From positions 46,013 to 110,012 of the forward strand of contig JAVTVY010025132.1 of the NCBI GenBank assembly GCA_036873755.1: a stretch of DNA of 64,000 bases. The letters are read 5' to 3'. Position 1 is the first letter of the stretch. Each line of letters opens with the position of its first letter. The DNA is from Hanleya hanleyi. Lineage: Eukaryota > Mollusca > Polyplacophora > Lepidopleurida > Hanleyidae. The position numbers and the translations under genes were made by a program. The notes under the pieces were generated by a model that worked only from the letters and a program-made list of their open reading frames with translations, did no database searches and was not told the DNA's origin. This document shows, piece after piece, positions 1 to 64,000 of the stretch.

Positions 1-438
1 ATACGGACGCAAAGAACATCTATATGGTGTCTCACCAGTATGATTGCGCACATGTATTGTAAGGGCCTCTTTGTGAGCAGTGCTATACGTGCACAAAGAA
101 CATCTATATGGTGTCTCACCAGTATGATTGCGTACATGTTTTGTAAGGACCTCTTTGTGAGCAGTGCTATACGGACACACCGACCATATATATGGTGTCT
201 CAGCAGTATCATTGCGTACATGTATTGTAAGGGCCTCTTTGTGAACAGTGCTATACGGCCGCAAATAACATCTATATGGTGTTTCACCAGTATGATTGCG
301 TACATGTATTGCAAGGGCCTCTTTGTGAGCAGTGCTATACGGGCACAAAGAACATCTATATGGTGTCTCACCGGTATGATTGTGCACATGTATTGTAAGG
401 GCCTCTTTGTGAGCAGTGCTATTCGGGCACAAAGAACA

Positions 439-1212
439 TCAATATGGTGTCTCACCAGTATGATTGCGTACATGTATTGTAAGAGCCTCTTTGCGAGCAC
501 TGCTATACGGGCACAAAGAACATCTATACGGTGTCTCACCAGTATGATTGCGTACATGTATTGTAAGGGCATCTTTGTGAGCAGTGCTATACAGGCACAA
601 AGAACATCTATATGGTGTCTCACCAGTATGAATGCGTACATGTACCGTAAAGGCCTCTTTGTGAGCAGTGCTATACGGACACAAAGAACACCTATATGGT
701 GTCTCACCAGTGTGATTGCGTACATGTATTGTAAGGGCCTCTTTGTGAGCAGTGCAATACGGGCACAAAGAACATCTATATGTTGTCTCACCAGTATGAT
801 TGCGTACATGTACCGTAAGGCCCTCTTTGTGAGCAGTGCTATACGGACACAAAGAACATCTATATTGTGTCTCACCAGTATGATTGCGTACATGTATTGT
901 AAGGGCCTCTTTGTGAGCAGTGCTATACGGGCACAAAGAACATCTATATGGTGTCTCACCAGTATGATTGCGTACATGTATTGTAAGGGCCTCTTTGTGA
1001 GCAGTGCTATACGGACACACCGAACATCTATATGGTGTCTCACCAGTATGATTGCGTACATGTATTGTAAGGGCCTCTTTGTGAGCAGTGCTATACGGAC
1101 ACAAAGAACATCTATATGGTTTTTCGTCGGTATGATTGCGTACATGTATAGTAAGGGCCTCATTGTGAGCAGTGCTATACGCGCATAAAGAACATCTATA
1201 TGGTGTCTCACC
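439..1212 (-). pseudogene. C2H2 finger run, about 9 fingers
   Basis: Finger frame opens just after the 2-nt-short unit near 1211-1225 and closes at a TGA where the usual Arg codon after the linker Tyr is changed (TATAGA to TATTGA). One finger has an AHNEAL helix in place of AHKEAL and one linker reads HTDEKPY. No N-terminal domain or plausible start codon. Confidence 0.55.
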
Positions 1213-1276
1213 GGTATGAATGTACATGTATTGTAAGGTCCTCTTTGTGAGCAGTGTTATACGGGCACAAAGAACA

Positions 1277-2026
1277 TCAATATGGTGTCTCACCAGTATG
1301 ATTGCGTACATGTATTGTAAGGGCCTCTTTGTGAGCAGTGCTATACGGGCACAAAGAACATCTATATGGTGTCTCACCAGTATGATTGCGTACATGTATT
1401 GTAAGGGCCTCATTGTGAGCAGTGCTATGCGGGCACAAAGAAAATCTATATGGTGTTTCACCAGTATGATTGCGTACATGTATTGTAAGGGCCTCTTTGT
1501 GAGCAGTGCTATACGGGCACAAGGAACATCTATATGGTGTCTCACCAGTATGATTGCGTACATGTATTGTAAGGGCATCTTTGTGAGCAGTGCTATACGG
1601 ACACAAAGAACATCTATATGGTGTCTCACCAGTATGATTGCGTACATGTATTGAAAGGGCCTCTTTGTGAGCAGTGCTATACGGGCACAAAGAACATCTA
1701 TATGGTGTCTCACCAGTATGATTGCGTACATGTATTGTAAGGGCATCTTGGTGAGCAGTGCTATACGGGCACAAAGAACATCCATATGGTGTCTCACCAG
1801 TATGATTGCGTACATGTATTGCAAGGGCCTCTTTGTGAGCAGTGCTATACGGGCACAGAGAACATCTATATGGGGTCTCACCAGTATGATTGCGTACATG
1901 TATGGTAAGGGCCTCATTGTGAGCAGTGCTGTACGGGCACAAAGTACATCTATATGGTGTTTCACCAGTATGATTGCGTACATGTATGGTAAGGGCCTCT
2001 TTGTGAGCAGTGCTATACGGGCACAA
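1277..2026 (-). pseudogene. C2H2 finger run, about 8-9 fingers
   Basis: Continuous finger frame of 249 codons. The first methionine falls inside a finger (MCPYS), so it is not a natural start. One finger reads RFSLC and has lost its first zinc ligand (Cys to Phe). The frame ends at the same linker TGA (Arg codon to stop) seen at 439, 4817, 8679 and 12538. Helix residues are almost the same in every finger, so DNA-contact positions have not diversified. Confidence 0.6.
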
Positions 2027-2040
2027 AGAACATCTATATG

Positions 2041-2357
2041 ATTTCTCACCAGTATGAATGCGTGTGTGTATCTTAAGGTCGACTTTCTGAGCTGCGCTAT
2101 ATGGGCATTAGGTAAATTTGCATGGTTTCTCACCATTGTGAGTCCGTTCATGTCTATGAAGGTGTCCTTTGTTGGCTGCGCAAGGCGGGCACAAGGAACA
2201 TTTGTGTGGGTTCTGACCAGTGTGATTCGTCATGTCATTTAAACGCCCCGTTCCATGCAGTTCTTTGTGAGCAGAAATATACTTATTATTGGTGCGGAGC
2301 TCGAATTGATATGCCAATGCGCGTGTAGGCGCCGTGGAATAAGAATAGGCTAATATG
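2041..2357 (-). repeat. Diverged finger block D1 (ten copies in array)
   Basis: About 317 bp marking higher-order repeat boundaries. Minus-strand reading gives diverged fingers (CSLCPPCAANKGHLHRHERTH and QCPYSAAQK-like) plus a non-finger stretch. Copies: 2041-2357, 5914-6231, 9774-10087 (internally scrambled), 13217-13535, 15742-16060, 16754-17070, 17763-18079, 19932-20246 (8-bp deletion), 20943-21256 and 22654-22938. All ten carry the same TAA where a finger's residue between its two cysteines should be, and finger frames entering from the high-coordinate side end at a second TAA inside the block. No copy can be translated through. Confidence 0.8.
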
Positions 2358-3707
2358 GCACAAAGAACATCTATTTGGTGTCTCACCAGTATGATTGCGT
2401 ACATGTATTGTAAGGGCATCTTGGTGAGCAGTGCTATACGGACACAAAGAACATCTATATGGTGTCTCACCAGTATGATTGCATACATGTTTTGAAAGGG
2501 CCTCTTCGTGAGCAGTGCTATACGGGCACAAGGAACATCTATATGGTGTCTCACCAGTATGATTGCGTACATGTATTGTAAGGGCATCTTGGCGAGCAGT
2601 GCTATACGGACACAAAGAACATCTATATGGTGTCTCACCAGTATGATTGCGTACATGTATTGAAAGGGCCTCTTTGTGAGGAGTGCAATACGGGCACAAC
2701 GAACATCTATATGGTGTCTCACCAGTATGATTGCGTACATGTATTGTGAGGGCCTTTTTGTGAGCAGTGTTATACGGGCACAAAGAACATATATATGGTG
2801 TCTCACCAGTATGATTGCGTACATGTATTGTAAGGGCCTCTTTGTGAGCAGTGCTATACGGGCACAATGAACATATATATGGTGTCTCACCAGTATGATT
2901 GCGTACATGTATTGTAAGGGCATCTTTGTGAGCAGTGCTATACAGGCACAAAGAACATCTATATGGTGTCTCACCAGTGTGAATGCGTACATGTACCGTA
3001 AAGGCCTCTTTGTGAGCAGTGCTATACGGACACAAAGAACACCTATATGGTGTCTCACCAGTATGATTGCGTACATGTATTGTAAGGGCCTCTTGGTGAG
3101 CAGTGCAATACGGGCACAAAGAACATCTATATGTTGTCTCACCAGTATGATTGCGTACATGTACCGTAAGGCCCTCTTTGTGAGCAGTGCTATACGGACA
3201 CAAAGAACATCTATATTGTGTCTCACCAGTATGATTGCATACATGTATTGTAAGGGCCTCTTTGTGAGCAGTGCTATACGGGCACAAAGAACATCTATAT
3301 GGTGTCTCACCAGTATGATTGCGTACATGTATTGTAAGGGCCTCTTTGTGAGCAGTGCTATACGGACACACCGAACATCTATATGGTGTCTCACCAGTAT
3401 GATTGCGTACATGTATTGTAAGGGCCTCTTTGTGAGCAGTGCTATACGGACACAAAGAACATCTATATGGTTTATCACCGGTATGATTGCGTACATGTAT
3501 TGTAAGGGCCTCTTTGTGAGCAGTGCTATACGGGCACAAAGAACATCTATATGGTGTCTCACCAGTATGATTGCGTACATGTATTGTAAGGGCCTCTTTG
3601 TGAGCAGCGTTATACGGGCACAAAGAACATCTATATGGTGTCTCACCAGTATGATTGCGTACATGTATTGTATGGGCCTCTTTGTGAGCAGTGCTATACG
3701 GGCACAA
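2286..3707 (-). pseudogene. C2H2 finger run, about 16 fingers with C-terminal tail
   Basis: 473-codon open frame of C2H2 fingers ending in a 23-residue non-finger tail (HISLFLFHGAYTRIGISIRAPHQ-type; first residues follow a normal CSLC) and a TAA inside the diverged block. The same tail closes the frames ending at 6160, 10016, 13463, 15989, 16998 and 21184, so it is a property of the block. The apparent start (MCPYS) lies within a finger. It could be the last exon of a poly-zinc-finger gene, but I see no splice acceptor with a good polypyrimidine tract or any upstream exon. Confidence 0.6.
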
Positions 3708-3887
3708 ATAACATCTATATGGTGTCTCACCAGTATGAATGCGTACGTGTATTGTAAAGGGGCATCTTTGTGAGCAGTGCTATACAGGCACAAAGAACAT
3801 CTATATATTGTCTCACCAGTATGAATGCGTACATGTACCGTAAGAGGCCTCTCTTTGTGAGCAGTGCTATACGGACACAAAGAACAC

Positions 3888-4133
3888 CTATGTAGTTGTC
3901 TCACCAGTATGATTGCGTACAGGTATTGTAAGGGCCTCTTTGTGAGTAGTGCAATACGGGCACAAAGAACATCTATATGTTGTCTCACCAGTATGATTGC
4001 GTACATGTACCGTAAGGCCCTCTTTGTGAGCAGTGCTATACGGACACAAATAAAATCTATATTGTGTCTCACCAGAATGATTGCGTACATGTATTGTAAG
4101 GGCCTCTTTGTGCGCAGTGCTATACGGGCACAA
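3888..4133 (-). pseudogene. C2H2 finger fragment, 3 fingers
   Basis: Short finger frame ending near a cluster of small indels at 3750-3905. One finger has Cys to Phe at the first ligand (RFYLC). It starts just below SINE copy 1, separated from it by one unit. Confidence 0.5.
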
Positions 4134-4151
4134 AGAACATCTATATGGTGT

Positions 4152-4164
4152 CTCATCAGTATGA
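4152..4164 (+). repeat. SINE target-site duplication, left (copy 1)
   Basis: CTCATCAGTATGA flanks the SINE here and again at 4495-4507. The ordinary array unit reads CTCACCAGTATGA, so the C-to-T variant marks the original insertion target. The same pair flanks all four SINE copies. Confidence 0.8.
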
Positions 4165-4494
4165 GGTTCTGGGTTCGATCCCAGGCCGGGTCATACCTAA
4201 GACTTGAAAAATGGAACTTGTTGCTTCCTCGCTTACGTTCAGCGTTAAGAGGATAGAACAAGGACTGGTTCGCTCGGTGTCAGTATAATGTGACTGAGTG
4301 GGGTGTCATGTCTGCCTACAGCATGATATTTCAGTGGGACAGCACTATAAAATGGCAGCATTAGATCTGCTCTGTTACAAGTAGGTTCCCCTTCCCCTCC
4401 CCCTCCCCCTCCCCTCCCTTCCCTTCCCCGTCGTGATATAGCTGAAAAAATGTTGAAAGCGACGTTAAACCCTATTCACTCACTCACTCACTCA
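4165..4494 (+). mobile_element. tRNA-derived SINE (MetaSINE-like), copy 1
   Basis: The head keeps a pol III B box (GGTTCGATCCC) but lacks the A-box half, so the copy is 5' truncated. A central conserved stretch follows (CGCTCGGTGTCAGTATAATG and on), then a C/T-rich tract, a GACGTTAAACCC motif and a (CACT)n tail. The order tRNA head, conserved centre, CACT tail matches the MetaSINE superfamily described from molluscs and other animals; that assignment is from memory of the family. It sits in the finger array with a 13-bp duplication. Confidence 0.85.
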
Positions 4495-4757
4495 CTCATC
4501 AGTATGATTGCGTACATGTATTGTAAGGGCCTCTTTGTGAGCAGTGCTATACGGACACACCGAACATCTATATGGTGTCTCACCAGTATGATTGCGTACA
4601 TGTATTGTAAGGGCCTCTTTGTGAGCAGTGCTATACGGACACACCGAACATCTATATGGTGTCTCACCAGTATGATTGCGTACATGTATTGTAAGGGCCT
4701 CTTTGTGAGCAGTGCTATACGCGCATAAAGAACATCTATATGGTGTCTCACCGGTAT
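4492..4757 (-). pseudogene. C2H2 finger fragment, 3 fingers, cut by SINE
   Basis: Three fingers between the 2-nt-short unit (4751-4770) and SINE copy 1. The frame ends as HTDE then stop, made by the SINE tail. Equivalent copies: 8354-8619, 12213-12480 and 14823-15090. Confidence 0.5.
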
Positions 4758-4816
4758 GAATGTACATGTATTGTAAGGTCCTCTTTGTGAGCAGTGTTAT
4801 ACGGGCACAAAGAACA

Positions 4817-5262
4817 TCAATATGGTGTCTCACCAGTATGATTGCGTACATGTATTGTAAGGGCCTCATTGTGAGCAGTGCTATGCGGGCACAAAGAACA
4901 TCTATATGGTGTTTCACCAGTATGATTGCGTACATGTATTGTAAGGGCCTCTTTGTGAGCAGTGCTATACGGGCACAAGGAACATCTATATGGTGTCTCA
5001 CCAGTATGGTTGCGTGCATGTATTGTAAGGGCCTCTTTGTGAGCAGTGCTATACGGACACACCGAACATCTATATGGTGTCTCACCAGTATGATTGCGTA
5101 CATGTATTGTAAGGGCCTCTTTGTGAGCAGTGCTATACGGACACAAAGAACATCTATATGGTTTTTCGTCGGTATGATTGCGTACATGTATTGTAAGGGT
5201 CTCTTTGTGAGCAGTGCTATACGCGCATAAAGAACATCTATATGGTGTCTCACCGGTATGAA
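4817..5262 (-). pseudogene. C2H2 finger run, 5 fingers
   Basis: Finger frame from the second 2-nt-short unit of this repeat (5251-5272) to the linker TGA at 4817. Equivalent to 8679-9124. One HTDEKPY linker and one finger with an AHKETL helix. Confidence 0.5.
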
Positions 5263-5552
5263 TGTACATGTATTGTAAGGTCCTCTTTGTGAGCAGTGTT
5301 ATACGAGCACAAAGAACATCAATATGTTGTCTCACCAGTATGATTGCGTACATGTATTGTAAGGTCCTCTTTGTGAGCAGTGCTATACGGGCACAAAGAA
5401 CATCTATATGGTGTCTCACCAGTATGATTGCGTACATGTATTGTAAGGGCCTCATTGTGAGCAGTGCTATGCGGGCACAAAGAACATCTATATGGTGTTT
5501 CACCAGTATGATTGCGTACATGTATTGTAAGGGCCTCTTTGTGAGCAGTGCT

Positions 5553-5900
5553 CTACGGACACAAAGAACATCTATATGGTGTCTCACCAGTATGATTGCG
5601 TACATGTATTGAAAGGGCCTCTTTGTGAGCAGTGCTATACGGGCACAGAGAACATCCATATGGTGTCTCACCAGTATGATTGCGTACATGTATTGCAAGG
5701 GCCTCTTTGTGAGCAGTGCTATACGGGCACAAAGAACATCTATATGGGGTCTCACCAGTATGATTGCGTACATGTATGGTAAGGGCCTCTTTGTGAGCAG
5801 TGCCATACGGGCACAAAGTACATCTATATGGTGTCTCACCAGTATGATTGCGTACATGTATGGTAAGGGCCTCTTTGTGAGCAGTGCTATACGGGCACAA
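5553..5900 (-). pseudogene. C2H2 finger run, 4 fingers
   Basis: 115-codon finger frame just below diverged block D2. It closes at a unit with TTGAAAGG in place of TTGTAAGG, which gives a stop. Near-identical copies lie at 9415-9783 and 15382-15729. Confidence 0.5.
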
Positions 5901-6159
5901 AGAACATCTATATGATTTCTCACCAGTATGAATGCGTGCGTGTATCTTAAGGTCGACTTTCTGAGCTGCGCTATATGGGCATTAGGTACATTTGCATGGT
6001 TTCTCACCATTGTGAGTCCGTTCATGTCTATGAAAGTGTCCTTTGTTGGCTGCGCAAGGCGGGCACAAGGAACATTTGTGTGGGTTCTGACCAGTGTGAT
6101 TCGTCATGTCATTTAAACGCCCCGTTCCATGCAGTTCTTTGTGAGCAGAAATATACTTA

Positions 6160-7161
6160 TTATTGGTGCGGAGCTCGAATTGATATGCCAATGCGCGTGT
6201 AGGCGCCGTGGAATAAGAATAGGCTAATATGGCACAAAGAACATCTATTTGGTGTCTCACCAGTATGATTGCGTACATGTATTGTAAGGGCATCTTCGTG
6301 AGCAGTGCTATACGGACACAAAGAACATCTATATGGTGTTTCACCAGTATGATTGCGTACATGTTTTGAAAGGGCCTCTTCGTGAGCAGTGCTATACGGG
6401 CACAAGGAACATCTATATGGTGTCTCACCAGTATGATTGCGTACATGTATTGTAAGGGCATCTTGGCGAGCAGTGCTATACGGACACAAAGAACATCTAT
6501 ATGGTGTCTCACCAGTATGATTGCGTACATGTATTGAAAGGGCCTCTTTGTGAGGAGTGCTATACGGGCACAACGAACATCTATATGGTGTCTCACCAGT
6601 ATGATTGCGTACATGTATTGTGAGGGCCTTTTTGTGAGCAGTGTTATACGGGCACAAAGAACATATATATGGTGTCTCACCAGTATGATTGCGTACATGT
6701 ATTGTAAGGGCCTCTTTGTGAGCAGTGCTATACGGGCACAATGAACATATATATGGTGTCTCACCAGTATGATTGCGTACATGTATTGTAAGGGCATCTT
6801 TGTGAGCAGTGCTATACAGGCACAAAGAACATCTATATGGTGTCTCACCAGTGTGAATGCGTACATGTACCGTAAAGGCCTCTTTGTGAGCAGTGCTATA
6901 CGGACACAAAGAACACCTATATGGTGTCTCACCAGTATGATTGCGTACATGTATTGTAAGGGCCTCTTTGTGAGCAGTGCAATACGGGCACAAAGAACAT
7001 CTATATGTTGTCTCACCAGTATGATTGCGTACATGTACCGTAAGGCCCTCTTTGTGAGCAGTGCTATACGGACACAAAGAACATCTATATTGTGTCTCAC
7101 CAGTATGATTGCATACATGTATTGTAAGGGCCTCTTTGTGAGCAGTGCTATACGGGCACAA
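6160..7161 (-). pseudogene. C2H2 finger run, 11 fingers with tail
   Basis: 333-codon finger frame ending in the shared non-finger tail and TAA of block D2. Matches 13463-14464 and the lower part of 2286-3707 finger by finger (YIC, PYNTAHKKAL and HARQDAL variants in the same order), so this is a higher-order copy. Confidence 0.6.
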
Positions 7162-7248
7162 AGAACATCTATATGGTGTCTCACCAGTATGATTGCGTAC
7201 ATGTATTGTAAGGGCCTCTTTGTGAGCAGTGCTATACGGGCATAAAGA

Positions 7249-8001
7249 TCATCTATATGGTGTCTCACCAGTGTGATTGCGTACATGTATTGTAAGGGCC
7301 TCTTTGTGAGCAGTGCTATACGGACACAAAGAACATCTATATGGTGTCTCACCAGTATGATTGCGTACATGTATTGTAAGGGCCTCTTTGTGACCAGTGC
7401 TATACGGACACAAAGAACATCTATATGGTGTCTCACCAGTATGATTGCGTACATGTATTGTAAGGGCCTCTTTGTGAGCAGTGCTATACGGACACAAAGA
7501 ACATATATATGGTGTCTCACCAGTATGATTGCGTACATGTATTGTAAGGGCCTCTTTGTGAGCAGTGCTATACGGGCACAATGAACATATATATGGTGTC
7601 TCACCAGTATGATTGCGTACATGTATTGTAAGGGCATCTTTGTAAGCAGTGCTATACAGGCACAAAGAACATCTATATGGTGTCTCACCAGTATGAATGC
7701 GTACATGTACCGTAAAGGCCTCTTTGTGAGCAGTGCTATACGGACACAAAGAACACCTATATGGTGTCTCACCAGTATGATTGCGTACAGGTATTGTAAG
7801 GGCCTCTTTGTGAGTAGTGCAATACGGGCACAAAGAACATCTATATGTTGTCTCACCAGTATGATTGCGTACATGTACCGTAAGGCCCTCTTTGTGAGCA
7901 GTGCTATACGGACACAAAGAAAATCTATATTGTGTCTCACCAGTATGATTGCGTACATGTATTGTAAGGGCCTCTTTGTGCGCAGTGCTATACGGGCACA
8001 A
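7249..8001 (-). pseudogene. C2H2 finger run, about 9 fingers
   Basis: 250-codon finger frame just below SINE copy 2. The first fingers include RFSLC (lost Cys). It closes at a TGA formed by CATAAAGATC in the unit near 7240. Confidence 0.55.
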
Positions 8002-8032
8002 AGAACATCTATATGGTGTCTCATCAGTATGA

Positions 8033-8356
8033 GGTTCTGGGTTCGATCCCAGGCCGGGTCATACCTAAGACTTGAAAAATGGAACTTGTTGCTTCCTCGC
8101 TTACGTTCAGCGTTAAGAGGATAGAACAAGGACTGGTTCGCTCGGTGTCAGTATAATGTGACTGAGTGGGGTGTCATGTCTGCCTACAGCATGATATTTC
8201 AGTGGGACAGCACTATAACATGGCAGCATTAGATCTGCTCTGTTACAAGTAGGTTCCCCTTCCCCTCCCCCTCCCCTCCCTTCCCTTCCCCGTCGTGATA
8301 TAGCTGAAAAAATGTTGAAAGCGACGTTAAACCCTATTCACTCACTCACTCACTCA
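8033..8356 (+). mobile_element. tRNA-derived SINE, copy 2
   Basis: Same truncation point, same CTCATCAGTATGA duplication (8020-8032 and 8357-8369) and same flanking finger units as copy 1. The C/T tract is 6 bp shorter. Shared junctions show it was copied with the array, not inserted independently. Confidence 0.85.
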
Positions 8357-8619
8357 CTCATCAGTATGATTGCGTACATGTATTGTAAGGGCCTCTTTGT
8401 GAGCAGTGCTATACGGACACACCGAACATCTATATGGTGTCTCACCAGTATGATTGCGTACATGTATTGTAAGGGCCTCTTTGTGAGCAGTGCTATACGG
8501 ACACACCGAACATCTATATGGTGTCTCACCAGTATGATTGCGTACATGTATTGTAAGGGCCTCTTTGTGAGCAGTGCTATACGCGCATAAAGAACATCTA
8601 TATGGTGTCTCACCGGTAT
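8354..8619 (-). pseudogene. C2H2 finger fragment, 3 fingers, cut by SINE copy 2
   Basis: Higher-order copy of 4492-4757, ending HTDE-stop at the SINE tail. Confidence 0.5.
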
Positions 8620-8678
8620 GAATGTACATGTATTGTAAGGTCCTCTTTGTGAGCAGTGTTATACGGGCACAAAGAACA

Positions 8679-9124
8679 TCAATATGGTGTCTCACCAGTA
8701 TGATTGCGTACATGTATTGTAAGGGCCTCATTGTGAGCAGTGCTATGCGGGCACAAAGAACATCTATATGGTGTTTCACCAGTATGATTGCGTACATGTA
8801 TTGTAAGGGCCTCTTTGTGAGCAGTGCTATACGGGCACAAGGAACATCTATATGGTGTCTCACCAGTATGATTGCGTACATGTATTGTAAGGGCATCTTT
8901 GTGAGCAGTGCTATACGGGCACAAAGAACATCTATATGGTGTCTCACCAGTATGATTGCGTACATGTATTGTAAGGGCCTCTTTGTGAGCAGTGCTATAC
9001 GGACACAAAGAACATCTATATGGTTTTTCGTCGGTATGATTGCGTACATGTATTGTAAGGGTCTCTTTGTGAGCAGTGCTATACGCGCATAAAGAACATC
9101 TATATGGTGTCTCACCGGTATGAA
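8679..9124 (-). pseudogene. C2H2 finger run, 5 fingers
   Basis: Higher-order copy of 4817-5262, between the 2-nt-short unit near 9111-9130 and the linker TGA at 8679. Confidence 0.5.
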
Positions 9125-9414
9125 TGTACATGTATTGTAAGGTCCTCTTTGTGAGCAGTGTTATACGAGCACAAAGAACATCAATATGTTGTCTCACCAG
9201 TATGATTGCGTACATGTATTGTAAGGTCCTCTTTGTGAGCAGTGCTATACGGGCACAAAGAACATCTATATGGTGTCTCACCAGTATGATTGCGTACATG
9301 TATTGTAAGGGCCTCATTGTGAGCAGTGCTATGCGGGCACAAAGAACATCTATATGGTGTTTCACCAGTATGATTGCGTACATGTATTGTAAGGGCCTCT
9401 TTGTGAGCAGTGCT

Positions 9415-9783
9415 CTACGGACACAAAGAACATCTATATGGTGTCTCACCAGTATGATTGCGTACATGTATTGAAAGGGCCTCTTTGTGAGCAGTGCTAT
9501 ACGGGCACAGAGAACATCCATATGGTGTCTCACCAGTATGATTGCGTACATGTATTGCAAGGGCCTCTTTGTGAGCAGTGCTATACGGGCACAAAGAACA
9601 TCTATATGGGGTCTCACCAGTATGATTGCGTACATGTATGGTAAGGGCCTCTTTGTGAGCAGTGCCATACGGGCACAAAGTACATCTATATGGTGTCTCA
9701 CCAGTATGATTGCGTACATGTATGGTAAGGGCCTCTTTGTGAGCAGTGCTATACGGGCACAAAGAACATCTATATGATTTCAC
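9415..9783 (-). pseudogene. C2H2 finger run, 4 fingers
   Basis: Copy of 5553-5900. A 2-bp change at the D3 junction extends it slightly and gives a start at MKSYRC. The adjoining block D3 is rearranged around 9855-9960. Confidence 0.5.
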
Positions 9784-10015
9784 CAGTATGAATGCGTGTG
9801 TGTATCTTAAGGTCGATTCTCTGAGCTGCGCTATATGGGCATTAGGTACATTTGCATGAAGCTCTCACCATTGTGGAGTCCTGAAACCATACCATGAAGG
9901 TGTCCTTTGTTTATTGCGGGCACAAGGAACATTTGTGTGGCCTGGACCAGTGTGATCTGTCATGTCATTTAAACGCCCCGTTCCATGCAGTTCTTTGTGA
10001 GCAGAAATATACTTA

Positions 10016-11854
10016 TTATTGGTGCGGAGCTCGAATTGATATGCCAATGCGCGTGTAGGCGCCGTGGAATAAGAATAGGCTAATATGGCACAAAGAACAT
10101 CTATTTGGTGTCTCACCAGTATGATTGCGTACATGTATTGTAAGGGCATCTTGGTGAGCAGTGCTATACGGACACAAAGAACATCTATATGGTGTCTCAC
10201 CAGTATGATTGCGTACATGTATTGTAAGGGCCTCTTTGTGAGCAGTGCTATACGGGCACAAAGAACATATATATGGTGTCTCACCAGTATGATTGCGTAC
10301 ATATATCGTAAGGGCTTCTCTGTGAGCAGTGCTATACGGGCACAAAGAACATCTATATGGTGTCTCACCAGTATGATTGCGTACATGTATTGTAAGGGCC
10401 TCTTTGTGAGCAGTGCTATACGGGCACAAAGAACATCTATATGGTGTCTCACCAGTATGATTGTGTACATGTATTGTAAGGGCCTCTTTGTGAGCAGTGC
10501 TATACGGGCACAAAGAACATCTATATGGTGTCTCACCAGTATGATTGCGTACATGTATTGTAAGGGCCTCTTTGTGAGCAGTGCTATACGGGCACAATGA
10601 ACATATATATGGTGTCTCACCAGTATGATTGCGTACATGTATTGTAAGGGCATCTTTGTGAGCAGTGCTATACAGGCACAAAGAACATCTATATGGTGTC
10701 TCACCAGTATGAATGCGTACATGTACCGTAAAGGCCTCTTTGTGAGCAGTGCTATACGGACACAAAGAACACCTATATGGTGTCTCACCAGTATGATTGC
10801 GTACAGGTATTGTAAGGGCCTCTTTGTGAGCAGTGCAATACGGGCACAAAGAACATCTATATGTTGTCTCACCAGTATGATTGCGTACATGTACCGTAAG
10901 GCCCTCTATGTGAGCAGTGCTATACGGACACAAAGAACATCTATATTGTGTCTCACCAGTATGATTGCGTACATGTATTGTAAGGGCCTCTTTGTGAGCA
11001 GTGCTATACGGGCACAAAGAACATCTATATGGTGTCTCACCAGTATGATTGCGTACATGTATTGTAAGGGCCTCTTTGTGAGCAGTGCTATACGGACACA
11101 CCGAACATCTATATGGTGTCTCACCAGTGTGATTGCGTACATGTATTGTAAGGGCCTCTTTGTGAGCAGTGCTATACGGACACAAAGAACATCTATATGG
11201 TTTTTCGTCGGTATGATTGCGTACATGTATAGTAAGGGCCTCTTTGTGAGCAGTGCTATACGGGCACAAAGAACATCTATATTGTGTCTCACCAGTATGA
11301 TTGCGTACATGTATTGTAAGGGCCTCTTTGTGATCAGTGCTATACGGGCACAAAGAACATATATATGGTGTCTCACCAGTATGATTGCGTACATGTATTG
11401 TAAGGGCCTCTTTGTGAGCAGTGCTATACGGGCACAATGAACATATATATGGTGTCTCACCAGTATGATTGCGTACATGTATTGTAAGGGCATCTTTGTG
11501 AGCAGTGCTATACAGGCACAAAGAACATCTATATGGTGTCTCACCAGTATGAATGCGTACATGTACCGTAAAGGCCTCTTTGTGAGCAGTGCTACGGACA
11601 CGCCGAACACCTATATGGTGTCTCACCAGTATGATTGCGTACAGGTATTGTAAGGGCCTCTTGTGAGTAGTGCAATACGGGCACAAAGAACATCTATATG
11701 TTGTCTCACCAGTATGATTGCGTACATGTACCGTAAGGCCCTCTTTGTGAGCAGTGCTATACGGACACAAATAAAATCTATATTGTGTCTCACCAGAATG
11801 ATTGCGTACATGTATTGTAAGGGCCTCTTTGTGCGCAGTGCTATACGGGCACAA
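10016..11854 (-). pseudogene. Longest C2H2 finger frame, about 20 fingers
   Basis: 612-codon frame, the longest finger run in the window, ending in the shared tail and TAA of block D3. One finger near the N-terminal end (around residues 70-95) slips into another frame and back through two compensating indels. It therefore stays open but encodes about 30 non-finger residues there. The first methionine is inside a finger. If any run in this array is translated, this is the best candidate; the same block-derived stop and lack of a start argue against it. Confidence 0.6.
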
Positions 11855-11885
11855 AGAACATCTATATGGTGTCTCATCAGTATGA

Positions 11886-12215
11886 GGTTCTGGGTTCGAT
11901 CCCAGGCCGGGTCATACCTAAGACTTGAAAAATGGAACTTGTTGCTTCCTCGCTTACGTTCAGCGTTAAGAGGATAGAACAAGGACTGGTTCGCTCGGTG
12001 TCAGTATAATGTGACTGAGTGGGGTGTCATGTCTGCCTACAGCATGATATTTCAGTGGGACAGCACTATAAAATGGCAGCATTAGATCTGCTCTGTTACA
12101 AGTAGGTTCCCCTTCCCCTCCCCCTCCCCCTCCCCTCCCTTCCCTTCCCCGTCGTGATATAGCTGAAAAAATGTTGAAAGCGACGTTAAACCCTATTCAC
12201 TCACTCACTCACTCA
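11886..12215 (+). mobile_element. tRNA-derived SINE, copy 3
   Basis: Same structure, truncation and 13-bp duplication (11873-11885 and 12216-12228) as copies 1, 2 and 4. The flanking units differ in having CCGAAAATC in place of CCGAACATC. Confidence 0.85.
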
Positions 12216-12480
12216 CTCATCAGTATGATTGCGTACATGTATTGTAAGGGCCTCTTTGTGAGCAGTGCTATACGGACACACCGAAAATCTATATGGTGTG
12301 TCAGCAGTATGATTGCGTACATGTATTGTAAGGGCCTCTTTGTGAGCAGTGCTATACGGACACACCGAAAATCTATATGGTGTCTCACCAGTATGATTGC
12401 GTACATGTATTGTAAGGGCCTCTTTGTGAGCAGTGCTATACGCGCATAAAGAACATCTATATGGTGTCTCACCGGTATGA
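12213..12480 (-). pseudogene. C2H2 finger fragment, 3 fingers, cut by SINE copy 3
   Basis: Copy of 4492-4757. Two fingers have lost the first Cys (RFSVC), showing divergence after duplication. Confidence 0.5.
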
Positions 12481-12537
12481 ATGTACATGTATTGTAAGGT
12501 CCTCTTTGTGAGCAGTGTTATACGGGCACAAAGAACA

Positions 12538-13203
12538 TCAATATGGTGTCTCACCAGTATGATTGCGTACATGTATTGTAAGGGCCTCATTGTGAGCAGT
12601 GCTATGCGGGCACAAAGAACATCTATATGGTGTTTCACCAGTATGATTGCGTACATGTATTGTAAGGGCCTCTTTGTGAGCAGTGCTATACGGGCACAAG
12701 GAACATCTATATGGTGTCTCACCAGTATGGTTGCGTACATGTATTGTAAGGGCATCTTTGTGAGCAGTGCTATACGGACACAAAGAACATCTATATGGTG
12801 TCTCACCAGTATGATTGCGTACATGTATTGAAAGGGCCTCTTTGTGAGCAGTGCTATACGGGCACAAAGAACATCTATATGGTGTCTCACCAGTATGATT
12901 GCGTACATGTATTGTAAGGGCATCTTTGTGAGCAGTGCTATACGGGCACAAAGAACATCCATATGGTGTCTCACCAGTATGATTGCGTACATGTATTGCA
13001 AGGGCCTCTTTGAGAGCAGTGCTATACGGGCACAAAGAACATCTATATGGGGTCTCACCAGTATGATTGCGTACATGTATGGTAAGGGCCTCTTTGTGAG
13101 CAGTGCTATACGGGCACAAAGTACATCTATATGGTGTTTCACCAGTATGATTGCGTACATGTATGGTAAGGGCCTCTTTGTGAGCAGTGCTATACGGGCA
13201 CAA
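12538..13203 (-). pseudogene. C2H2 finger run, about 8 fingers
   Basis: 221-codon finger frame between block D4 and the linker TGA at 12538. It matches 1277-2026 finger for finger except for one missing unit, so unequal exchange has changed copy number. Confidence 0.55.
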
Positions 13204-13462
13204 AGAACATCTATATGATTTCTCACCAGTATGAATGCGTGCGTGTATCTTAAGGTCGACTTTCTGAGCTGCGCTATATGGGCATTAGGTACATTTGCAT
13301 GGTTTCTCACCATTGTGAGTCCGTTCATGTCTATGAAAGTGTCCTTTGTTGGCTGCGCAAGGCGGGCACAAGGAACATTTGTGTGGGTTCTGACCAGTGT
13401 GATTCGTCATGTCATTTAAACGCCCCGTTCCATGCAGTTCTTTGTGAGCAGAAATATACTTA

Positions 13463-14464
13463 TTATTGGTGCGGAGCTCGAATTGATATGCCAATGCGCG
13501 TGTAGGCGCCGTGGAATAAGAATAGGCTAATATGGCACAAAGAACATCTATTTGGTGTCTCACCAGTATGATTGCGTACATGTATTGTAAGGGCATCTTG
13601 GTGAGCAGTGCTATACGGACACAAAGAACATCTATATGGTGTCTCACCAGTGTGATTGCGTACATGTTTTGAAAGGGCCTCTTTGTGAGCAGTGCTATAC
13701 GGGCACAAGGAACATCTATATGGTGTCTCACCAGTATGATTGCGTACATGTATTGTAAGGGCATCTTGGCGAGCAGTGCTATACGGACACAAAGAACATC
13801 TATATGGTGTCTCACCAGTATGATTGCGTACATGTATTGAAAGGGCCTCTTTGTGAGGAGTGCTATACGGGCACAACGAACATCTATATGGTGTCTCACC
13901 AGTATGATTGCGTACATGTATTGTGAGGGCCTTTTTGTGAGCAGTGTTATACGGGCACAAAGAACATATATATGGTGTCTCACCAGTATGATTGCGTACA
14001 TGTATTGTAAGGGCCTCTTTGTGAGCAGTGCTATACGGGCACAATGAACATATATATGGTGTCTCACCAGTATGATTGCGTACATGTATTGTAAGGGCAT
14101 CTTTGTAAGCAGTGCTATACAGGCACAAAGAACATCTATATGGTGTCTCACCAGTATGAATGCGTACATGTACCGTAAAGGCCTCTTTGTGAGCAGTGCT
14201 ATACGGACACAAAGAACACCTATATGGTGTCTCACCAGTATGATTGCGTACAGGTATTGTAAGGGCCTCTTTGTGAGTAGTGCAATACGGGCACAAAGAA
14301 CATCTATATGTTGTCTCACCAGTATGATTGCGTACATGTACCGTAAGACCCTCTTTGTGAGCAGTGCTATACGGACACAAAGAAAATCTATATTGTGTCT
14401 CACCAGTATGATTGCGTACATGTATTGTAAGGGCCTCTTTGTGCGCAGTGCTATACGGGCACAA
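13463..14464 (-). pseudogene. C2H2 finger run, 11 fingers with tail
   Basis: 333 codons ending in the shared tail and TAA of block D4. Copy of 6160-7161. Confidence 0.6.
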
Positions 14465-14495
14465 AGAACATCTATATGGTGTCTCATCAGTATGA

Positions 14496-14825
14496 GGTTC
14501 TGGGTTCGATCCCAGGCCGGGTCATACCTAAGACTTGAAAAATGGAACTTGTTGCTTCCTCGCTTACGTTCAGCGTTAAGAGGATAGAACAAGGACTGGT
14601 TCGCTCGGTGTCAGTATAATGTGACTGAGTGGGGTGTCATGTCTGCCTACAGCATGATATTTCAGTGGGACAGCACTATAAAATGGCAGCATTAGATCTG
14701 CTCTGTTACAAGTAGGTTCCCCTTCCCCTCCCCCTCCCCCTCCCCTCCCTTCCCTTCCCCGTCGTGATATAGCTGAAAAAATGTTGAAAGCGACGTTAAA
14801 CCCTATTCACTCACTCACTCACTCA
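14496..14825 (+). mobile_element. tRNA-derived SINE, copy 4
   Basis: Same junctions and 13-bp duplication (14483-14495 and 14826-14838). Spacing from copy 3 is 2,610 bp rather than about 3,860, so this higher-order unit has lost roughly 15 finger units. Confidence 0.85.
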
Positions 14826-15090
14826 CTCATCAGTATGATTGCGTACATGTATTGTAAGGGCCTCTTTGTGAGCAGTGCTATACGGACACACCGAACATCT
14901 ATATGGTGTCTCACCAGTATGATTGCGTACATGTATTGTAAGGGCCTCTTTGTGAGCAGTGCTATACGGACACAAAGAACATCTATATGGTTTTTCGTCG
15001 GTATGATTGCGTACATGTATTGTAAGGGTCTCTTTGTGAGCAGTGCTATACGCGCATAAAGAACATCTATATGGTGTCTCACCGGTATGA
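14823..15090 (-). pseudogene. C2H2 finger fragment, 3 fingers, cut by SINE copy 4
   Basis: Copy of 4492-4757 with an HTDEKPY linker. Confidence 0.5.
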
Positions 15091-15381
15091 ATGTACATGT
15101 ATTGTAAGGTCCTCTTTGTGAGCAGTGTTATACGGGCACAAAGAACATCAATATGTTGTCTCGCCAGTATGATTGCGTACATGTATTGTAAGGTCCTCTT
15201 TGTGAGCAGTGCTATACGGGCACAAAGAACATCTATATGGTGTCTCACCAGTATGATTGCGTACATGTATTGTAAGGGCCTCATTGTGAGCAGTGCTATG
15301 CGGGCACAAAGAACATCTATATGGTGTTTCACCAGTATGATTGCGTACATGTATTGTAAGGGCCTCTTTGTGAGCAGTGCT

Positions 15382-15729
15382 CTACGGACACAAAGAACAT
15401 CTATATGGTGTCTCACCAGTATGATTGCGTACATGTATTGAAAGGGCCTCTTTGTGAGCAGTGCTATACGGGCACAGAGAACATCCATATGGTGTCTCAC
15501 CAGTATGATTGCGTACATGTATTGCAAGGGCCTCTTTGTGAGCAGTGCTATACGGGCACAAAGAACATCTATATGGGGTCTCACCAGTATGATTGCGTAC
15601 ATGTATGGTAAGGGCCTCTTTGTGAGCAGTGCCATACGGGCACAAAGTACATCTATATGGTGTCTCACCAGTATGATTGCGTACATGTATGGTAAGGGCC
15701 TCTTTGTGAGCAGTGCTATACGGGCACAA
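15382..15729 (-). pseudogene. C2H2 finger run, 4 fingers
   Basis: Copy of 5553-5900 adjoining block D5. Confidence 0.5.
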
Positions 15730-15988
15730 AGAACATCTATATGATTTCTCACCAGTATGAATGCGTGCGAGTATCTTAAGGTCGACTTTCTGAGCTGCGC
15801 TATATGGGCATTAGGTACATTTGCATGGTTTCTCACCATTGTGAGTCCGTTCATGTCTATGAAGGTGTCCTTTGTTGGCTGCGCAAGGCGGGCACAAGGA
15901 ACATTTGTGTGGGTTCTGACCAGTGTGATTCGTCATGTCTTTTAAACGCCCCGTTCCATGCAGTTCTTTGTGAGTAGAAATATACTTA

Positions 15989-16738
15989 TTATTGGTGCGG
16001 AGCTCGAATTGATATGCCAATGCGCGTGTAGGCGCCGTGGAATAAGAATAGGCTAATATGGCACAAAGAACATCTATTTGGTGTCTCACCAGTATGATTG
16101 CGTACATGTATTGTAAGGGCATCTTGGTGAGCAGTGCTATACGGACACAAAGAACATCTATATGGTGTCTCACCAGTGTGATTGCGTACATGTTTTGAAA
16201 GGGCCTCTTTGTGAGCAGTGCTATACGGGCACAAGGAACATCTATATGGTGTCTCACCAGTATGATTGCGTACATGTATTGTAAGGGCATCTTGGCGAGC
16301 AGTGCTATACGGACACAAAGAACAGCTATATGGTGTCTCACCAGTGTGATTGCGTACATGTATTGAAAGGGCCTCTTTGTGAGGAGTGCTATACGGGCAC
16401 AACGAACATCTATATGGTGTCTCACCAGTATGATTGCGTACATGTATTGTGAGGGCCTTTCTGTGAGCAGTGTTATACGGGCACAAATAACATATATATG
16501 GTGTCTCACCAGTATGATTGCGTACATGTATTGTAAGGGCGTCTTTGTGGGCACTGCTATACGGGCACAAAGAACATCTATATGGTTTATCACCAGTATG
16601 ATTGCGTACATGTATCGTAAGGGCCTCTTTGTGAGCAGTGCTATACGGGCACAAAGAACATCTATATGGTGTCTCACCAGTATGATTGCGTACATGTATT
16701 GTTAGGGCCTCTTTGAGAGCAGTGCTATACGGGCACAA
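15989..16738 (-). pseudogene. C2H2 finger run, 8 fingers with tail (1.01-kb unit A)
   Basis: 249-codon finger frame ending in the D5 tail. Fingers include PYSSAHKDAL and YICYLC variants. Its protein matches 16998-17747 along its full length. Confidence 0.6.
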
Positions 16739-16997
16739 AGAACATCTATATGGTGTCTCACCAGTATGAATGCGTACGTGTATCGTAAGGTCGCCTTTCT
16801 GAGCAGCGCTATATGGACATTAGGTGCATTTGCATGGTTTCTCACCATTGTGAGTCCGTTCATGTCTATGAAGGTGTCCTTTGTTGGCTGCGCAAGGCGG
16901 GCACAAGGAACATTTGTGTGGGTTCTGACCAGTGTGATTCGTTATGTCATTTAAACGCCCCGTTCCATGCAGTTCTTTGTGAGCAGAAATATACTTA

Positions 16998-17747
16998 TTA
17001 TTGGTGCGGAGCTCGAATTGATATGCCAATGCGCGTGTAGGCGCCGTGGAATAAGAATAGGCTAATATGGCACAAAGAACATCTATTTGGTGTCTCACCA
17101 GTATGATTGCGTACATGTATTGTAAGGGCATCTTGGTGAGCAGTGCTATACGGACACAAAGAACATCTATATGGTGTCTCACCAGTATGATTGCGTACAT
17201 GTTTTGAAAGGGCCTCTTTGTGAGCAGTGCTATACGGGCACAAGGAACATCTATATGGTGTCTCACCAGTATGATTGCGTACATGTATTGTAAGGGCATC
17301 TTGGCGAGCAGTGCTATACGGACACAAAGAACAGCTATATGGTGTCTCACCAGTGTGATTGCGTACATGTATTGAAAGGGCCTCTTTGTGAGGAGTGCTA
17401 TACGGGCACAACGAACATCTATATGGTGTCTCACCAGTATGATTGCGTACATGTATTGTGAGGGCCTTTCTGTGAGCAGTGTTATACGGGCACAAATAAC
17501 ATATATATGGTGTCTCACCAGTATGATTGCGTACATGTATTGTAAGGGCGTCTTTGTGGGCACTGCTATACGGGCACAAAGAACATCTATATGGTTTATC
17601 ACCAGTATGATTGCGTACATGTATCGTAAGGGCCTCTTTGTGAGCAGTGCTATACGGGCACAAAGAACATCTATATGGTGTCTCACCAGTATGATTGCGT
17701 ACATGTATTGTTAGGGCCTCTTTGAGAGCAGTGCTATACGGGCACAA
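16998..17747 (-). pseudogene. C2H2 finger run, 8 fingers with tail (1.01-kb unit B)
   Basis: Duplicate of 15989-16738 ending in the D6 tail. Confidence 0.6.
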
Positions 17748-18006
17748 AGAACATCTATATGGTGTCTCACCAGTATGAATGCGTACGTGTATCGTAAGGT
17801 CGCCTTTCTGAGCAGCGCTATATGGACATTAGGTGCATTTGCATGGTTTCTCACCATTGTGAGTCCGTTCATGTCTATGAAGGTGTCCTTTGTTGGCTGC
17901 GCAAGACGGGCACAAGGCACATTTGTATGGGTTCTGACCAGTGTGATTCGTCATGTCTTTTAAACGCCCCGTTCCATGCAGTTCGTTGTGAGCAGAAATA
18001 TACTTA

Positions 18007-18261
18007 TTATTGGGGCGGAGCTCGAAATGATATGCTAATGCGCGTGTAGGCGCCGTGGAATAAGAATAGGCTAATATGGCACAAAGAACATCTATATGGT
18101 GTTTCACCAGTATGATTGCGTACATGTATTGTAAGGGCCTCTTTGTGAGCAGTGCTATACGGGCACAAAGAACATCTATATGGTGTCTCACCAGTATGAT
18201 TGCGTACATGTTTTGTAAGGGCCTCTTCGTGAGCAGTGCTATACGAGGCACAAAGAGACAT
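18007..18261 (-). pseudogene. C2H2 finger fragment, 2-3 fingers with tail
   Basis: Short frame ending in the D7 tail (ISFRAPPQ variant). The area 18230-18550 has several 1-2 bp indels and is the most degraded part of the array. Confidence 0.45.
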
Positions 18262-18531
18262 CTATATGGTGTCTCACCAGTATGATTGCGTACATGTATT
18301 GTAAGGGCATTTTGGCGAGCAGTGCTATACGGACACAAGAACATCTATATGGTGTCTCACCAGTATGATTGCGTACATGTATTGAAGGGCCTCTTTGTGA
18401 GGAGTGCTATACGGGCACAACGAACATCTATATGAAGTGTCTCACCAGTATGATTGCGTACATGTATTGTGAGGGCCTTTTGTGAGCAGTGTTATACGGG
18501 CACAAAGAACATATATATGGTGTCTCACTAA

Positions 18532-18918
18532 TTATGATTGCGTTGTAAGGGCCTCTTTGTGAGCAGTGCTATACGGGCACAAAGAACATCTATATGGTGT
18601 CTCACCAGTATGATTGCGTACATGTATTGTACGAGCTTCCTTGTGCGCAGTGCTATACGGACATAAAGAACATCTATATGGTGTCTCACCAGTATGATTG
18701 CGTGCATGTATTGTAAGGTCCTCTTTGTGAGCAGCGCTATACGGGCACAAAGAACATCTATATGGTGTCTCACCAGTATGATTGCGTACAGGTATTGTAA
18801 AGGCCTCTTTGTGAGCAGTGCTATACGGGCACAAAGAACATCTATATGGTGTCTCACCAGTATGATTGCGTACATGTATTGTAAGGGCCTCTTTGTGAGC
18901 AGTGCTATATGAGCACAA
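18532..18918 (-). pseudogene. C2H2 finger run, 4-5 fingers
   Basis: 128-codon finger frame ending in a degraded unit near 18530. One finger has an AAHKEDL helix, one of few fingers with a changed contact residue. Confidence 0.45.
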
Positions 18919-19173
18919 AGAACATCTATATGATGTCTCACCAGTATGATTGCGTACATGTATTGTAAGGGCCTCTTTGTGAGCAGTGCTATACGGGCAT
19001 AAAGATCATCTATATGGTGTCTCACCAGTATGATTGCGTACATGTATTGTAAGGGCCTCTTTGTGAGCAGTGCTATATGGGCACAAAGAACATCTATATG
19101 GTGTCTCACCAGTATGATTGCGTACATGTATTGTAAGGGCCTCTTTGTGAGCAGTGCTATACGGGCATAAAGA

Positions 19174-19590
19174 TCATCTATATGGTGTCTCACCAGTGTG
19201 ATTGCGTACATGTATTGTAAGGGCCTCTTTGTGAGCAGTGCTATACGGGCACAAAGAACATCTATATGGTGTCTCACCAGTATGATTGCATACATGTATT
19301 GTAAGGGCCTTTTTGTGAGCAGTGCTATACGGGCACAAAGAACATCTATATGGTGTCTCACCAGTATGATTGCGTACATGTATTGTAAGGGCCTTTTTGT
19401 GAGCAGTGTTATACGGGCACAAAGAACATCTATATGGTTTATCACCAGTAGGATTGCGTACATGTATCGTAAGGGCCTCTTTGTGAGCAGTGCTATGCGG
19501 GCACAAAGAACATCTATATGGTGTTTCACCAGTATGATTGCGTACATGTATTGTAAGGGCCTCTTTGTGAGCATTGCTATACGGGCACAA
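19174..19590 (-). pseudogene. C2H2 finger run, 5 fingers
   Basis: 138-codon finger frame closed by the CATAAAGATC-type unit near 19166, the same lesion that closes 7249-8001. One linker reads NPTGDKPY. Confidence 0.5.
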
Positions 19591-19662
19591 GGAACATCTA
19601 TATGTTGTCTCACCAGTATGATTGCGTACATGTATTGTAAGGGCATCTTTGTGAGCAGTGCT

Positions 19663-19926
19663 CTACGGACACAAAGAACATCTATATGGTGTCTCACCAG
19701 TATGATTGCGTACATGTATTGAAAGGGCCTCTTTGTGAGCAGTGCTATACGGGCACAGAGAACATCCATATGGTGTCTCACCAGTATGATTGCGTGCATG
19801 TTTTGCAAGGGCCTCTTTGTGAGCAGTGCTATACGGGCACAAAGAACATCTATATGGGGTCTCACCAGTATGATTGCGTACATGTATGGTAAGGGCCTCT
19901 TTGTGAGCAGTGCTATACGGGCACAA
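19663..19926 (-). pseudogene. C2H2 finger run, 3 fingers
   Basis: Short frame adjoining block D8, related to 5553-5900 but one unit shorter. Confidence 0.45.
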
Positions 19927-20138
19927 AGAACATCTATATGATTTCTCATCAGTATGAATGCGTGCGTGTATCTTAAGGTCGACTTTCTGAGCTGCGCTAT
20001 ATGGGCATTAGGTACATTTGCATGGTTTCTCACCATTGTGAGTCCGTTCATGTCTATGAAGGTGTCCTTTGTTGGCTGCGCAAGGCGGGCACAAGGAACA
20101 TTTGTGTGGGTTCTGACCAGTGTGATTCGTCATGTCTT

Positions 20139-20840
20139 TTAAACGCCCCGTTCCATGCAGTTCTTTGTGAGCAGAAATATACTTATTATTGGTGCGGAGC
20201 TCGAATTGATATGCCAATGCGCGTGGAATAAGAATAGGCTAATATGGCACAAAGAACATCTATTTGGTGTCTCACCAGTATGATTGCGTACATGTATTGT
20301 AAGGGCATCTTGGTGAGCAGTGCTATACGGACACAAAGAACATCTATATGGTGTCTCACCAGTATGATTGCGTACATGTTTTGAAAGGGCCTCTTTGTGA
20401 GCAGTGCTATACGGGCACAAGGAACATCTATATGGTGTCTCACCAGTATGATTGCGTACATGTATTGTAAGGGCATCTTGGCGAGCAGTGCTATACGGAC
20501 ACAAAGAACAGCTATATGGTGTCTCACCAGTATGATTGCGTACATGTATTGAAAGGGCCTCTTTGTGAGGAGTGCTATACGGGCACAACGAACATCTATA
20601 TGGTGTCTCACCAGTATGATTGCGTGCCTGTATTGTGAGGGCCTTTCTGTGAGCAGTGTTATACGGGCACAAATAACATATATATGGTGTCTCACCAGTA
20701 TGATTGCGTACATGTATTGTAAGGGCGTCTTTGTGAGCACTGCTATACGGGCACAAAGAACATCTATATGGTTTATCACCAGTATGATTGCGTACATGTA
20801 TCGTAAGGGCCTCTTTGTGAGCAGTGCTATACGGGCACAA
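20139..20840 (-). pseudogene. C2H2 finger run, 7-8 fingers with altered tail
   Basis: 233 codons. Block D8 has lost 8 bp (TAGGCGCC), so the frame no longer reaches the usual TAA and reads a different tail. Otherwise it matches the 1.01-kb units. Confidence 0.55.
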
Positions 20841-21183
20841 AGAACATCTCTATGGTGTCTCACCAGTATGATTGCGTACATGTATTGTTAGGGCCTCTTT
20901 GAGAGCAGTGCTATACGGGCACAAAGAACATCTATATGGTGTCTCACCAGTATGAATGCGTACGTGTATCGTAAGGTCGCCTTTCTGAGCAGCGCTATAT
21001 GGACATTAGGTGCATTTGCATGGTTTCTCACCATTGTGAGTCCGTTCATGTCTATGAAGGTGTCCTTTGTTGGCTGCGCAAGACGGGCACAAGGAACATT
21101 TGTTTGGGTTCTGACCAGTGTGATTCGTCATGTCTTTTAAACGCCCCGTTCCATGCAGTTCGTTGTGAGCAGAAATATACTTA

Positions 21184-21814
21184 TTATTGGTGCGGAGCTC
21201 GAAATGATATGCTAATGCGCGTGTAGGCGCCGTGGAATAAGAATAGGCTAATATGGCACAAGGAACATCTATATGGTGTTTCACCAGTATGATTGCGTAC
21301 ATGTATTGTAAGGGCCTCTTTGTGAGCAGTGCTATACGGGCACAAGGAACATCTATATAGTGTCTCACCAGTATGATTGCGTACATGTATTGTAAGGGCA
21401 TCTTTGTGAGCAGTTCTATACGGACACAAAGAACATCTATATGGTGTCTCACCAGTATGATTGCGTACATGTATTGAAAGGGCCTCTTTGTGAGCAGTGC
21501 TATACGGGCACAAAGAACATCTATATGGTGTCTCATCAGTATCATTGCGTACATGTATTGTAAGGGCCTTTTTGTGAGCAGTGTTATACGGGCACAAAGA
21601 ACATCTATATGGTGTATCACCAGTAGGATTGCGTACATGTATCGTAAGGGCCTCTTTGTGAGCAGTGCTACACGGGCACAAAGAACATCTATATGGTGTC
21701 TCACCAGTATGATTGCGTACATGTATTGTAAGGGCCTCTTTGTGAGCAGTGCTATACGGGCACAAAGAACATCTATATGGTGTCTCATCAGTATGAATGC
21801 GTACGTGTATCTTA
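21184..21814 (-). pseudogene. C2H2 finger run, 6 fingers, broken upstream by MITE
   Basis: Last finger run of the array, ending in the D9 tail. Its open frame continues into the Harbinger-like MITE, which supplies about 32 unrelated N-terminal codons; that fusion is accidental. Confidence 0.55.
21812..21814. repeat. TTA target-site duplication (left) of MITE
   Basis: TTA here and at 22654-22656. Intact diverged blocks read ATCTTAAGG at this point, giving the empty site. Confidence 0.75.
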
Positions 21815-22653
21815 GGCCTTTTTTTTATTAATTGGTTTACGGATTTTTCTGGCAAAAATGTCAAGGCGGAGGATGGAAAAAAAATAAAAATAAAATCAAG
21901 CCTCCACACTTTATTTATTTTTACTTTCTGACAAACTTCTTAAAAATGATATGTCAAATCCAGGTAATAGCCAGTGTAATAATTACAAGACATTTACCAA
22001 AAGATCAATGACGGACGTTTCCTTGAACCAAGCGACAATATCAGTCGCTTTGCGTGAAACCAACACTTCAATAGGGGTGTTGACAGGACAAGTCATGTTT
22101 CATGCTGTGGACAGACTGAGGCCGGCAGATATGTCGTTGTCACTGATCTCCTTCAAGACCAAGTCCCCCACCGTCCCAGCAGTTACTGGACCGACAAAGC
22201 CCTTGAAAAGGACGGTCGCGTCCTGTCTAAGACTCAGTGAAAACCACCGCGAGGCCGAACCCGCCATCTTGGCTTCAAACACTGCGCCGTTGAAATGATG
22301 TCATGTCTGGTCCCCGAACTACAGCCGAAGGTAACATGGAAGTCGGAAACCACCACCACTGTAACCAAGGGAAGTAACCAGCCTCCAAGACCAAGATGTC
22401 TGCAGAGTGTTGAACTCGTGCGAACTCGAGCGTGAAGAATTTATATAAGATGTTTTACGCACAGCAAGTATTAAAATGAGACCAATATTGCGAATTTTAT
22501 GTTTTTATTCTTCCGACAGAGAGGTCAGTAAATGTGACACATCGGCGGATACGACAGAAATAAAAAAAAATTGAAAATCCAATTTTATTTTTATTTCACT
22601 TTTGGCAAAATGAAGGTCGGCGGATCCGTAAACCAATCAATAAAAAAAAGGCC
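21815..22653. mobile_element. Harbinger-like nonautonomous DNA transposon
   Basis: 839-bp insertion in diverged block D10. Ends are inverted repeats of about 30 bp (GGCCTTTTTTTTATT(A/G)ATTGG with similar sequence after), with weaker inverted similarity further in, and a TTA duplication. GG-start termini and TTA/TAA duplications are typical of PIF/Harbinger elements. No transposase or Myb-like gene is present. A 55-codon minus-strand frame with a good start context (CCAAGATGGCGG, first Met near 22267) lies inside; I do not recognise it and would not call it a gene. Confidence 0.75.
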
Positions 22654-22938
22654 TTAAGGTCGCCTTTCTGAGCAGCGCTATATGGGCATTAGGTACATGT
22701 GCATGGTTTCTCACCATTGTGAGTCCGTTCATGTCTATGAAGGTGTCCTTTGTTGGCTGCGCAAGGTGGGCACAAGGAACATTTGTATGGGTTCTGACCA
22801 GTGTGATTCGTCATGTCTTTTAAACGCCCCGTTCCATGCAGTTCGTTGTGAGCAGAAATATACTTATTATTGGTGCGGAGCTCGAATTGATATGTTAATG
22901 CGCGTGTAGGCGCCGTGGAATAAGAATAGGCTAATATG
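22654..22938 (-). repeat. Diverged finger block D10, edge of the array
   Basis: The tenth block carries the conserved TAA. At 22938, where the other copies run into a finger unit (AATATGGCACAAAG), it instead meets sequence absent elsewhere in the window (AATATGACTGGG). This is either the original flank of the founding sequence or a deletion edge. Confidence 0.7.
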
Positions 22939-24009
22939 ACTGGGTATGTCATGCTAATGTGCAAGAGGCAAATGAAGTTAGGCGGCGGATAGATAACATA
23001 TAAAAGAGGCTTTCTCAATGGGGTCTTCATCGAAGCCCAGCCAGCTTCGACCGTGCGCACTAGTATACCATTTATTCACACATTTCTGTGCCTGTCCACG
23101 TTTTACAGCATAGAATCACCATATACCGGTAGCATACCCGTCGATTTCCCATCGTGACTGGTCATCTCCCACTGGAGAGTGAATCTACTTGCCGACAGGT
23201 GCCTGTTCTGACGTCGTTTATTGGACTGAGAAAGTTCATCGCTGGTCGCAAAATGTGGATAAGTATTTCTCTTATTACGGCATTTTTGATTATGTTTTGG
23301 ATTGTAAGCATTTGTTTTATTCGACTTATTATGTTTCGTTCATTTTTCCAATTCACGCCCATGTTATAATCTACCAACTGTGCAGTTTGTTTCCAGTGTC
23401 TAAAGTCGAATGCGTAACAGTGCGTTGCATTTGGTCCAGAGTGAAATTTAATGTCGTCTTACATGAACCGTTTCCTTTTTGGCAGACTGTACTGAACAGC
23501 AGGCTTTACGTGAAGTCCCAGTTCAGGAGAGGATGTTGTTTCCTGTACCGATATCTTTACATCGTGGCTTAGCTCTGTTAGCAGCGACCGTATGATCCGA
23601 TAAGTAAACTTATTGTTCGCATGGTGATTTCATTCTGTAATGTTTTCTCTTAGTCTGCATAATATAGTGTTGCGTATAGTCTTGTGGGTTGTAGTATTGA
23701 CCATCTAAATCCATGACATCGGCATATATAGGCCCTTTGCCATCCATGTGCCAGACGGCTTGTCGTTATTGTTTTCATGGCGTGTCTGACGTGTATTGAA
23801 TTTATTTTGATCAGACCTACAACCCGGTGCTATGTTAGTTGAGCGTGACTTGTCCGTTGTGTACTACCGAGTTTAAATAAGAATATGTCCATAACATGAT
23901 ATATCTGGTTTCCGTAAGCAAATACGGTTTCCCGTACCGATATTGTCGCTACTTTGGGTAAAATGTCTACTACTGTTAGGCAGAGAAATTATGATTCAGA
24001 TATAATCCA
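22939..24009. other. Unassigned sequence next to the array edge
   Basis: No convincing gene. A TATAAAAG motif lies at about 23000-23007 on the plus strand. The longest plus frame (23189-23572, 127 codons) has no recognisable domain and a poor start. Otherwise A/T-rich non-repetitive sequence. Confidence 0.4.
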
Positions 24010-24352
24010 TTGTGCTGATGTGAAAGTGGAATTCATCCCCCACCTTAGTTTTATCACACAAAAGACACAATCGCATTTCCCGAGGTCGATTACTGTACCT
24101 CCCAGTTTCAATCGGTAAATTACGGCTAGATAATCTAAAACGAGACCTACAAAACCTATACCGTAATGGTAGCTCGTTTAAATCCCGCTCAAATCTAAAA
24201 TCTGTTTTAAATAGCTTATACAAGTCCCACTTTGTACTTTCAGATATAGTAGCGTGCCAATCTTGTTTAAACTGGTCACACATTCGTAATTTAACGGAAT
24301 GGCTAACCCATTTAGAGTTAACTCTATCCTGATCGTACCATACATTTGTCAT
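24010..24352 (-). pseudogene. LINE 2 C-terminal Cys/His domain
   Basis: Carries the segment common at the end of such LINE proteins: LPIETGRY, then RLCLLCDKTKVGDEFHF. After the His the expected second Cys pair is missing, consistent with 3' truncation. A frameshift at 24352-24421 separates it from the RT. Confidence 0.7.
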
Positions 24353-24420
24353 ACCGCATTTATCTAATATGTTTTAAAACTGCAATATCCATGGTGATGA
24401 GTAATGAGTAAATCCCGCTC

Positions 24421-26205
24421 TCATGCAGGAGATAAATGGTTTGATACATCTACGGAACTTAATTTATTTTCTTTACCATAAACTACATGTAACTTTAACC
24501 AGGAATTTATCATTCTTGAATGAATTATTACTCTAAGTGGGTATCTACCCAATTCACCATAAACCATAGCAGATATAGTGGTCATCTTCACACCCAGTAT
24601 ATGCTTACAAAAAGATAGATGTATTTTCTCAATTATGTCCAAATTAGAATATCCCCAAATTTCGCAGTTATATAATAGAATAGGTAACACAAGGATATCA
24701 AACAAGTTGAGCTGTAGTGACAGTGGTAATCGGTGCGTTCTACATTTCTCAATCAGTGCATACATTGCCTTACGGCCTTGTTCTGTCAATTGTTTTACAC
24801 ATTGATTAAAATTACCATTAAAGGCGAACCCAATCCCTAGATAGTTAAAGTAATCCACCATTTCCAGAGACTGCCCCAAATATATAAATTGCATATTTCT
24901 GCTATTAACTCGCCTCCTACTGAATATCAAGACCTTTGTTTTAGGTATATTTACAACCAGCTTCCGTTTTTTACAGTACTCGTGAAGTACATTAAGTCCC
25001 TTTTTGAAGACCTAATTTGTTTTGTGAAAAAATTACCATATCATCTGCATACAATAATACCATTAATTTGAACATGATTTCAACACTATCCCATTCTAAT
25101 TCTACTGCTCTATTACCACAATCTGATAAAAAGCTTTCCAAATCATTTACAAAAAGAGAAAATAATAAAGGAGATAGATTCTCTCCCTGGCGTACACCCC
25201 GAGCCCTGGTAAAATATTCGGATATACATCCATTTACCTTCACACACGATTTGATATCATCATACTTATTTTGAATAACTTTCAATATTTTACCCTTTAT
25301 ACCCAACTGCAGCCGCCTTCTCCACAATGCAGCTCTCCATATCGAGTCAAATGCTTTTTGGTAGTCAATGAATGAGCAATATAGTTTGGACTTTTTGTGC
25401 AAAAACAGATCGATGAGAGATTTGAGAAGAAATATGTGGTCCGAAACACTATAACCCTTGCGGAAACCAGCTTGATTCTCGAGAAGGAGATCGTTTTCTT
25501 CTACATATGACGTTAGTCTGTTATTTAACACCCCTGTAAAAACTTTACCCAAACAACTAAGTAAAGTTATACCACTACAATTACTTGGTTCCTGGGGATC
25601 TCCCTTTTTCTTAAATATTGAACAATAATTCCTGTAGACCAACTCTCTGGTATTTTGCCAGTATCCAAAATCTTATTAAATAATATAACATACAGACTTT
25701 TAAACATAGAAAATGTACATCTGATATATTCATTCAATATACTATCCACCCCAGCAGATTTCCCATTTTTTAAGTTATTTACTATCCGTTCTATTTCCTC
25801 TTCCGTTATAGCTGCATTAAGCACATCATTATCTTGGCTATCAACAACCATATCAATATTTCCCACAATATCATCATCTTCATCAAGAGAATCTGCAATA
25901 TTCACACTTAAAATGTTCCACTAGAGACTTATTACTAGCTTTACAATCGTTGCTTTTCTTACCATTTAACAACTTCCATATGTCTTTCGAATTACATTGG
26001 TCGTGGTCAGCAACATTTTTCACCAGCAACTCCTTATATTCCCTTTCGGCTTTATTCAATATCCGTTTATAACTTCTCCTTGCTTCAATCATAATCAAGC
26101 GATTTCTGTCAGTTCTATTTCTAATGTATAAATTTCTCTCTCTATTAAATGTTGGCGTGCACGCCGACATTCACTATTAAACCAAGGCTTATCCCCGCGG
26201 TTCGA
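24421..26205 (-). pseudogene. LINE 2 reverse transcriptase
   Basis: RT landmarks in order: a GKSAGVDSI motif, NNRLTSYVEENDLL and QAGFRKG (region 2), FIDYQKAFDSI (motif A), RQGENLSPLLF (motif B), the catalytic LLYADDMVIF (motif C), then thumb residues KTKVLIF and YLGIGF. Spread over several frames (24421-24930, 24992-25642, 25567-25905, 25883-26170), so it is dead. A KPWFNSECRRAR motif near 26160-26190 joins it to the endonuclease. Confidence 0.85.
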
Positions 26206-26210
26206 AATCT

Positions 26211-27245
26211 TTACAGTATGATTTGTCTTTTCTCCAAATGATTTAGCTGCAGCTGACGTGCACATATTAACAATTTCATTACAAACCTCATCAATATCCA
26301 CTTGATTATTGCTTCAATAGACTCTGGATTAAACTCCTCACAAAATTCTGACCCTTTTTCTTTGATAAATCTTGGGTTTGGCTTGCTATGCTCATTATGA
26401 CTAATGTTTGATCTATTCGCAGATATATTTGTTGATAAGCACACTTCAATAGGGCAATGAATGTCTGAAGATAAAGGGTCAAAATCATGCACTTCAAATG
26501 AACACATATGAGACAGTACTTCAGCAGATAACACAGTCAACAACAGTACGTTTCGTAGTGGTGTATTTTCCAATATTCTTGTCCTTGTCAATTCTCCCAT
26601 TAGCTATAAATATTCCATGTGATTTACATAGTTCCAGTAATCTCTTACCATAGCTATCAACCCGATGTATGTCACGTGACACCCTTTCAACTCGTATATC
26701 AAAATTGGTCAACTGTCTTGCATCGCCAATCGTTTCTTCATCCATATTATTTTGACTCCACACAAATTCGTCGAACTGCACATAATCGTTATTATTCATT
26801 TTATGGGAGTTAAAGTCTCCACATAGACAGAGGTACTTATCACCACGCAACTCAATAATATCGCTTTCTATCTCTGTAAACATATCAACAGATGAGTATA
26901 TTTAGTCTTCTGGGGGTATGTATATATTCCCTATCAGTATGTTCCTGTTCAAGATTTCATTATTTATATCAAACCACTGAACACCTTTGGAATCAGTTTT
27001 AAATTCAGCGACTCATTTGGTCAAAGGCTGTTTCACACAAGTTACGATTCCACCTGATCTACGGGTAGATAAATTCTTACGATTTTTAAGATATATCTGG
27101 TAACCCAATTTTCGAAATTCATTCTCCAGCTCAGTTATGTCTGCGTCATCTGTCTTACTTTCGCTTAGCATTACAATATCATACTTTGTTAGCGTATTAA
27201 TGAATTCTTCACAGTTAAGTCGGTGTTTTAGCCCACATACATTTA
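26211..27245 (-). pseudogene. LINE 2 APE-type endonuclease
   Basis: Fragments of an apurinic-like endonuclease, which nicks target DNA: an N-terminal NVCGL-type strand, then LSESKTDD with the metal-binding Glu, CLCGDFNSH with the catalytic Asp-Phe-Asn, and SSDIHCPIEV where active copies have SDH. Several frameshifts and an in-frame stop near 27010. Confidence 0.75.
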
Positions 27246-27445
27246 GGACTAATATAATTTAGAAAGTGTTTTGTGTTGGACATTATTGCCTGTGATCTCT
27301 GGTGTAAATGTAGTCTGTGCTCCAGCCCCGTACCAGCTGGATCCTTCCATCCCCATTGGCCCCTCGCTATTGCCCTGGGTATCTTGCAGCACAACCTAAT
27401 GGTACTTTGTCTGTGATCGGCAACTGTCGTCCTTAAAGCTGACAT

Positions 27446-27600
27446 GACCTTATTTAATGCACGAATGGTAGCGAAAAAAAAATATATTCACAGATTTTAG
27501 TTGCCGAGTTCACGTCGCTATTCTGCCAACTTCTCAGCCGAGTACATTTGCCTTCACCGCATATATAAAGCCTGAATCGACTGAGGACCCTGCCTGTCTG
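27446..27600 (-). promoter_or_regulatory. LINE 2 5' UTR with TATA-like motif
   Basis: Minus strand reads GGTCCTCAGTCGATTCAGG, then TTTATATATGCGGTGAAGG, and ends at an ATG (27444). The recurrence of this stretch at 55285-55495 shows it is a defined LINE 5' region. Promoter role is inferred. Confidence 0.45.
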
Positions 27601-28500
27601 AACAGACTCTCGGACAGTCCACATCATATTTATGCTGTTGTTGTTGTCACCAGCACATATTCGGACTGTGAGCAGCATATGCTATAACACAATAACGCTC
27701 ACACAGTATAAAGATATCTTGAAAAACCTGGGCAATATAATTAGGGATATGACTATTCAAACACGACTCAGACATGCCGGTGGGTTTTCCTCGAAACATG
27801 GATCACTTGTCTATAGTATGCTCCATGCCCAAAAGAAAGACACTTGTTTATCCCGTCACAGACTTCTCCGGCATTGTTTGTCCCCAAAAGCACGAAGGGG
27901 CAACTGTTCATTCTATTTCATGATTATCAGTTGAGGCTCGATATGGTGCAATTCGATTGCGCTGTGAATTCAGCTTTCTGATACCGACTTCAAAATACTG
28001 TAATTCGGAAATTTCATTCCAAAGTAAGAATTGTTATATTTTATGTCTACTAATCAGGCCTGCCCGCACTCAATTGCAATTCTTAAAGACGGAGGTATAA
28101 ACTGAAAGGTACATTGATTCTGATTGTCAGCCCGTCCATTTTTAACTCATCCATCAGTAGTATAGAAATGCGAAATCTCTTAGCATTCTTTGTTGGGAAA
28201 TGAAGCGAAAATGACCCTTGACCTTTGACTGTCGGTCATTTCTGATCACCTGACTGGCGGGTGGATGCAAAACAGAGGCTTAAAAAAACAGCCGGACATC
28301 TAAAAAATTCGAAAAAAATGGACCGTATACCCAGGCAAATGGGCCTATATGCACAATATTGGGTCCACTTTGGTCGTGCAGGATCTCGAATTGAACGCTC
28401 GTCGACGGCATTTCGGGTAACGTAACTGTCGATCTGATAAAATAAGGTAGATTCGTAGTCTTCCTCACTCAGGTTTGGGTGGGGCACAAAATCACAGGGT
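27601..28500. other. Unassigned sequence
   Basis: About 900 bp with no recognisable gene or repeat apart from the outer part of the LINE 5' region (to about 27680). Confidence 0.4.
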
Positions 28501-28509
28501 CATGGTTCT

Positions 28510-29300
28510 ATAAATATGCAGTCTGTATATATTTGTCTTTGGGGTCATACGACTTCTTGTCCGCACGTCGGAATCGTTTTCCACTACCCTATTAGTGTTG
28601 CGTTTCATTCCTTGGAAGGTAGTTTGTTTATCAGCGGCCGTGCTTTCAGTTGTCAGTGGGTGGGGTCGCAGTATCAGTCAATGGACTGTTGTGTCCGCCA
28701 GTACGCTTTCACCCATGTATATGATTTTGGTGTGGCATCATATCGTAGCTTCTGGTGAACGTCGGGGATTGCTTTTATAGACCCAACACAGTAATGCCCT
28801 GCAAACACCTGTATTACCATCCAAACGCCCTATAGTAGTGTAGCTCAGAAGCTTTGAATGGTCTAAATGATCACGTGATATCGTATGGAATTGACAATCA
28901 ACGAAACGTAGTGAAGCGTATCAATGCCTGACGTTACGCAGGCGCCGTAGAGTATATTCAAAAGTGGGGGGGGGGGGGCTGACCCCTATCTCGACCATAA
29001 AGTGGGGGGCTGAAGTCGCCCCTAGATAGGGCTTATAAAATTACAGCTCCGAAAAGTGGGGGTGGGGTGGGGGGCTGAAGCCCCCAAGCCCTCCGGCTCA
29101 GCGGCCCCTGCGCTTTTCACTAGTCTGGACGCCTTAACGCTATATCGTAACGGCTTATCGCTCTATCGCAATGCCATAACGTCATCGCACACACATGCTC
29201 AATCTCACGTTCGGCTATTTCTGTATTGGCGGCACTTAGCCTTTCACATAGAACGAACAAAGAGCCTCCCATGAGGAGCGTACGGCAATCACATAGTGAG
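28510..29300 (-). mobile_element. Decayed relative of the palindromic Polinton-like element
   Basis: Minus strand at 28570-28760 matches the start of the small C2H2 gene of the big element (shared GTTCACCAGA and TACGATATGATGC runs). Next to it (28760-28940) lies its upstream region, with CTTTTATAGAC, AGCTCAGAAGCTTTGAATGG, GGAATTGACA and degenerate AACGCC repeats; GTAACGGCTTATCGC-like repeats continue to 29190. All frames are broken. A G-run (28967-28978) and two repeats of GTGGGG-GGCTGAAG lie inside. Confidence 0.6.
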
Positions 29301-31129
29301 CCGTCTACGAAATAGTGCCTTTGATAATCGAGAGATTCAGTCGCATTTTATTGTGTAATGAAGTTGATTGTAATCATAAGAAGACAATGCATTCAATTTA
29401 TACAAAAATATTTCTATGTTGAATAATAGTAGTTGGTGCCGTGGGGCGGTATTGTCAATCTCACAGGGTGCAGCCATATTGAAGAAAGTTCCGCCGCAAA
29501 TTAATTGTGTTCATGCACGAACGTGATCCCGTTTCCATTCCCAGAAATCTGCTAGGCCAGAGATCACTTTCGCAGCTACTGAGTTCTGTGGCTAGATGGA
29601 CACATTTTTTTATGGGCACATTTTTTGGGCGATGTCATCGCCCAAAACGATATCCTTTTACGGATGTGTCCTCACCTGGGGGTGCCGCTGATACAATATA
29701 GATTGTAAGTGATGTCATACATAGAAATGACGTCATCATTAGAAGCGGATTCAGGGTTACCACCCACAGAGGCGGTGAAACCGCGGTCAAATTATGAAAA
29801 CAGCAGTTCCACGATATGTTGGCATTACAGTACTCTGGACTGTCCGAAGACGCCTAGGAATAGAGCAGAACGAATGGATGATCATTTCACACGAACAAGA
29901 GCGAACATGGTCGAGGATACGTTTGATACACTTACAATAGCATCGGCGAATTGTAACCGCACCCATCGCGAATCCCACAGCTTTGTTACCATGTGATGAC
30001 GTAGGGGATAAATAAAATGTGTAATTCACAAAATGCTTGTTGTGTAAACGCAACATGCTCGTTGCTGTTGCTGTTGATCCTTCTTTCTCTCATTCGATTG
30101 CGTCAAGGAGATAAGACATTAGATGCTAGATTTATTTGGGTGTATGAGTGTGGGAATCTTACTCCCCATCATTAGAGCCGTGCACTGGGCACGATTCACT
30201 CAGTGACTCATTTGTAACTAACCCCGTCAGTCAGTCACATCTAGTTCCGTAACTCCGCTAACATGCAGGAGGTGGTAACTTGTCAGGCTAGACTCATCAT
30301 GCCCTACTGAGCGCAACCTATCGCCCGCGCTATCCCACAACCCTTGTAAAAAATGGTGTAGTGACCATTGCTGGCGACATATCCAGAATACCATTTTGCA
30401 TCCACCTCCCAGTAACCTGGCCCGAAGAACCCTCGACGAACGCTTCAATATGAGACCCTGCACAACCCATGTGGACCTAAGATGGTTTATCTAGACTCAT
30501 TTGACTAGATGTAAAGTCTGTTTTTTTGGATATTCGCCGAGATCTGCGGCCATTTCCGAAGTCCTACTTTTCACGTCACTGGAAGTGATCTATTCAAGTG
30601 GTCATAGTGACTGAAGGCCAAAGGTTGGGGATCAGATACGCCAGATTTCCCAACCACGAATGCTAAAAGAATTCACCTTTCTATACAACTGGTGGATAGG
30701 TCAAAATACTGGACGGGCTGACAATCGCAATAAGGGCTCTCAATTTGTAAATCCGTATTTTGGAATTTGCCATTCCGGTTTGCACAAATAGTCTCCAACA
30801 GCAACAGCAAATCTCGCACTGTCCCCTTGGCACAGTAAACGGTCAACATGGGTTGGCCTGTAGCAGTATCGTCATACCGGGTATCGAAAAAGAGATCGCA
30901 TGTGAAGTGCATCGTGTAGAGCCTCAAGAATTACCAAACAGTCGCTTCGTGCGCCCTCTTCGTCGAGTGAGATAAATTGAAATACAATGCTGTAGAAACT
31001 GGTGACGGGACCAACAGGTTTCATTGTGTTGAAGAAATACTGAAAGCTATGTCTTCAGATTTTATTACCCATTTTTTCAGATATATTTATACTGTTTGTG
31101 AATGAATGTGATATGATGCTCACAGAGCT
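29301..31129. other. Unassigned sequence
   Basis: About 1.8 kb with only short open frames and no domain I recognise. Confidence 0.35.
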
Positions 31130-31220
31130 CGAATTTTGGCTGGAGACAACGACAACATGAATATTATGTGCACAGTAGGAGTGTCAGTTCAGACTGGCAA
31201 GGTCCTCTTTGATTGAAATT
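31130..31220 (+). repeat. LINE 2-type 5' end fragment
   Basis: Plus strand resembles the minus strand at 27590-27670 (GGCTGGAGACAACGACAACA, then GTTCAGACTGGCAAGGTCCT). It stops where the LINE 5' UTR would continue. Confidence 0.5.
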
Positions 31221-31325
31221 GTAGTTTAAGGGCCGCTTCCCATTCGGATTTCGCGGCCCATCAACTCAATGTTTTATTTGGATTTCGCGGTACATTTCTT
31301 TGTTTTCTTTTAATATCTTTTCCAG

Positions 31326-31385
31326 CGCTAAGTATATAAATAAATAAATGAATAAATAAATAAATAAATAAATAATAAATAACAA
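31326..31385. repeat. (AAAT)n microsatellite
   Basis: Near-perfect AAAT/AATA tetranucleotide run with one G interruption. Confidence 0.9.
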
Positions 31386-32439
31386 TGAGAGATTAGCAGG
31401 AGATATAAATAGAAGTTAATAATAATAGCTATGTACAAGTTCGTAAGTCTCTTTCGGTTTTTTTGGTTAAGCTATACTAGTAAATATGAGTTCACTGTAG
31501 GTCTAATTGCGTGGATGATTCCTTTGTCTTGGTACCCCTTTGTACGCACAAAGCCGTCCAGAAAAAACTGGGAGAACCATGGGCGTCTTCAGGATTTTTC
31601 GAATCGACTTCCCTAACGACGCCCTTGGGAACAGGGTGGGTTCTTCCAGAAATCTGTGCCTGTAACAATTGCTTGGAGTGTGTATTGGGGCACAGGACGG
31701 CAGGTCTACGTCCTATATTGTGTGAAAGTCAAAGGATGATATTCTGTGTTGAGGCGTCATTTCGGTGTCATATATGGGGTAGCGTGTCGGTGCGGTTTAG
31801 GATTTGGTATTCTGGTTGCTCAGTTCGGTGGGGTAGCGTGTCTGGCGTGGTACAGGGTGGAGTATTATGGACGTTCTTGTTGACCGACGATGATGATCTT
31901 CATCATGTTCATCTCCATTTTGGTGCTGTTTCATAATATTTGTCGTCATCGGTGTTCTGTTTCATGGCTGGTCTTACTCGTCTGTGGTCTTCAGTGTGCT
32001 GTGCCTGTATTACAAAGAATAGAAGAGTTTGTAGTTTCTTGTTTTCTGGTGTTATTTTTTTCCACCGACTGGCACTATCGTGATCTAAGTCACACATGAT
32101 CAATAGCAATAAATAATTAGGTACTAAATATTATAAATAAAAATATTATTATAGTTAAAGCCGATTGTGAATGTTTGATATAACCTCCAGTCTTCTGCCC
32201 CTGCATGAAAACCGGACGGTTAACATTCGTTAACGAGGGTTGGAAATAAGGGAACACAATTTGGTCGGAGCTCGTTATTAGGAGCTTTTAATTTGATCAG
32301 TGAATTTGTCTGTTATTGCTATGGCATTTTGATTGGTTAGTGTCCAAATTTGATCAGTCATTTATGATCACTGACCCTTATTTCCGCCCCTGTAAAATAG
32401 TTTTGACTCTAAGCGTGCTACATTTATTCAAATTTGGTC
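31386..32439. other. Unassigned sequence with a small inverted repeat
   Basis: No recognisable gene; the 141-codon plus frame at 31511-31936 has no domain. At 32238-32392 GGTTGGAAATAAGGG faces CCCTTATTTCCGCCCC about 130 bp away, with TTTGATCAGT-type sequences inside, so a small MITE or hairpin is possible. Confidence 0.35.
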
Positions 32440-32475
32440 CTAGGTTTATTGGTGTCTTGGAGTAACCATATAGTA

Positions 32476-33459
32476 TTAAATGGTAGAGTGATAGTCAGTC
32501 GATTTGATGTAAGCTAGTAAGATGGAGTATACTTTGTTTATAAGAGGTGGTTTAAGATTTAATATAGAAGCCAACGACAGAGGGACATTTAAGTTTTTGA
32601 GTTCGTTTTCCAGTGTTCGGCGATAGAGGTCATGTTTTGGGCATTTGAGTATAAAATGTTCTATCGTTTCTTCTTCGTTGTTGCATGAGGTGCATAGTGG
32701 TGATGTGTTTTTTATTAGCTTAGATAAGTGAGATTTTAATCCTGTATTGCCTAGTCTTAATCTTGTGATGATGCGGTCGTCACGTTTACTGTCTAGCTGG
32801 AATCCAAAACTCCTTCTTTTCCCCTTATCTAGAATACTATGTAGCCATCTACCTCGGTTTTCTTCGTTCCATTCCTTCTCCCATTTACTATCTATTCTGG
32901 TTTTAATGATAGAATTCAGTTCTTTGGTTCCTAGTCCTATATGCACGTCAGGTGCAGTTTTGGTGAGGCTGTCTTTGGCTGTCCTATCGGCGGCTTCATT
33001 TCCCCTAACGTCCACGTGGGCGGGAATCCAAGCTAAAATGGCGTCAATGTCATTGTCTCGTATTTGTGTACATAAAATTTCTATTTCGTGTATGAGGTCA
33101 GGTCTGCTGTCGGATTTGGAGTTCTTTATAGATACCAGTCCGCTTAAGGAATCGCTAAGAATAACGGTGGAAACAGGTCGGTTCTGAAGAACCCATTCGA
33201 GAGCCTTGATTATGGCGACTAATTCAGTGGTGTATACAGACATATTGTCTGGTAGTTTGAAACCTTCGTGAATGTCAAGTTCTGGTATAACGAATGCAGA
33301 ACCTGTATTGTGACTTGTGTTTTTGGAGCCGTCTGTATATATTTTCAAGCGATTTTTCCAATGTGTGTCAATATATTCGATGGCAGTGACCCTTATATGC
33401 TCTGGGTTGTCCTGTTTTGGTGATGTAGCTATGTATATTCGTGTCCACGTGTGGTGTGA
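32476..33459 (-). pseudogene. I-like LINE ORF2: RNase H and C-terminal zinc motif
   Basis: In frame with the RT but cut off by a single TAA at 33460-33462. RNase H carboxylates are visible: YTDGS (D), ELVAIIKALEW (E), ILSDSLSG (D) and the NEAADRTAK block with the final Asp; WIPAHVDVRGNEAAD is the usual late motif. The C-terminus has a CTSCNNEEETIEHF-LKC Cys/His cluster common in I-like elements. The domain removes RNA from the RNA:cDNA hybrid. Confidence 0.85.
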
Positions 33460-35594
33460 TTAGTCAGAGATATAAGAGATAGGGATGTCGTGTTCTTGGA
33501 ATAATCGTTCTATCGTGAAACCGAATGGTGCGGAGTCTTTTTCCCATTTCCTTTTTAGGAATTCGTATTCGGTTTTTGGGCCAAAAATTTTGTGGCATGG
33601 GTGGTTTTCGCCCTTAGCTATTGTTTTCCCTGCATATTTCATTGACAGCTCTTCTCGTCTTAAATGTAAGGGTTTTTCATTAGTTTCTATTTGTAGACTA
33701 CATAATGGAGTTCGTTTGAACGCCCCGGTGGCTATTTTTAATGCCGAATACTGAATGCTGTCTATTCTTTTTAAATGGGTCTTGCATGCTGATTGGTAAG
33801 CGATTGAACCATAGTCTATTTTGGATCTGATGAGTGTTTGATATAATTTGATTAAGCTATGTTTATTGGCCCCCCAGTTGGTACCCGATACGCACCTCAT
33901 AAGGTTCAGGTCCTTGTTACACCGAATAATTAATTGGTCGATGTGGTCTTTCCAAGTGAGTTTTCGGTCGAAGATCATACCTAGGTATTTGACACTATTC
34001 TTGAACTCGATTTTCTGGCCCCCTAGTGATAGCGTGATGTCTGTGTTTTGTTTATTTGAGAATAGCACACCGGTAGTTTTGACAGCTGAAAATTTGAATC
34101 CCCATTTATCGGCCCAGTCGCTGACTGTATTTAGTACCTTTTGCATTATACTTGTTAATTTTTTTATCGAGCCAGCAGATTTCCACATGGCAGCATCATC
34201 AGCAAAAAGTGATTGTTCAATTTCAGGATGTTTTGTGTCAATTTCGTTGGCCAGGCCATTAATCAGGATGTTAAAAAGGGTGGGGCTTATGACGCTGCCC
34301 TGTGGGGTACCGTTATCTAGCTGGTGGTCCATGGACATGGTGTTACCAATACGAACTTTGAAGTTTCGATCATGAAGAAAAAATTGTATCCAGTGTTGTA
34401 TCCTGCCCTTAATTCCTAGGTTGTTTAATTGGGTGATAATTCCGTCCTGCCATACAAGGTCAAACGCCTTTGCTATATCCAAGAAAATGCCTAATGTATA
34501 TTGGTGTTTGGCATTACCCTTTTTGATTGAGTGTTGGAGTCTGGCTATGTGGTCTAAAGTACTTCTTTTTTTCCAAAAACCGCTTTGTGTTTTGTTTAAC
34601 AAGTTGTTGCTTTCCAGGTGATATTCAAGTCTGTTTTTGACCATGGTTTCCATAATTTTGCATAAATTTGACGTGAGTGAGATCGGTCTATATGACTTAC
34701 TATCTGATGGGTCTTTACCAGGTTTTGGTATTGGGATAACAATAGATGATTTCCATTTGTTCGGGAGTTGTTTGGTCTTCCAGCTCACATTAATTAGTTT
34801 TAGGATTAGTTTCTCAGTGGTGTTTGGTAGGTGCTTTAGGATTGTATACCCTAGTTTGTCTTCGCCCGGTGAACTTTCTTTTTTAGAGTGTAAAGCTTTT
34901 CTGTATTCATTGATATTAAAGTCTCCGTTAAGGTAGTTTTCTATATAATCATTTGTGTCATTTTCCAGGATCGTTTCTTGTTTGGTTTTTCTGAATTCTG
35001 GTTTCAGGTTGCTATCGCTACTGTTTGATGCGAATGATTCAGCAAGATATTCTGCGTTTTCGAGATTAGTTCTCTTTGTTTTGTTTAGTACGGGTATTGT
35101 GTTAGTTGCTTTCCCTTGAATGCTTTTTATTTTATTCCATACTTTCTTTGAGTTAGTTTTCGTATCTATAGTGTTGCAGAAATCTTCCCAGCATCTTGAT
35201 TTGGCTTCTTTGACGCTTTTTTCTGCTATTCTTTTCAGTTCCTTATATATTTCATGGTCACTCTGGAGCCGGCTTTTTTTGAATTTTCTGAGTGCTTTTT
35301 TCTTTGCTGCGATGTTCTTTCCACACTCTCGGTCCCACCAAGGCACTGGATTTTTGTTGGGTCGCTTATTCGTAACTGGAATATGTTTTTGTGCTATGTT
35401 TAGAAGTTTGCTGGTTATATTTTCATTGAAAGTCTCTGTCATTACTAACTATATCGTCATGAATTAGACTTTGGCAATCGTTTTGGAAGCTTTTCCAGTC
35501 TGCCTTGGAGTATTGGAAGCGTGGGAGAGGGTCTGTCTGTTCAAAATCTGGTTTCATGCTATATTTAGTCAGGATTGGAAAGTGGTCGCTGTCT
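33460..35594 (-). pseudogene. I-like LINE ORF2: reverse transcriptase
   Basis: Nearly intact RT: PVPWWDRECGKN linker, SPGEDKLGY, SYRPISLTSNLCKIME, NKTQSGFWKKRSTLDH, motif A FLDIAKAFDLVW, motif B NGTPQGSVISPTLFNILING, catalytic LFADDAAMW, then KTTGVLFSN and YLGMIFDRKLTW. The upstream end (35423-35594) carries the last endonuclease motif (LDSDHFPI) in another frame, so there is one frameshift near 35430. The Polinton-like element interrupts the gene immediately upstream. Confidence 0.9.
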
Positions 35595-35600
35595 AGTGTA
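35595..35600. repeat. 6-bp target-site duplication, left (AGTGTA)
   Basis: AGTGTA abuts the element here and at 44264-44269. Taking one copy away rejoins the LINE endonuclease in frame (aspartate-threonine before the insert, leucine-aspartate-serine after), which confirms both boundaries. Confidence 0.95.
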
Positions 35601-35849
35601 AGTAGTATATAAAAGACCAATTGGGTCCCATTTATACAAATTTGTGGCGGTCACGTGGCGGCTCTCGACCAATCAGAAGCGAGTATTTCAAATCATCGAT
35701 GACCTCGCCCACCTCCATCACAGAAGAGTTCCAATCTAGGGGGAGGTAACTCTGGGTCACTATAGTTCCGGCAAAGGGCCCCTGGGCATGTATTCATCCG
35801 CGGTGATGCGGTTTTGGCGGTGATGCGGTCGCGGAAAAAAGCTTCCGCG

Positions 35850-37040
35850 GAGAAAAAGTAGTCCCTAGATAAAATGGTCCGATGGGGTCGAGTGAGGTAT
35901 CAAAGTGAAGCTTAGGTGAGGGGGCATCTAATGGGCTGGGTGTGGGATTGAAATATCGGCATTGTGCGCATGCGCGGTGGCCGAAGGGTATGGAAATAGC
36001 CGTTTTGGAGGTAGGGTCGAGTGAGGTATCAAAGTGAAGCCTAGGTGAAGGGGTATTTGCTGGCTGGGTGGGTGCATGTAAAATTTTTCCTGAAAAAAAA
36101 AAAATACGGAACACGGACGTTATCGAAAAACCTGGGAAAATGCCTATATGGGGTATGAGGGGTATATAGGTCGCCGGGCTTAACGGGGCTTGTCTATCAA
36201 TAGAGTTATCTCCCCCTAGTTCCAGGGTGGGTGTATGTAAAAATTTTCCTGAAAAAATACGGAATACGGATTTTATCCTAAATTACGGGAAAATGCCTAT
36301 ATGGGGTATGGGAGGTATAGGACCATCCTGGGAAACGTACTTCTATACATTTGCGGTAGGGTTGTGGGGTCTCGTTTTACTCGTCTCGTCATTTAGAACA
36401 TGATAGGAAGTGTCCCCGTGCGAATCGGTGAAATTTTTGAAAAAAGTCACCGAGCCCCATATAGTCCCATACTGAGGGTATAGGATCAATGTTTATCCCC
36501 CTGGGAAACGTACTTCTATACATTTGCGGTAGGGTTGTGGGGTCTCGTTTTACTCGTCTCGTCATTTAGAACACGATAGGAAGTGTTACGGAGCGAATCG
36601 GTGAAATTTTTGAAAAAAGTCACCGAGGCCTGGGTAGGCCCATAGGCCTATACTGCATGGCTATGGGTGTATAGGCCCATACGGGGTGGACATGTTGGAG
36701 TCTAGGTGAGTCCCTAATGGTCCAATGGGGTCGAGCGAGGTCTTATTTTGAAGCTCTCGTGGAGGAGCACTTGACCACTAATGGTTCGTCCGTGTTCAAT
36801 AGTCTGCGCATGCGCAGTCTGGCCGTAGTATAGAAAACAGGCATTTTGGGTGCTATGTAGGGGTGTGTTTGGGTTAGAGATGAGCTAATCACGGTTCGAA
36901 TGGGTCGTGTGAGGTATCAAAGTGAAGCTTGTGTGGCGTAGAGTCAGAATGGTGTGTTTTTGAATGCATGTCGCGTTAATATGCGCAGTTGGTTGTAGTA
37001 AGTAAAGTGGCCATTTTGGGGCAGTGAAGGAAGGTATTTG
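35850..37040. repeat. Subterminal tandem motif field, left arm
   Basis: Degenerate repeats of GGGGTCGAGTGAGGTATCAAAGTGAAGC are spaced by blocks holding TGCGCATGCGC palindromes (35965-35975, 36804-36817; another at 37247-37260). A second repeat pair (36310-36450 and 36490-36620) shares GGGAAACGTACTTCTATACA and GTGAAATTTTTGAAAAAAGT. Mirrored in the right arm at 42850-44000 and related to 61430-62070. Confidence 0.8.
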
Positions 37041-37129
37041 GGGTCGAGATGGGCTATTCACGGTTCGAATGCGTCCTGGAAGGTGTCATCTTGTAGTTCT
37101 CGGGGTGTACATTCCGATTTGAGGGATGT

Positions 37130-37420
37130 TCGCGTCATCTGTGACGTCATCGGTGACGTCATCGGTACGAGTAGTAGCGAAAGTGGCCATTTTCGGGCAG
37201 TACATGAAGGTATTTGGGGTCGAGATGGTGCGGTAGGAATATCATTCTGCGCATGCGCAGACGCAATGCGGAGCTCTCGTCCAATCAGAAGCGAGTATTT
37301 CAAATCAGTCACAGAGCTCTCAGCCAATCAGAAGCGAGTATTTTGACCAGGTGCATTATGGGCCATATCCAAGATGGCGGCACGTATGTTCAAGATGGCG
37401 GCACATCCGGTGTCGAAAAC
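37130..37420. promoter_or_regulatory. Cluster of CRE-, NRF1-, CCAAT- and YY1-like sites, left arm
   Basis: Two perfect TGACGTCA palindromes (37142-37149, 37154-37161), CTGCGCATGCGCAG (37247-37260), two CCAATCAGAAGCGAGTATTT copies (about 37281 and 37324) and two CAAGATGGCGGC copies (about 37370-37400). Related CCAATCAGA boxes lie at about 35670, 37638 and 37699. These match animal CREB/ATF, NRF1, NF-Y and YY1 consensus sites. Right-arm mirror: about 42450-42725. Binding and promoter activity are inferred. Confidence 0.55.
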
Positions 37421-37764
37421 TGGCCATTCCGTCGGGATGTGGTCACCTAGTGTCGAAAACTGGTCCTTGTTGACGCCATGATATAGACCGGAGAGAGAGA
37501 GAAAACAAGGATGACACATGAGGGAACAACAACAACAACAAGTTTTTTTTTCATATAGTTTATTTTCCCCTCCATCATAACATACCCACGCTGGGGGAGC
37601 CGCGTTGGGTATGTTTACAATTCAAGAAAGACTCTTTTCCAATCAGAGACCGCCATTTGCATCTGTCCTATTCGTTCCTGTCCGTTAGATGTATTCTTGT
37701 CCAATCAGAAGTCGCCATTTCAGAGAGTTCCTTCTTCGGTCATGTTCATTCTGAACCGTTTATT

Positions 37765-38337
37765 CTAATCATCGTCGGCCAGGCCTGGATATTCTTCGGG
37801 CAGCATGTCCTGAAACAGTTGTTTGCGCATTCTGATCGCATTTTCCAGGGCCTCGGTGGGTGGTAAACCCATATCCTCTTCCAAGTGACGCTTGGTCTTC
37901 ATGATGGACCTGTGCGTGGGGTCCTTTTTCATTTCAAGCGGTAGTAAGGTATACTGTTCATAGATCGCCATGGCTGTTTTCCTGATGCGGGGGCGCATTT
38001 GGGTGTACGTCTGTTGTAAATTATCCTCTCCGGCGTCCTCGATCGCTTCAGCGTGAGTATTGATAGCTGCTGTCACAATACGATCCCAGAAGTTAGGTTC
38101 TGCCTCACTTTCCTGGGATGAAGGCTGATTCTCTGAGGTCAAGCTCTCCATATCAGTAGATAGACTGTCAGCCATCTTGGATTCGGTATCAGTCGATGCA
38201 CTCTCATCAATCTCTGTATCAGTATCTGCCTCAACGGGCTCCTCGGCGTCTTCAGTCCCATTTATATTTTTCTGGTGTCGCATCATATCGTAATGTCTGG
38301 TGAACGTGCGTTCACACTCAGAACAAGTATAAGCCAT
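37765..38337 (-). CDS. Small C2H2 protein with shared C-terminal module (left arm)
   Basis: I chose the Met that begins the finger (MAYTCSEC) because the right-arm copy also starts there and TATAAAAG lies about 45 bp upstream; the frame is open 9 codons further to 38364. Layout: finger at residues 4-27 (CX2C-X12-HX4H plan), an acidic Ser/Thr-rich stretch to about 80, then a helical region to residue 191. The last zinc ligand is Asn here (His in the right arm), so the finger is probably broken. The C-terminal part (KDPTHRSIMKTKRHL and EALENAIRMRKQLF) resembles the end of the neighbouring ATPase. Role unknown; DNA binding is a guess from the finger. Confidence 0.7.
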   Translation of the reverse strand: MAYTCSECERTFTRHYDMMRHQKNINGTEDAEEPVEADTDTEIDESASTDTESKMADSLSTDMESLTSENQPSSQESEAEPNFWDRIVTAAINTHAEAIEDAGEDNLQQTYTQMRPRIRKTAMAIYEQYTLLPLEMKKDPTHRSIMKTKRHLEEDMGLPPTEALENAIRMRKQLFQDMLPEEYPGLADDD

Positions 38338-38363
38338 GTTGACGGTTGAACGTCGACTGTGCA

Positions 38364-38563
38364 TGTTTTGGGAATACGCTCGCTTTTATAGACAGTAACG
38401 CCCATCAACGCTTAGCTCAACGCTTCAACGCCCTGGTGAATTAGCTCAGAAGCTCTGATTTCATGGAATTGACACCAATTCATCGAAATGCTGTGACGCC
38501 CGTCAACGCCCGTCGTTACGCCTTAACGCTCGTCTCAACGCTTTAACACACTTTCTTAATGCT
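38364..38563 (-). promoter_or_regulatory. Intergenic region with TATA box and AACGC iterons, left arm
   Basis: Holds TATAAAAG (about 38385-38392, minus) upstream of the C2H2 gene, and many short direct repeats of AACGCCCGTC, TTAACGCT and CAACGCTT in a tight cluster just after the ATPase stop. Mirrored at 41303-41498. Iteron-like spacing could mark a replication or control region; that is inference. Confidence 0.5.
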
Positions 38564-39769
38564 TTAACGTTGTTTAATGATGCGTTCGAACAAATGCTTC
38601 TTTTGTGCTATTGCTCTGACATACGCCGCTTTCCAGTTCATGCCCGAGGTTTTCAACATCGACGCTGTTTTTTCAATTTCCATATGGACTGGGTCCTTAT
38701 CCAACAATTTCATATGGGTCAGTAAGTCGACATACTGCTGACGTAAAGCCCGTCGTAATCTGGGTGCCAATCTGTTATGGGCTAAAATTGCAGCTTCCTC
38801 TTTCGAATACCCTTTGCGTTGAAACTTGTTTCCTGTGGCCTCCAACATCCCGCCCATCTCGGCGTCCATACTTTCTTTGAACAAATCCTTCCATAGCCTC
38901 GAGTTCACATTATGTTCTTCAACCTCGGGTTGGGCCTTCACGGTTGAGTGATATTCCAGGACTGATGGTATGAAGCGGGCCCGCTGTATGGGGGTGGGCT
39001 TCTGCTGCTGCTCTGCCAGGAGTGCACTCGGCGGATGGTGTAGGGGTATAGGCCGTTGTGGTGATTCCTCGCCGGGTAACAGGCGGGTCGTCAGCCGACG
39101 ATCTTCGGGGGTATGGGCTTTTAAATCTACGAACAGGTAGCCGTACGGACGAATTGTCGCTTCTTGAAACGCCCACATAAAATGGTCAATGTTCTGAGGA
39201 TAAATTCGACTACCAAACACACGGATTTGCGCTCTATCAATGGGATTGGAGAACAACACAAAGTATTGGCAGTTCAAGGCAATATCTCTGGACGCTTTCC
39301 CTTGAGGAAAGAGATTCTGAGTCAAATAGATGACGGACAGATTTCGATGATGGGACCCTTTGGTGAATAGGTCGGCGATTTTCGAATTGTCCTTGGCCGC
39401 ACTCATCAGATCATCGAGCACTACCACGTTGGTCTGCTCGGAATCGAAGTAATAGGGTTCGTCTATGTCGTGAGGAATTCCTGGAACAAAGCTCACATTC
39501 TGTAGTCGTGCAGTTTCGTAGGCGGGCTGCCATTGGCTATAACACCAAACAACACGTGTCGGAGCTGGGGTTGCCACACCTTCCTCTAAGAACTTCATCA
39601 CCCAGGACGTCTTTCCACACCCCGTAGGGCCGCTCACCGTCATCGCATAAGGGTGCTCTAATACTGTCGTGTGTGACGTAGGTGTTGATCGTTCCTCGCG
39701 CGTACTTTGAATTTGCACGTTACCGGAACTGACCTTTGATCCCGGCGCGCGCGGTATAAAGGTTTCCAC
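38564..39769 (-). CDS. Packaging-type P-loop ATPase (left arm, finger-less)
   Basis: 401-codon intact frame. Walker A GPTGCGKTS at residues 47-55, Walker B NVVVLDD at about 114-120, then LFTKGSHHRNLSVIYLTQNL (sensor-like region) and NPIDRAQIRVFGSRIYPQN. This pattern fits FtsK/HerA- or A32-like genome-packaging ATPases carried by Polintons and related viruses, which pump DNA into capsids. The C-terminal third (about 290-400) is extra: a helical region ending in DPVHMEIEKTASML and VRAIAQKKHLFERI, similar to the end of the small C2H2 protein. The right-arm copy shows a C2H2 finger upstream; here a deletion of about 330 bp removed it and the first 16 or so codons read sequence near the palindrome centre. 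Confidence 0.8.
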   Translation of the reverse strand: METFIPRAPGSKVSSGNVQIQSTREERSTPTSHTTVLEHPYAMTVSGPTGCGKTSWVMKFLEEGVATPAPTRVVWCYSQWQPAYETARLQNVSFVPGIPHDIDEPYYFDSEQTNVVVLDDLMSAAKDNSKIADLFTKGSHHRNLSVIYLTQNLFPQGKASRDIALNCQYFVLFSNPIDRAQIRVFGSRIYPQNIDHFMWAFQEATIRPYGYLFVDLKAHTPEDRRLTTRLLPGEESPQRPIPLHHPPSALLAEQQQKPTPIQRARFIPSVLEYHSTVKAQPEVEEHNVNSRLWKDLFKESMDAEMGGMLEATGNKFQRKGYSKEEAAILAHNRLAPRLRRALRQQYVDLLTHMKLLDKDPVHMEIEKTASMLKTSGMNWKAAYVRAIAQKKHLFERIIKQR

Positions 39770-39782
39770 CGCGGTGGAAACC
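39761..39782. repeat. Centre of symmetry, 22-bp perfect palindrome
   Basis: GGTTTCCACCGC and its exact reverse complement meet between 39771 and 39772. Outside it the arms remain matched except that the left has about 7 extra bases (GCGGTATA area) and the right has the 330-bp finger region. Confidence 0.95.
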
Positions 39783-39837
39783 TTTGCGCGCCGGGGTCAA
39801 AGGTCAGTTACGGTCACGTGAACGGAAGCGGAAGTGA

Positions 39838-39976
39838 CCTCCGGAGCTCCGGAGCTCCGGAGCTCCGAGTTCTCTTGTAGCAACGCCCGTCAACGCCCGG
39901 TGGTGGCGTCGGAGCTCCGGAGCTCCGAGTTCCATGAGCTCCGGAGCTCCAAGAGCTCCGCGAGCTCGGAGCTCTT
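39838..39976. repeat. GGAGCTCC palindrome cluster, right arm only
   Basis: About ten GAGCTC cores, mostly as tandem GGAGCTCC, in 140 bp. They lie upstream of a TATA-like CATATAAAC (about 39977-39985) and the finger-ATPase gene. AACGCCCGTC repeats also occur here. Absent from the left arm because of its deletion. Confidence 0.75.
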
Positions 39977-40038
39977 GCATATAAACACACACATGCATCT
40001 GTGAAAGCTTCATTATACGCCTGGTGTCCGTGGAGATG

Positions 40039-41302
40039 AGAGCCATGGTTTACGCATGTCACTTGTGTTCGAAGTCATTTTCCACGCCATTTAATCTACG
40101 TAGACATATACAGCGAAGCCATCTCAAGGAACGGAGTCCCGATAACGTGCAAATTCAAAAGTACGCGCGAGGAACGATCAACACCTACGTCACACACGAC
40201 AGTATTAGAGCACCCTTATACGATGACGGTGAGCGGCCCTACGGGGTGTGGAAAGACGTCCTGGGTGATGAAGTTCTTAGAGGAAGGTGTGGCAACCCCA
40301 GCTCCGACACGTGTTGTTTGGTGTTATAGCCAATGGCAGCCCGCCTACGAAACTGCACGACTACAGAATGTGAGCTTTGTTCCAGGAATTCCTCACGACA
40401 TAGACGAACCCTATTACTTCGATTCCGAGCAGACCAACGTGGTAGTGCTCGATGATCTGATGAGTGCGGCCAAGGACAATTTGAAAATCGCCGACCTATT
40501 CACCAAAGGGTCCCATCATCGAAATCTGTCCGTCATCTATTTGACTCAGAATCTCTTTCCTCAAGGGAAGGCGTCCAGAGATATTGCCTTGAACTGCCAA
40601 TACTTTGTGTTGTTCTCCAATCCCATTGATAGAGCACAAATCCGTGTGTTTGGTAGTCGAATTTATCCTCAGAACATTGACCATTTTATGTGGGCGTTTC
40701 AAGAAGCGACAATTCGTCCGTACGGCTACCTGTTCGTAGATTTAAAAGCCCATACCCCCGAAGATCGTCGGCTGACGGCCCACCTGTTACCCGGCGAGGA
40801 ATCACCACAACGGCCTATACCCCTACACCATCCGCCGAGTGCACTCCTGGCAGAGCAGCAGCAGAAGCCCACCCCCATACAGCGGGCCCGCTTCATACCA
40901 TCAGTCCTGGAATATCACCCAACCGTGAAGGCCCAACCCCAGGTTGAAGAACATAATGTGAACTCGAGGCTATGGAAGGATTTGTTCAAAGAAAGTATGG
41001 ACGCCGAGATGGGCGGGATGTTGGAGGCCACAGGAAACAAGTTTCAACGCAAAGGGTATTCGAAAGAGGAAGCTGCAATTTTAGCCCATAACAGATTGGC
41101 ACCCAGACTACGACGGGCTTTACGTCAGCAGTATGTCGACTTACTGACCCATATGAAATTGTTGGATAAGGACCCAGTCCATATGGAAATTGAAAGAACA
41201 GCGTCGATGTTGAAAACCTCGGGCATGAACTGGAAAGCAGCGTATGTCAGAGCAATAGCACAAAAGAAACATTTGTTCGAACGCATCATTAAACAACGTT
41301 AA
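40039..41302 (+). pseudogene. C2H2 finger plus P-loop ATPase (right arm, frameshifted)
   Basis: First part: a frame opening at ATG 40024 or 40039 encodes a good finger (ACHLCSKSF...NLRRHIQRSH, CX2C-X12-HX4H) and runs to the NVQIQ residues that also occur in the left-arm ATPase. One extra A in a short A-run near 40160 then shifts the frame. The ATPase continues in another frame from 40223 (Walker A just inside) to 41302, matching the left arm at nearly every residue. The right arm thus shows that the ATPase gene once carried an N-terminal finger, but this copy is broken. TATA-like sequence at about 39977. Confidence 0.75.
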
Positions 41303-41498
41303 AGCATTAAGAAAGTGTGTTAAAGCGTTGAGACGAGCGTTAAGGCGTAACGACGGGCGTTGACGGGCGTCACTGCATTTCGATGAATTGGTGTCAATTC
41401 CATGAAATCAGAGCTTCTGAGCTAATTCACCAGGGCGTTGAAGCGTTGATGGGCGTTACTGTCTATAAAAGCGAGCGTATTCCCGTTCAACCGTCAAC
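41303..41498 (+). promoter_or_regulatory. Intergenic region with AACGC iterons and TATA box, right arm
   Basis: Mirror of 38364-38563: TTAAAGC, GTTAAGGCG, GACGGGCGTTGACGGGCGT repeats, then TATAAAAG (41463-41470) about 30 bp before the ATG at 41499. Confidence 0.5.
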
Positions 41499-42070
41499 AT
41501 GGCTTATACTTGTTCTGAGTGTGAGCGCACGTTCACCAGACATTACGATATGATGCGACACCAGAAAAATATACATGGGACTGAAGACGCCGAGGAGCCC
41601 GTTGAGGCAGATACTGATACAGAGATTGATGAGAGTGCATCGACTGATACCGAATCCAAGATGGCTGACAGTCTATCTACTGATATGGAGAGCTTGACCT
41701 CAGGGAATCAGCCTTCATCCCAGGAAAGTGAGGCAGAACCTACCTTCTGGGATCGTATTGTGACAGCAGCTATCAATACTCACGCTGAAGCGATCGAGGA
41801 CGCCGGAGAGGATAATTTACAACAGACGTACACCCAAATGCGCCCCGCATCAGGAAAACAGCCATGGCGATCTATGAACAGTATACCTTACTACCGCTTG
41901 AAATGAAAGGGAACCCCACGCACAGGTCCATCATGAAGACCAAGCGTCACTTGGAAGAGGATATGGGTTTACCACCCACCGAGGCCCTGGAAAATGCGAT
42001 CAGAATGCGCAAACAACTGTTTCAGGACATGCTGTCCGAAGAATATCCAGGCCTGGCCGACGATGATTAG
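41499..42070 (+). pseudogene. Small C2H2 protein (right arm, frameshifted)
   Basis: Starts at MAYTCSEC. The finger is complete here (final His present, unlike the left arm). A C-run near 41845-41850 is one base shorter than in the left arm (four C for five), so the frame shifts before the C-terminal module, which continues in another frame from about 41864 to 42070. Left and right copies are damaged at different points. Confidence 0.8.
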
Positions 42071-42449
42071 AATAAACGGTTCAGAATGAACATGACCGAA
42101 GAAGGAACTCTCTGAAATGGCGACTTCTGATTGGACAAGAATACATCTAACGGACAGGAACGAATAGGACAGATGCAAATGGCGGTCTCTGATTGGACAA
42201 GGGTCTTTCTTGAATTGTAAACATACCCAACGCGGCTCCCCCAGCGTGGGTATGTTATGATGGAGGGGAAAATAAACAATATGAAAAAAAAAAACTTGTT
42301 GTTGTTGTTCCCTCATGCGTCCTCCTTGTTTTCTCTCTCTCTCCGGTCTATATCATGGCGTCAAAACGTCTAGCAGGACCCATACAAGGACCAGTTTTCG
42401 ACACTAGGTGACCACATCCCGACGGAATGGCCAGTTTTCGACACCGGAT

Positions 42450-42725
42450 GTGCCGCCATCTTGAACATACGTGCCGCCATCTTGGATATGGCCCATAATG
42501 CACCTGGTCAAAATACTCACTTCTGATTGGCTGAGAGCTCTGTGACGGATTTGAAATACTCGCTTCTGATTGGACGAGAGCTCCGCATTGCGTCTGCGCA
42601 TGCGCAGAATGATATTCCTACCGCACCATCTCGACCCCAAATACCTTCATGTACCGCCCGAAAATGGCCACTTTCGCTACTACTCGTACCGATGACGTCA
42701 CCGATGACGTCACAGATGACGCGAA
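42450..42725. promoter_or_regulatory. CRE/NRF1/CCAAT/YY1-like cluster, right arm
   Basis: Inverted counterpart of 37130-37420: GCCGCCATCTTG twice (about 42450-42485), TCTGATTGG twice, CTGCGCATGCGCAG (about 42593-42606) and two TGACGTCA sites (about 42693 and 42705). Confidence 0.55.
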
Positions 42726-42849
42726 CATCCCTCAAATCGGAATGTACACCCCGAGAACTACAAGATGGCACCTTCCAGGACGCATTCGAACCGTGAATAG
42801 CCCATCTCGACCCCAAATACCTTCCTTCACTGCCCAAAATGGCCACTTT

Positions 42850-44000
42850 ACTTACTACAACCAACTGCGCATGCGCAGATTAACGCGACATGCATTCAAA
42901 AACACACCATTCTGACTCTACGCCACACAAGCTTCACTTTGACACCTCACACGACCCATTCGAACCGTGATTAGCTCATCTCTAACCCAAACACACCCCT
43001 ACATAGCACCCAAAATGCCTGTTTTCTATACTACGGCCAGACTGCGCATGCGCAGACTATTGAACACGGAAGAACCATTAGTGTAGTCAAGTGCTCCTCC
43101 ACGAGAGCTTCAAAATAAGACCTCACTCGACCCCATTGGACCATTAGGGACTCACCTAGACTCCAACATGTCCACCCCGTATGGCCCTATACACCCATAG
43201 CCATGCAGTATAGGCCTATGGGCCTACCCAGGCCTCGCTGACTTTTTCAAAAAATTTCACCGATTCGCTCCGTAACACTTCCTATCGTGTTCTAAATGAC
43301 GAGACGAGTAAAACGAGACCCCACAACCCTACCGCAAATGTATAGAAGTACGTTTCCCAGGGGGATAAACATTGAACCTATACCCCAGTATGGGACTATA
43401 TGGGGCTCGGTGACTTTTTTCAAAAATTTCACTGATTCGCACGGGGACACTTCCTATCATGTTCTAAATGACGAGACGAGTAAAACGAGACCCCACAACC
43501 CTACCGCAAATGTATAGAAGTACGTTTCCCAGGATGGTCCTATACCTCCAATACCCCATATAGGCATTTTCCCGTAATTTAGGATAAAGTCCGTATTCCG
43601 TATTTTTTCAGGAAAAGTTTTACATACACCCACCCTGGAACTAGGGGGAGATAACTCTATTGATAGACAAGCCCCGTTAAGCCCGGCGACCTATATACCC
43701 CTCATATCCCATATAGGCATTTTCCCAGGTTTTTCGATAAAGTCCGTGTTCCGTTTTTTTTTTTTTCAGGAAAAATTTACATGCACCCACCCAGCCAGCA
43801 AATACCCCTTCACCTAGGCTTCACTTTGATACCTCACTCGACCCCATTCGACCATTAGGGGCTCCCCTAGCTCCCAAAACGGCTATTTCCATACCCTTCG
43901 GCCACCGCGCATGCGCACAATGCCGATATTTCAATCCCACACCCAGCCCATTAGATGCCCCCTCACCTAAGCTTCACTTTGATACCTCACTCGACCCCAT
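42850..44000. repeat. Subterminal tandem motif field, right arm
   Basis: Inverted counterpart of 35850-37040, with TGCGCATGCGC palindromes near 42868, 43045 and 43908 and CACTTTGATACCTCACTCGACC repeats. Small indels against the left arm. Confidence 0.8.
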
Positions 44001-44263
44001 CGGACCATTTTATCTAGGGACTACTTTTTCCGCGACCGCATCACCGCCAAAACCGCATCACCGCGGATGAATACATGCCCAGGGGCCCTTTGCCGGAACT
44101 ATAGTGACCCAGAGTTACCTCCCCCTAGATTGGAACTCTTCTGTGATGGAGGTGGGCAAGGTCATCGATGATTTGAAATACTCGCTTCTGATTGGTCGAG
44201 AGCCGCCACGTGACCGCCACAAATTTGCATAAATCGGACCCAATCGGTCTTTTATATACTACT

Positions 44264-44269
44264 AGTGTA
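44264..44269. repeat. 6-bp target-site duplication, right (AGTGTA)
   Basis: Partner of 35595-35600. Confidence 0.95.
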
Positions 44270-44945
44270 TCTGGTAGGACTGCCCATTCTGATTTAACTG
44301 CTAGTTCGGGAGAGACTATTGTTAGGTCAATTGCAGTGAGTTTACCGGTTCGCATATCTATTCTAGTCCCTTCTCCCGAGTTCAGGAATACGAGGTTATT
44401 ATCATCTAACCATTTTTCTACTGATTTTCCCCTATCATCTGACGTGGTGCAAGTTTCGTCCCAGATTGGATTATGGCTATTATAATCGCCGCAGATTATA
44501 ATTGGCGAGTCATATTTTTGGGTGATTTTGTTAAGTTCTTTTTGTGATATTGTTTTTAGAGTGCCAGGGGAGTACAGATTCACTATATTAATAGGTTTAT
44601 TATTTTGGAACACCCGTATAGCTTGCCATTCGAGGTCTTCATTTTCTGGGCTCTTGTCTAATTCTAGCTGTATGAGTTCTTCCTTAACTAGTGTGAGGTT
44701 GCCTCCCTTTGGGCCGTTTAGTCTGTCTTGTCTATATGGCGTATATCCTTTTATTGCAAATTTATTTTTTCCTGGTTTAAGAAATGTTTCTTGTATACAT
44801 ATGATGTCAGGGCTTATTTCATTTACTAAGATTTTGAGATTGTCTCCGTGTTTTGCAATGCTATTTGCATTCCATTGTAGTAGGGTGAGTTTATTGAAAA
44901 TTGGGTTGTGTATTACGTGGTGGGTCTAATCTATTGTCCCAGGTG
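44270..44945 (-). pseudogene. I-like LINE ORF2: APE endonuclease, N-terminal part
   Basis: Reads an apurinic-type endonuclease: LLQWNANSI, PDIICIQETF (metal-binding Glu), IVNLYSPG, IIICGDYNSHN (Asp and Asn of the active site), then the frame is cut by the Polinton-like element just before the final SDH motif, which lies at 35560-35590. Open without a stop over the 225 codons visible. It begins close to the end of ORF1. Confidence 0.85.
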
Positions 44946-44948
44946 TTC

Positions 44949-46008
44949 TCATATAGAGGTGTTGAGGGCGTTATATTTTTTCTTGGGAGTTGATGTTTTT
45001 CTTTTGTATTTCGGATTGAATCCCCATGCTATTATTTCTTTGGGGTTAAATTCCCAATTCAAGAAGTCTTGAGCAATGCGGGCTATTATGTCAGCTTTAT
45101 TCGTTTTGGGGTTGGCATTGTGGACTGAGTTAATAACAATGTTAATAAAGCCTAGGAATTCGATTTTACTCATACTAATTGTTTCGGGTTTGTCCGCGGT
45201 TTCTGACTCCATTGATTGTTCTGTCACTGGTGCCTTATTGATATTTGCTACTTCGCTCACAGGTTTTCGCAGGTCTATTGTTTCTTTGAGTTTTTGATTC
45301 ACTTTAGTTTCTGTGATTTTTCTATTCATTCTGGTTTCTTTTACAGCTTCTGCGTAAGAAATTCCTTTGTCTGCCTTAGTGAATTCAACTCTTTTTGCCT
45401 CTTTGAAAGCTATACAACCCTTGTAGGCCGCTGAATGGTTGCCTTTGCAGTTTACACATGTTACTTTTCTTTCTGTACATTCTTCGTATTTATGATTTTC
45501 AGAGCATTTCGCACATACAACTTGGGATTTACAAAATCTAGCTATATGACCACCATATTTCTGACAGTTATGGCATCGTTTTGGTGTGTCAAAAAAAGGT
45601 TTAACTATAATGTTACGAAGCCATAGCCGGACAGTTTCCGGTAAGTTTGATCCTTTGAATACTAGCATAATGCTTGTCGTTTCCTGTTTGTTCTTTTGCA
45701 TTCTTTTGGCATATACGACGTTTTGTTTTGAGAGAGTGGGGAGAATGTCTTCTAGTTTGATACTGAGGTCAATTCCATAAATTACTCCTTTACATTGCTC
45801 TCTAGGCTGTATGAATTGTTTTACCGAGACAGGATTATCTGCTAGCAGGTCTAAACGTAGTAATTTCTCGTACTGAGTTTGTGATTTGCAGTGGACTTTC
45901 AGATCACCACCCGGCAGTTCAAAGATTTGATGTACGTCACCAGCACATTTTTTTAGATCGTTTGCTACCTTGGCCTTTGGAATTTACATGCTCTCATTTG
46001 GGTTAAAC
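44949..46008 (-). pseudogene. I-like LINE ORF1 (gag-like), C-terminal part
   Basis: RNA-binding gag-like protein of the LINE. Three consecutive zinc knuckles are visible: CHNCQKYGGHIARFC, CAKCSENHKYEEC and CVNCKGNHSAAYKGC. Upstream is a segment resembling the gag domain of I-like elements (AGDVHQIFELPGGDLKV, KGVIYGIDLSI). A stop lies near 45980. The Gypsy composite interrupts the gene at 46008; the N-terminus is on the far side at 54833-54970. Confidence 0.8.
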
Positions 46009-46012
46009 TATG
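46009..46012. repeat. 4-bp target-site duplication, left (TATG)
   Basis: TATG here and at 54829-54832, directly outside TGTAAGAG and CTCTTACA. Four to five bp is typical of Gypsy insertions. Confidence 0.75.
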
Positions 46013-47667
46013 TGTAAGAGAACGTAGAGACACTCCGGAATAAAGGAAGATAAAACACCACATCTGGAGTCTGATGTTCTTTTATATACCAACGAATTCC
46101 AAGTACACACAATCCTGGACCAAGTCCTGTCAATACAAAGATACAATTTGTAAAGTTTGTTTATCAAAATAGGACTGGTATTTTACTTATATGGTAACCA
46201 TGGTGATAACAGACCAACGCGATACCATGCCTAAACTACATCGAGTTTGTGATGTGGGGGAAATGCACCCTAAGTGCGATATCGAAATGGAGAATGAATA
46301 TCAGAAGGAAGTACCCGTCTCCTTATCAAGGAACTAGAATTATTAATGAATGACTGGAACAATTAATCAATGACTAGAACAATTAACCAATGACTAGAAC
46401 AATAACTGCATAGTGGAATTAACAATTGATTAAGTTGACAAATAATATGACAATTCATGACTCGGCATGGACAGTGACAATGACATAATGAATACCAGAA
46501 ATAGCGAATTATGACTAGAATATTCAATGCATTAATTGGTGAATCATTGCTGACAAATTAATCAAAGGACATTGACTTATTAAGTAATCATGAGGCTGAC
46601 TGATAATTATTAACATGAAGTGGACCACTGACAGAATCCATCCAACAATATATGCCGAAAGCATTATTCATGTAATTTACGGTAATACATTCTTACCCCC
46701 AACTGCCACTTGGGGAGTTAGTTACACACTTCTCCAGTTACACACCATTAACATGCTGATCATGGATGCACATCATCATCTGTAATATGATACAACACTG
46801 TCCACTATTATAGAGTATAATCAAATTAATTCAATGAAATCTAACCTAATCAATTTATCTAGCCAATTCAATGAAAACGCTTGTCTAATTATGTCTGAAT
46901 AAAAATCTTAATATTACAATTATTTCATACAATCACTTGTCCCGGCTGTTTGCTATATCTAGTTACATGTATATATATGGAGTAAGGGAGGGAACTTTGC
47001 ACTGGCAAATTGCACATGTACGGCTTCACTATGCAAGCCACGCGTGCATCAAGAAATCTCTATGAAAACAATACATTTTCATCAATCCCAATATTTCATG
47101 TTATCTAATTGATTCTATTGTCATTCATTATCGCTATAATTAAATGATTCGTATCTGAATAGCAGGCAACTTCCTTTGAACTTCATACCAGTGTTACAAT
47201 GTATAGCACACGTTATCGCTATGCAAGAAAACAATAAAATGCGTTCCTCAATCTGACAATCTTACAAAATTCCATAAGTTCCCGCTCTGCTCTACATTTA
47301 TATCGTACATTCATAGATCAGATGGCTAAGTTACTCACATTTCTGGGCCTCCAAGCCTCCGCAGAAATCAGAAAATGTCGCATTAAATGCAGGATACAAA
47401 ATGAACAAAATGGCTGAAACACATGGTCAAGACGGAGTCACGTGATCTCTAAACATAGAGTCCCTGAGCAGAAATAATTGCTCTAACAAACTTAGTATTT
47501 CATTAATACATTATCCACAAGTTGTACAATCTATCAATACAGAAAATAACGTCTGAAAGACGTCTTGAGGGACAGATTTCTAGCAGTAATACAAAACCCT
47601 AACTGCAGGCAGGAGTGGTTAAGGACTCAATTCACAAATACAATAGAGGTCCCTAATGGCCTCTACA
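46013..47667 (-). repeat. Inverted LTR, complete
   Basis: 1,655 bp. Read on the minus strand it runs from TGTAGAGGCC to CTCTTACA, like the 3' LTR at 53171-54828. It differs from the plus LTRs at GGGACTCTATG versus GGGAATAAGTTCGTATG. With the next LTR it forms a 3.1-kb inverted repeat centred near 47668. Confidence 0.9.
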
Positions 47668-47668
47668 C

Positions 47669-49126
47669 GGGAATAAGTTCGTATGTTTAGAGATCACGTG
47701 ACTCCGTCTTGACCATGTGTTTCAGCCATTTTGTTCGTTTTGTATCCTGCATTTAATGCGACATTTTCTGATTTCTGCGGAGGCTTGGAGGCCCAGAAAT
47801 GTGAGTAACTTAGCCATCTGATCTATGAATGTACGATATAAATGTAGAGCAGAGCGGGAACTTATGGAATTTTGTAAGATTGTCAGATTGAGGAACGCAT
47901 TTTATTGTTTTCTTGCATAGCGATAACGTGTGCTATACATTGTAACACTGGTATGAAGTTCAAATGAAGTTGCCTGCTATTCAGATACGAATCATTTAAT
48001 TATAGCGATAATGAATGACAATAGAATCAATTAGATAACATGAAATATTGGGATTGATGAAAATGTATTGTTTTCATAGAGATTTCTTGATGCACGCGTG
48101 GCTTGCATAGTGAAGCCGTACATGTGCAATTTGCCAGTGCAAAGTTCCCTCCCTTACTCCATATATATACATGTAACTAGATATAGCAAACAGCCGGGAC
48201 AAGTGATTGCATGAAATAATTGTAATATTAAGATTTTTATTCAGACATAATTAGACAAGCGTTTTCATTGAATTGGCTAGATAAATTGATTAGGTTAGAT
48301 TTCATTGAATTAATTTGATTATACTCTATAATAGTGGGCAGTGTTGTATCATATTACAGATGATGATGTGCATCCATGATCAGCATGTTAATGGTGTGTA
48401 ACTGGAGAACTGTGTAACTACCTCCCCAAGTGGCAGTTGGGGGTTAGAATGTATTACCGTAAATTACATGAATAATGCTTTCGGCATATATTGTTGGATG
48501 GATTCTGTCAGTGGTCCACTTCATGTTAATAATTATCAGTCAGCCTCATGATTACTTAATAAGTCAATGTCCTTTGATTAATTTGTCAGCAATGATTCAC
48601 CAATTAATGCATTGAATATTCTAGTCATAATTCGCTATTTCTGGTATTCATTATGTCATTGTCACTGTCCATGCCGAGTCATGAATTGTCATATTATTTG
48701 TCAACTTAATCAATTGTTAATTCCACTATGCAGTTATTGTTCTAGTCATTGGTTAATTGTTCTAGTCATTGATTAATTGTTCCAGTCATTCATTAATAGT
48801 TCTAGTTCCTTGATAAGGAGACGGGTACTTCCTTCTGATATTCATTCTCCATTTCGATATCGCACTTAGGGTGCATTTCCCCCACATCACAAACTCGATG
48901 TAGTTTAGGCATGGTATCGCGTTGGTCTGTTATCACCATGGTTACCATATAAGTAAAATACCAGTCCTATTTTGATAAACAAACTTTACAAATTGTATCT
49001 TTGTATTGACAGGACTTGGTCCAGGATTGTGTGTACTTGGAATTCGTTGGTATATAAAAGAACATCAGACTCCAGATGTGGTGTTTTATCTTCCTTTATT
49101 CCGGAGTGTCTCTACGTTCTCTTACA
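47669..49126 (+). repeat. 5' LTR, truncated at its U3 end
   Basis: Begins GGAATAAGTTCG, equivalent to 53375 in the 3' LTR, so roughly the first 204 bp are gone. It ends CTCTTACA just before the primer-binding site. A GGTATATAAAAG motif at about 49049-49060 is a likely TATA box. Confidence 0.9.
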
Positions 49127-51555
49127 TGGTGTCAGAAGTGGGATATTGTCCAGAGGCGTTTGTGGAGATAGATGGGGTTGGAACACAGTGCTTGCTTGAT
49201 ACCGGAGCTCAGGTGTCCACGATGACGGAAACATTCTTCAAGAAGAATCTATCAGACCGGAACTTGACGGATGTGATGCCATACATCAGGATCTATGCTG
49301 CGAATGGCCAGGACATTCCCTTTGTGGGCTTTGTACAAGTGGACATAAAAGTCTTGGACTGTGTCTTTAAGGAGGTGGGCTTCTTAGTTGTTAAAGATGT
49401 TGATGGAATTATGGGAAAACGCAAAAGGGATGTTCCCATTGTTGTTGGGTCAAACATCTTTCGGGAGATGAAAAACAGTACCCCAGCGGGTCGCAACAAA
49501 CCAAAAAAATGGAGGAAAATCCTTGCGATGTACGAAGAGTCTAGGGTTTCTGAGGAACATATGGAAGTAGAGACTAGGGTCAGAGTGGCTGGAAAGAAGC
49601 CAGTCTTGCTACCTGCTCGTTCAATCACGGTGGTAGAATGTACTGTAAAACCTTCACCAGCCGGTGATTTTTCAGCTTTGGTTGAACCGGACGAAACTGG
49701 ACCAGTATTGCCAGACGGAGCTCGTCTTGGGCCAACTTTTGTTACTGTCAGCCGCAGCGGCAAAGTTGCAGTGCAGTTTGCAAACTTTTCCAGTACAGAT
49801 GTGTATCTGCAACCCCGGACAACAGTGGGAGTGCTCAAGCAGGCTTCCAAAGAACCTGAAATAGAAGTGGTTTCCGTGGGAGTGAATGCGGTCCAAGTTA
49901 GAAGCAAAACAGAGTGTGGTGTTGAGTTACAGACTCAGTATGCAGATGGTTTGATTTCAAGGATGGACATTGGCAACCATCTTGATGGGGAGCAGAAGAG
50001 TAAGCTATCCGAGGTCATAGCAAAACATGAAGGGACATTTAGCAAATCAGAGGATGACATCGGATTTTGTGACGAAGTCGAACACCGGATCATAACCACG
50101 GATGACCAACCCGTCAAGATTGCGCATCGCCGTATTCCACCTCAGCAGTGGTCCGAGGTCAGAGACTACCTGCAGAAATCTCTGGATAATGGAGTCATAA
50201 GGGAGAGTTCCAGCCCATATGCCTCTCCAGTGGTTCTGGCACGCAAGAAAAATGGCAAGTTGAGGCTATGCTGCGACTACAGGGCACTGAATGCCAAAAC
50301 CAGAAAAGACGCCTACCCCTTGCCAAGGATAGAGGAGGCTTTGGACGCGTTAAAAGGTGCAAAATATTTCTGTAGCCTGGACTTGGCTCATGGGTTCCAT
50401 CAAATTCCTGTAGCGGAATCTGACATAGAGAAAACCGCCTTCCGTGTGGGAACCGGAGGTCTGTATGAGTATTTGAGAATGCCCTTTGGGTTAACTGGGG
50501 CTCCTGGGACGTTCATGCGGCTCATGGACCGGATTTTCGGAGACCAGAACTTTCAAACTGTCCTCATCTATCTTGATGATATACTGATATTTGGATCTAC
50601 TTTCGAGGAGACGCTGGAACGTTTAGATATGGTCCTCACGAGGCTATGTCATTTCAACCTGAAAGTAAAACCTGAAAAATGCCAATTGTTCAAGGACCAA
50701 TTGCGATACCTAGGACATGCCATTTCTGAGGAGGGTGTTCGTCCAGATGAGGACAAGGTACGTGCGGTGAGAGAGTGGCCAAAACCAAAGACCGAGACAG
50801 AATTGCGTGGATACATGTGTCTTGCCAGTTATTATCGGCGCTTCGTTCAGGACTTCTCCAAGATATCGGTCCCTCTCAACCGATTGCTTTCTGGACCTAG
50901 GCCCCAGAAAAAGTGTAAAAGCCACAAACCCTCTGGGATTTCTTCCTGGGATGGTTCCTGTTATGAGGCATTTGAGACACTGGAAGTTAAACTAACAGAA
51001 GCACCGGTACTAGGTTACCCTGATTTTGGACATCCCTACATCCTGGAGGTCGATGCTAGTAATCTTGGATTAGGCGCCGTCCTGTCACAGGAGCAAGCCG
51101 GACGACGGGTTGTGTTGAGCTATGCAAGTAGGTCCCTCAGAAGGAATGAACGCAACATGAACAATTACTCAAGCATGAAATTAGAACTCTTAGCCCTAAA
51201 GTGGGCAGTGGCAGAAAAGTATCGGGACTTGCTACTCGGTGCCGATTGTGTTGTCTATACAGATAACGATCCTTTGACGTACATCCAGAAGAGTGCGAAA
51301 CTGGGAGCCACTGAAATGCGGTGGGTTGGCGAGCTGGCTCAGTTTAACCTAACCATCAAACATCGTTCAGGTAAACAAAACAAGAATGCAGACTCTCTCA
51401 GCCGGAAGGTGGAGCATTCTCCGGAAGTTGGTCGGTTGGAGCAAGTGACAGCTGAAACTGGAAGACCGTTTGAACAAACCTCAACTAGGATAACTCCTGA
51501 AGTGAGGGAATGTGCTCTACAGGTACACCTGAGGCACTACGTTCAACTGTGTTAA
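49126..51555 (+). CDS. Gypsy pol: protease, reverse transcriptase, RNase H
   Basis: Open frame of 810 codons from an ATG spanning the LTR/primer-site junction; the frame is open further back to 49006 inside the LTR. Protease active site LLDTGAQ lies about 23 residues in. RT shows VLARKKNGKLRLCCDYRALN, YCSLDLAHGFHQIP and the catalytic YLDD (DNA 50569-50580). RNase H shows LEVDASNLGLGAVLSQ and VYTDNDPLTYI. No gag precedes it, which is abnormal. It ends at 51555, where the integrase continues in another frame after a short overlap. Confidence 0.9.
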   Translation: MVSEVGYCPEAFVEIDGVGTQCLLDTGAQVSTMTETFFKKNLSDRNLTDVMPYIRIYAANGQDIPFVGFVQVDIKVLDCVFKEVGFLVVKDVDGIMGKRKRDVPIVVGSNIFREMKNSTPAGRNKPKKWRKILAMYEESRVSEEHMEVETRVRVAGKKPVLLPARSITVVECTVKPSPAGDFSALVEPDETGPVLPDGARLGPTFVTVSRSGKVAVQFANFSSTDVYLQPRTTVGVLKQASKEPEIEVVSVGVNAVQVRSKTECGVELQTQYADGLISRMDIGNHLDGEQKSKLSEVIAKHEGTFSKSEDDIGFCDEVEHRIITTDDQPVKIAHRRIPPQQWSEVRDYLQKSLDNGVIRESSSPYASPVVLARKKNGKLRLCCDYRALNAKTRKDAYPLPRIEEALDALKGAKYFCSLDLAHGFHQIPVAESDIEKTAFRVGTGGLYEYLRMPFGLTGAPGTFMRLMDRIFGDQNFQTVLIYLDDILIFGSTFEETLERLDMVLTRLCHFNLKVKPEKCQLFKDQLRYLGHAISEEGVRPDEDKVRAVREWPKPKTETELRGYMCLASYYRRFVQDFSKISVPLNRLLSGPRPQKKCKSHKPSGISSWDGSCYEAFETLEVKLTEAPVLGYPDFGHPYILEVDASNLGLGAVLSQEQAGRRVVLSYASRSLRRNERNMNNYSSMKLELLALKWAVAEKYRDLLLGADCVVYTDNDPLTYIQKSAKLGATEMRWVGELAQFNLTIKHRSGKQNKNADSLSRKVEHSPEVGRLEQVTAETGRPFEQTSTRITPEVRECALQVHLRHYVQLC
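49127..49144 (+). other. Primer-binding site, tRNA-Leu-like
   Basis: TGGTGTCAGAAGTGGGAT directly follows the LTR. It is close to the complement of animal tRNA-Leu 3' ends (TGGTGTCAGGAGTGGGAT type), one mismatch from memory. Confidence 0.6.
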
Positions 51556-53072
51556 GGTCTGTGCATGATGAAATGGGCCATCAATGTGCAGAGAGAACGC
51601 TTGCCCTGCTGAGAGAGAGATGCTTCTGGCCATTCATGGCACGGGACGTGAACTGTTACTGTCTGAAATGTGAACGGTGCATGATGGCGAAGGTAGGACG
51701 AAACGTGAGGCCTTCCATTGGATCTTTGATAGCAAAGAAACCCCTAGAAATCGTGGCAATAGACTTTACACTTCTAGAACCAGGTACCAATGGTGTTGAA
51801 AACGTATTAGTGTTAACGGATGTGTACACGAAATTTACACAAGCCATACCAACCAGGGACCAAACAGCAAAGACTGTTGCCAAAGTACTAATCAAGGAAT
51901 GGTTTGTGAAGTTCGGTGTGCCTCAGAGGATACACAGTGATAAAGGCCGAAACTTTGAGAGCGAACGGATTGGAGAACTATGTAGTATTTATGGTGTGAT
52001 CAAAACGAGCACGACCCCATACCATCCGCAGGAAAATGGTCAATGCGAACGGTACAACAGAACACTCCGGACACTTCCTAACGAGAGGAAGCGGAAATGG
52101 CCTGACTATTTGCCGGAATTGGTATACGCCTATAACTGTACGCCCCATGCCACCACTGGGTTTTCTCCACACTTCCTCTTCTTTGGAAGAGAGCCCCGAC
52201 TGCCCTTGGATACCATGTTAGGTGTTGGAGGTCCTGTGAATGACCTACATGAGGAGGATCCTGCTGAGCATCAGCAGAAGCTGCAGGAAGCCTTTAGAAT
52301 GGCCAGTGAACGCACTGAACGTGAAGCCCTCAAAAGGAGGAACAGAGTTAACAAGAATGCACAGGATGTCGAGATACCAGTGGGAGGCCGTGTCTTTTTG
52401 AGGAGTCACCCGAAAGGCCGCCACAAAATTCATGACCTGTGGGACCCTAGACCGTACAGAGTAATTGACAAAAGGGACTACAATCAGTATGTAGTGGAGA
52501 ACTTGGAAGGTGACACAAAGCAGAAAACTGTGCATCGCTCTCAGATGTTGGACGCGAGAGAGCTAGTTCCTGATATTGTACCGAGGAGTGCATCGGATAT
52601 ACAGGAGGAAAAGGAGCATTCCACTCCTGCAGATGTTCGATTAGACGACGAGGATTACTGGGTAGTAACAGAGGGATCGCCTGAGGGATGCAGAGACCCG
52701 GGAAATGATGCGTCTGGGGATCCTGAGGTTGTGAGTGATGGGACCGCTGAGGCAGGCGATGTCGCGGATGCTGGCGAGGCTGTGGAGGTCGAGCCAGAGC
52801 AACCTGTGAGGCCAGTGGATGACCCAGCTCAAGGTACCCAGGTGGAAGTCGGAGATATTCCTGGTCAGCAAATAACAGGGGAGCTTGGAGCCAACGACAG
52901 AGAAGGATCTGAGGACGTGGATCTTGAGATGCCCAGACGGAGAACGGCACGTTCCACGGCGGGTTCCCACAGTAACCCATGCAAACTTCCAAGGTCTGTC
53001 TTGGAACAGGAAGCCGCTGCTAATGTAGATCCCATTGTGTTAGCGAACATCAGCCAGACACAGTTTTGTTAG
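51510..53072 (+). CDS. Gypsy pol: integrase
   Basis: 520 codons; the first Met (51510) is not a natural start, as pol normally continues from RNase H. HHCC zinc domain (HDEMGHQ...CERC), then a core with Asp at residue 85 (VAIDF), Asp at 144 (IHSDKG) and Glu at 180 (GQCERYN), giving the D-D35-E spacing. A GPY/F-like module follows (DPRPYRVIDKRDYNQYVV). The last 180 residues are acidic and low in complexity, with no chromodomain seen. The frame change at 51510-51555 may be a mutation or a programmed shift. Confidence 0.88.
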   Translation: MCSTGTPEALRSTVLRSVHDEMGHQCAERTLALLRERCFWPFMARDVNCYCLKCERCMMAKVGRNVRPSIGSLIAKKPLEIVAIDFTLLEPGTNGVENVLVLTDVYTKFTQAIPTRDQTAKTVAKVLIKEWFVKFGVPQRIHSDKGRNFESERIGELCSIYGVIKTSTTPYHPQENGQCERYNRTLRTLPNERKRKWPDYLPELVYAYNCTPHATTGFSPHFLFFGREPRLPLDTMLGVGGPVNDLHEEDPAEHQQKLQEAFRMASERTEREALKRRNRVNKNAQDVEIPVGGRVFLRSHPKGRHKIHDLWDPRPYRVIDKRDYNQYVVENLEGDTKQKTVHRSQMLDARELVPDIVPRSASDIQEEKEHSTPADVRLDDEDYWVVTEGSPEGCRDPGNDASGDPEVVSDGTAEAGDVADAGEAVEVEPEQPVRPVDDPAQGTQVEVGDIPGQQITGELGANDREGSEDVDLEMPRRRTARSTAGSHSNPCKLPRSVLEQEAAANVDPIVLANISQTQFC

Positions 53073-53157
53073 TACAGATGTTAACCGGAATTAAGCAGTA
53101 GGCTTAATTTGTATCTTATTGTAACCGACGGTAATATGTTGTCAGGGACGACAACAG

Positions 53158-53170
53158 ACAAGCGGGGGAG
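53158..53170 (+). other. Polypurine tract
   Basis: Purine-rich AAGCGGGGGAG immediately before the TGTAGAGG start of the 3' LTR, where plus-strand DNA synthesis is primed. Confidence 0.7.
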
Positions 53171-54828
53171 TGTAGAGGCCATTAGGGACCTCTATTGTAT
53201 TTGTGAATTGAGTCCTTAACCACTCCTGCCTGCAGTTAGGGTTTTGTATTACTGCTAGAAATCTGTCCCTCAAGACGTCTTTCAGACGTTATTTTCTGTA
53301 TTGATAGATTGTACAACTTGTGAATAATGTATTAATGAAATACTAAGTTTGTTAGAGCAATTATTTCTGCTCAGGGAATAAGTTCGTATGTTTAGAGATC
53401 ACGTGACTCCGTCTTGACCATGTGTTTCAGCCATTTTGTTCGTTTTGTATCCTGCATTTAATGCGACATTTTCTGATTTCTGCGGAGGCTTGGAGGCCCA
53501 GAAATGTGAGTAACTTAGCCATCTGATCTATGAGTGTACGATATAAATGTAGAGCAGAGCGGGAACTTATGGAATTTTGTAAGATTGTCAGATTGAGGAA
53601 CGCATTTTATTGTTTTCTTGCATAGCGATAACGTGTGCTGTACATTGTAACACTGGTATGAAGTTCAAAGGAAGTTGCCTGCTATTCAGATACGAATCAT
53701 TTAATTATAGCGATAATGAATGACAATAGAATCAATTAGATAACATGAAATATTGGGATTGATGAAAATGTATTCTTTTCATAGAGATTTCTTGATGCAC
53801 GCGTGGCTTGCATAGTGAAGCCGTACATGTGCAATTTGCCAGTGCAAAGTTCCCTCCCTTACTCCATATATATACATGTAACTAGATATAGCAAACAGCC
53901 TGGACAAGTGGTTGTATGAAATAATTGTATTAAGATTTTTATTCAGACATAATTAGACAAGAGTTTTCATTGAATTGGCTAGATAAATTGATTAGGTTAG
54001 ATTTCATTGAATTAATTTGATTATACTCTATAATAGTGGACAGTGTTGTATCATATTACAGATGATGATGTGCATCCATGATCAGCATGTTAATGGTGTG
54101 TAACTGGAGAACTGTGTAACTACCTCCCCAAGTGGCAGTTGGGGGTAAGAATGTATTACCGTAAATTACATGAATAATGCTTTCGGCATATATTGTTGGA
54201 TGGATTCTGTCAGTGGTCCACTTCATGTTAATAATTATCAGTCAGCCTCATGATTACTTAATAAGTCAATGTCCTTTGATTAATTTGTCAGCAATGATTC
54301 ACCAATTAATGCATTGAATATTCTAGTCATAATTCGCTATTTCTGGTATTCATTATGTCATTGTCACTGTCCATGCCGAGTCATGAATTGTCATTTTATT
54401 TGTCAACTTAATCAATTGTTAATTCCACTATGCAGTTATTGTTCTAGTCATTGGTTAATTGTTCTAGTCATTGATTAATTGTTCCAGTCATTCATTAATA
54501 GTTCTAGTTCCTTGATAAGGAGACGGGTACTTCCTTCTGATATTCATTCTCCATTTCGATATCGCACTTAGGGTGCATTTCCCCCACATCACAAACTTGA
54601 TGTAGTTTAGGCATGGTATCGCGTTGGTCTGTTATCACCATGGTTACCATATAAGTAAAATACCAGTCCTATTTTGATAAACAAACTTTACAAATTGTAT
54701 CTTTGTATTGACAGGACTTGGTCCAGGATTGTGTGTACTTGGAATTCGTTGGTATATAAAAGAACATCAGACTCCAGATGTGGTGTTTTATCTTCCTTTA
54801 TTCCGGAGTGTCTCTACGTTCTCTTACA
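53171..54828 (+). repeat. 3' LTR, complete
   Basis: 1,658 bp, TGTAGAGG to CTCTTACA (TG...CA). Close to the truncated 5' LTR with only scattered differences by eye, which suggests a recent insertion. Confidence 0.9.
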
Positions 54829-54832
54829 TATG
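54829..54832. repeat. 4-bp target-site duplication, right (TATG)
   Basis: Partner of 46009-46012. Confidence 0.75.
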
Positions 54833-54970
54833 GATGATGGCGATAAAATTTGCTAGACTACTAGGCCTTTCGGGTAGGGATCGTTGTTTTTCGGTGGGTG
54901 AGGGTTTTTCAGTGTTGATTTCTGAGAGCTTCCTTTTAGGTGTTTTTACGGTGGCTTGAGAGGCTTCCAT
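54833..54970 (-). pseudogene. I-like LINE ORF1, N-terminal fragment
   Basis: Minus frame from ATG at 54970 with a basic, Ser/Thr/Pro-rich start (MEASQATVKTPKRKLSEI) and no stop up to the Gypsy composite. Its position and orientation fit the missing start of ORF1. The frame does not join the 46008 side cleanly, so ORF1 also has small lesions. Confidence 0.6.
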
Positions 54971-55250
54971 TGTTTGATTTGTTTTTGTTTAGATCAGGAC
55001 TAGTTGTTATTTGGTAAGGAGTGACTTTAGTGATAGGAAATATTAGTATATGTGCAAAAATTCAATTCAAAACTTAGCTCTGGCTGGCTGGTTTCTCCCG
55101 TTGTTTGTGGTTGTAGTATAGGTAATCCTGTGACGCCCGGGGAACAAAGACCGCAGAGGAACACAAAGGCTGGGAAAGCTGGGTTGATTTGGTAGAACAC
55201 AAAAACACGTCCGTTCACTCTAAGCACTAGTTAACTGGTGGGTTCGGCAA
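54971..55250 (-). other. Likely I-like LINE 5' UTR
   Basis: Noncoding stretch upstream of the ORF1 start. The outer limit is set only by the length of the LINE and the change to an AATTC repeat at 55255-55275; I could not find a clear LINE target duplication. Confidence 0.4.
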
Positions 55251-55284
55251 GGTCCAATTCAATTCAATTCAATATTAAATTTAG

Positions 55285-55495
55285 ATGGCAAGGTCCTCAG
55301 TCGATTCAAGCTTTATATATGCGGTGAAGGCAAATGTGCTCGGCTGAGAAGTTGGCAGAATAGCGACGTGAACTCGGCACTCGGATTAGTTCCGCCGGGT
55401 ATTATCCAACTGGAACTAAAGTCTGTGAATATTTTTTTTTGCTACCATTCGTGCATTAAATAAGGTCATGTCAGCTTTAAGAATCAGGGGGACTT
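55285..55495 (+). repeat. LINE 2-type 5' UTR fragment
   Basis: Plus strand matches the minus strand at 27430-27600 (GGTCCTCAGTCGATTCA, TTTATATATGCGGTGAAGG, CATTCGTGCATTAAATAAGG and the ATGTCAGCTTTAAG start), with a 40-bp segment missing from the 27-kb copy. It breaks off just after the start codon. Confidence 0.7.
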
Positions 55496-55593
55496 GAGAG
55501 ATGTTGACATCTTGTTTGTCAGGTTGAAATTTTCAAAAAGGCACTCAGTTATCAAGGGTGCATTATTTCATCTCAGAAAGATAGGAAACACAA

Positions 55594-56136
55594 TTAAACA
55601 CAAGAAAATATGACTATTTCTTTGAAGTAATTCGAAAAAATGACTTTCAAAATTTCAAAAGTCCTAATTCCCCTTAACTCCACGTCGTTACGGTTATGCG
55701 TAAAGTTAGCCCCTCCTGTCGGTCTGGTTCCTGTAAGACTGGCGAACTCGCCGTGGTGGTACGTATAGTTGTCAATATACAGTTTATCACACGAAAGTAC
55801 AGCAAGCCTACCATCGTTTCTTGCCTCCCCCATCACTGGTAGGAGCCTTCGTCTTTCCTCCATAATCTCGGCTGGGTACTGCTCATTAATGTAAAAATCA
55901 GTTCCCTTCAGATTCTTTGCAAGTGATCTCACTTCCTCCCTCTCCTTATATCGATGGAATCTAGCTATGATGCGTCGTGGTCTGGCACCCCGATATCCCC
56001 ACCTATGGACCCTCTCAAACTCGATATTGTTAGATTTCTCGTCATCCATACCAAGTTTGTCTTTAATGAATGTCTTGATAACGTCCTCTGTATTCTCGGG
56101 TTCTACCCCTGTTGTTTATGGGATATTCACAAATAC
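55594..56136 (-). pseudogene. L1-type ORF1 (RNA-binding) fragment, 3' part
   Basis: Minus frame resembling L1-type ORF1 proteins: NIEFERVHRWG, RRIIARFHRYKEREEV, INEQYPAEIMEERRRLLP and a DKLYIDN end. These match the RRM-like and C-terminal domains that bind LINE RNA. Upstream residues (TEDVIKTFIKDKLGMD) run to the foldback element and a small frameshift. The rest resumes at 58311. Confidence 0.75.
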
Positions 56137-56144
56137 AAGATTAT
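56137..56144. repeat. 8-bp target-site duplication, left (AAGATTAT)
   Basis: AAGATTAT also at 58303-58310. One copy restores a continuous reading of the ORF1 residues MRDNLVFVNIP. Confidence 0.9.
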
Positions 56145-58302
56145 ACGGAGCCGTAAAAGGGACATGGAAATAATTTTTTTCAACCCCTGAAATTTTTTTC
56201 TTCTTATTAAGTCGTTAAAACGACTTAAAAAAAAAAAAAAAAAATTGGGCTGAAAATTTTTTTTCTTCTTATTAAGTCGTTATAACGACTTAATAAAAAA
56301 AAAAAAAAATTGGGGGCTGAAAATTTTTTTTTCTTCTTATTAAGTCGTTATAACGACTTAATAAAAAAAAAAAAAAAAAAATTGGGGGCTGAAAATTTTT
56401 CTTCTCGTCTTATTAAGTCGTTATAACGATTTAATAAAAAAAAAAAAAAAAAAAATGGGGGCTGAAAATTTTTCTTTTCGTCTTATTAAGTCGTTATAAC
56501 GACTTAATAAAAAAACAAAAAAACAAATAGGGGCTATTTTTTTTTATTTTTTTTTTTTTTTTATTATGTCGTTATAACGACTTAATTGACCAATGAAATT
56601 GCAGCATTAAGTCGTTATAACGACTTATTAAGTCGTTATAACGACTTAATTGACCAATGAAATTCCGTCTTACTTCTGCAGCTTTTATTTTGTTAACTGA
56701 CAACTCCCCGGTGAAACAGCGTTTAGATATGCAGTATGAAGTCTGATAATGCCATTGGAGTAATAAACTTTGGATAAATTGGAGAGATATGTAGGCTATA
56801 GAGGTGGGAAAAGTTGACGGCGTCTGCCGACTAAAAGGCAACCCTATGACTCTATGCCCAAACCTGCCAATTCACATGGATTCTCTGTGTTGGTCCGATA
56901 ATATCGCCAAAATTGTTTTGCTCGCCAGCAACCATTACAGATAATTGAGGAGCTTGTAGCGTTGGCTTGAGCGGTATGGCGGCTCACTTCAAAGAATTAA
57001 AAATGGGTCAGACATGCTGATAATTGTATAGGTATAGCTGTAGTCCACTCCTAAACAGCCAAGCGAAAAAATGTGAAATGCAGACGGATTTTACTAACAC
57101 CTATTCAGGCACGGCGGAGCCGGGGGAGAGGGGTGGGATGGGTTGAGAGGCTAAACACTGGATTATAGTTTTGATAATTTTCGCAGAGAATAACACATAT
57201 ACAAATGCCGTAATCCTACTATCATAATGCACCACAACACAGCGTTTGCATGCGTAAATTCGACACTTTCTGGGAGAGCCGTTCATAGATTGAACAAGAC
57301 TGAACTTATGGAGTTTTACATCCAGTTATGAAAAATGGAGAGACCCATGCAATCAAAAACATGAGAGTGGGAACTGGGCTCCAGATCGAGCAACGGTTTA
57401 ATGTTCATTCAAAACAAACAGAAAATATACCGTCAAAATGCACCAAAACAAAATAAATCGAACATAATGTATGTAGATTAACTTTCACTTTTGTTTCGCA
57501 TAAGCACGCATCGATATTGAAAAGTATCAGACCTTATGCTCCCATTTGACATTCTGGTAAAACACATACAAATCAGGACTAACACTTCACACGTCGAGCG
57601 CTCGTAGCCATAATGTTTTCATATTCAACATCGAAATATTGTACGCTCACAAACCACATAAATAGATGTCTGTTTAATATATCAATAGATACTCTGATTA
57701 CATAATCCACATTCGTTTATTTTAGATATAATTTCAAGATATTATTTCTACGTGAAATTCCAGGGTTCGCTGATCTATCTCTCATTTTTTTTACAGGTCT
57801 AATTGGGGGGGGACCCCTGACCCCACCCCCGTAGATCTGCCCTTGATAGTGCCTATCTAAACGCTGTTTCACCGGGTAGGGAGGTGTCAGTTAACAAAAT
57901 AAAAGCTGCAGAAGTAAGACGGAATTTCATTGGTCAATTAAGTCGTTATAACGACTTAATAAGTCGTTATAACGACTTAATGCTGCAATTTCATTGGTCA
58001 ATTAAGTCGTTATAACGACATAATAAAATAAAAAAAAAAAAAAAAAAATAGCCCCTATTTTTTTTTTTTTTTATTATTAAGTCGTTATAACGACTTAATA
58101 AGAAGAAGAAAAAAAATTTCAGCCCCCATTTTTTTTTTTTTATTTTTATTAAGTCGTTATAACGACTTAATAAGAAGAAAAAAAAAATTTCAGCCCCCAA
58201 TTTTTTTTTTTTTATTAAGTCGTTATAACGACTTAATAAGAAGAAGAAAAAAAATTTCAGGGGTTGAAAAAAATAATTTCCATGTCCCTTTTACGGCTCC
58301 GT
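56145..58302. mobile_element. Foldback DNA element with palindrome arrays, 2,158 bp
   Basis: Terminal inverted repeats of about 450-580 bp begin ACGGAGCCGTAAAAGGGACA. Each arm carries an 18-bp perfect palindrome, AAGTCGTTATAACGACTT, in series: eight times on the left (56206-56650) and six on the right (57935-58240), spaced by poly-A and GGGGGCTGAAAATTT. The innermost copies sit next to CCAATGAAATT. The middle 1.1 kb has no transposase. An 8-bp duplication would fit hAT, P or Merlin-type families; I cannot choose. Confidence 0.88.
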
Positions 58303-58310
58303 AAGATTAT
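58303..58310. repeat. 8-bp target-site duplication, right (AAGATTAT)
   Basis: Partner of 56137-56144. Confidence 0.9.
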
Positions 58311-58420
58311 CTCTCATAGACCTAGATTTCTGATCTGTCAGCTCTGCCCGTATCTAGAGGGTCAAAATTGGTTTTGAAAATGGGAAAAATACGCGAAAAA
58401 CGGGGTTGTACGTGTGAACT
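58311..58420 (-). pseudogene. L1-type ORF1 fragment, 5' part
   Basis: Minus strand continues the ORF1 upstream of the foldback element (ELTDQKSRSMRDN), the usual end of the coiled coil before the RRM. A stop lies a few codons further up (near 58355), and similarity fades by about 58420. Confidence 0.55.
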
Positions 58421-59869
58421 AATATGCCAAGGCAAGTTTAGAAGGACCCATTAAAGTAAATTTATGTTATGGTTCATTGTAGAGCTGATGTCAACCGACG
58501 ATGGGAGCAGATTTGCATACGTTACCTTCCACTTGAAAAGTTCGACAAGATGGAGGACCAGATCTGCACAAGAATCTCCTCACAGAGATACAGGGAAGGC
58601 TTCGCACTGTCTTGTCACAAGTGAGCAGATCGCGAGATGGGGAAGGGCGTGAACTCCTGACATAACGACGACCTTTGAGGATAGCGAGGAGTGGTACTGC
58701 CAAATATATATGAAACAGCTGAATTGATGTACAAATAAAATACTGGGAAATAAAGGCGTGGTATATACACACATTCCGTTCTCCTTATATGTGTATTAAG
58801 TGACAGGAAGAAGACTGTAAAATAATTATATTGAAATTCAATCTATCAGATTGAAATTATTGACCAATCTATTATTCCATTGAAAATATTCAATGTAATA
58901 GATTGAAAACGATAAAATGAATGTATTCTAGATAGAAAATTTATTCTAATAGATTGAATATTCCATCTATTTGATTGAAAATTGCAATGGAATAGATTGG
59001 CCACTAATTCCAATCTCATATATTGAATAATTCTAATTATTTGAAACAGCATGGAATCGGTGTTGGCGGTCGGGGGCTGTCTGCTATCTGGCCTCCAAGC
59101 TCATGCAGATCACATATATATTTGCTGCATGTATAGATTCCAGTAAATAAAGCGCAGCTTTTGCAGCCGCCAATCTCAATGAAATCAGATGCACACTCAA
59201 CAATGTAGTTTCTGTTTCAATTAAATTGGTGCACCCGCAAAACATTAAATGCGCATCGTCTGTAACTACAATCGAGACGGCTTGTAGGCCTATACATATG
59301 GCAGGGAAATAAGAACAATAATTGGACAGGGAAAACACAAATCGGGCAAGGTATTCTGAAGAAGGAGTCTTGTTTGCTTAAAGGTAATGCAATGATGTCG
59401 TACAAACATGACCATCAAGAAATAGTGGTCGAAGTCGGTTGCAACATTCCAAAGGCTTAGTACTGCGCCATCATAGGCGTACTGAAGTGGCCACGCTGGG
59501 ATACAATATAAAGGGAGAAATTAGTGTTTACGTTGCCTAAAATTAGAGAGAGGCCCTAACAGACTTCCTCTGTTGAACAATCCTATTCTCTCGTCGGAGG
59601 AAATCGATAATGTAACGTTTCTTGTAATTCACCTTTGAAGGTTTATATCATCTTGAAAGACTTAATACTCACCTGCTCGATCTAGTACTAATGTTCAAAA
59701 ATGTCCGTGCACAAAAGTACGGTCGCATAATGAATACCCAAGCATATACACTCCCCATGCCTCGTATCTCATGGTGTTAATTGATTCAAACACATTATTA
59801 ACACACAGCAGATATGAAGAAGAGCGTAAATATGAAATGAGGATTCGATCTGGCACTGTTTCCAAAAAC
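58421..59869. other. Unassigned sequence with A/T-rich repeat
   Basis: No gene recognised. At 58830-59040 the motif AATAGATTGAA and its complement TTCAATCTATT recur many times in both orientations, forming a degenerate low-complexity field. Confidence 0.4.
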
Positions 59870-61400
59870 ACAACATGGTCTCTAATATCAAGATGGTGGA
59901 CGGAATAGCCAATCATCTGGCAAGATGAAGGACAATGTATGTAACTTCTTCCACATGGGGAATAATATACACTATCTACTAGCAATATTAAAGGCAATAT
60001 AATCCATCTAGTAAAAAAATAGAATAAAACCTAGTGATAGGTAACACCAAACGTAATTATCATTACGATGGGGAAGAATATAGCCCATCAGATAGCAAGA
60101 TGGAAGACAAGACATGTCTTTTCGAAGATAACGAAGATTATGCACCATCTACTAGTAAGACTGAACGAAGATTATATTACAACACATATTTGGGAAGTGG
60201 GAAGAGGTGCCGCCATACTGACTGCGTCACATCACTTCACAAAATAGTCTTCTGGTTAACCTATTCTAAAGCATCCATCTTCCACAAAGATGGAGAAAAC
60301 TAATGACCAGCAGTTTCAACATAGCCAATACCACAACGTAACTACCATAAGATGGGGGAAGAAGATAGCCCATCAGATAGTAACATGGACGACAAGATAT
60401 GTTGTCTTTTTCAAGATAACGAACATTATACACCATGTACTAGCAAGATGGAGGATTACATAACCCATGTATTGCCAAAATGGAGGAAACTAGTCAACAT
60501 CAGCTTTAAGATAGCCAACACCATAACGTTACTACCATTAACATGGGGAAAGAAGATAGCCCATCAAATAGCAAGATGGTGGACAAGATATTTTGTCTTT
60601 TTCAAGATAACGAACACTATACACCATCTACTAGCAAGATGGAAGACTATATAACTCATCTTCTACAAAGATGCAAGAATGCCGAGCCCATCTTTTTCAA
60701 GACGGGCAACACCATAACGTAACTAACATTTCGATTGGCAAGAACATAGCCCATCTACTAGCAAGATGTAAGACAATATATTCAAACTTGTCGCAAGATG
60801 GGAGAGAACATACAAGATCTACCGTCAAGATGGAGGTGGCAAAACCTCCCTCAAATGATGGCTGATGAAATATTTCAAAATTCTGAAAGTGATGACAATT
60901 AAAGCTACACAATGGATGAAGGTTGTTGCAATGGTAACTTTAAAAGTGGATGATGGGGATCGAAAATGCTTTACACTCATGACACTAAAAGTGACCCTAA
61001 AGTGTAAAAGTTAAAATAGATCGATTGATGATGGCATGGCAAGGGATGGGATGGAAACAATAATTAACCTCACCCGAAGTGAGGATGATATAACATCAAC
61101 ACGTGGAAGAATATAACCCATCCACAACAAAGATGGGAGATAACTAATGACCATCTTTTTCAAGAGGAAAGAATATATCCCAATACATTATAAGGTGGAG
61201 GACAATATATGTACCGGTAATCTTTTTCAAGATAACGAAGACTACTAGTAAGATGCAACACTATATAACCCATCTTCTACAAAGATGCAAGAATGTAGTG
61301 CCCATCTCTTTCAAGATGGGCGAGACCATAACGTAAGTACCATTAAGATGAGAGAATACAGCCCATCAGATAGCAAGTTGGAAGAATAACGATATTCCTA
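59870..61400 (+). repeat. Degenerate tandem repeat rich in CAAGATGG
   Basis: Units of roughly 200-250 bp repeat a fixed order: CACCATAACGTAACTACCAT, GATGGGGAAGAA, TAGCCCATCAGATAGCAAGATGG, GACAAGATATGT, TTTTCAAGATAACGAA, ACACCATCTACTAGCAAGATGG. At least five degraded copies. CAAGATGG resembles the YY1 core. No coding potential. Confidence 0.7.
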
Positions 61401-61429
61401 ACACCCATCAAGCCAGGCGGATACGCCCT

Positions 61430-62070
61430 CACGTATGCATCCCATTGATACCTCATTCGACTCTATCAGACCATTAGTGGCCCACCTTCACCCCAAAACG
61501 TTCCTTCCAATGCACTTTCCCACAATTCCCCGTCTGCGCATGCGCAAACTGTTGAGCACGAACGACAGGTGGATGCTCCATCACCAATTCTTCACAACGA
61601 TACCTCATAAGACTCCATCGGTTCACTAGGGGCTCACCTCGACTCCAAAACGTCTATTTCCATACCCTTTTCCCACAATTCCCTGTCTGCGCATGCGTAG
61701 AATGTCGAACACGGACAACACACTAGTCCAGTCGGATGCTGCCTCATGACTGCTTTACATTGATACCTCACTCAACGCCATTGCATCATTGGTGGTCCAC
61801 CTAGACCCCAAAACGTCTATTTCCATACATTTTGACTACTCCGCATGCGCAAAATGACGTCCGTTCCACGTCATACTAGTCCAACCGGATGCCCCCTCAC
61901 GTATCCTTTACAACGATACCTCAAATAGGCTTCTCATTGATACCTCATACTGCTCCATAGGAACATTAGGGGCTCCCCAGATCCCAAAACGTTTATTTCC
62001 ATACCATTTGTCCACCGCTCATGCGCAGAATGGCATATCTCAACCCCGCACCCAGCTCACCAAATGCCCC
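61430..62070 (+). repeat. Four-unit repeat related to Polinton-like arms
   Basis: Four units of about 155 bp begin near 61443, 61605, 61765 and 61930 with GATACCTCA-TCGA, then ACCATTAG-GGC, CCAAAACGT-TATTTCCATAC and a GCGCATGCGCA box. This is the motif order of the right arm of the palindromic element (43800-44000). Confidence 0.75.
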
Positions 62071-62280
62071 TTCTTTAATAGCTTTAACATGCAAATGTTC
62101 GAATCAGGGAAGATTTGCCAAAATTTGCCAAAAGTACATCAAGAGTTACCTCCATTTTGCGGGGAGCTCTCTTGAGCTGGTGGCGCCCCCTGTCGGACGA
62201 TTTAGGAAAATCAAGAGTTATTCCTCGAGTTTAAGTGCACAGGGGTGAATGCTACCATTTTTGCGGCGATACTACTACTG
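62071..62280. other. Unassigned sequence
   Basis: No gene or repeat recognised; two AATCAAGAGTTA-type repeats flank a GGTGGCGCCCCCTG stretch. Confidence 0.3.
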
Positions 62281-62282
62281 GG

Positions 62283-62306
62283 GACGGACGGACGGACAGA
62301 CAGACA
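62283..62306. repeat. (GGAC)n/(AGAC)n microsatellite
   Basis: GGACGGACGGACGGACAGAC run. Confidence 0.85.
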
Positions 62307-63183
62307 GCACAAACACTACATGTCTCTCCCAACATAGTTGGGGAGACCTAATACAAAAGGAAGTTTTTATAGCTTCCAAGTTGAAGAAGACTGATCGGTC
62401 TAGAGCGCCAGTGAATTTGTTAGGAGCTCTAAACACCGACTAGCCTTCTTGTGACAATTTTCATTGTGGAAAGTAAGATGTCCAACCCCGCCAATAAATT
62501 TGCCGCAAGTACTCTAATATCCGGGTAATTTCCGTGAAAGTTACTATAATGTCAGACGGGGTAGAGTCTTTTTCTAACAGTTGTTTTCCTTTTTCCGTCC
62601 CCTTGTCCATGAAATAATTCATTGTTAGCAGTTACATGGCCCCTTATAAAAAGTACGAGCGCCATCTTTATTATTGCAGACATATAGCCAGCGTTGCTAT
62701 CTATATTTTTAAATTCTCAATTTAGACGGCGCTACATCTGGAATGAATTTTGTACCATGTATCTATGTTACTTTACTATACGGTACATATATTTTGTAAT
62801 TCAGCATCGCAGAAAACCACAAGCGATTGCGTTTTCATGGTAAAAGGATTAGGAAAGAACTAGCCCAAGGGGCTTCAATATACACCCATCTACCTCAAAT
62901 TACATTAGTCGAAAAGTTAAGGTTGTTTAACAGCCTTCATTCGAATTGGTAGCTCGACTACAATTTTGTACTTCTGGGATATGTAGCATAGACAAACATC
63001 TTATATTGAATGATAAACTAAATCGGGTTTAAGTCTTGGTAAGTTCTAGTTGAGCGTGAATCAAGAGCCCAGAGCTCCCATATCCCACACTGAAATCGAC
63101 AATAGTCAAACACAAGAAAACAGTAGTTTTCCTGCAAATTAGAACTGTAGATAGAAAACTGTCCCAGATATAGACCGGACACG
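62307..63183. other. Unassigned sequence
   Basis: No recognisable gene or mobile element. Confidence 0.35.
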
Positions 63184-63219
63184 AGGGACGGACAGACGGA
63201 CGGACAGACAGACGGACGT
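63184..63219. repeat. (GGAC)n/(AGAC)n microsatellite, second copy
   Basis: GGACGGACAGACGGACGGAC-type run followed by GTAAACCGCCATCACATAAT. Same repeat class as 62283-62306. Confidence 0.85.
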
Positions 63220-64000
63220 AAACCGCCATCACATAATACGTCCGCCTTTTGGCGAGCGTATAAAAATACTTCATTGCAGTGTGATTTTAATCGCCAGAAA
63301 TCGCCCAGAACGTGTCTCCTGCGATCTAGGCTATGCCTATGCCCCTGGACTATGCCCAAAGTGCTAGGATAGTCAGTGAAAAATTGCTTCCGCCGGCCCT
63401 AACTCGTAAGGCCGTTCCACTTTCAATTGGCTTCCGACACCCCTGATGATGGATTATTAATGTTATCAAGTAGTCAGGTACATATTGTTTCCAGAGGTCT
63501 TGCTGGTTACATACCGATGCTGTATACAACTATACAATCTTATACGATGTTAAACAATGTTTGGAGCCCCCTGCCCCCTGTCGTTGTTACTCTCATCTCC
63601 ATCGGGCGGTTTCAATCAAATCCCAACGACGGTAAAGGCGGTGAAACGTGATTTGGAAATTTGAATTATTTCAACCTCTCAACGTATACCATGTCATAAA
63701 TAGGCAGGAGGTGTATGTCATCATGTTGGAGGAAGAATTAGCAGAATTCATCACGCAATCCCCGCCCCCACCCCCCAACCTTTTGCTTTCACTTTGACTC
63801 GTCCGACACGTGACCAGCCCATCGTCACATTCAGTATCACAAAATTAAATGTCAGCAGGGTTCAGCTTGTTGAATTTGTCTGGTTTCTGACCGGCGCGTT
63901 TTATGAGAAGGAAGACCTGAATTTCAGTGCAATGGTGGGGTGGATGTTTGATCATGTTGATATGTCATATAGGCTAGCAGGTCATTTGTGTGAACTATAG
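63220..64000. other. Unassigned sequence to window end
   Basis: Only short open frames. The frame from 63794 runs off the window without a recognisable domain. Confidence 0.3.

Follow-up and report, generated by a model that had tools for sequence, protein, structure and literature searches.

The window, a 64,000-nucleotide stretch of Hanleya hanleyi DNA, contains a mobile element that is palindromic over its entire 8,663-bp length (35601-44263). We regard it as probable that the element is a non-autonomous Polinton/Maverick derivative, which is moved and copied in trans and whose arms are mirrored by single-strand self-pairing. The near-perfect 8.7-kb palindrome described in the first-pass annotation is recovered by both BLAST and two-arm alignment (Table 1). 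In BLAST, element positions 1-4130 match 8663-4535 in inverted orientation at 96% identity, and the two arms differ at 82 of 4,116 aligned bases. The final 171 aligned bases adjoining the axis hold 24 of these mismatches, and the 3,945 bases away from it hold 58 (~1.5%). A chance origin is excluded by the length and identity of the arms. A search of positions 1-35000 and 44900-64000 for other inverted repeats of at least 100 nt found none in 1-35000; to the right of the element it returned matches of up to 1,445 nt between 46010-49126 and 53170-54831, which look like copies of one LTR, and a further repeat at 56297-58216 (up to 201 nt).

Table 1 Features of the palindromic element and its insertion site (window coordinates).
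Feature	Position	Strand	Remarks
Left arm of palindrome	35601..39772	+	BLAST, two-arm alignment
Right arm of palindrome	39773..44263	-	BLAST, two-arm alignment
Left terminus, AGTAGTATATAAAAG	35601..35615	+	(AGT)2 Maverick-type end
Right terminus	44249..44263	-	same 15 bases, inverted
Target duplication AGTGTA, left copy	35595..35600	.	6 bp
Target duplication AGTGTA, right copy	44264..44269	.	6 bp
Interrupted LINE endonuclease	44270..44925	-	in-frame continuation at 35600 and below
ATPase (predicted packaging), left copy	38564..39796	-	open stop-to-stop frame
ATPase motor and C-terminal domain (predicted packaging), right copy	40040..41302	+	open stop-to-stop frame
N-terminal C2H2 finger, right ATPase copy	40036..40150	+	limits by eye
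Gene 2, left copy	37765..38337	-	190 aa, open frame
Gene 2, right copy	41469..42070	+	two frames: 41469-41906, 41816-42070
176-bp subrepeat marker, left arm	37160..37193	+	one copy
176-bp subrepeat marker, right arm	42661..42694	-	one copy
Axis hairpin	39725..39811	.	common to other ATPase palindromes read
Central sequence on right of axis only	39773..40095	.	~322 bp missing from left arm

Both termini carry AGTAGTATATAAAAG as originally described, and the flanking AGTGTA duplication is present on both sides and perfect at 6/6 bases. The Polinton-type character proposed for these ends is borne out, since part of PMC8097293 reports for vertebrate Mavericks both the (AGT)2 motif at the ends and duplications of 6 bp. 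When the element is left out and the flanks are joined with a single AGTGTA, a 277-aa LINE endonuclease frame is restored over the junction, in agreement with the continuity noted at first. Duplication after insertion was considered and rejected: the symmetry does not extend past the termini, and the axis and the one-sided centre recur in copies at other sites.

The two genes attributed to each arm, an ATPase and a C2H2 gene (gene 2), were both found, with the reservation that in the right arm a frameshift separates the ATPase finger from the motor, and gene 2 is split; the finger is in frame in other copies. The left ATPase lacks the N-terminal finger and the upstream side because of a one-sided central deletion. 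Gene 2 comprises a C2H2 finger, an acidic linker and a C-terminal helical domain with no motor, and its C-terminal domain is common to the ATPase (hhalign E 6.5e-9). The ATPase shares 42% identity over 202 aa with its counterpart in C27644, an ordinary Polinton found in the same genome. In a fold search, adenovirus IVa2 and A32-like ATPases lead and adintovirus and Sputnik ATPases also match, at TM-scores of about 0.3-0.4 of the query; the Pfam Pox_A32 score falls under the Pfam cut-off. Sequence and predicted fold support the earlier assignment to the Polinton-family packaging type (A32/FtsK-HerA), and a check of the ATPase copies read turned up no ATPase of an unrelated family. A relative of the ATPase was sought in IMG/VR viral contigs (17 pattern matches, 0 confirmed) and a sequence match among solved structures (none found); the search for relatives of gene 2 gave 0 hits, and that for the C2H2 gene of other palindromes gave 1. 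The ATPase shows a pN/pS of 0.41 over 78 non-independent pairs, with variable sites, mostly singletons, distributed 29/28/43 by codon position, which is weak evidence of selection. For gene 2, pN/pS is 0.66 and the codon positions (18/18/20) are hardly biased.

When nine ordinary-Polinton proteins from the same genome were used as tblastn queries, the ATPase alone was found in the element, once per arm. No match was obtained with two polymerases, with 315 aa of one integrase, or with the major capsid protein (MCP), a minor capsid candidate and the protease. The absence of polymerase and integrase inferred previously thus stands, and neither gene was seen between the arms of the ATPase copies read. 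Ordinary Polintons able to supply both are abundant in the genome, as the dependence on another element would require: among the matches listed, at least 16 contigs (counted by eye) have both polymerase and integrase, ~6.5-12 kb apart. Such Polintons could mobilise the element, although with C27644 it has only AGTAGTA in common at the presumed end.

The palindromic organisation extends to other copies. Nine ATPase loci were read, six running beyond the axis and three ending before it; all 6 testable loci are mirrored about the common hairpin, or 5/5 when the doubtful C52357 is set aside. The ATPase palindrome C20985 is 10,320 bp long, with AGTAGT ends and, judged from its flanks, a perfect 6-bp duplication (CACCTA); C29965, with other genes aboard, is 10,858 bp long, with AGTAGT ends and a perfect CGTGTC duplication. 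Perfect duplications occur in 3/5 palindromes having both ends located, and those of two polymerase palindromes match at 4/6 and 1/6 bases only. An origin of the symmetry in fold-back reads or amplification chimaeras is highly improbable. Such artefacts may exist in the assembly, as the symmetry of C52357 extends past the expected element ends at 99.9% identity, and C52357 may itself be one. The window copy, C20985 and C29965, however, are symmetric only as far as their termini, their 6-bp duplications are perfect and their arms carry their own mutations; in a 20-kb stretch containing an ordinary Polinton, no inverted match exceeds 166 bp. For the window copy we therefore reject an artefact on its termini, duplications and arm-specific mutations.

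The centre of the palindrome differs from its arms. The 22-bp palindrome previously reported at the meeting point is real but incomplete as a description, as the centre is a longer interrupted hairpin, with the axis of the window copy near 39773. At the centre the right arm exceeds the left by about 322 bp, and this right-only sequence includes the ATPase's N-terminal zinc finger together with its upstream side. The same one-sided deletion adjoining the axis is found in C20985, at a different genomic site, and C29965 has a 2.4-kb unpaired centre. The arms, on the other hand, are closely matched. The number of 176-bp repeats per arm ranges from 1 to 8 among related elements, yet left and right counts are equal in 6/7 palindromes (1/1, 4/4, 8/8, 3/3, 3/3 and 7/7), the seventh being C52357 (2/1); in C29965 and C38907 the repeat spacing is mirrored too. 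Over the terminal 250 bp, arms of the same ATPase-type element agree at 239, 249 and 248 of 250 positions, whereas comparisons between elements give 155-168 matches over 197-229 aligned positions. Arms that match while a one-sided central deletion is shared indicate that whole palindromes move, with arms mirrored and centres spared. These observations suggest that the palindrome itself is the moving unit, its symmetry kept during spread. Fold-back copying of a truncated genome, as proposed in the first-pass annotation, may have created the symmetry; in addition, some ongoing process seems to keep the arms mirrored while leaving the centre alone.

Two other histories were weighed against these comparisons. 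A single ancient fold-back at the axis hairpin may have produced a palindromic master that later spread by plain transposition with no ongoing mirroring, a history we hold to be rather unlikely. It accords with the one axis common to the ATPase palindromes read and with the star-shaped arm tree of the gene region, where WIN_L/WIN_R (1.15%) stands against 1.05-1.10% for WIN_R/C20985; arms hardly closer within than between elements point to recent common descent there, not homogenisation. The polymerase palindromes fit it as well, with ends no closer within elements (227/250 and 214/248 matches) than between the two (219-231 of 248-250); these palindromes do not display mirrored ends, which counts against continuing mirroring. 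By contrast, the ATPase-type ends and the 176-bp counts match within elements and differ between them, and spacing is mirrored, so that a single master would need both arms to change alike by chance. The other history, in which the palindrome is rebuilt each cycle by fold-back at the axis hairpin with one arm as template for the other, would account for the matched arms and the hairpin conserved at the axis. It is unlikely, however, because rebuilding would remove or double the one-sided deletion common to the window copy and C20985 and cannot yield the unpaired centre of C29965.

The favoured reading, a trans-mobilised Polinton/Maverick derivative with self-pairing arms, may be pictured as follows. 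The terminal inverted repeats of an ancestor would have been enlarged until they filled the element. Insertion would be carried out in trans by a Polinton-type integrase, an enzyme suggested by the observed ends and 6-bp duplications, and a protein-primed polymerase, also acting in trans, would start copying from the ends. The displaced single strand could then fold back as a ~4-kb hairpin, whose stem, by repair or copying, would equalise the arms while the unpaired centre escapes; we infer this stem-pairing step because arms agree and centres do not. The retained ATPase and its motor-less sister protein may choose the element's own DNA for helper capsids. As far as sequence can tell, the element would in effect be a satellite of ordinary Polintons.

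Genes of a Polinton-type virus might instead be split across palindromic segments (ATPase, polymerase, capsid) of a multipartite integrating genome, which we consider distinctly unlikely. C4967 and C41214 are palindromes whose sole large gene is a polymerase, C43707 is a palindrome with a capsid fragment, C2H2 fingers are present on proteins of each of these kinds, and contig C1199, with a AGTAGTAGTATAAG end, has a protease and the capsid fragment. Of the 18 contigs matching the polymerase family over at least 1.7 kb at 88% or more, however, only 5 show inverted pairs, the ends of polymerase palindromes hardly align to those of ATPase palindromes, the capsid frame on the palindrome is a C-terminal fragment of 257 aa compared with 436 aa, and the 126 integrase matches scored, out of 30,374 candidates, included no inverted pair. 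We are equally doubtful of the broader notion of a virus-like integrating system of self-complementary palindromic segments (packaging motor, polymerase and part of the capsid), each mirrored by folding of its own single strand and nearly all terminal repeat.

The element resembles Polintons/Mavericks in its (AGT)2 ends, 6-bp duplications, inverted terminal repeats and A32/FtsK-type packaging ATPase, but is 8.7 kb long against the 15-20 kb given in a portion of PMC4028283. It also differs in having no polymerase, integrase, protease or capsid matches, inverted repeats that cover its full length, and an ATPase with a fused zinc finger in intact copies. Helper-dependent satellites, such as capsid-forming phage satellites, bring packaging genes; the element is likewise small, devoid of replication and integration genes, equipped with a packaging gene and surrounded by abundant helpers, but it is eukaryotic, palindromic and known here from its sequence. 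In retaining a packaging motor and a motor-less sister but neither polymerase nor integrase, the element points to packaging as what counts in its spread. The palindromes of Tetrahymena rDNA and amplified genes, which arise at a short inverted repeat, are also large and centred on a short hairpin, but the present one is mobile and high-copy. Foldback transposons share very long inverted repeats flanking a small centre; to our knowledge they are not Polinton relatives, and their ends differ. Adenovirus inverted terminal repeats form panhandles, and those of AAV and adenovirus, like the element's, can pair on a single strand, but theirs are short whereas the element's repeat is 4.2-4.5 kb and fills it. 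Repair of an incomplete AAV end via a single-stranded panhandle is described in part of PMC11575299. No description of palindromic Polintons was found in the titles and abstract openings of the open-access PMC papers listed. A high-copy derivative made up almost wholly of terminal repeat, with arms mirrored and centre not, would be a natural record of strand pairing during Polinton copying. Palindromic elements may split assemblies at the axis and so escape notice: among 40 ATPase places scored full-length, 10 begin at contig base 290-711 with the gene pointing into the contig, as though assembly had halted at the axis.

The element in the window is a single palindrome, with arms paired at 96% (BLAST) and 82 mismatches at 4,116 positions of a base-by-base alignment, 24 of which fall within the final 171 bases adjoining the axis. 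The surrounding LINE encodes a reverse transcriptase and an endonuclease, and the 277-aa endonuclease frame crosses the junction once the element and one AGTGTA are removed. The near-perfect 8.7-kb palindrome, the AGTGTA duplication and the continuity of the endonuclease on either side described in the first-pass annotation are thus borne out. The palindromic element is genuine and also occurs at other loci; the window copy is a non-autonomous, fully palindromic Polinton derivative.

Coordinates and ends of the palindromes and repeats described in the text (for contigs other than the window, coordinates give the stretch examined)
Locus	Coordinates	Length	Feature	Terminal sequence	6-bp duplication
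Window	35601–44263	8,663 bp	ATPase palindrome	AGTAGTATATAAAAG, left and right	AGTGTA, both flanks
C20985		10,320 bp	ATPase palindrome		CACCTA
C29965		10,858 bp	Long arms, unpaired centre		CGTGTC
C4967	15000–34999	~17 kb	Polymerase palindrome	AGTAGTATAG
C41214	87500–106500	~17 kb	Polymerase palindrome	AGTAGTATAG
C43707	8600–14450		Capsid-fragment palindrome
C1199	24500–32265		Relative of C43707	AGTAGTAGTATAAG, one end
C16655	2500–12499		Palindrome with other genes, axis near 1489
Window	46010–49126, 53170–54831	3.1 kb (palindrome)	Inverted LTR copies
Window	56190–58260		Inverted tandem arrays
Window	61400–62070		Repeats outside the element

Both arms carry an ATPase and a second gene (gene 2), reading outward from the centre. 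The annotated content of an ATPase and a C2H2 gene per arm is present. A frameshift separates finger from motor in the right ATPase; the left ATPase has no finger. An in-frame C2H2 finger opens the ATPase in copies C52357 and C13998. A protein search returned 400 ATPase relatives at E ≤ 0.001; among the 120 of these listed, many have precomputed Pox_A32 or adenovirus IVa2 domains and some bear C2H2 fingers. Pfam Pox_A32 scored under its cut-off on the window-copy ATPase. In a search with the predicted fold (mean pLDDT 81), IVa2 of adenovirus and a packaging ATPase of A32-like type led the matches, which also included Sputnik V3 and an FtsK-like protein from an adintovirus (E values from 1e-8 to 2e-6; TM-scores 0.33–0.40 of the query). 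These predicted-fold matches support the suggested packaging type, as does an alignment of 202 aa at 42% identity with the ATPase of C27644, an ordinary Polinton elsewhere in this genome. Gene 2 has a C2H2 finger and a C-terminal helical domain that is also present in the ATPase (hhalign E 6.5e-9; BLASTP E 2e-4), and may be read as its motor-less sister; a protein search yielded no significant gene 2 relative among 85 candidates.

The element was searched by tblastn with nine C27644 proteins and with three queries taken from other loci, namely another polymerase, a protease and a capsid fragment. The ATPase alone gave a match, in agreement with the claimed absence of polymerase and integrase. 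Within 20 kb, C27644 carries a polymerase, named from a Pfam search, and what we take, by eye and from familiar motifs, to be a protease, a major capsid protein, a minor capsid candidate, an ATPase and most of an integrase. No inverted match above 166 bp was found in this stretch, and a related protease scored under the Pfam cut-off. Across the genome (2.48 Gb, 52,793 contigs), first-look searches gave 1,723 candidates for the polymerase (84 scored, 164 matches), and 30,374 for the integrase (126 scored). The capsid fragment gave 26,736, and each of the 150 that were scored reached at least 98% identity. Among the matches listed, at least 16 contigs hold, by eye, both polymerase and integrase, around 6.5–12 kb apart. 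Ordinary Polintons are abundant in this genome, and the tens of thousands of integrase and capsid candidates, with the near-identity of the scored capsid matches, suggest a very large recent expansion.

Searched genome-wide, the left end of the window copy gave 3,816 candidates, of which 40 were scored; for the ATPase there were 3,935, and the 40 scored were all at around 99%. Nine ATPase loci were read wholly or partly: the window copy, C20985, C13998, C32036, C52357, C17909, C20294, C2050 and C20941. The question whether copies are always palindromic receives a partial answer, since all six loci whose contig passes the axis are mirrored about the same hairpin, and in the other three the contig stops short of the second arm. 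One of the six, C52357, is doubtful; it is mirrored at 99.9% past the expected ends, and this excess symmetry may be an artefact. In C17909 the assembled part of the second arm is only some 400 bp long. Ten of the ATPase places scored over the full length (40 in all) begin at base 290–711 of their contig, which puts the contig start near the axis; this count covers only genes that read away from the start. The same axis hairpin also lies at the axis of the C16655 palindrome, whose genes encode C2H2 proteins almost without relatives.

Both ends were located in five palindromes, three of which (window copy, C20985, C29965) have perfect 6-bp duplications. The two polymerase palindromes are more diverged (arms 92–93%), and their duplications match at four of six bases in C41214 and one of six in C4967. 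The true ends of C13998 and C32036 were looked for and not found; on one side of these two, and perhaps of C20294, a common, unrelated stretch lies at the expected terminus. Around 322 bp beside the axis is absent on one side only, in both the window copy and C20985. Whole palindromes move, because sites and duplications differ while the axis and the one-sided centre agree.

Comparing the two ends of one element over the terminal 250 bp gives 239 matching positions for the window copy, 249 for C20985 and 248 for C29965; between these elements, 155–168 of 197–229 aligned positions match. The 176-bp units per arm number 1/1 (window copy), 4/4 (C20985), 8/8 (C29965), 3/3 (C13998), 3/3 (C32036) and 7/7 (C38907). 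The doubtful C52357 has 2/1. These counts leave out C16655, C3358 and C43707, which are mirrored too. Uneven unit spacings are mirrored as well in C29965 and C38907. Since ends and repeat numbers differ between ATPase-type elements yet are alike in both arms, one arm appears to correct or copy the other while the centre escapes, which we regard as evidence for continuing arm symmetry in these elements. The gene block gave no arm-matching signal, its arms being about as close between elements as within them; across the window copy and C20985, only four sites there tell the four arms apart, three by element and one by side. The mirrored-end pattern was not seen in the terminal 250 bp of the two polymerase palindromes (227/250 and 214/248 within, 219–231 of 248–250 between). 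A single strand of the element could fold into a stem formed by both arms, leaving the centre as a loop; repair within this stem would match the arms and spare the centre, as observed. The Polinton polymerase is described as protein-primed (PMC4028283, PMC8097293), and in AAV an incomplete inverted repeat is described as repaired via a single-stranded panhandle (PMC11575299). C29965 lacks the ATPase; its arms (4.24 kb, 98.6% identical) flank an unpaired 2.4-kb centre that holds the greater part of two C2H2 genes, both pointing the same way. It resembles an intermediate on the way from ordinary terminal repeats to a complete palindrome.

The ATPase has a pN/pS of 0.41 over 309 codons (78 non-independent pairs from 13 of 14 arms, C52357_R excluded), stops in 2 of 14 arms, and 29/28/43 variable sites by codon position, mostly singletons. 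For gene 2, pN/pS is 0.66, variable sites number 18/18/20, and none of 14 arms has a stop. Because a packaging motor and its motor-less sister are kept while ordinary Polintons surround them, the gene content suggests a satellite that would steer its own DNA into helper capsids; the selection figures support this weakly.

That Polinton genes are divided among several palindromes seems improbable to us. Polymerase B, interrupted by breaks and with C2H2 fingers at its start, is indeed the sole large gene per arm of C4967 and C41214, and C43707, mirrored at 97% across the stretch read, carries the C-terminal fragment of a capsid gene together with a C2H2 gene and a frame that, judged by eye, encodes a small protein of membrane type. 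However, the polymerase and ATPase palindromes differ in terminal sequence, the capsid gene on the palindrome is cut short, and the 126 scored integrase matches include no inverted pair. The polymerase family gave 45 candidates (40 scored); requiring a match no shorter than 1.7 kb and no lower than 88% leaves 18 contigs, of which five (C4967, C17501, C41214, C28015, C4519) have divergent inverted pairs and 13 a single match. C33134 has a shorter inverted pair. C1199 also carries a protease. The capsid fragments of the C43707/C1199 group (257-aa frames) are 98–99% identical to parts of long genome-wide capsid frames, and are possibly recently captured or interfering.

Three further repeats were observed in the window. 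Those at 61400–62070 are around 74–82% similar to pieces of the element arms. The 3.1-kb palindrome, unrelated to the Polinton one, appears to be built from a pair of LTRs in inverted orientation (99%); a third copy lies past a retrotransposon with integrase-type frames. The two inverted arrays are A/T-run-rich tandem repeats of around 72 bp with AAGTCGTTATAACGACTT palindromes.
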